Under the pieces are notes generated by a model, which was not told the origin of the DNA, ran no database searches, and saw only the letters and a list, made by a program, of their open reading frames with translations. From contig JADFXL010000007.1 of NCBI GenBank assembly GCA_015233585.1, positions 1 to 37,071 on the forward strand: 37,071 nucleotides of DNA, given 5' to 3'. The stretch is from Alphaproteobacteria bacterium (GTDB lineage: Bacteria; Pseudomonadota; Alphaproteobacteria; Rhodospirillales; Rhodospirillaceae). This document shows positions 1 to 37,071 of the stretch, piece by piece. Made by a program: the position numbers and the translations under genes. The stretch's first letter is position 1; every line of letters starts with the position of its first letter.

Positions 1-23
1 CCAGGGGAAGGGGCAACGATCTC

Positions 24-52
24 TTGACACTTCCGGGAACCCTGCATTAAAC
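24..52 (+). promoter_or_regulatory. candidate sigma70-type promoter upstream of nuoA
   Basis: TTGACA at 24-29, 17-nt spacer, then weak -10-like TTAAAC at 47-52; about 270 nt upstream of nuoA. Confidence 0.25.
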
Positions 53-323
53 CATTCGATATGGCTTATGGCACGGGGGTGCCGATGAGCCGAACGCTCG
101 AACCGGCACGCCAACGGATAAAAGGGGGGGATCGGAGCGGCAAAGGCAGAACCTGCGGACCAATCGCTGTAATCCAGGCGTGTTGTTGGCTGCCTTTGAA
201 GTTGTTTTCCGGACTCCTAATAAAAATACCGCTCGGCTGGTTTGACCATTGCTTTGAGACGTGACGCAGGAACCAACCGGCGGACGTGCAGAGCGTTGGG
301 TGTTGAGGGGGGAGGGGGGCCAC

Positions 324-689
324 GTGAAAGATTTGTTGCGGGAATACCTGCCGATTTTGATCTTTCTTGGAATTGCCATTGGCGTTGCCGGTGGTGCGGT
401 CATTGCTTCCTACATCATTGCGCCACAGCGGCCGGACCCTGAAAAGGACTCCGCGTACGAGTGCGGGTTCGAGGCGTTCGAGGACGCCCGCGTAAGGTTC
501 GATGTGCGTTACTATCTTGTGGCAATTCTGTTCATCATATTTGATCTGGAAGTGGCGTTTCTGTTTCCATGGGCGATCACCCTGGGCAAGATTGGCATGT
601 TCGGTTTCTGGTCGATGATGGTGTTCCTTATCATCCTGACTATCGGATTCATTTATGAGTGGAAGAAGGGAGCGTTGGAATGGGAGTGA
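324..689 (+). CDS. nuoA: NADH-quinone oxidoreductase subunit A
   Basis: [17 protein letters not shown]...[43 protein letters not shown] is classic NuoA. GTG start at 324 preferred over the ORF-track start at 261 (purine-rich ggagggggg just upstream). Confidence 0.95.
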
Positions 690-1234
690 TTAAGGGCGTC
701 GCCCTGGGCCCGGACCACGCTTTGCCACCAGGAGCTGACCAGGACGCGTTGCTGGCGGCTGTCGGCGATGAGATACAAGACAAGGGCTTTGTGCTGGCCA
801 ATGTCGACAAGCTGGTCAACTGGGCGCGCACCGGTTCGATGTGGCCGATGACTTTTGGTCTTGCCTGTTGCGCCATCGAGATGATCCACAGCTATTGCTC
901 ACGGTACGATCTGGACCGCTTCGGCGTGGTGCCGCGTGCGAGTCCGCGTCAATCCGATCTCATCATCGTCTCTGGGACTCTGACCAACAAGATGGCCCCA
1001 GCTTTGCGCAAGGTCTACGACCAGATGTCGGAGCCGCGCTGGGTCATCTCCATGGGGTCGTGCGCCAACGGTGGTGGATATTATCACTACGGCTACTCGG
1101 TGGTGCGGGGCGTGGACCGGATCATTCCAGTCGATGTTTACGTTCCTGGCTGCCCGCCGTCGGCGGAAGCGCTGGTCTACGGCGTCATGCAATTACAGAA
1201 AAAAATCAAACGGACCGGAACGCTTTTCCGCTGA
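680..1234 (+). CDS. nuoB: NADH-quinone oxidoreductase subunit B
   Basis: [69 protein letters not shown] at 680. Confidence 0.95.
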
Positions 1235-1276
1235 TTTCTGGCATCCGCGAAGTCTCAAGCCGACGGGCGAGGAACG

Positions 1277-1894
1277 ATGTCGCAAGCACATCAGGCACTG
1301 CAAGAACTAGGCGAATACCTCCGCGCGGCGCTGCCTCAGGACATTTTGTCGGTGGAGGTGGCGAAAGGGGAACTGGCGCTGGTTGCCCAGCGGTCGGCCA
1401 TTGTCAAGGTTCTCACCTTTCTGCGCGATGACGCGAACTGTCAGTTCAAACAGCTTATGGATGTGTGCGGGGTGGACTTCCCTTCGCGTGAACAGAGGTT
1501 TGAGGTTGTCTACAATCTTCTGTCCCTCAAGCAGAATCAGCGTATCCGGGTGAAGGTCTGCACCGACGAGTCGACGCCAGTACCCTCGGTGTGCGGAGTA
1601 TTCTCCTCGGCCAACTGGTTTGAGCGGGAAACGTGGGACATGTTCGGCATTCCCTTTGCCGATCACCCGGACCTGCGCCGCATCCTCACCGATTATGGGT
1701 TCGAGGGGCACCCGCTGCGCAAGGACTTCCCCCTCTCCGGGTACGTTGAACTGCGCTACGATGACGAGCAGAAGCGGGTGGTCTATGAGCCTGTGAAACT
1801 CACCCAGGAGTTCCGTGGCTTCGACTTCCTCAGCCCGTGGGAGGGTTATGCCGGCCCGCTGCCCGGCGACGAGAAGGCGGAGGGAAAGAAGTAA
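1277..1894 (+). CDS. nuoC: NADH-quinone oxidoreductase subunit C
   Basis: [50 protein letters not shown] is the 30-kDa subunit signature. Confidence 0.95.
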
Positions 1895-1895
1895 C

Positions 1896-3074
1896 ATGGC
1901 GGAAGCCCAGCTTAATACCTACTCGCTCAACTTCGGTCCGCAGCATCCGGCGGCACATGGTGTGTTGCGGCTGGTGGTGGAACTCTCGGGCGAGACGATC
2001 GAACGCGCCGATCCGCATATCGGGCTTCTGCATCGCGGCACCGAAAAGCTGATCGAGAACAAGACGTATGCTCAGGCTCTGCCCTATTTCGATCGGCTGG
2101 ACTACTGCGCGCCGATGGCCGAGGAGCATGTGTTCGCCCTGGCGACTGAAAAGCTGCTGGGGATCGATGTGCCGCGCCGTGCTCAGTTCATCCGCGTTCT
2201 GTATGCCGAGATCAGTCGGTTGCTCAGCCATATCCTTAACGTGACTTCGGCTGCGCTCGACCTCGGCGCCATGACGCCGTTGCTGTGGCTGTTTGAAGAA
2301 CGCGAAATCCTGATGGAGTTCTATGAGCGTGTTTGCGGCGCGCGAATGCACGCCAACTACTTCCGGCCGGGCGGCGTGGTTTATGACATGCCTGCGGGCT
2401 TGGCCGAGGACATCGGCAAGTGGGTGGACCGCTTTCCTTCCATGCTGGACGACATGGAGACCCTGCTGACCGAGAATCGCATTTTCAAGCAGCGGACGGT
2501 GGATATCGGCATCGTGTCGCGGGAACAGGCACTGGACCATGGGTTCGCCGGGCCGGTGCTGCGAGCCTCGGGCGTGCCCTGGGATTTGCGCAAGGCCCAG
2601 CCCTATGATGTCTATGGAGAAATGGACTTTGATATTCCCATCGGCAAGCATGGCGACTGCTATGACCGGTATCTGGTGCGGGTCGAGGAGATGCGCCAGT
2701 CATTGCGCATCATACGCCAATGTCTGGACAAGATGCCGGAAGGGCCGGTTCGGGTTCAGGACCGCAAGATCATGGCGCCGCCGCGCGCCGAGATGAAGAA
2801 GTCGATGGAGGGCCTAATCCATCACTTCAAGCTGTTCAGCGAGGGGTTTCATGTGCCCGCTGGCGAGACCTATTGCGCGGTCGAGGCCCCCAAGGGCGAG
2901 TTTGCGGTCTATCTGATTGCCGACGGCACCAACAAGCCGTATCGCTGCAAGATCCGTTCCCCTGGATATGTCCACCTGTCGGCGATGGATATGCTGACGC
3001 GAGGGCACATGTTGGCCGACATCCCGGCGGTTATCGGCTCCATTGACATCGTTTTCGGTGAGATCGACCGATGA
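1896..3074 (+). CDS. nuoD: NADH-quinone oxidoreductase subunit D
   Basis: [22 protein letters not shown]...[18 protein letters not shown]...[18 protein letters not shown] at 1896. Confidence 0.95.
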
Positions 3075-3694
3075 CCGAGCACGCGAACCATCAAAACGGC
3101 GTTGAACCGGCGACCTTTGCCTTCGCGCCCGATTATCTCCGGCAGGCCGAGCAGTTTATTGCCAAGTATCCGCCCGGCCGGCAGGCCAGCGCAGTGATGC
3201 CGCTGCTGGATCTGGCGCAGCGCCAGCATGGGTGGCTGCCGCGGGCGGCTATCGATACCGTGGCTTCGATGCTGGAGATGCCGCCAATCCGTGTTCAGGA
3301 GGTGGCGACCTTCTACTCCATGTACGTGCACCATCCGGTTGGGGAGCATCACGTTCAGGTCTGCACCAACCTGCCATGCTGGCTGCGAGGGTCGGACGAG
3401 GTGGTGCGTGCCTGTCATGATGTTCTCGGGGTCGATCCCGGCAGCACCACGGCGGATGGAAAGTTTACCGTAGCCGAGGTGGAATGCGCGGGAGCCTGCG
3501 TCAATGCTCCGGTGGTGCAGATTGGCGACGACTATTACGAGGATCTGGACTACGAAACGACCAAAAAGATCCTGGAGGCCCTGAAGCGGGGCGAGAAACC
3601 TCAACCCGGATCGCAAACCGGGCGGCAATGCTCGTGTCCGGCCGGTGGTCCCACCACCCTCAAAAAGGTGGCTCCGGCCACTGGAGGCGCGTGA
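3071..3694 (+). CDS. nuoE: NADH-quinone oxidoreductase subunit E
   Basis: 24-kDa 2Fe-2S subunit: [39 protein letters not shown] overlap with nuoD. Confidence 0.95.
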
Positions 3695-4989
3695 TGCTCA
3701 GTGACAAGGATCGCATCTTTACCAACCTGTACGGTTTTCTGGATCGAGGGTTGGCAGGTGCGCAGGCGCGGGGCGACTGGAGCAACACCAGGGAACTTTT
3801 AGCCAAGGGCCGTGACTGGATCATTGAGGAGATGAAAGGTTCGGGCCTGCGCGGGCGCGGCGGCGCCGGATTTCCCACCGGCCTCAAATGGTCGTTCATG
3901 CCCAAGCAGGAAGCGCCGGGTCGGCCGCACTATCTGGTGATCAACGCCGACGAAGGCGAACCCGGAACCTGCAAGGACCGGGACATCATCCGTAACGATC
4001 CCCACAAGCTTGTCGAGGGCGCGTTGCTGGCGTCCTTCGCCATGGGCAGTCACTGCTGCTATCTGTACATTCGCGGCGAATTCTATCGCGAGGCCCAGGC
4101 CCTGCAAGCGGCCATCGACGAGGCCTATGCCGCCGGTCTGATCGGCCGGAATGCGTGTGGCTCCGGGTGGGATTTTGATTTTTACATCCATCGCGGGGCC
4201 GGGGCCTATATCTGCGGCGAGGAAACGGCTCTCATCAACAGCATCGAGGGCCGCAAGGGGCAGCCGCGTCTGAAGCCGCCGTTTCCGGCCGGTGTCGGTT
4301 TGTGGGGCTGCCCGACCACGGTCAACAATGTTGAGTCCATTGCGGTGACGCCCGAAATCCTGCGGCGGGGCGGGGCGTGGTTTGCGGCGCTGGGGCGGCC
4401 AAAAAACAGCGGCATCAAGGTGTTCTGCATCTCCGGCCACGTCAACAATCCCTGCAACGTCGAAGAAGAAATGGGGATTCCCTTGCGGGAGCTGATCGAG
4501 CGCCATGCGGGCGGGGTGCGTGGCGGCTGGGATAATCTTCTGGCGGTGATACCCGGAGGCTCGTCGGTTCCCGTGCTGCCGAAGGAAATCTGCGACCATG
4601 TGCTGATGGACTTTGATTCGCTGCGCGATGTGCGGTCGGGTCTCGGCACGGCGGCAGTCATCGTCATGGACAAGTCCACCGATATCGTCCGCGCCATCGC
4701 CCGGCTGTCCCGGTTCTATACCCATGAAAGCTGCGGCCAATGCACCCCGTGCCGGGAAGGCACCGGCTGGATGTGGCGGATGATGGAGCGGATGGTGACC
4801 GGGGACGCGGACTTGGCGGAGATTGACGTGCTGGAGGAAGTTAGCCGGCAGATCGAGGGCCACACCATCTGTGCCCTTGGTGACGCGGCAGCGTGGCCGG
4901 TGCAGGGGTTGATCCGGCATTTCCGGCCGGAACTCGAACGGCGCATCAAACAGCGGCAATCGGTGCGAGTGGCGGCACAGGCGGCATAG
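3694..4989 (+). CDS. nuoF: NADH-quinone oxidoreductase subunit F
   Basis: [70 protein letters not shown] at 3694 rather than the ORF-track start. Confidence 0.95.
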
Positions 4990-5005
4990 GGAGGGGTACG
5001 GGTAC

Positions 5006-7069
5006 ATGCCGAAGCTTACCATCGACGGCATCGAGATCGAGGTTGAACCGGGTACTACGGTGCTTCAGGCGGCCGAGCAGCTCGGGATCGAGATTCCTCG
5101 ATTCTGCTATCACGAGCGTTTGTCGATCGCTGGCAATTGCCGCATGTGTCTGGTCGAAGTCGCCCCTGGCCCGCCAAAGCCGGTGGCCTCCTGCGCCATG
5201 CCCACGGCGGACGGCATGATTGTGAAGACCGACAGCCCGATGGTGCGCAAGGCGCGCAAGGGGGTCATGGAATTCATCTTGATCAACCACCCCCTCGATT
5301 GTCCGACCTGTGACCAGGGCGGGGAGTGCGACCTCCAGGATCAGGCCATGCTCTATGGCTGTGACCGGGGACGCTTCCACGAGGAAAAGCGTGGCGTTCA
5401 GGACAAGGATTTTGGCCCGCTCATCAAGAATTTCATGACTCGCTGCATTCTTTGCACCCGCTGTGTGCGCTTTGCCACGGAAGTGTGCGGCGTTCCCGAC
5501 GTGGGGGCCATCGGTCGGGGCGAGCATACGGAAATCACCACCTATCTCGACCGGGCGCTGGCCTCGGAACTGTCTGGGAATCTGGTTGATTTGTGCCCGG
5601 TGGGGGCATTGACCAACAAGCCCTATGCTTTTTCCGCACGCTCGTGGGAGTTGCGCCGAACCGAGTCCATTGACGTGCTTGATGCTATGGGTTGCAATAT
5701 TCGGATAGATACCCGTGGAAGTCAGGTGATGCGGGTTTTGCCGCGCGTCAACGAGGATGTCAACGAGGAGTGGATTTCCGACAAATCGCGCCATGCCTGT
5801 GATGGTTTGCTGCGTCAGCGTCTCGACACACCCTATGTGCGCCGCGACGGCCAGTTGCGGCCTGCCTCCTGGGCGGAAGCGTTTGCGGCGATCGCGGGCA
5901 GGGTCAAGGGGCTGCCGGGCGGTCGTATCGCTGCGATCGCCGGGGATCAGGCCGATTGCGAGTCCATGGTGGCGCTGAAGGATCTGATGACGGCGCTGGG
6001 GTCGGACAATCTGGAATGTCGTCAGGACGGGGCCAGGGTCGATCCGTCGGTTCGGGCTTCCTACCTGTTCAATTCGACCCTGGCCGGGATCGAGGCTGCC
6101 GACGCTCTGCTGATCATCGGCGCCAATCCCCGGTGGGAAGCTCCGGTGCTGAACGCCCGCATTCGCAAGCGATATCTTACCGGCAAGTTGAAGACCGGGG
6201 TGGTTGGGCCACGGATCCATCTGACGTACCGCTATGATCATCTCGGCGAGGGGCCGGCAGCGTTGAAGGAAGTCGCGGCGGGACGGCATCCGTTCTTCGA
6301 GGTGATGAAACACGCACAGCGGCCGATGTTGATTTTGGGCATGGGAGCCCTGACCCGTGCCGATGGTGGCGTCGTGCTGGGAGAGGCGTGCAAGCTGGCC
6401 TACGCAGCGGGTCTGATAAAACCCGACTGGAACGGTTTTAACGTCCTGCATACCGCTGCGGCCCGTGTCGGCGGGCTTGATCTTGGGTTCGTCCCTGGGC
6501 GGGGCCGGGGCTTGGCCGATCTTTTGGCCGATGCCGGGACAGGGGCCATTGAGGTGGTGTACCTGCTGGGCGCGGATGAGATGGATATGACCCGTCTGGG
6601 CAAGGCGTTCGTGATCTATCAGGGGCACCACGGCGACGCCGGGGCGCAACGCGCCGACGTGGTGTTGCCAGGGGCGGCCTATACTGAAAAGGACGCGACC
6701 TACGTCAACACCGAAGGCCGGGTGCAGAACACCCGGATGGCGACTTTTCCACCGGGCGAGGCGCGCGAGGACTGGAAGATCGTCCGCGCGCTGTCCGAAG
6801 TTCTAGGTCATAGACTGCCCTTTGATACGCTGGCCCAGGTTCGGTCGCGACTGGTTCAGGTCAATCCGGTGTTTGCTGGCGGCGAGGTGACCCATGCCGC
6901 CTGGGGGGCCTTCGGGGAATCGGGGACCCTGGATCCGGCGCCGTTTCTGTCGCCAATCCAGAATTTCTATATGACCGACCCGATCAGTCGCGCTTCCGCC
7001 ACCATGGCGGAATGCACCAGGGTCTTTATCATGGCGCGAGAGGCACAGGGGACGGGCACTCATGGATAA
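5006..7069 (+). CDS. nuoG: NADH-quinone oxidoreductase subunit G
   Basis: N-terminal 2Fe-2[35 protein letters not shown]; molybdopterin-type C-terminal region. Confidence 0.95.
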
Positions 7070-8075
7070 CCTGTGGAGCGACTATATCTGGCCGTTGATC
7101 ATCATCGTCGCGGAGATCCTGCTGATCGTGCTGCCGATCATGGGGCTCGTGGCCTACACGACCCTGGCCGAGCGCAAGATCATCGGCGCGATGCAACTGC
7201 GCAAGGGGCCGAACGTCGTCGGACCGTTCGGGTTGTTGCAGCCGCTGGCTGATGGGGCCAAGCTGTTTCTCAAGGAAACCATCATTCCCACAGGGGTTAA
7301 CCGGCCGGTGTTCTTCCTGGCGCCAATGCTCACCCTGATCCTGGCGCTGGTCGCCTGGGCGGTGGTGCCGTTTGCCAAGGGGGTGGTTCTGTCGGATATC
7401 AACGTTGGCATCCTCTATCTGTTTGCCATTTCGTCGCTGGGTGTTTATGGCATCATCATGGCTGGCTGGGCCTCGAACTCCAAGTATGCCTTCATGGGCG
7501 GGCTGCGGTCGGCGGCGCAGATGGTATCTTACGAGGTGTCCATCGGCTTCGTGCTCATTTGCGTGCTGTTGTCGGCGGGGTCGCTCAACCTGACGAAGAT
7601 CGTTGAGGCGCAGCGGACGGTTTGGTACGTCATCCCTCATCTGCCCATGTTTGTCGTGTTCTATGTCTCGGGTCTGGCCGAGTGCGGACGTACGCCGTTC
7701 GATCTGCCGGAAGCCGAGGCCGAACTGGTGGCCGGTTACAATGTCGAATACTCGGCCATGTCCTTCGCCCTGTTTCAGTTGGGCGAGTACGCCAACATGA
7801 TTCTCATGAGCGCCATGGGGACGACCCTGTTTCTGGGCGGGTGGCTGCCGCCGTTCGATATCGCGCCGCTCAACTGGATTCCGGGCTTTATCTGGTTCGT
7901 CATGAAGACGGCGATCCTGCTGTTTGGGTTCATCTGGGTTCGCGCCACGTTCCCGCGTTACCGTTATGACCAACTGATGCGCCTGGGCTGGAAGGTATTC
8001 CTGCCGCTCTCGCTGTTCTGGCTGGTGCTGACGGCGGGTATTCTGGTTTCCACCGGCTGGCTCCCCAACGCGTAA
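7062..8075 (+). CDS. nuoH: NADH-quinone oxidoreductase subunit H
   Basis: [61 protein letters not shown]. Confidence 0.95.
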
Positions 8076-8085
8076 TCGGAGGACG

Positions 8086-8580
8086 ATGAAGATGGCTTTT
8101 CTGGATCGCATCGCGTCCGCCTTTCTCCTGTCCGAGATACGCTCGGGCATGGCGCTGACGCTGCGTTACATGTTCAAGCCGAAAGTGACGATCAACTATC
8201 CCTTCGAGAAAGGGCCGTTGAGTCCGCGATTCCGTGGCGAGCATGTGTTGCGTCGTTATGCCAATGGCGAGGAGCGGTGCATCGCATGCAAACTGTGTGA
8301 GGCTATTTGCCCGGCCCAGGCCATCACCATTGAGGCCGCCCCGCGCGCCGATGGCAGCCGCCGCACCACACGCTACGATCTTGATCTGACAAAGTGCATC
8401 TTTTGCGGTCTGTGTCAGGAGGCGTGCCCGGTCGACGCCATCGTCGAGGGACCAAACTTTGAATACGCCACGGAAACGCGGGAAGAGATGATGTACGACA
8501 AGGCTCACCTGCTTGCCAATGGGGACCGGTGGGAGACAGAAATTGCGATGCGGCTGGAGATCGAGGCGCCGTACCGCTAA
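8086..8580 (+). CDS. nuoI: NADH-quinone oxidoreductase subunit I
   Basis: Two 4Fe-4S motifs [15 protein letters not shown] and [16 protein letters not shown]. Confidence 0.95.
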
Positions 8581-8643
8581 GGGGAAGCGAGAGTCGGCTA
8601 TGAAGTTTACCGTCAAGGCCAATGGGGCCGGGAAGGGGGGCGC

Positions 8644-9258
8644 GTGATCATTCAAACACTCATATTCTACGTGTTCGCCGCCATTACCGTGGCGGGGGGC
8701 GTGATGGTGGTCACGGCTCGTAATCCGGTTCATTCGGTCCTGTTTCTGATTTTGACTTTTTTTACCGCTGCGGGTTTGTTCATCCTGATGGGGGCTGAAT
8801 TCCTGGCCATGGTGCTGGTGGTGGTCTATGTCGGTGCCGTGGCAGTGCTGTTTTTGTTCGTTGTCATGATGCTGGACATAAACTACCTTAAGTTGCGGGA
8901 GGGATTCCTTCAGTACCTGCCAACAGGGGTCGTGATTGGCCTTATTCTGCTGGTGGAGCTGGTGATGATCGCGGGTAAGTGGGTACTCTCTCCCGCTTCC
9001 CTGGAATCGCGCGCGGCTCCGACGCCGATGTTGGTTAAACTCACCAATACGGAGGCGTTGGGACAGGTTCTGTATACCAACTACCTGTATCTGTTTGAGG
9101 CGGCTGGTCTGGTGCTGCTGGTGGCCATGATCGGTGCGATCCTGCTCACCCATCGTGTGCGGCCAGGGGTGCGTCGCCAGAAGATCGTCGACCAGTTGGC
9201 GCGGACCAAGGGTAATTCGCTGGAAATCAAAAAAGTTCCGATCGGGGGAGGGGTCTGA
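8644..9258 (+). CDS. nuoJ: NADH-quinone oxidoreductase subunit J
   Basis: [55 protein letters not shown] start. Confidence 0.95.
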
Positions 9259-9569
9259 TGATGCAGATCGGCCTGGGCCATTATCTGACCGTGGGGGCGA
9301 TTCTGTTTACGCTCGGCGTGTTCGGCATTTTTCTCAACCGCAAGAACGTCATCACTATCTTGATGTCTGTCGAGTTGATGTTGTTGGCCGTCAACATGAA
9401 CATGGTCGCCTTTTCCACGCACCTTCATGACCTTGCGGGACAGGTGTTTGCCCTGTTCATCCTGACGGTCGCGGCGGCGGAGGCGGCAATCGGCTTGGCG
9501 ATCGTGGTTGTGTTCTTCCGCAACCGGGGTTCCATTGAGGTCGAAGACATCAATCAGATGAAGGGTTAG
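9258..9569 (+). CDS. nuoK: NADH-quinone oxidoreductase subunit K
   Basis: [57 protein letters not shown]. Confidence 0.95.
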
Positions 9570-9576
9570 GCCGGCC

Positions 9577-11508
9577 ATGTATGTCGCAGTAGTCTTCCTT
9601 CCCCTGCTTGGCGCCTTCATCGCGGGCCTGTTTGGCCGCACCCTCGGTGATCGCGGGGCGCAACTGGTGACTTGTGCCGGTCTTGGCGGCTCGGCGGCGA
9701 TGGCGGTAGGGATATTTCTGGATGTTGCCGTGGGTGGACATGCCCAAACGCATGAGTTGTTTACCTGGATCAGCTCCGGCACCCTCGATATTACCTGGGC
9801 GTTGAAATACGACACCCTGACCGCCGTCATGTTGCTGGTGGTCACTTTGGTTTCGTTCATGGTGCATGTCTACTCCATCGGCTATATGCACCACGATCCG
9901 TCGGTCCCCCGCTTCATGAGCTACCTGTCGCTGTTCACGTTCTGCATGTTGATGCTGGTGACGGCGGGCAATCTGGTGCAGCTTTTCTTTGGCTGGGAGG
10001 GGGTAGGGCTGTGCTCGTACCTTTTGATCGGGTTCTGGAATGACCGGCCGTCGGCCAATGCGGCGGCAATCAAGGCCTTCGTCGTCAATCGTGTCGGCGA
10101 CTTTGGTTTCGCGCTGGGAATTTTCGGGATCTATTATCTGTTTGGTTCCGTAAACTTTGAGGCCATCTTTGCCGCAGCGCCACAGCACGCCCACGAGACA
10201 GTACAGTTCTTCGGGGTCAGCGGTAATGCGATGACCATCATTTGTTTACTGTTGTTCGTGGGAGCCATGGGCAAATCGGCCCAGATCGGTCTCCACACAT
10301 GGCTTCCCGATGCCATGGAAGGTCCGACGCCAGTATCGGCCTTGATTCATGCCGCGACCATGGTCACGGCGGGTGTGTTCATGGTCGCGCGCATGTCGCC
10401 TTTGTTCGAGCTGTCGGAGACGGCGCTCATGGTGGTGACGGTAGTAGGGGCAACCACGGCCTTTTTTGCCGCCACCATCGGCTGTGTTCAGAACGATATC
10501 AAACGGGTGATTGCCTATTCCACCTGTTCGCAACTTGGGTATATGTTCTTTGCTTTGGGCGTTTCGGCCTATCAGGCGGCGATCTTCCATCTGATGACCC
10601 ACGCCTTCTTCAAGTCGCTGCTGTTCCTTGGCGCTGGTTCGGTGATCCACGCCATGTCAGGGGAGCAGGACATGCGGCGCATGGGTGGAATTTGGCGCCA
10701 CGTCAAGATTACCTACGCTGTTATGTGGATCGGCAGCCTGGCTCTGGCTGGTATTCCGTTCTTCGCAGGTTATTACTCTAAGGACATCATTCTGGAAGCG
10801 GCATTCGGCGCCCATTCGGCGGTGGGTGAATATGCTTACTGGATGGGGATTGCCGCTGCATTCATGACGGCTTTCTATTCCTGGAGACTGTTGCTGATGA
10901 CCTTCCATGGCAAGGCGCATGCCGAGGACAGGGTAATGGCTCATGTCCATGAGTCGCCATTGGTGATTACGGTGCCGCTGATGCTGCTGGCGCTGGGGGC
11001 GGTGTTCTCCGGGATTATCGGCGTCGGAGCTTTTGTTGGCGAGGGACGGGAGGGGTTCTGGCGAGAGGCACTGGTGGTGCTCGGTTCTCACCCTGCGCTT
11101 GAAGCGGCTCATCATTCGCCATGGTTGGTCAGTCTGCTGCCCATTATTGTCGGGGCAGGCGGGATTGCGCTTGCCTATGGGTTTTACGTATACATGCCGG
11201 CAGTTCCTCTCGGGTTGGCCCGGGCTCTTCCTGCCGTGCATCGCTTTCTGCTCAACAAGTGGTACTTTGACGAAGCCTATGACTTTCTGTTTGTTCGGCC
11301 AGCGTTCGCCCTTGGGCGTGGGCTGTGGAAGGATGGCGACGGGGCCGTGATCGATGCGGTTGGGCCAGACGGAATCGCGGCGGCTACTCGCTCCGTGGCG
11401 AGGCGCATGGCCGCGTTGCAGTCCGGCTACGTCTACCATTATGCCTTCGCCATGATCGCGGGTGTTACCGCGTTCGTGAGCTGGTACATGTTCCTTTACC
11501 AAGGCTGA
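9577..11508 (+). CDS. nuoL: NADH-quinone oxidoreductase subunit L
   Basis: [57 protein letters not shown]. Confidence 0.95.
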
Positions 11509-11515
11509 GGCGGCA

Positions 11516-13045
11516 ATGACGGACTGGCACCTGCTTTCTCTGGTAACGTTCCTGCCGCTCCTCGGCGCGGTGTTCATTCTCACCGTTCGCGGCGATGAAG
11601 CGGTGGTGGCGCGCAATGCCCGCAATGTCGCGCTGCTCACTTCCAGCGTCACCTTCCTGTTATCGCTGGGGCTGTGGTTCAACTTCGATCCCACCACAGC
11701 CAATTTCCAGTTTCAGGAATCGGCGCCCTGGCTGCCGGGGCTGGGGATCAATTATCGCATGGGGGTGGATGGAATTTCCGTCCTGTTCGTGCTGTTGTCC
11801 ACCCTGCTGACCCCGCTGTGCATCCTGTCAAGCTGGGAGGCGATCAAGGTTCGGGTCAAGGAGTATATGATCGCCTTTCTGATCCTTGAGACCATGATGG
11901 TGGGGATGTTCTGCGCCCTGGACCTGTTCGTTTTTTACATGTTCTTCGAAGGCGTCCTGATCCCCATGTTTGTGATTATCGGGGTGTGGGGGGGGCCGCG
12001 CCGGGTCTATGCCGCATTCAAGTTCTTTCTCTACACGCTTCTGGGATCGGTGCTGATGCTGCTGGCCCTGCTTGCGATGTATTTCGCGGCGGGTAACACC
12101 AGTGACATCCCGACTTTGCTGGCGTTCAACTTCCCGGCCAGTATGCAGCCCTGGCTATGGCTGGCCCTGTTTGCTTCGTTCTCGGTGAAGGTGCCGATGT
12201 GGCCGGTCCATACCTGGTTGCCCGATGCCCACGTCGAGGCGCCGACCGCCGGTTCGGTGATTTTGGCCGGGGTGTTGCTGAAGATGGGAGCGTACGGGTT
12301 CGTGCGGTTTTCGGTGCCGATGTTGCCGGAAGCCACGATAACATTCACGCCGCTGATCTATACGCTTTCGGTGATTGCCGTGATCTATACCTCGCTGGTG
12401 GCTCTGGCGCAGGAAGATATGAAGAAGCTGATCGCTTATTCGTCGGTGGCCCACATGGGCTTTGTTACCATCGGCCTGTTTGCGATGACCCAGCAGAGCG
12501 TTGAAGGCGCTCTGTTCCAGATGCTCAGCCACGGCGTAGTGGCTGGGGCGCTGTTCCTTTGCGTCGGCGTGGTCTACGACCGGATGCACACCCGCGAGAT
12601 TGCCGCCTACGGCGGGTTGGTCGGCCGGATGCCGCGTTATGCGCTGGTGTTCATGGTCTTCATGCTGGGTTCGGTCGGATTGCCGGGAACCAGCGGGTTT
12701 GTCGGTGAGTTTCTGATCCTGCTCGGCGTGTTCCAGGTCAACACCTGGGTTGCCCTGTTCACGACTACCGGCGTGGTTTTGGGGGCGGCATACATGCTAT
12801 ATCTGTACCGGCGGATCATCTTCGGCAAGCTGGTGCGACCCGAACTCAAGGGTATCCTGGACCTGAGCCTACGCGAGGTCGTCATTTTCGCGCCGCTCGT
12901 GATCCTGGTCCTGTGGATGGGGGTGTATCCGACGCCATTTCTTGAAATGTTTCATGCCTCGGTCGCCGCATTGATTGAAAAGAACGAGATCGCCAGGGCC
13001 GCGACGACTGCCGCGACATCTGCCCTGGCGTTGGCGGTTCATTGA
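11516..13045 (+). CDS. nuoM: NADH-quinone oxidoreductase subunit M
   Basis: [75 protein letters not shown]. Confidence 0.95.
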
Positions 13046-13064
13046 GGGATTAGGGGGAAAGCGC

Positions 13065-14516
13065 ATGATGTATGAATTGCCGAATCTTGTTCCGGCGCTT
13101 CCCGAGATCCTGCTGGCTGTGGCGGCTTTGGGGCTGCTGATGGTTGGGGTGTTTCGTAAAAAGGATGCGACCGGTTTTGTCGGCGGGCTTGCGGTGGCGG
13201 CTCTGGTTGTCGCGGGGATTGTCGAGGTCAATCTGGCGAGGGTTCCCGTCGTCACCACCCTCGGCGGCATGTTTGTGCTGGATGGGTTTGCCGTTTTTGT
13301 CAAGGCGCTGGTTTTGCTGGCAGCCGTGCTCACCGCCATTATGTCGCTGTCGTGGTTGCGCCAGGAAAAGCTGGGTCAGTTTGAATTTCCTGTCCTGTTG
13401 ATATTTGCCACGCTTGGCATGATGATGATGGTTTCGGCCAATGATCTTATGGCGTTGTATCTGGGGCTGGAACTTCAGAGTTTGTCGCTATATGTTCTTG
13501 CCGCCTATCACCGCGATAATCTCCGCTCCACCGAGGCTGGCCTGAAGTATTTCATGCTGGGGGCGCTGGCGTCCGGTCTGCTGCTGTTTGGCGCTTCTTT
13601 CATCTATGGTTTTACAGGTGCCACGGGTTTTGATGCCATTGCCAAGGCCCTTGGGGATGGGGCTTCGGTGCCTGTCGGTGTCACGGTGGGCATTGTCTTT
13701 TTGCTGGCGGGGCTGGCATTCAAGATTTCTGCCGTGCCCTTCCACATGTGGACTCCGGATGTTTATGAGGGGGCGCCAACTCCGGTGACCGCCCTGTTCG
13801 CGGTGGGGCCGAAAATTGCCGCTCTGGCGCTGCTGATCCGGGTCATGGTAGGGCCGTTTGGTCATCTGGTCGAGCAATGGCATCAGGTCGTGGTAGCTTT
13901 GTCGCTGGCTTCCATGGTGTTGGGCGCGTTTGCCGCCATTCACCAGACCAATATCAAACGACTGATGGCCTATAGCTCCATCGGTCACGTAGGTTATGCG
14001 CTGATCGGTGTTGCCGTGGGCAATGCGGCTGGTGTGCGCGGGGTGCTGGTTTATCTGGCTATCTATCTGTTCATGAATATCGGTACCTTTACGGTCATCC
14101 TCTCCATGCGGCAGCGGGGCCGCATGGTCGAGCAGATCGAAGATCTTGCCGGTTTGTCGAAGTCAAATCCATTGATGGCGCTGGCGCTGGCGATCTTTAT
14201 GTTTTCGATGGCGGGCATTCCACCGCTTGCCGGATTTTTTGGCAAACTCTATGTCTTCATCGCCGCTATACAGGCCCACATGTATACACTGGCTGTCCTC
14301 GGTGTGCTGACTAGCGTCGTGGGCGCGTACTATTATCTACGAATTGTGAAGGTCATGTATTTCGATGAACCGGCCGATAGTTTCGATCGACCTATTGGCC
14401 GTTCCATGACGTTTATTCTAACCGGAACAAGTCTGGTTATTCTGCTATTTTTTCTGTTCCCCGAGATGCTTCTGACGGGAGCGGAAACCGCAGCGGCCTC
14501 TTTGTTCCACGGATGA
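13065..14516 (+). CDS. nuoN: NADH-quinone oxidoreductase subunit N
   Basis: [79 protein letters not shown] at 13065. Confidence 0.95.
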
Positions 14517-14600
14517 AACGCAATACGGCTGAACCATGTGGTGAGTTGTTACCCGCGCTTATATCAAGACCAAAAATTAGCGACTCGTGTTTGCCAAGGC

Positions 14601-14617
14601 AAGGGGCTCAGCCCCTT
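14601..14617. repeat. GC-rich hairpin AAGGGGCT-C-AGCCCCTT
   Basis: Perfect inverted repeat read directly; post-nuoN intergenic region. Confidence 0.7.
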
Positions 14618-14737
14618 AGCCTCCGCTGGAGCCGACCTGCTTTGCATGTCGTTCCCAGATCCCTGCATGGGGCCAGACCTGGTTGGTCTGAGGTGCGAAA
14701 AGCCCCCTTGACTTGGACCGCTCCATATTCAACGGTC

Positions 14738-14752
14738 TTGGTATTATACCAA
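14738..14752. repeat. 15-nt palindrome TTGGTA-TTA-TACCAA
   Basis: Perfect inverted repeat read directly; intergenic. Confidence 0.6.
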
Positions 14753-14854
14753 CCGATGGCAATAATGGTCCGTCACGCCTTACCAACTTCCCGTTCGTCA
14801 TGCACGGGTCAAACCTGCGTATCGCGCGAACATAATTAACCGAAGGTGGTAAGA

Positions 14855-14924
14855 ACGAGGGCCTGAGGCCCTCGTGCTCCCCATTTATATTATTAACGGG
14901 GAGCGTGAGGGGCCAAGGCCCCTC
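14855..14924. repeat. cluster of three consecutive hairpins
   Basis: ACGAGGGCC-TGA-GGCCCTCGT (14855-14875); GCTCCCC (14876-14882) with GGGGAGC (14898-14904); GAGGGGCC-AA-GGCCCCTC (14907-14924). Confidence 0.75.
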
Positions 14925-15017
14925 GCATCTTTATCTTCTGATTTATCGAGTACCTGGGCAGTTACCTTTTTTTATAGAACAAGCAGAAGGTTCGGGCTGA
15001 GTAGACACAAATAGGGT

Positions 15018-15035
15018 TCGGGGCAATGGCCCCGA
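15018..15035. repeat. hairpin TCGGGGC-AATG-GCCCCGA
   Basis: Perfect 7-bp stem just upstream of birA. Confidence 0.6.
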
Positions 15036-15064
15036 TGGGACAGGCGTAACTGGATGGTATCAGG

Positions 15065-15844
15065 ATGAGCATGACGCTGGTTAGTGGGAGTGGCCATGGT
15101 GTTGCGATGCCGCCTGGGTGGCGATTGGTTCGGTTTGATACCGTCGATAGCACCAACGAACAGGCCCGCCGCCTTGCTGTCGGCGGGGCGGAACATGGCA
15201 CCGTCGTTGTTGCCGACGTACAGACGGGGGGGCTGGGGCGCCGGGGGCGGCAGTGGATCAGTCCTTTGGGGAACCTCCACTGTTCCATAGTGGTGCGGCC
15301 ACGACGGCCAGTGTCGGAGATAGCGCAGCTTAGTCTGGTGACGGCGGTGGCGGTGGCGGAGGCGCTGGGTGATGTTGCGCCGGGTTTGCCGTTTCGCTGC
15401 AAATGGCCCAACGACATTTTGTGCCGGGGGCAAAAGCTCTGCGGCATCCTGTTGGAAAGCGATGTTAACGGGGTGGTGGTGATTGGGATTGGCGTGGATG
15501 TGAATTCGGCGCCACGAGAAGGAATGCTCTACCCGACCACCTCGCTTCAGGCGGAAGGCGGAACGGCTGGAGTCGATGCGGTTCTGGCGGCCGTGTGTCT
15601 GCGGTTGAGTGTATGGGTCGAGCGCTGGACGGTCGATGGGATGGCCTCGGTTCGGGATGCCTGGCTTAATCTGGCCGGTGGTGTAGGGGAATTGGTTGCG
15701 GTGCGGGTCAGCGATGAGAGAACGATCACCGGAACTTTGGTTGGACTCGACGCCGATGGCGCCTTGTTGCTTGCCGATGGACGGGAAGGGCAGACCCATC
15801 GCATTGTTGTCGGCGATGTTTTGTTTGAGCGCCCAAGGACGTAA
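15065..15844 (+). CDS. birA: biotin--[acetyl-CoA-carboxylase] ligase
   Basis: DSTNEQARRLA, QTGGLGRRGRQWISPLGNLHCSIVVRP, CKWPNDILCRGQKLCGILLES, GIGVDVNSAP. Confidence 0.93.
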   Translation: MSMTLVSGSGHGVAMPPGWRLVRFDTVDSTNEQARRLAVGGAEHGTVVVADVQTGGLGRRGRQWISPLGNLHCSIVVRPRRPVSEIAQLSLVTAVAVAEALGDVAPGLPFRCKWPNDILCRGQKLCGILLESDVNGVVVIGIGVDVNSAPREGMLYPTTSLQAEGGTAGVDAVLAAVCLRLSVWVERWTVDGMASVRDAWLNLAGGVGELVAVRVSDERTITGTLVGLDADGALLLADGREGQTHRIVVGDVLFERPRT

Positions 15845-15860
15845 TGCGCGAGGCAGGAAG

Positions 15861-15894
15861 CGTAAGATGGTGGGGTTGGAGACGTAAAATGGTG
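15861..15894. repeat. imperfect direct repeat CGTAAGATGGTG / CGTAAAATGGTG, 22-bp phase
   Basis: 15861-15872 and 15883-15894, 11/12 identical, between birA and coaX. Confidence 0.6.
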
Positions 15895-15977
15895 AGTTGC
15901 CGCCTGCACGTCAAAGTCACGTCTGCGACGTGATATCCCAAATCCCCTATTATTTAATAGGTACCGGGCTTGGACCT

Positions 15978-16006
15978 TTGACACGACACCCCAGATAGGG
16001 TATGGG
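15978..16006 (+). promoter_or_regulatory. candidate promoter of coaX-rnj
   Basis: TTGACA at 15978-15983, 17-nt spacer, TATGGG at 16001-16006; 60 nt upstream of coaX start. Confidence 0.35.
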
Positions 16007-16066
16007 CGCGATAGCGCTGTCATGATGACATTGACGTGACACATTCCTCGCAAATGGGAGAACGAT

Positions 16067-16840
16067 TTGCTGCTGGCCATCGATTGCGGTAATACCAACA
16101 TTGTTTTTGCGGTGTTCGACGGTGACACGATCCGTGGGCAGTGGCGGGCGTCATCGAAAGCCGAGCGCACGGCAGATGAATTCGGTATTTGGTTGACTCA
16201 CCTGCTGGCGACCGTGGGACTGGATCGAACGGTTATCACGGCGGCGGTCATTGCTTCCGTGGTGCCAACGGCGGTGTTCGGTTTGAGGACCCTGTGCCGA
16301 CGCTATTTTGGTTGCGAGGCCCGGGTGGTTGGGGATCCCGATGTGCGTTTGGGCTTGCACGTTTATCTGGATCAGCCGAAAGAAGTCGGTGCGGATCGTC
16401 TGGTGAATGCGGTCGCAGCGCACAAGTTCTATGGGGGGGCTCTGATTGTTATCGATTTTGGGACCGCCACGACCTTTGATGTCGTGGACGCCGCCGGTGA
16501 CTATCGAGGTGGGGCCATTGCGCCGGGTATTCACCAATCCCTGGCGGCTTTGCACATCGGGGCGGCTCAATTGCCGATGGTGTCGGTGGAGCAGCCGGAG
16601 CGTGTGATCGGAACCTCGACGGTTTCGGCGATGAAGTCGGGGATCTTTTGGGGTTATGTTGGACTGATCGAGAGTTTGGTGAAGCGGATCGGCATCGAGT
16701 TCGGTGGGCCATTAAAGGTCGTCGCCACGGGTGGTCTGGCTTCGCTGTTTATGGAGGTTACCGATATCATCAATCACTATGATCCTGATCTGACCATGCG
16801 GGGGCTGCTGGAAATCCATCGGCGTAACGTGGCATCATGA
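16067..16840 (+). CDS. coaX: type III pantothenate kinase
   Basis: LLAIDCGNTNIVFAVFDGD; VGADRLVNAVAAH; VIDFGTATTFDVVD; GGAIAPGIHQSLAAL; TTG start. Confidence 0.93.
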   Translation: MLLAIDCGNTNIVFAVFDGDTIRGQWRASSKAERTADEFGIWLTHLLATVGLDRTVITAAVIASVVPTAVFGLRTLCRRYFGCEARVVGDPDVRLGLHVYLDQPKEVGADRLVNAVAAHKFYGGALIVIDFGTATTFDVVDAAGDYRGGAIAPGIHQSLAALHIGAAQLPMVSVEQPERVIGTSTVSAMKSGIFWGYVGLIESLVKRIGIEFGGPLKVVATGGLASLFMEVTDIINHYDPDLTMRGLLEIHRRNVAS

Positions 16841-18507
16841 AAGACACGGTTTCTATTCCCCGCGACCGTCTTGTGTTTGTTGCCTTGGGTGGCGCCGGCG
16901 AAATCGGCATGAATTTGTACCTTTACGGGTACAAAGGCAAATGGCTGATGGTCGATCTCGGCATTTCTTTCAGTGGCGATGTGATTCCTTCAATCAACGT
17001 CATCATGCCCGATATCCGTTTTATTGAGGAACGGCGAAAGGATATCGTCGGCTTGGTCATTACGCATGGTCACGAGGATCATCTGGGCGCGGTCCCTTAT
17101 CTGTGGTCACGGCTGGGTTGCCCGGTTTTCGCGACGCCATTTGCCGCTGCTATTCTCGAATCGAAGATTGCGGAAGGGGACGGCGGGTCGCAAAAAATTC
17201 CGATTACCAATGTTCCGTTGAGCCACAGGTTTGACATTGGTCCCTTTAATCTGGAATTGATTACGGTTACCCATTCGATCCCGGAACCGTGCGCCTTGGC
17301 CATCCGGACTCCGGTGGGGACGGTCCTCCATACCGGCGACTGGAAGTTTGATCCATCGCCTCTGGTGGGAGATATCGCGGACATTGGGGCGCTGGGCCGG
17401 GTGGGGGACGAGGGCGTCCTGGCCATGGTCAGCGACTCAACCAACGTATTCGTTCCCGGCCGCTCGGGGTCGGAGGCCGAGGTGCGCGACAGCCTCGTCA
17501 AGCTGTTCGCTACCTGCGCGGGCCGCATTGCTGTCACTTGTTTTGCGTCAAACGTGGCCCGTCTGACCAGCATCACGGCGGCGGCTGAAGAAAACCACCG
17601 GCATGTTGCGCTGGTTGGGCGATCGCTGTGGCGTGTGGTGGATGTTGCGCGACGGACGGGGTACCTGAGCGAGGCGATACGCTTTCTGACCGATGATGAG
17701 GCCAAATTCCTGCCGCCGGACAAGGTGCTTTATATCTGTACCGGCAGCCAGGGCGAACCACGCTCGGCTTTGGCGCGGATTGCCGGAGGAAGCCACCCCT
17801 GCGTCGGCCTCCAGCCGGGGGATACGGTGATTTTTTCGTCCCGAGTCATTCCGGGCAACGAACGGGCCATCTTTTATATCCAAAATCAACTGGTTCAGAA
17901 GCAGATCCACGTTGTGACCGACAAGGATCATTTCGTCCATGTTTCGGGGCATCCGGCCCGTGGGGAAATGGAGCGGATGTACGGTCTGATCCGGCCGCAC
18001 ATTGCCATTCCGGTACACGGCGAGATGCGCCATCTGACCGAACATGCCCGGTTTGCCGCCTCGTGCCAGGTTCCGCATACTCTGGTGGCGGAGGATGGCG
18101 TGGTGGTCGATCTTGCGCCGGAGGGGGCTACCATCATCGGCCATGTTCCTGTTGGGCGCCTGGTAATCGACGGCAACCGGATCATGGCCTGGGATGCGCC
18201 GCTGCTGCGGGAACGGCGCAAGCTGATCTTCAATGGCTCTGCGGTGGTGACGTTGGTTGTTGATGGCGCGGGGCGGGTGATCGGCAGCCCGCTACTCAGC
18301 GCTCCTGGCTTGCTGGACCCGGATAACGGTGGGATAGAGCTTGGGGATGTGGTGGTCGCGATCCGGGCCGCAATTGCGCGCGTACCGTTGGGAGCGCGGC
18401 GTGATGATGATGCGTTGCGCGAGGCGGCAAGGCTTGCAGTTCGCCGCAGTCTCAAGGATACTCACGGCAAAAAGCCGGTAACAGACGTTCATTTGGTGCG
18501 TGTATGA
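16837..18507 (+). CDS. rnj: ribonuclease J (metallo-beta-lactamase/beta-CASP)
   Basis: GGAGEIGMNLYLYG; ITHGHEDHLGAVPYL; HTGDWKFDPSPL; SDSTNVFVPGRSGSE; CTGSQGEPRSALARIA; HVSGHPARGEMERMYGLIRP; ATGA overlap with coaX. Confidence 0.93.
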   Translation: MKDTVSIPRDRLVFVALGGAGEIGMNLYLYGYKGKWLMVDLGISFSGDVIPSINVIMPDIRFIEERRKDIVGLVITHGHEDHLGAVPYLWSRLGCPVFATPFAAAILESKIAEGDGGSQKIPITNVPLSHRFDIGPFNLELITVTHSIPEPCALAIRTPVGTVLHTGDWKFDPSPLVGDIADIGALGRVGDEGVLAMVSDSTNVFVPGRSGSEAEVRDSLVKLFATCAGRIAVTCFASNVARLTSITAAAEENHRHVALVGRSLWRVVDVARRTGYLSEAIRFLTDDEAKFLPPDKVLYICTGSQGEPRSALARIAGGSHPCVGLQPGDTVIFSSRVIPGNERAIFYIQNQLVQKQIHVVTDKDHFVHVSGHPARGEMERMYGLIRPHIAIPVHGEMRHLTEHARFAASCQVPHTLVAEDGVVVDLAPEGATIIGHVPVGRLVIDGNRIMAWDAPLLRERRKLIFNGSAVVTLVVDGAGRVIGSPLLSAPGLLDPDNGGIELGDVVVAIRAAIARVPLGARRDDDALREAARLAVRRSLKDTHGKKPVTDVHLVRV

Positions 18508-18535
18508 CTTCAATAAAAATGGGGGAGGAACAATC

Positions 18536-18934
18536 ATGATCGGTAAGCTTAATCATGTCGCTATCGTTGTGCCCAATCTGGAAGCGGCGACGGCGCTCTA
18601 TCGGGACGCCTTGGGGGCCAAGGTTTCTGAGCCGCTGTCGTTGCCGGAACATGGTGTTCAGGTGGTTTTCGTCGAACTGCCCAATACCAAGGTCGAGCTT
18701 TTGCATCCATTGAGCGATAAGTCGCCCGTTGCTGGTTTCCTTGAAAAGAACCCCGGCGGCGGCATCCATCACATGTGCTATGAGGTTGATGACATCCAGG
18801 TTGCCGCCGCGCGGATGCGGGCCGAAGGCAAGAAGATTCTCGGCGATGTCAAGATCGGGGCGCATGGCAAGCCGGTGATCTTCATGCACCCGAAGGATTT
18901 CCTGGGCTGCCTGATTGAACTCGAACAGAAGTGA
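18536..18934 (+). CDS. mce: methylmalonyl-CoA epimerase
   Basis: Glyoxalase/VOC fold: KLNHVAIVVPNLEAATALYRDALGAKVSEPLSLPEHGVQVVFVELPNTKVELLHPL...GGGIHHMCYEVDDI...FLGCLIELEQ. Confidence 0.92.
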   Translation: MIGKLNHVAIVVPNLEAATALYRDALGAKVSEPLSLPEHGVQVVFVELPNTKVELLHPLSDKSPVAGFLEKNPGGGIHHMCYEVDDIQVAAARMRAEGKKILGDVKIGAHGKPVIFMHPKDFLGCLIELEQK

Positions 18935-19494
18935 ACTGGTATTGCGACGTTGCCCCCGGACACCTGGTTCATCAACCTTATCATGACGATGAATACGGGT
19001 TTCCGGTCGGTGACGACGTTGTGCTGTTCGAACGGCTCAGTCTGGAGATATTTCAGGCTGGGCTGTCCTGGTTGATCGTGTTGAAACGGCGCGAGAGTCT
19101 CAAGGTGGCCTTTGCCGGGTTCGATCCGGTGCGGCTGGCGGCCTATGGTCCCGCCGATATTGACCGTCTTCTTGGCGATTCTACGATCATCCGCAATCGC
19201 CGCAAGGTCGAGGCGATTATCGCCAATGCCGCGTGTGTCGTTGGTCTTCAACAGGAGCATGGCTCCCTGGCGGCGTGGCTGGGGGAGCAGCGGCTGGAAG
19301 GCGCCCGCACCCGCACCAAGGATTCATGGGTCAAGTTGTTCCGCGCAACCTTTCGCTTCATGGGGGTGGAAGTGGTGAACGAATTCCTGATGAGCATCGG
19401 CTATCTGCCTGGCGCGCATCGGGAAGACTGTCCCGTGTTTGCCCGTATTGCCGAACAGAAGCCGCCGTGGATGATGGATCGTGATTTGAGGTGA
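18931..19494 (+). CDS. tag: DNA-3-methyladenine glycosylase I
   Basis: YHDDEYGFPVGDDVVLFERLSLEIFQAGLSWLIVLKRRESLKVAFAGFDP; zinc-ligand pattern WYC...YHDDE...HREDC; GTG start overlapping mce stop. Confidence 0.9.
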   Translation: MNWYCDVAPGHLVHQPYHDDEYGFPVGDDVVLFERLSLEIFQAGLSWLIVLKRRESLKVAFAGFDPVRLAAYGPADIDRLLGDSTIIRNRRKVEAIIANAACVVGLQQEHGSLAAWLGEQRLEGARTRTKDSWVKLFRATFRFMGVEVVNEFLMSIGYLPGAHREDCPVFARIAEQKPPWMMDRDLR

Positions 19495-19534
19495 ACAGGG
19501 CCAGGGACGTGCTGGACCTGTGGAGCAGAAACAG

Positions 19535-19592
19535 TAATGGCAAGACCAGATAACCAGTCTTGCCATTATGGCTCACTATTTTTGTTTTATTA
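19535..19592 (+). terminator. Rho-independent terminator after mce-tag
   Basis: 12-bp perfect stem TAATGGCAAGAC / GTCTTGCCATTA (19535-19568) followed by T-rich ATTTTTGTTTTATT. Confidence 0.8.
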
Positions 19593-19819
19593 GTGAATTC
19601 TTTTTTATCCCGCCTCTGAAAGCGGGAAATCTCCCTAGAACTTGAGCCGTCCCGGAATCTATTTGACGATCCCTTACCCGAAGGTTGAGTGAAACTACGG
19701 AATTTTTTAAAAGGAGTCACGCTCTTTTTATCATTTTGTGAAGAATTCTCTGGCCAAACGATTCAAGCGGTGAGTGGCAGTCATGGCCATTCGGCTCCAG
19801 CCCGTTATGGGCAGAGCCC

Positions 19820-19841
19820 ACGTCGTTCACACGTCGTTCAA
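19820..19841. repeat. 11-bp tandem direct repeat ACGTCGTTCAC ACGTCGTTCAA
   Basis: Read directly, about 80 nt upstream of proS. Confidence 0.6.
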
Positions 19842-19923
19842 ATGAGATTGTCCTGTGAGCATGGGTTGCCAGACGCGCAACGAATGCCTAAACTCGCCCC
19901 GGGCTTATCCGAATAGACAGTGA

Positions 19924-21252
19924 GTGAGAAATTTCATGCGTCGTTCCGTATTTTTTCTGCCGACCCTAAAGGAAAACCCGGCCGAGGCGCAGATCGTCTC
20001 TCACCGTCTGATGCTGCGTGCGGGCATGATTCGCCAGCACGCCGCCGGGATTTACAACTGGTTGCCCTTGGGGCTTCGAGTTTTGCGCAAGGTTGAGCGA
20101 ATCGTGCGTGAGGAGCAAGACGCGGCGGGGGCGCAGGAAATACTGATGCCGACGGTACAGTCAGCGGAGCTGTGGCGGGAGTCCGGCCGCTATGAGGATT
20201 ACGGCAAGGAGATGCTGCGCATCACCGATCGCCACGAACGCGATATGTTGTATGGGCCGACGCACGAGGAGGTCGTGACCGATATCTTCCGGCAGAATAT
20301 CAAAACCTATCGCGATCTGCCGAAGATGCTCTACCAGATTCACTGGAAATTCCGCGACGAGGTGCGGCCCCGGTTCGGCGTAATGCGCGGCCGCGAATTC
20401 CTGATGAAGGACAATTATTCCTTCGATCTGGATTTCGCCGGGGCGCGGCGGTCTTATAACAGAATGTTCGTGGCTTATCTGCGCACGTTCGCCCGCCTTG
20501 GTCTGAAGGCCATCCCCATGCGGGCTGACGCCGGCCCCATTGGGGGCGATCTCAGCCACGAATTCATCATTCTGGCCGAGACCGGGGAAAGTGGCGTGTT
20601 CTGTCACAAGGGTCTCCTGGAGATGACGGTTCCGTCCAACGTGGACTATGAAGGCGATCTCCAGCTACTAGTAGACGAATGGACTTCTCTGTATGCCGCC
20701 ACCGACGAAAAGCACGATCCAGGCAGTGCCGAGGTGACCGAGATTGCCGACGAACTGGTGTCGGCGCGGGGCATCGAGATTGGCCACATCTTCTATTTTG
20801 GTACCAAGTACTCGAAAGCCATGAACGCCGTCGTCACCGGACCAGGGGGCGAGCCGGTAACGGTGGAGATGGGGTCTTATGGTATCGGTGTTTCGCGCCT
20901 GGTTGGCGGCATCATTGAGGCGTCGCACGATGACGCAGGTATCATCTGGCCGGAAAGCGTAGCGCCGTTCAAGGTCGGTCTGATCAACCTGAAGGTTGGC
21001 GACGCCACTACCGACCGTATGAGCGAGGCGCTTTATATCACTCTGCGCAAGGCTGGGGTCGAGGTACTCTATGATGACCGCGACGAGCGGGCGGGCGCCA
21101 AGTTTGCCGACATGGACCTGATTGGCTTGCCGTGGCAACTCATCGTCGGCCCCAAAGGCGTGGCCAGGGGCGTGGTCGAACTGAAGAATCGAGCCACCGG
21201 CCAGCGCGAGGAAATTTCCGTCGATGCAGCGTTGTCGCGGCTGGGGGCTTGA
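19924..21252 (+). CDS. proS: proline--tRNA ligase (short alphaproteobacterial/eukaryote-like type)
   Basis: [74 protein letters not shown]; start may be 19924 or ATG at 19936. Confidence 0.94.
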
Positions 21253-21256
21253 GCCG

Positions 21257-22504
21257 ATGTTTGGCCCCTTTGAACGGCTGGTGGCGTTTCGATATCTGAG
21301 GGCGCGGCGCAAGGAGGGGTTTGTATCCGTTATCGCGGGTTTTTCCCTGCTGGGCATCTCCCTGGGTGTGGCAACGCTCATTATCGTCATGGCGGTGATG
21401 AACGGGTTCCGACATGAGTTGCTGGGGCGCATCCTGGGCCTGAATGGCCATCTGGGTGTCTATTCGGTTGCCTCAGGCGGGCTTAAGGGGTTCGATCCCC
21501 TGGCAGACGCGGTGCGCAGGGTCTCCGGCGTGGCCACGGTCAGCCCGCTCATTGAGGGGCAGGTGATGATTACCGCCAACGGCGCCTCCGCCGGGGCGAT
21601 GGTCCGGGGGATGCGACCGGCCGATGTCAAAACCCGTCCCGCGCTGGTGAAGGGCATTCAGTACGGTTCGCTCGACAGTTTCAAAGGCGGCGACGTGGTG
21701 ATGATCGGCGACCGGCTGGCCGAAAAGATGGGGGTTTCGCTGGATGGCGAGGTCACGCTGATCTCGCCCAAGGGCAATGTTACCGCGTTCGGCACGGTGC
21801 CCAGGATGCGCGTTTACCGGGTTGCCGCCATCTACCACGTCGGCATGTTCGAGTATGACTCGGCCTTCGTCTATATGCCCCTGGAGGGGGCGCAACTGTT
21901 TTTCGGCATGACCGACACGATTACCAACCTTGAAGTCATGGTCAAGAACCCCGACACCGCCATTGCTGTGGGGCGGACCATCGGGCAGGTGTTGGGGCCC
22001 AGGGTCCGCATCCATGACTGGCAGCAGGCCAATGCCAGCTTTTTCAACGCCATTCAGGTGGAGCGGAATGTCATGTTCATGATCCTGACCATGATTATTC
22101 TGGTGGCCGCCTTCAACATCATCTCCGGCTTGATCATGCTGGTAAAGGACAAGGGCCGCGACATCGCCATTCTGCGCACCATGGGGGCGACCCGGGGCAT
22201 GATCATGCGGATCTTTTTTATCAGCGGCGCCAGCGTCGGCGTGAGTGGTACGGCCCTTGGTGTTGGGCTTGGTCTGCTGTTCTCCTACAACATTGAATCC
22301 ATTCGCCAGTTGTTGCAGAATCTCACGGGCACCGAGCTGTTCTCGGCGGAGATTTATTTTTTATCGAAGTTGCCCGCCGTGGTTGATCCGCACGAGGTCT
22401 TTTCGGTAGTCGTCATGGCGCTGGTCCTGTCGTTTGCCGCCACCATCTATCCGGCGTGGCGCGCCGCCAGACTCGATCCGGTCGAGGCCCTGCGCTATGA
22501 ATAA
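21257..22504 (+). CDS. lolC: lipoprotein-releasing ABC transporter permease (LolC/LolE family)
   Basis: [63 protein letters not shown]-terminal FtsX-type region ending [18 protein letters not shown]. Confidence 0.92.
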
Positions 22505-23189
22505 GGCTCCGGCGCTGGCCCTGAGCGGCATCTGTCGCCGGTTCCGCCAGGGTGAGGTGGTGCTGGAGGTGCTGCGCGGCGCTGAAGTTGTGGTGTATCC
22601 GGGGGAAATCGTGGCCATGATTGGCCCCTCCGGCGCGGGCAAGTCCACGTTGCTGCACATCGCCGGCCTGCTGGAACGTCCCGATGCGGGCGAGGTGTAC
22701 ATCGCGGGCGAAGCCTGTGGCCGCATTTCCGAGGATCGCCGCACCCGTTTGCGGCGCGAGCATCTGGGCTTTGTTTACCAGTATCACCACCTGTTGCCTG
22801 AGTTCACGGCCCTGGAAAACGTCATCCTGCCGCTGATGATTGCGGGCGTGCCCCGCCGTCAGGCTGCCGAGCGGGCGGGAACCTTGCTGCGGCTGATGGG
22901 TCTGGCCGGGCGCGTCACTCACCGTCCCGGCCAATTATCCGGCGGCGAGCAACAGCGCGTGGCCATCGCCCGCGCTCTGGCCAACCGCCCCCGTGTTCTG
23001 TTGGCGGACGAACCCACGGGTAACCTGGATCCCGCTACCGCTGGCGCCGTATTCGACGAGCTTTTGCTCATGGTGCGGCAGGAGGGATTGGCGGCTCTGA
23101 TCGCGACGCATAATCCCGATTTGGCCGCGCGTATGGATCGGGTTATTGAGTTGCGGGATGGGCAACTGGTGGCGGCGGGGGCAGGGTGA
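22497..23189 (+). CDS. lolD: lipoprotein-releasing ABC transporter ATP-binding protein
   Basis: Walker [25 protein letters not shown], Walker [13 protein letters not shown]; 8-nt overlap with the permease gene. Confidence 0.93.
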
Positions 23190-23218
23190 AGATAGGGTGG
23201 GCTGCCGCCCACACCTGC

Positions 23219-23237
23219 TCGGGGCCTGAGGCCCCGA
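23219..23237. repeat. hairpin TCGGGGCC-TGA-GGCCCCGA
   Basis: Perfect 8-bp stem between lolD stop and the ATPase start; no following T-tract. Confidence 0.7.
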
Positions 23238-23271
23238 ACCCCCGTTTGTGATTCAAATTGGAGTGGGTACC

Positions 23272-24432
23272 ATGATCGACTCCCTGGAAATCAACGGGTA
23301 CCGATGCTTTGACCGGTTTACGATGAGCGGGTTGGGGCGGGTTAATCTACTAGTAGGCACGAATAACAGCGGCAAGACATCGGTGTTGGAGGCCCTGTAC
23401 CTTTTGACAAGTGAGGGAGACCCCTATGCTCTGGGACGTATCCTGGCGGATCGTGGGGAGCAGTTTGATAGGGAACAGTCTTCTGGGCCAGCGTCGCGCC
23501 CCGAGTATGAAGTCGAGTATGAAGTTTGCCATTTGTTTCGTGGCCATGAAATCGAAGAAGGATCGAAATTTACTATATCTGCGAGTTTTAAGAACGATAT
23601 TCAAATGAAATACGACTTTAAACTGAAGTTACTAAAATTACTATCCAACGAACGCATTAATTTTGAAGGACTCCATGGCGATCCTCTAGGATTGATTGTG
23701 TCAATAGACGGTCCACCAGAAGACGGACGACTAGACCCAAACGTGTTAATGATTTCGTTAACCCAACGCGGGGGTATTTATCTTGATACCGATAAATGGT
23801 TTTCTCGGCGTGTATTTCAACGAGGAAATCCCAAAAGATCATATTCAGTTCAGTACATTTCAACTAGATCTCTTTCCTCCAAAGAACTTTCTCTTATGTG
23901 GAACGGTATTGTTCTTACAGACGAAGAAGAAAGCGTACTTTTGGCGCTTAGAATTATCGAACCAAAAATTAAAAGGGTTGCCGTCGCTACGGCTTTAAAT
24001 AAATGGAGAGACCCTGTATCGCGGGGCGGCTTCAAGGTCCGACTCACTGATGTCGAAACCCCCGTCCCCATTGGCAGCCTGGGCGATGGAATGTGGCGGA
24101 TGCTGGCGATAGCAATCGCCTTAACCCAGGCCAAAGACGGTTACCTGCTGATCGACGAGATCGACACCGGCTTGCATCACACCGTCATGGCCGATATGTG
24201 GAAAATGATTGCGCAGACGGCCAAGGAATTGAACGTTCAGGTATTCGCCACGACGCACAGTTATGATTGCGTGACCAGTCTGGCCGCGATCTGTCGCGAC
24301 GACGTTGAAAATGACAATCAGGTGACCATCCAGCGAATCAAACCTGGTCGCGAAAAATCTGTTTCGTTTAATGAAGCGGAAATCATCATCGCGGCGGAAC
24401 ATCACGCGGAACAACATATCGAGGTTCGCTAG
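23272..24432 (+). CDS. OLD/AAA_21-type (RecF/SMC-like ABC) ATPase, candidate sensor of a two-gene defence-like module
   Basis: MIDSLEINGYRCFDRFTMSGLGRVNLLVGTNNSGKTSVLEAL (Walker A), SLGDGMWRMLAIAIAL (signature), GYLLIDEIDTGLHH (Walker B), VFATTHSYDC (H-switch). ATG at 23272 preferred over GTG 23248. Confidence 0.88.
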   Translation: MIDSLEINGYRCFDRFTMSGLGRVNLLVGTNNSGKTSVLEALYLLTSEGDPYALGRILADRGEQFDREQSSGPASRPEYEVEYEVCHLFRGHEIEEGSKFTISASFKNDIQMKYDFKLKLLKLLSNERINFEGLHGDPLGLIVSIDGPPEDGRLDPNVLMISLTQRGGIYLDTDKWFSRRVFQRGNPKRSYSVQYISTRSLSSKELSLMWNGIVLTDEEESVLLALRIIEPKIKRVAVATALNKWRDPVSRGGFKVRLTDVETPVPIGSLGDGMWRMLAIAIALTQAKDGYLLIDEIDTGLHHTVMADMWKMIAQTAKELNVQVFATTHSYDCVTSLAAICRDDVENDNQVTIQRIKPGREKSVSFNEAEIIIAAEHHAEQHIEVR

Positions 24433-24434
24433 CC

Positions 24435-25076
24435 ATGGCCGCGCTCAATTCAAAACTTCTTGTGGTCGAAGGTGAGGATGATAAATATGCTGTCATCCAT
24501 TTGATGCAAGCGCATGTCGATTTGGGCGATAAAGAATCCGATAGGAAAGTCAATATTGAGGTGGCGAAAGGTGTCGATAAAATCTTTAAAATAGAATTTA
24601 TTTCCGTTAGGCTAAAATTGAACGATATCCTCGGCATCGTCATTGACGCCGACGAAGATTTTGCTTCTCGTTGGTCAGGTTTGCGTAAGCTGTGCTTGGT
24701 TGACTTTCCGAACCTTCCCGAGGAACTTCCAGAAAGGGGTCTGGTGGCGCAGAACGAAGATGGCAAGCGCCTGGGTGTCTGGATCATGCCCGACAACAAG
24801 TCGCGGGGAATGCTGGAAACCTTCTTGCAGTTTCTCGTGCCAGAATCAGAGGAACCAATCTGGCAAGAGGCACAGTGTGCCGTGGTCGAGGCGAAAGCCA
24901 TCGGAGCGAAATGCCATGCGCCCCATATGGATAAAGCTAATGTCTACACCTGGATGGCATGGCAAGACCCGCCTGGGCAGAGTTTCGGCAGAGCGTTGAT
25001 GCAAAAAATCCTGGATCCTCACGCCAATTCCGCAAAACCATTCATCGCCTGGTTCCGTGAGTTGTTCGAGATTTAG
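24435..25076 (+). CDS. DUF3226-like TOPRIM-fold protein, candidate effector partner of the ATPase
   Basis: SKLLVVEGEDDKYAVIHLM (TOPRIM Glu motif), ILGIVIDADEDFASRW (DxD motif), LGVWIMPDNKSRGMLETFL; starts 2 nt after the ATPase stop. Confidence 0.75.
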   Translation: MAALNSKLLVVEGEDDKYAVIHLMQAHVDLGDKESDRKVNIEVAKGVDKIFKIEFISVRLKLNDILGIVIDADEDFASRWSGLRKLCLVDFPNLPEELPERGLVAQNEDGKRLGVWIMPDNKSRGMLETFLQFLVPESEEPIWQEAQCAVVEAKAIGAKCHAPHMDKANVYTWMAWQDPPGQSFGRALMQKILDPHANSAKPFIAWFRELFEI

Positions 25077-25088
25077 CCCAACCCTCCT

Positions 25089-25799
25089 TCACACAATCCC
25101 CTCAACATCGATCGCATAACCCGCCGCGCGCACCGTGCGGATAAGATCGGCCTCATTGTCGCCGTTAAGGGCCTTGCGCAACCGCCGGACATGAACATCC
25201 ACCGTGCGAGGCTCGACGTAGATATCAGGCCCCCACACCGCGTTCAACAATTCCTCCCGCGAGAAAACAAGGCCAGTGTGCTGCATCAGGTATTGCAGGA
25301 GCCGGAATTCGGTCGGCCCCAGGTGGATACTGCGCCCATTGCGGGTGACACGGTGGGCATCCATATCAAGGACGACATCGGAATAGGTCAACTCGCCCTT
25401 GTTCTGAACCGGCTGGGTGCGGCGCAGCAGGGCGCGGACGCGCGCGATAAGCTCCGGGACCGAGAACGGCTTGGTCATGAAGTCATCGGCCCCGGTGTTG
25501 AGGCCTCGGACCTTGTCGCCTTCCTCGCTGCGGGCGGTCAGCATGAGGATGGGAATGTCGCGGGTACGGGGCTTGCGCCGCATCTGACGGCATACTTCGA
25601 TGCCGGACATGACGGGCAGCATCCAGTCCAGTAACACGAGGTCCGGGGGAGTCTCGGCCGCAACGGCCAGGGCTTCCTCGCCATCCGATGCCTCGGCCAC
25701 CCGGTATCCCTCTTTCTCCAGGTTGTAGCGCAAAAGGGTGACAAGCGCGGCTTCGTCTTCAACGATCAGTACCAAGGAGTTCATGGGTTCCCGAGTCAT
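25089..25799 (-). CDS. phoB: phosphate regulon response regulator PhoB
   Basis: LIVEDEAALVTLLRYNLEKEGY; LVLLDWMLPVMSGIEVCRQMR; winged-helix LGPTEFRLLQYLMQHTGLVFSREELLNAVWGPDIYVEPRTVDVHVRRLRKAL. Confidence 0.93.
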   Translation of the reverse strand: MTREPMNSLVLIVEDEAALVTLLRYNLEKEGYRVAEASDGEEALAVAAETPPDLVLLDWMLPVMSGIEVCRQMRRKPRTRDIPILMLTARSEEGDKVRGLNTGADDFMTKPFSVPELIARVRALLRRTQPVQNKGELTYSDVVLDMDAHRVTRNGRSIHLGPTEFRLLQYLMQHTGLVFSREELLNAVWGPDIYVEPRTVDVHVRRLRKALNGDNEADLIRTVRAAGYAIDVEGIV

Positions 25800-26518
25800 C
25801 GTGGTTCAGTTAACAAGGTGTTGGTCGTATCTCCCTTGCGGCGTCCCACCAATTGCGTGCCTTCGATCAGGAAATAGATGCTTTCGGCTATGTTGGTGGC
25901 GTGATCACCGATTCGTTCTATGTTTTTGGCGACGAACATCAAGTGGGTACAGGCGGTAATGTTGCGCGGATCTTCCAGCATGTAGGTCACCAGCTCGCGA
26001 AACAGCGAGTTGTACGCATCATCGATTTCTTCGTCACGATTCCAGACATCAATGGCTTTTCTTTTATCCCGCTCCACATAAGCGTCGAGAACGTCACGGA
26101 TGATCCCCTGCGCCAAATGGCCCATGCGGGGTACGGCCCCCACCGGCGGCACCGGAGGAATCTGGTTGAGGATGATGGCTCGTTTGGCGACGTTGGCCGC
26201 ATAATCGGCAATGCGTTCGATATCGCTCGAAATCTTTAAGGCGACGACGATGGTGCGCAGGTCGATGGCCACCGGCTGACGCAACGCCAGCAGGCGGACA
26301 ACAAGTTTGTGGACTTCATTTTCGAGTTCATCGACCTTGGCGTCGTTGGCGATGACGCGTCCTGCCAAGTCACTGTCGCGCTTTACCACCGCCGTCATGG
26401 CGCTGGTGATCTGGGCCTCGGCTTGCCCACCCATGCGCGCGATGATGTTGACGAGTTGACTGAGTTCCTCGTCATAGGCCTTGACGGTGTGGGTTGTTGT
26501 CGTTGTCGCTTCCGTCAT
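25796..26518 (-). CDS. phoU: phosphate signalling complex protein PhoU
   Basis: HTVKAYDEELSQLVNIIARMGGQAEAQI; LRTIVVALKISSDIERIADYAANVAKRA; MFVAKNIERIGDHATNIAE. Confidence 0.93.
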   Translation of the reverse strand: MTEATTTTTHTVKAYDEELSQLVNIIARMGGQAEAQITSAMTAVVKRDSDLAGRVIANDAKVDELENEVHKLVVRLLALRQPVAIDLRTIVVALKISSDIERIADYAANVAKRAIILNQIPPVPPVGAVPRMGHLAQGIIRDVLDAYVERDKRKAIDVWNRDEEIDDAYNSLFRELVTYMLEDPRNITACTHLMFVAKNIERIGDHATNIAESIYFLIEGTQLVGRRKGDTTNTLLTEPR

Positions 26519-26590
26519 TTGTTCATTCCGTCTGGTTGCAAGGCCCCATGGTGCATCGGGCCACTTTAGCCGTGACGTGCGACAGGGATA

Positions 26591-27271
26591 TTACGGAATT
26601 ATGAATGTTTCGTGACATATCGAGGTTTGTGCATTGCGAATGGCCGCGATGTTGTCCGCGTAGCTGTTTCCTTTGAACACGGCGCTGCCCGCGACCAGCA
26701 CGTCGGCACCGGCGGCGACGCACTGTGCCGCTGTTTGCGGGGTGATGCCGCCGTCAACTTCCAGCTCGATGGCGCGGTTGCCGATCAGCGTTCGGATGCG
26801 GCGGATCTTCTCAAGCTGGGCGTCAATGAAGACCTGGCCGCCAAAACCAGGGTTGACGGACATGACCAGGATTAAATCCACCCGGTCGAGTACATGGTCA
26901 AGAATGGAGACCGGGGTGGCGGGATTGAGCGACACACCGGCCTTTTTGCCCAACGAGCGAATGTATTGGAGGCTGCGGTCAAGGTGGCGGTCGGCCTCGG
27001 CGTGAACGGTGAGAATGTCGGCCCCGGCATCGGCGTAGTCCTTCAGGAACGGCTGGGCCGGGTCGATCATCAGGTGAACGTCAAAGATCTTTCGGGTGTG
27101 GGGCCGGATGGCCTTGATTACGACGGGACCGATGGTCAGGTTGGGCACGAAATGTCCATCCATCACGTCGATGTGGATATAGTCGGCCCCGGCGGCGTCA
27201 ATGGCGCGCACTTCCTCGCCCAGGCGGGAGAAGTCAGCGGAAAGAAGGCTGGGGGCGATTTTGATGGACAT
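26591..27271 (-). CDS. rpe: ribulose-phosphate 3-epimerase
   Basis: [63 protein letters not shown]. Confidence 0.95.
26601..26618 (-). promoter_or_regulatory. candidate Pho box upstream of phoU-phoB
   Basis: Minus strand ATGTCAC-GAAA-CATTCAT, compared with CTGTCAT-N4-CTGTCAT; TAATAT follows 7 nt downstream; 83 nt upstream of phoU ATG. Confidence 0.35.
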
Positions 27272-27316
27272 CTTTCCCTCTCACGTCAACGCGGGACTAT
27301 CGCCCCGGACCCCAAT

Positions 27317-27360
27317 CTGGGGCTATGCCCCAGACCCCCTTTTTATTTAATAAAAAAGGG
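27317..27360 (-). terminator. double hairpin terminator between cbbS and rpe
   Basis: CTGGGGC-TAT-GCCCCAG (27317-27333) and CCCTTTTT-ATTTAATA-AAAAAGGG (27337-27360). Confidence 0.7.
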
Positions 27361-27438
27361 CTCGGAGCCGCGTGCCAGAGACACGTCTTCGGCGTCACGC
27401 CCCGATCGGGTGAGGCGGAAGCCAGCAACGTCCCCCAA

Positions 27439-27798
27439 TCAAGCCGTCACAGGGCCGCGATAAATCACGAACGCCGTGCCCTGCGACTGTTTGGCGTTGT
27501 CATAGCCGACCAGACGCACATGGTGCCTGGGGTGTGCGATATGGCAGGCTTCGGCCTCGGCCAGGATGCGTTCGATGTTGGTCTCGCCGAACATCGGCAG
27601 TTTCCACATGTACCAGTAATGATCGAAGGCGTTCTCCGGCTCGGAGTGTTCGATCGCCGGGTTCCATTCTTTGGCCACGATGTAGGCGACCTGCTGGCGA
27701 ATTCGGGTGTTGTCCATCTCCGGCAGGTAGGAGAATGTCTCGAACTTGCGGCTGGAGGGGTCGCTAAGGCTGGAGTGGTAATCTTTCATCTCGATCAT
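27439..27798 (-). CDS. cbbS: ribulose bisphosphate carboxylase small subunit (form I, IAq-like)
   Basis: [29 protein letters not shown]...[31 protein letters not shown]...[32 protein letters not shown] before ATG at 27798. Confidence 0.93.
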
Positions 27799-27814
27799 CC
27801 GGCAACCCCCTTGG

Positions 27815-29233
27815 TTAATCGTGGACGACATCCAAAGTATCCACGGTGTCGAACTCGAACTTGATTTCCTTCCAGGTCTCCATAGCCATCTTCAACTCGG
27901 GGCTGGTTCTGGCGGCGGCGGCGAGGATGTCCTTGCCTTCCTTTTCCAGGTCGCGGCCCTGGTTACGGGCTTCGGTGCAGGCTTCCAGCGCGACGCGGTT
28001 GGCGCTGGCGCCGGCGGCGTTGCCCCAGGGGTGGCCCAGGGTGCCGCCGCCGAACTGCATGACCGAGTCGTCGCCAAAAATACCGACCAGAGCCGGTATG
28101 TGCCAGACGTGGATGCCGCCGGAGGCGACGGGAAACAATCCCGGCATGGCGCCGTAATCCTGATCGAAGAATAGGCCGCGACTGCGGTTTTCCCGGATAT
28201 AGCGCTCGCGCATAAGGTCAATCCAGCCCAGGGTTGCTTCGCGGTCGCCTTCCAGCTTGCCAACCACCGTGCCCGCGTGCAGGTGGTCGCCCCCGGACAG
28301 GCGCAGACATTTGGTGAGAACGCGGAAATGAATGCCGTGGTGGCGATTGCGGTCGACCACGGCGTGCATGGCCCGGTGGATATGCAGCAGCATCCCGTTC
28401 TCGCGGCACCAATTGGCCAAGCCGGTATTGGCGCAAAATCCGGCGGTAAAGAAGTCGTGCATGATGATGGGCGCACCGATTTCCTTGGCGAACTCGGCGC
28501 GTTTGTACATTTCCTCCGGCGTGGGGGCGGTGACGTTGAGGTAATGGCCCTTGCGCTCGCCGGTTTCCGCTTCGGCCTTGTCGATGGCCTCCATGACGAA
28601 TTCGAAGCGATCGCGCCAGCGCAGGAATGGCTGGGAATTGACGTTCTCATCGTCCTTGGTGAAATCGAGTCCGCCGCGCAGGCATTCATAGACGGCGCGG
28701 CCATAATTCTTGGCCGACAGGCCGAGCTTGGGTTTGATGGTGCAACCGAGCAGGGCGCGGCCGTACTTATTCAATTTGTCGCGTTCGAGCTGAATGCCGT
28801 TGGGCGGTCCGCCACAGGTCATGACATAGGCACGGGGGAACCGCACGTCTTCGAGCCGCAAGGCCCGAATAGCCTTGAAGCCGAAGACGTTGCCAACCAG
28901 GGAAGTAAGGACGTTGACGACCGAGCCTTCCTCAAACAGGTCGATCGGATAGGCGATGAACGCATAAAAACAGGTATCATCGCCGGGTACGTCCTCAATG
29001 GCGTAGGCGCGACCTTTATAGTAATCAAGGTCGGTCAGCAAATCAGTCCATACCGTCGTCCAGGTACCGGTTGAGGACTCGGCGGCTACCGCTGCGGCAC
29101 ATTCCTCACGGGTCATTCCCGGTTGAGGCGTGATTTTGAAGCAAGCCAGAAAATCCGTATCCTTCGGAGCGTATTGGGGCTCCCAATACGTTTGCCGGTA
29201 TTCCTTGACGCCAGCATTGTACTGCTTGGCCAT
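27815..29233 (-). CDS. cbbL: ribulose bisphosphate carboxylase large subunit (form IA)
   Basis: [86 protein letters not shown]. True start 29233; the ORF-track extension to 29566 overlaps fba and is artefactual. Confidence 0.96.
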
Positions 29234-29267
29234 CGTTATTTCTCCTGGTTGGTCAGGGTTCGCCGTC

Positions 29268-30332
29268 CTAGTTGATCTTGGGGTCCAGGGTGCCGTCCTT
29301 GTAACGCTTGGCCATGTCGGACAGGGCGATCGCTTTGATCTTGGAAGCACGGCCAGCGGCGCCGAATTGCTGGTAACGGTCCTCGCAAACCTTTTGCATG
29401 GCGACCATGGCGGCCTTGTTGAAGGTGCGGGGGTCGAATTCGGCCTTTTTCTCGTTGGCGATCTTGCGCCAGGTGCCGGTGACGGCCATGCGGCAATCGG
29501 TGTCGATGTTGATCTTGCGCACGCCGTGCTTGATGCCTTCGACGATTTCTTCCACCGGCACGCCATAGGTCTGGGGCATGGCGCCGCCGTTATTGTTGAT
29601 CAGATCCTGGAGTTCCTGCGGCACCGACGACGAGCCGTGCATCACCAGATGGGTGTTGGGCAGCTTTTCGTGAATTTTCTTGACCACGCTCATGGCAAGA
29701 ATGTCGCCGGTCGGTTTGCGGGTGAACTTGTAGGCGCCGTGCGAGGTGCCCATGGCGATGGCCAGCGCGTCGACCTTGGTCTTCTTGACGAATTCGGCAG
29801 CCTGATCGGGATCGGTCAGGAGCTGGCTGTGGTCGAGCGTGCCCTCGAAGCCATGGCCGTCTTCCTTGTCGCCCTTACCGGATTCAAGCGAACCCAGGCA
29901 GCCCAGTTCCCCTTCCACGGAAACGCCGACCATGTGGGCGATATTGACCACATCTTTGGTGACGTTGGAGTTGTAGTCAAAGCTGGCGGGGGTCTTGCCG
30001 TCGGCTTCGAGCGAGCCGTCCATCATCACGGACGAGAAATTGGCGGTGATGGCCGTGAGGCACGTATCAACGCTGTTGCCATGGTCCTGATGCATACACA
30101 CCGGGATGGTGGGGTACATCTCGATCACGGCCAGGATCATGTGCTTGATCATGATGTCGCCGGCATAGGAACGAGCGCCACGGCTCGCTTGCAGGATCAC
30201 GGGCGAATCGGTTTTCAACGCCGCGTTCATGATCGAGAGAACCTGTTCCATGTTGTTCACGTTGAACGCAGGCATCCCGTAGCTGTATTCGGCGGCATCG
30301 TCGAGTAGCTGGCGCATTGAGATCAAGGACAT
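29268..30332 (-). CDS. cbbA: class II fructose-bisphosphate aldolase
   Basis: [87 protein letters not shown]. Confidence 0.95.
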
Positions 30333-30368
30333 CGTAGTTTCCCTCTTGCGGATTTAAGATTTTACGAA

Positions 30369-32375
30369 TTAAAGACGTGCCTCAACGGCGGTCACGACGG
30401 CCTCCGCCGTGATCCCGAAGTGCTCATACAGTTTAGCAGCCGGAGCCGAAGCACCAAAGCCCCTCATGCCGATGACGGCACCATGTAACCCCACATAGCG
30501 TTCCCAGCCAAACGTTCCGAGCGCCTCCACCGCCACCCGGATGACGCCTTTATGGCCCAATCCCAGCACTTGCGCGCGGTATTCGGCCGTTTGCTCGTCG
30601 AACAGCTCCCAGCTTGGCATCGACACCACGGCGGCGGGAACCCCCCTGGTGGTTAGCATTTCGCGGGCTTTCAGGGCGATTTCCACCTCGGAACCGGTGG
30701 CAAGGATCGTGACTCGGCGCGGGCCACCTTCGGCCTCGCAGAGGATATAGGCACCCCGGGCGGATAAATTCTCGTCGGTATGATCGGTGCGCACGGTCGG
30801 CAAATTCTGGCGTGACAGGGATAGCACCGATGGGCGGGTCTGATTCGACAGGGCCAGGGCCCAGCACTCGGCGGTTTCCACCGGATCGCACGGACGAAAG
30901 ACCAGCACGTTGGGCATGGCGCGCAACGATGCCAGGTGCTCGACCGGCTGGTGGGTGGGACCGTCTTCGCCCAGGCCGATGGAGTCGTGGGTCATGACGT
31001 AGATGACGCGCTGGTGCATCATCGCCGACAGACGGATCGCCGGCCGGCAATAGTCGGCGAACACCAGAAAGGTGCCGCCATAGGGAATGAAGCCGCCATG
31101 GAGTGCCAGCCCGTTCATGGCCGCCGCCATGCCATGTTCGCGCACGCCATAATGAATATAGCGGCCTGACGGGTCGGTGGGGGTGACGATTGGCATGTTT
31201 TTGACGAGGGTGAGGTTGGAACCCGTGAGGTCGGCGGAACCGCCCACCATCTCCGGCACCGCTGGCACCAGGACTTCGAGCGCCATTTCCGAAGCCTTGC
31301 GGGTGGCGACCTTGGGCCGCTGTGTCGAGAGTTCGCGCTTGAAGGCGTTGAGGGTCGCCGCCAGTCCGCCTGGCAGCTCGCCCGCATTGGTGCGGAGAAA
31401 TTCGTTGCGCCGGGTCTCGGGAAGGTCAAGGAGCCGCTGTTGCCAGGACTCCCGTTCGGCGGCGCCACGGCGGCTGGCCGCGCGCCAGGCTGCCAGGACC
31501 GGCTCGGGCACCTCGAACGGGGCGTGGTTCCAGCCCAGCGCGGCGCGGGCGCCAGCGATTTCCTTGTCGCCCAGCGGTGAGCCGTGGGTTTTCTCGGTGC
31601 CGGCGAGGGTGGGGGCGCCGTAACCGATGACGGTACGGCAGGCGATCAGGGTCGGTTTGTCGCTGCCGTGGGCCGTTGTAATGGCCGCAGCAATTGCTTC
31701 CGCGTCGTGGCCGTCCACGCGAAGGGTGGCCCACTGGGAGGCCTCGAACCGTTTGATGTTATCATCCGAGGTCGCCTTTGCGGTATCGCCGTCGATGCAG
31801 ATATGGTTGTCGTCCCACAACAGGATCAACTTGTTCAGTTTCAGGTGGCCAGCCAGGGAAATGGCTTCCTGGCTGACGCCTTCCATCAGGCAGCCATCGC
31901 CGGAGATGACATAGGTGTGATGGTTGACGATGGCATCGCCATGGCGGGACGCCAGCATTTTCTCCGCCAGTGCGAATCCCACGGCGGTGGCAAGACCCTG
32001 GCCCAGGGGTCCGGTGGTCATTTCCGCTGCCAGGGTTTGGCCATACTCGGGGTGACCTGCGGTGCGGCTGCCGAACTGGCGGAAGTTCCTGACCTGATCA
32101 ATATCCATGTCGGGATAGCCGGCCAGATAGGCAAGGCCGTAGAGAAGCGCCGAACCGTGTCCGGCCGACAGGATGAAGCGGTCGCGATCGGGCCAGCGCG
32201 GGTTGGTGACATCGAACCGGAGGAAACGGGAAAACAGAACCGTTGCCACATCGGCCATGCCCATGGGCATTCCAGGATGGCCGGAATTGGCTTTCTGCAC
32301 CGCGTCGACCGCGAGGAAGCGGACGGCGTTGGCCATATCGTGGTGGCTGACCTTCGAGAGGGTCTGCATCGTCAT
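30369..32375 (-). CDS. cbbT: transketolase
   Basis: [101 protein letters not shown]. Confidence 0.95.
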
Positions 32376-32412
32376 CGGCGGGGGTATCCTTGCCTTACAG
32401 GGTAGCAATGAC

Positions 32413-33354
32413 TCAAATCGCGTAATGACCCAACGCCGCCTTCACCAGATGATAGGTGATAAGAAGCTGTGACAGGGCCAGCGGGTGGCTCATCTTCAGT
32501 TTATCGTTGTCGTCGGTAAACTGACCAACATTGGTGCGCATGTGGCTGGCTTCGGGGATGAGGCTCCACAACAGCTCTTCCATCGCCTTGGCGCGCCTGT
32601 CGTCGATGTCGCCCATCATCTCCAGCACGTCCACGGGCTTGGAGTCGACATCGCGCGAAAGATCCAGGCGCAAACCGTTATGGGCGCCGGCGTCGAGAAT
32701 TGGCGTCAGATCCGGGTGAGGCAGAGTCGGGCGCAAGGTCAAACGGGTGTTGAGTTGCCCGCCGGTCTCATCGGGGCGCCCCTCCGGCCGGTAAAAGCGC
32801 ACCACCATATCGGCGAAGGTCCGCTGGGGCTGGATGAAATTGACACTGGCGCTTTTGCGTTTTTCCAGGGACTTCATCACCTCGTCGGGCTTATACCCCC
32901 GCTTGCTGCAATCGCGCTGCACCTTCCAGGCGATGCGCAAGGCCTCTTCCGGTTCCAGGAAGACCTTGACATCATAGCAATCGCGCATGGCGCGGGTCGA
33001 GTAGCCCAGCAGGCCTTCCAGAATGATGTACTCACGGGGTTCGACGAGTTCGGGACGCTCAAGGGTGCCGTGGTCGTGGTTGTAGTGGGGCTTCAGGATC
33101 GGCTGACCGTCGCGCAGCAAGCGGATATGCTGCTCAAGGATTTCGGTGTAATTGCCGCGAGGGTCGAGCGCCGAAATGCCGTTGATTCTTCGTTCTTCGC
33201 GCGTAAATCGGTGATAGTCGTCGGTGCATATCGTGACGACGCGATCCGAACCCAGAATCGTGGCGATACCGGCGGTCAGAGTCGTCTTTCCCGCTGCAGA
33301 ATCACCGACGATTCCAAGGATGACCGGACGATTGATACTGCGGTTCATAGGCAT
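32413..33354 (-). CDS. cbbP: phosphoribulokinase (class II-like P-loop)
   Basis: [80 protein letters not shown]; position in a cbb operon. Confidence 0.88.
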
Positions 33355-33377
33355 TCTGGACTCCTCGATACTGGCGG

Positions 33378-34358
33378 TCAGCCAGCGTTCCGTCGGTGGT
33401 GGGTCGTCAAAATCTGTCGTTCTCCCAACGGACCCGAGACCATCAGGGTCTGAGTCGTTTCATAATCCTTTGTGCGCTCAACACCCGTAAGCATTAGCCC
33501 GGTGGAGATGCCGGTAGCGCAGAAGAACACGCGGTCGGATTTTACCAATTCCTCGGTCATGAGCCATCGTGTAGTATCCGTGCCGGAACGTTCAACCGCA
33601 AGTTTTTCTGTGGCGAGCTGGGGGGCCAGCCGTCCCATGAATTCGCCTCCCATGGCACGTATTGCGCAGGCGCACAAGATGCCTTCTGGGGTACCGCCGG
33701 TTCCCATCATGGCGTCAATGCCCGAGTCGGGTATGGCCGCCATAATTCCTCCGGCCACGTCGCCCGCTGGATACAGAGCCACACGCGCCCCGGCCAGGTG
33801 AATTTGTTCAACAAGCTCGCGATGCCGAGGTTTTTCCAGGACATAAATGGTCATCTCGGCGATTGGCTTATCCAACAAACGGCTCATTGCCTCAAGCTTC
33901 GCCGCCACGGGGGCTGTCGGGTCGATCTTGCCCTTGAGCACGGGGGGGCCAGCGAATTTCTCCATGTGAAAGGCCGAGCCTGGGTCGAACATCGTCCCGC
34001 GCGGCACCAGGGCGATGACCGCCATGGCATTGGTCAATCCTTGCTGAAGATAGCTCGTTCCTTCGGTGGGGTCGACGGCGATGTCGAACTGTGGAAAAAT
34101 TCCAGGCTCTTCGTTATTCCCAATGGGGAACGGTCCGTTCGTCTGGTCCTGGGCGATGTCTCCGACGATAATGGTTCCGTCGATGGGTTGACGGGCGAGT
34201 TGAGCGAGCATGGCGACCCGCGCGGCGGCATCTCCCTGTACGCGGTCGCCGCGACTGATCCAGTCAAAGGCGGCGCGGGCCGCTGCTTCGGTGACGGCCC
34301 GCAAGCCAAAGCCGGACAGAAGCGGCGGCAGATCGTTGCTGAACGGTAAATGCGTCAT
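33378..34358 (-). CDS. glpX: class II fructose-1,6-bisphosphatase (GlpX type)
   Basis: VTEAAARAAFDWISRGDR; FDIAVDPTEGTSYLQQGLTNAMAVIALVPRG; GDVAGGIMAAIPDSGIDAMMGTGGTPEGILCACAIRAMGG; ATG at 34358. Confidence 0.93.
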   Translation of the reverse strand: MTHLPFSNDLPPLLSGFGLRAVTEAAARAAFDWISRGDRVQGDAAARVAMLAQLARQPIDGTIIVGDIAQDQTNGPFPIGNNEEPGIFPQFDIAVDPTEGTSYLQQGLTNAMAVIALVPRGTMFDPGSAFHMEKFAGPPVLKGKIDPTAPVAAKLEAMSRLLDKPIAEMTIYVLEKPRHRELVEQIHLAGARVALYPAGDVAGGIMAAIPDSGIDAMMGTGGTPEGILCACAIRAMGGEFMGRLAPQLATEKLAVERSGTDTTRWLMTEELVKSDRVFFCATGISTGLMLTGVERTKDYETTQTLMVSGPLGERQILTTHHRRNAG

Positions 34359-34442
34359 GGGTGGCCTTTCATTGTTCGAGCCGCAGCATTGTGAGGGGCC
34401 GCGGGACACCCGCCAACACACGACAGCATAGGTGAACCATCT

Positions 34443-34473
34443 CTTATGGGTGGGTTTGATCCCACCCCGTAAG
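34443..34473 (-). terminator. stem-loop between the LuxR-type regulator and glpX
   Basis: CTTATGGGTGGG-TTTGAT-CCCACCCCGTAAG, near-perfect stem; no strong T-tract. Confidence 0.45.
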
Positions 34474-34543
34474 ACGATGGCCGTCAATTGGCCACACGAA
34501 AAGGCAGCTGTTAAACATGCAAATAAACCTTTTCGGGAGATTG

Positions 34544-35173
34544 TCAGGCGCTGCGTTCGCGAAGAAACGAGGCGACGGCCTGCGCGCGATTGGTCACGCC
34601 AAGCTTATCGTAAAGATTCTTGAGATGAAACTTGACGGTATTGACCGAAATTTCAAGTTTTCCGGCGATCTGGGCATTGGTGAAACCGGTAGACAGGGCC
34701 GATAACAGTTCTCGCTCACGGGGGGTAAGTTCGCTGAACGGATCGGCGGTCAGCCGGGAGACATCGACGAACGGAAACATCATGCGGCCATCGGCCACGG
34801 CGGCCACCGTCTCCAGCAATTGTCCCGGAGGGTCGGATTTCGAGCAAAAGCCAGCGGCCCCCAGCGCCATCGCCTGGCGTGGCACATCCGGCTGAGAATT
34901 ACCGGTGTAAACGACCAGACGCGGGGCACCGGGGCGGTCGCGCATGGCCATGAGAACGCCCCGGCCATCCAGGAAAGGCATTTCCCAACCGATCACGCCA
35001 ACATCGAAAGATAATTTCTTTACGGCAGCCAGGAAACGTTCCCCATCCGCCGCCATGGCCAACAAAGAAAAGCGTTCGTCAGACGCAAAAAGCTTGATCA
35101 GGCCGCTTTGCAGCAGCGGATTTTTTTCGGCGATAACGAGTTCAATGGCGCGTGTCTGTTTTAGTCCAACCAT
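34544..35173 (-). CDS. NarL/FixJ (LuxR)-family regulator with atypical receiver (pseudo-receiver)
   Basis: C-terminal HTH LTPRERELLSALSTGFTNAQIAGKLEISVNTVKFHLKNLYDKLGVTNRAQAVASF; receiver IELVIAEKNPLLQSGL...FDVGVIGWEMPFLDG lacks the phospho-Asp; ATG at 35173. Confidence 0.85.
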   Translation of the reverse strand: MVGLKQTRAIELVIAEKNPLLQSGLIKLFASDERFSLLAMAADGERFLAAVKKLSFDVGVIGWEMPFLDGRGVLMAMRDRPGAPRLVVYTGNSQPDVPRQAMALGAAGFCSKSDPPGQLLETVAAVADGRMMFPFVDVSRLTADPFSELTPRERELLSALSTGFTNAQIAGKLEISVNTVKFHLKNLYDKLGVTNRAQAVASFLRERSA

Positions 35174-35296
35174 GGTGGCAACATAAACCCAAGCCGGCAC
35201 CGTTCTCGACGACGAACAGATTTCAATGATACACAATACGATAAAATATTGCATGTGCGTAAATGCAGGGTCAGCCATAATGTTCAATTCAAGGTA

Positions 35297-37071
35297 TCAG
35301 TAGGTTTTCAATGGTCGCCACGATTCGCTGTTCAAAATCTCCGTTACCTCGTCGCCCGGTAGTGCCGGGGAAATCAGGTTGCCTTGCGCCTCGTCGCATC
35401 CGCACCGCATCAGGACATCAAGCTGGGCCTGAGTTTCCAATCCCATTGCCACCACTTTGCGGCCCAGGCAATGGGTCATTTCAATGATGGCGCGAACCAG
35501 ATTCACGCCATCGCTGGCACGCACGCTTTCAGTGATAAAGTAGCGATCAATCTTGACCGCCTGCACCGGAAACCGGTGAAGATTGCTGAGAGAGGAATAG
35601 CCGGTGCCGAATTCATCCAGAATCAGACGGATGTCGAGTTCCCGCAGCGCCGACAAGGACGCGATGCAGGCTTCGGCATCGTGGAGCAACATTGCCTCGG
35701 TGATCTCCATTTCGATCTGCCGGGGGTCGGCGCCGGTTCGGGCGAGGGTCTGGCGCAGGTTCGGGATGAAACCCGGGTGACGCAGTTGCCGGTTCGACAA
35801 GTTGATTGACATGCGAACCATGTTGCCGGCCCGGTTCCACACCGCCAGTTGCCGACACGCCATCTCGATGATTCGCTCGCCAAGGGCGTCCATCCGCCCG
35901 GCTTCCTCGATTGCCGGGATGAAATCGCAGGGGCGAACCGGGCCAAGTTCTTTGTTGCTCCAGCGCAGTAGTGATTCAACCCCGGTGAAGCACCCGGTCA
36001 GGAGGTCGACTCGGGGCTGATAGTAAAGGCTGAATTCGTCTTCGGCGAAGGCTTCCTCAAGCTTGTACCAGATTTTCAGCCGGTTTCGGGCCTCGCGGTC
36101 GAGGCCCTCATCGTAGTAGCGGAATCCGGCACGGTCCTCTTGCCGGGTTTGATCCATGGCGGACTTGGCATTGTTGAGCAAAGTACCAACGTCGGGTCCG
36201 TCATCGGGATAGACCGCGATGCCGATGGAAGTCGTGACTGGAATTTCGCTGCCGGAAATCACGAATGGGGGGGAGAACGCGTCCACCACCCTGGTGGCGA
36301 CGACCGAGGCATAGCGGGGTTCCTCAAGATTGGGCATGATGACCGCGAACTCATCGCCGCCCAGGCGTGCCACGGTGTCGTAGGGCCGAAACGAACGCGA
36401 CAGACGGCCGGTGGTGATCCGGTAGACCTGATTGATCTCGTCCTGGTCCAGGGTGTTGTTGCCCGCCTGACCCGCGTCGATATGGATGAACATCACGCCG
36501 ATCCGGTTCTGGCCCCGGCTGGCCCCGGCCAGCGCCTGGGACAGCCGATCCAGGAACAAGGCGCGGTTTGGCAACCCGGTCAAAGCGTCGAAGTTGGTCT
36601 CATAGCGGATCCGTTCATGCTCGCGCAGTGGCTCGGAGATGTCAGTGGCCATGATGACGTAGTGGTGGATGGTTCCGCGATCATCGCGAACGGCGGTCCC
36701 GTGCAGACGCAGCGTGAAGGATCCGGTATTATCATCCCCACCGTGCCAGACATCCCGATCCCATTGGCCCACCATGTTCAACTCGCCCCACAGGCTGGCG
36801 AAGAATTCGCCGTCGCCGGGATCGGGGGCGAGGAACAGCGGAGGCATTCCCAGAATATTCTCGGCATCGAGCTTGACGATGCGGCTGAAGGCCGGATTGA
36901 CGGCCGTCACGCGGTGGCTGACATCGCACACGAGGACGCCTTGGGTCATGTGCTCGAACACGGTGGCGGCAAGACGGAATTTTTCCTCGTTCTGACGCCG
37001 GTCGCTGATGTCGCGAATAATGTTCGTAACCAAACGTTCACTGCCGTGCAGGAACTGGTTGGCCGTGATTT
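35297..37071 (-). CDS. PAS-GGDEF-EAL protein (5' end beyond window)
   Basis: PAS-type IIRDISDRRQNEEKFRLAATVFEHMTQGVLVCD; DALTGLPNRALFLDRL; RPYDTVARLGGDEFAVIMP; EAL region YQPRVDLLTGCFTGVESLLRW...LDEFGTGYSSLSNL. Reading frame stays open from 37033 to the window edge (ITANQFLHGSER). Confidence 0.9.
   Translation of the reverse strand, partial: ITANQFLHGSERLVTNIIRDISDRRQNEEKFRLAATVFEHMTQGVLVCDVSHRVTAVNPAFSRIVKLDAENILGMPPLFLAPDPGDGEFFASLWGELNMVGQWDRDVWHGGDDNTGSFTLRLHGTAVRDDRGTIHHYVIMATDISEPLREHERIRYETNFDALTGLPNRALFLDRLSQALAGASRGQNRIGVMFIHIDAGQAGNNTLDQDEINQVYRITTGRLSRSFRPYDTVARLGGDEFAVIMPNLEEPRYASVVATRVVDAFSPPFVISGSEIPVTTSIGIAVYPDDGPDVGTLLNNAKSAMDQTRQEDRAGFRYYDEGLDREARNRLKIWYKLEEAFAEDEFSLYYQPRVDLLTGCFTGVESLLRWSNKELGPVRPCDFIPAIEEAGRMDALGERIIEMACRQLAVWNRAGNMVRMSINLSNRQLRHPGFIPNLRQTLARTGADPRQIEMEITEAMLLHDAEACIASLSALRELDIRLILDEFGTGYSSLSNLHRFPVQAVKIDRYFITESVRASDGVNLVRAIIEMTHCLGRKVVAMGLETQAQLDVLMRCGCDEAQGNLISPALPGDEVTEILNSESWRPLKTY

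What the first reader, a model, noticed from the sequence alone, without database searches (positions are those of the whole stretch)
23272..25076. Two-gene ATPase + DUF3226/TOPRIM cassette: candidate uncharacterised split-OLD/PARIS-like defence module
Seen: an ABC-type AAA ATPase with intact Walker A (GTNNSGKTS), signature (SLGDGMWRMLAIA), Walker B (LLIDEIDTGLHH) and H-switch (ATTHS), followed after 2 nt by a small protein with TOPRIM-like E (VVEGEDD) and DxD (VIDADED) motifs. Known families: OLD nucleases fuse such an ATPase to a TOPRIM nuclease; PARIS (AriA/AriB, DUF4435) and RloA/RloB (AbiL) split them into two genes. Inference: this pair has the same logic with a DUF3226-type effector, and I am not aware of a detailed functional description of that combination.
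Basis: partly seen in the sequence, partly recalled or inferred. Interest (0 to 1): 0.8.

Follow-up and report, generated by a model that had tools for sequence, protein, structure and literature searches.

The report
Two-gene ATPase–TOPRIM phage-defence candidate
Two adjacent genes encode a switch-like ATPase and a small predicted nucleic-acid-cutting enzyme; the same pair rides on phages, small plasmids and a known defence operon in other bacteria, so it is probably an anti-phage module of a type that is catalogued but not yet tested.

Summary
An ABC-type ATPase (23272-24432) with intact motifs is followed after 2 nt by a DUF3226 protein (24435-25076).

A confident AlphaFold2 model of the DUF3226 protein has the PARIS effector AriB and an OLD nuclease as its two best PDB matches, although no match is below E 0.001. 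It carries the active-site residue pattern known from Class 2 OLD nucleases. In a sample of about 100 relatives from several phyla the two genes are adjacent, apart from record breaks and frame-broken copies.

In other lineages the pair sits inside an HmaABC defence operon, at cargo sites of temperate phages (once beside a restriction-modification gene), and on plasmids as small as 4 kb. This supports a split-OLD-like defence module.

It is not PARIS, AbiL, Gabija or a retron. It is also not new to databases: both genes match PADLOC's candidate PDC-M38 (A and B), and I found no paper on it. The window copy is a low-GC cassette between housekeeping genes. A test of mostly cyanobacterial neighbourhoods showed no defence enrichment, so the defence case rests on the mobile relatives. 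Trigger, substrate and activity are inferred, not shown.

The parts
23272..24432 (+). ABC-type (OLD/AbiLi-like) ATPase, 386 aa; alternative in-frame GTG start at 23248
   Evidence: Pfam AAA_15 and AAA_21; PADLOC PDC-M38A 287.6 bits, AbiLi 167, AriA 92.6
23356..23379 (+). Walker A GTNNSGKT (residues 29-36)
   Evidence: G29, G34 and K35 invariant in the 12-member alignment
24076..24090 (+). ABC signature SLGDG (residues 269-273)
24145..24159 (+). Walker B LLIDE (residues 292-296)
24250..24261 (+). H-switch TTHS (residues 327-330)
24421..24429 (+). Conserved C-terminal tripeptide E-V-R of the ATPase; its codons GAG-GTT also form a Shine-Dalgarno-like GAGGT (24421-24425) 9 nt before the second start codon
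   Evidence: [ED]-[VIMT]-R then stop in 97 of 99 pairs; codon counts
24435..25076 (+). DUF3226 Toprim-fold putative nuclease, 213 aa
   Evidence: PF11536 201.9 bits; PADLOC PDC-M38B 186.4 bits; AF2 pLDDT 92.1, pTM 0.88; Foldseek top hits PARIS AriB and TsOLD
24468..24482 (+). Toprim glutamate E12 and acidic D16 (EGxxD), positions of BpOLD E400 and E404
   Evidence: E12 in 76 of 78, D/E16 in 78 of 78; roles from PMC6755086
24645..24653 (+). DxD motif D71-A-D73, positions of BpOLD D455 and D457
   Evidence: D71 in 78 of 78; D73 in 71 of 78, N in 7
24774..24797 (+). DUF3226 signature G-V-W-I-M-P-D-N
   Evidence: W116 and P119 invariant
24816..24818 (+). E128 in the first helix of the helical part, proposed counterpart of BpOLD E508
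   Evidence: 78 of 78; helix 127-132
24933..24935 (+). K167, proposed counterpart of catalytic K562 of BpOLD
   Evidence: 78 of 78; helix 162-175

Best explanation
The pair is a split, OLD-like, probably abortive anti-phage module, catalogued but unvalidated as PADLOC PDC-M38. Proposed mechanism: the ATPase oligomerises through its ABC heads, acts as sensor and switch, and holds the DUF3226 Toprim protein in an inactive complex. A phage-triggered change in the ATPase frees or activates the Toprim enzyme. That enzyme uses a two-metal active site (E12, D16, D71, D73, E128) and K167 to cut nucleic acid, and so stops phage production. I lean to RNA, probably tRNA (about 55%), over DNA (about 40%). 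Shown by computation: intact motifs, a confident predicted fold with the right family as top matches, a conserved active-site residue set, near-obligate pairing, a closely coupled second gene start, defence and mobile contexts of relatives, and foreign base composition of this copy. Inferred: complex formation, trigger, substrate, nuclease activity and host arrest.
For: Both genes match the PADLOC pair PDC-M38A/B (287.6 and 186.4 bits). The AF2 model of DUF3226 is confident, and its two best PDB matches are 8ux9_A of the PARIS complex (the chain is named AriB) and OLD nuclease 6p74, with topoisomerases and DnaG among the weaker ones. Acidic and lysine residues match the two-metal set of Class 2 OLD. 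The related ATPase gene directly precedes nearly every DUF3226 gene examined; distance matrices of the two proteins correlate at r=0.90, 0 of 999 permutations. A read-through ATPase-DUF3226 chain of a relative folds as one body (pLDDT 91.4, pTM 0.87), with OLD, Gabija GajA and retron-Eco8 as best matches. Contexts: HmaA - PDC-S06 - [pair] - HmaB - HmaC in L135; next to a phage baseplate gene in L176 and L178, with a restriction-modification gene upstream in L178 and an integrase in L177; downstream of P2-type tail genes in a Plesiomonas record; only recognisable cargo of a 4,071-bp Klebsiella plasmid, and on Citrobacter and Acinetobacter plasmids. Turnover: 3 of 61 relatives (own genome included), 15 of 299 of the phylum, 76 of 149 in a cyanobacterial order with 0-7 copies and several broken ones. 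The window copy has 48.5% GC against 59.3% elsewhere.
Against: No experiment exists. Genes near 16 pairs, 13 of them cyanobacterial, show no excess of PADLOC matches over random genes of the same genomes. The window copy lies between lolD and phoB, and copies in some Nostocales keep shared neighbours, as a resident gene would. Foldseek support for DUF3226 is weak in absolute terms (E 0.0065 and 0.016, TM up to 0.40), and no match is below E 0.001. The read-through chain forces the two proteins together, and its overall TM to OLD is only 0.40-0.44. Window proteins are only about 25-30% identical to the phage and plasmid relatives.
Confidence: 0.72

Rival explanations
1. A host-function OLD-type module without a defence role, comparable to archaeal Cran1, kept for chromosome or cell-cycle functions in some lineages.
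For: Cran1 is an OLD ATPase with a cell-cycle rather than antiviral role (PMC12796447). The window copy and many chromosomal copies stand alone among housekeeping genes. Nostocales copies share a chromosomal site and the tree follows cyanobacterial groups.
Against: Present in only half of the sampled cyanobacterial order, in 0 to 7 copies and with broken copies. Carried by phages and tiny plasmids and embedded in HmaABC. Foreign GC in the window.
Confidence: 0.12
2. A toxin-antitoxin or plasmid-maintenance pair: DUF3226 is a toxin that the ATPase neutralises.
For: Found on plasmids of 4-14 kb and larger, two of them also carrying a BrnT/BrnA toxin-antitoxin pair next to it; close coupling of the two genes would give fixed stoichiometry.
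Against: The ATPase is far larger than usual antitoxins and keeps all catalytic motifs. In PARIS, the nearest analogue, deletion of either gene was non-toxic (PMC9122126). Chromosomal and phage copies exist as well, where maintenance is no obvious benefit.
Confidence: 0.1
3. A variant of PARIS or AbiL that uses the same trigger and substrate, with DUF3226 as a diverged DUF4435 or RloB.
For: The ATPase matches AbiLi (167 bits) and AriA (92.6 bits) models; AriB is the top Foldseek match of DUF3226.
Against: No DUF4435, AriB or AbiLii match for DUF3226 in Pfam or PADLOC. Profile comparison with seven DUF4435 proteins gives 11.5% probability over 67 columns of Toprim core only.
Confidence: 0.06

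Closest known systems
PADLOC PDC-M38 (A and B), a candidate system
   Same: Both genes match, in the same pairing.
   Different: Nothing that I tested. PDC-M38 is a placeholder name; the library describes PDCs as unvalidated (PMC12988326).
PARIS (AriA + AriB, DUF4435)
   Same: Two-gene ABC ATPase plus Toprim effector; AriB is the top structural match of DUF3226.
   Different: The effector is DUF3226, not DUF4435; only the Toprim core aligns. Trigger and substrate are unknown here.
AbiL (AbiLi + AbiLii) / RloA-RloB
   Same: The ATPase is AbiLi-like (167 bits).
   Different: The second protein has no AbiLii or RloB match.
OLD Class 1-3 nucleases (P2 Old, Gabija GajA, retron-associated)
   Same: ATPase plus Toprim; same set of proposed metal-binding residues and lysine as Class 2 OLD.
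   Different: Two genes instead of one; no gajB-type helicase or reverse transcriptase next to the window pair.
Cran1 (OLD Class 5, archaea)
   Same: OLD-type ATPase and Toprim domains; not in a defence locus (PMC12796447).
   Different: Cran1 is one fused protein with a cell-cycle role.

Membership tests
PADLOC PDC-M38 | PDC-M38A ATPase | tested here: met
   287.6 bits, E 5e-86, residues 1-378 on profile 1-379 of 383
PADLOC PDC-M38 | PDC-M38B next to it | tested here: met
   186.4 bits, E 1e-55, residues 6-212; 2 nt apart
PADLOC PDC-M38 | Demonstrated anti-phage activity | not testable with these tools
   PDCs are described as unvalidated (PMC12988326); no held paper contains 'PDC-M38'
PARIS | AAA_15/AAA_21 ATPase | tested here: met
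   Pfam scores above the thresholds used by Rousset et al.
PARIS | DUF4435 (AriB) partner | tested here: not met
   only DUF3226 matches; profile comparison 11.5%
AbiL / RloAB | AbiLi-type ATPase | tested here: met
   second-best PADLOC family, 167 bits
AbiL / RloAB | AbiLii / RloB partner | tested here: not met
   no such match at E up to 1 in Pfam or PADLOC
OLD nuclease (Classes 1-3) | ATPase and Toprim in one polypeptide | tested here: not met
   separate ORFs in the window and in the relatives inspected
Gabija (OLD Class 2) | UvrD/Rep-like helicase directly downstream | tested here: not met
   the next ORF is a PhoB-like response regulator on the other strand, judged from its sequence
OLD-type Toprim nuclease | Toprim fold | tested here: met
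   AF2 pLDDT 92.1; top Foldseek hits AriB and TsOLD, probability 0.93 and 0.98, but E above 0.001
OLD-type Toprim nuclease | two-metal active-site residues | tested here: inconclusive
   residues and helix positions match BpOLD; distances in the model could not be measured
Defence system (general) | occurs with other defence genes | tested here: inconclusive
   HmaABC embedding and phage cargo beside restriction-modification; no excess in the mostly cyanobacterial sample

The most novel reading that the evidence does not exclude
DUF3226 modules are a separate split OLD class, in which an AbiLi-like ATPase uses its conserved C-terminal E-[V/I/M]-R tail to hold a DUF3226 Toprim RNase or DNase, with a trigger and substrate unlike those of PARIS.
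Probability: 0.35. Interest if true: 0.65.

Novelty: new member of a known kind. Interest (0 to 1): 0.45.

Why it matters
If confirmed, a domain of unknown function present in at least five bacterial phyla (hundreds of species genomes) would become a Toprim nuclease effector, and a placeholder entry of a defence catalogue would get a mechanism. It would also add a further solution to how ATPase-Toprim pairs are kept safe and then switched on, a question that a review of the OLD family lists as open (PMC10568477). Very small natural carriers, such as a 4-kb plasmid whose only recognisable cargo is the pair, make a direct test cheap.

Tried and rejected
Defence-island enrichment: 128 genes around 16 pairs (13 of them cyanobacterial) against 122 random genes of the same genomes showed no excess at E<=1e-20. 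A second set of 121 genes around pairs of other lineages held an Hma operon and DpdF-like, MzaA-like and reverse-transcriptase genes, but had no matched control. I fetched DUF4435 loci as a possible positive control but used them only for the profile comparison. Conserved third gene: none; only the ATPase recurs at a fixed place. Phage records in INPHARED: no match with the window protein; in IMG/VR most phage relatives appeared only with a query from the proteobacterial subfamily. E. coli genomes: no match with two related pairs at DNA level. Mobility signals at the window copy: no tRNA, no flanking repeat pair, no Rfam family. The idea that the conserved E-V-R tail is only a by-product of an embedded Shine-Dalgarno: GAG is used in 86 of 100, which favours it in part, but the Arg codon varies freely and Acinetobacter pairs keep E-V-R with GAA-GTA, so protein-level selection remains likely. 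That the tail docks on DUF3226 is not supported by the read-through model, whose linker region has low confidence. Empty site: proS-lolC-lolD is conserved in relatives without the pair, but phoB was not found next to lolD there, so no clean empty site was found.

Full report
Observation. The ATPase runs from ATG 23272 to 24432 (386 aa) and the second gene from 24435 to 25076 (213 aa), 2 nt apart. Walker A, signature, Walker B and H-switch are intact, as are the Toprim-like E and DxD motifs. Pfam names the second protein DUF3226 with 201.9 bits.

Already catalogued. PADLOC's best models for the two proteins are PDC-M38A (287.6 bits) and PDC-M38B (186.4 bits); the ATPase next resembles AbiLi (167 bits) and, further down, AriA. 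A recent survey describes PDCs as putative systems found by 'guilt-by-embedding' and still unvalidated (PMC12988326). No held paper contains 'DUF3226' or 'PDC-M38'. The library lacks most subscription papers and nearly all preprints, so 'undescribed' is true only within it.

Fold and active site of DUF3226. AF2 with 78 sequences gave pLDDT 92.1 and pTM 0.88. The two best PDB matches were the PARIS complex chain 8ux9_A (named AriB) and Thermus OLD 6p74, with probability 0.93 and 0.98; topoisomerases and DnaG appear further down among weaker matches. E-values are modest (0.0065 and 0.016) and none is below 0.001, so the match is to a diverged Toprim core with its own helical part. Class 2 OLD uses E400, E404, D455, D457, E508 and a lysine K562 (PMC6755086). 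DUF3226 has E12 (76 of 78), D/E16 (78), D71 (78), D73 (71, else N), E128 (78) and K167 (78) in the same order, with the same spacing inside the two Toprim motifs and with E128 and K167 in helices of the helical part. I could not measure distances in the model. In RNase M5 the residue at the place of E404 is an Asp (D31), as in 61 of the 78 DUF3226 proteins; this and the AriB match are why I lean to RNA.

One functional unit. In the loci examined the related ATPase gene directly precedes DUF3226 on the same strand, apart from genes cut by a record end or broken frames. Sequence-distance matrices of the two proteins correlate with r=0.90 and no permutation reached it; this is not corrected for shared species history. 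The ATPase ends in [ED]-[VIMT]-R in 97 of 99 pairs. Its GAG-GTN codons often double as a Shine-Dalgarno for the second gene, but the free variation of the Arg codon and GAA-GTA examples suggest the peptide itself is also kept. A read-through translation of a natural relative (L036), in which both ORFs are in frame, folds with pTM 0.87 and finds OLD, GajA and retron-Eco8 first. The construct forces proximity, and overall TM is only 0.40-0.44, so it supports compatibility, not a proven OLD-like arrangement.

Contexts. In L135 the pair lies inside HmaA - PDC-S06 - pair - HmaB - HmaC. In two phage contigs it sits near the same kind of baseplate gene, once next to a restriction-modification gene; in a third it is near an integrase; the pair and its E-V-R ending are intact in all. 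In a Plesiomonas record it follows P2-type tail genes, and it is on Acinetobacter, Citrobacter and Klebsiella plasmids, the smallest of 4,071 bp. By contrast, mostly cyanobacterial neighbourhoods show no defence excess, some Nostocales copies share a chromosomal site, and lone copies occur inside glycogen-type or sulphate-assimilation gene groups. The window copy is of this lone type, between lolD and phoB, with 48.5% GC against 59.3% for the rest and lower GC3.

Distribution. 15 of 299 genomes of the phylum (12 over the cut-off), 3 of 61 genomes of the close-relative set and 76 of 149 genomes of a cyanobacterial order have DUF3226, the last with up to 7 copies and several with internal stops or fragments. 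A pattern scan found 513 matching stretches with a relative in a collection of 84,980 species genomes, a lower bound. Within the sampled tree the window protein groups with Acidobacteriota and Rhodopila, away from the phage and plasmid subgroups, so evidence from those contexts transfers to it by family resemblance, at about 25-30% identity.

Verdict. The most likely reading is a split-OLD-like defence module. It works like PARIS in outline, but is not PARIS, AbiL, Gabija or a retron by tested features. It belongs to the already catalogued, unvalidated PDC-M38.

Noticed in passing
L135 (G077:C262), 634-14382: HmaA - PDC-S06 - [ATPase, DUF3226] - HmaB - HmaC: two candidate modules embedded in one Hma operon.
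   Followed up: partly
window 24421-24429 and relatives: The ATPase gene's last codons encode a near-invariant E-[V/I/M]-R tail and at the same time carry the Shine-Dalgarno of the next gene.
   Followed up: partly
L178 2874-5816: Restriction endonuclease/methyltransferase-like gene upstream of the pair in a temperate-phage contig, next to a baseplate gene: a likely defence hotspot.
   Followed up: no
L023 (4,071-bp Klebsiella plasmid): ColRNAI-type plasmid whose only recognisable cargo is the ATPase-DUF3226 pair; the second gene spans the record start and is not annotated in the table.
   Followed up: partly
L021 2014-3175: An Acinetobacter haemolyticus plasmid has the ATPase gene split in two ORFs upstream of an intact DUF3226 gene.
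   Followed up: no
A3 rows L028, L036, L045, L050, L077, L086, L090: Seven relatives, mostly Planctomycetota, have D-A-N instead of D-A-D in the Toprim motif.
   Followed up: no
window 26591-32408: rpe, form I RuBisCO-like subunits, fructose-bisphosphate aldolase and transketolase: a Calvin-cycle cluster, ordinary (named from the sequence, not scanned).
   Followed up: no
L074 6371-8845 and L096 2940-5405: Two Desulfobulbaceae pairs lie next to a DpdF-like helicase gene.
   Followed up: no
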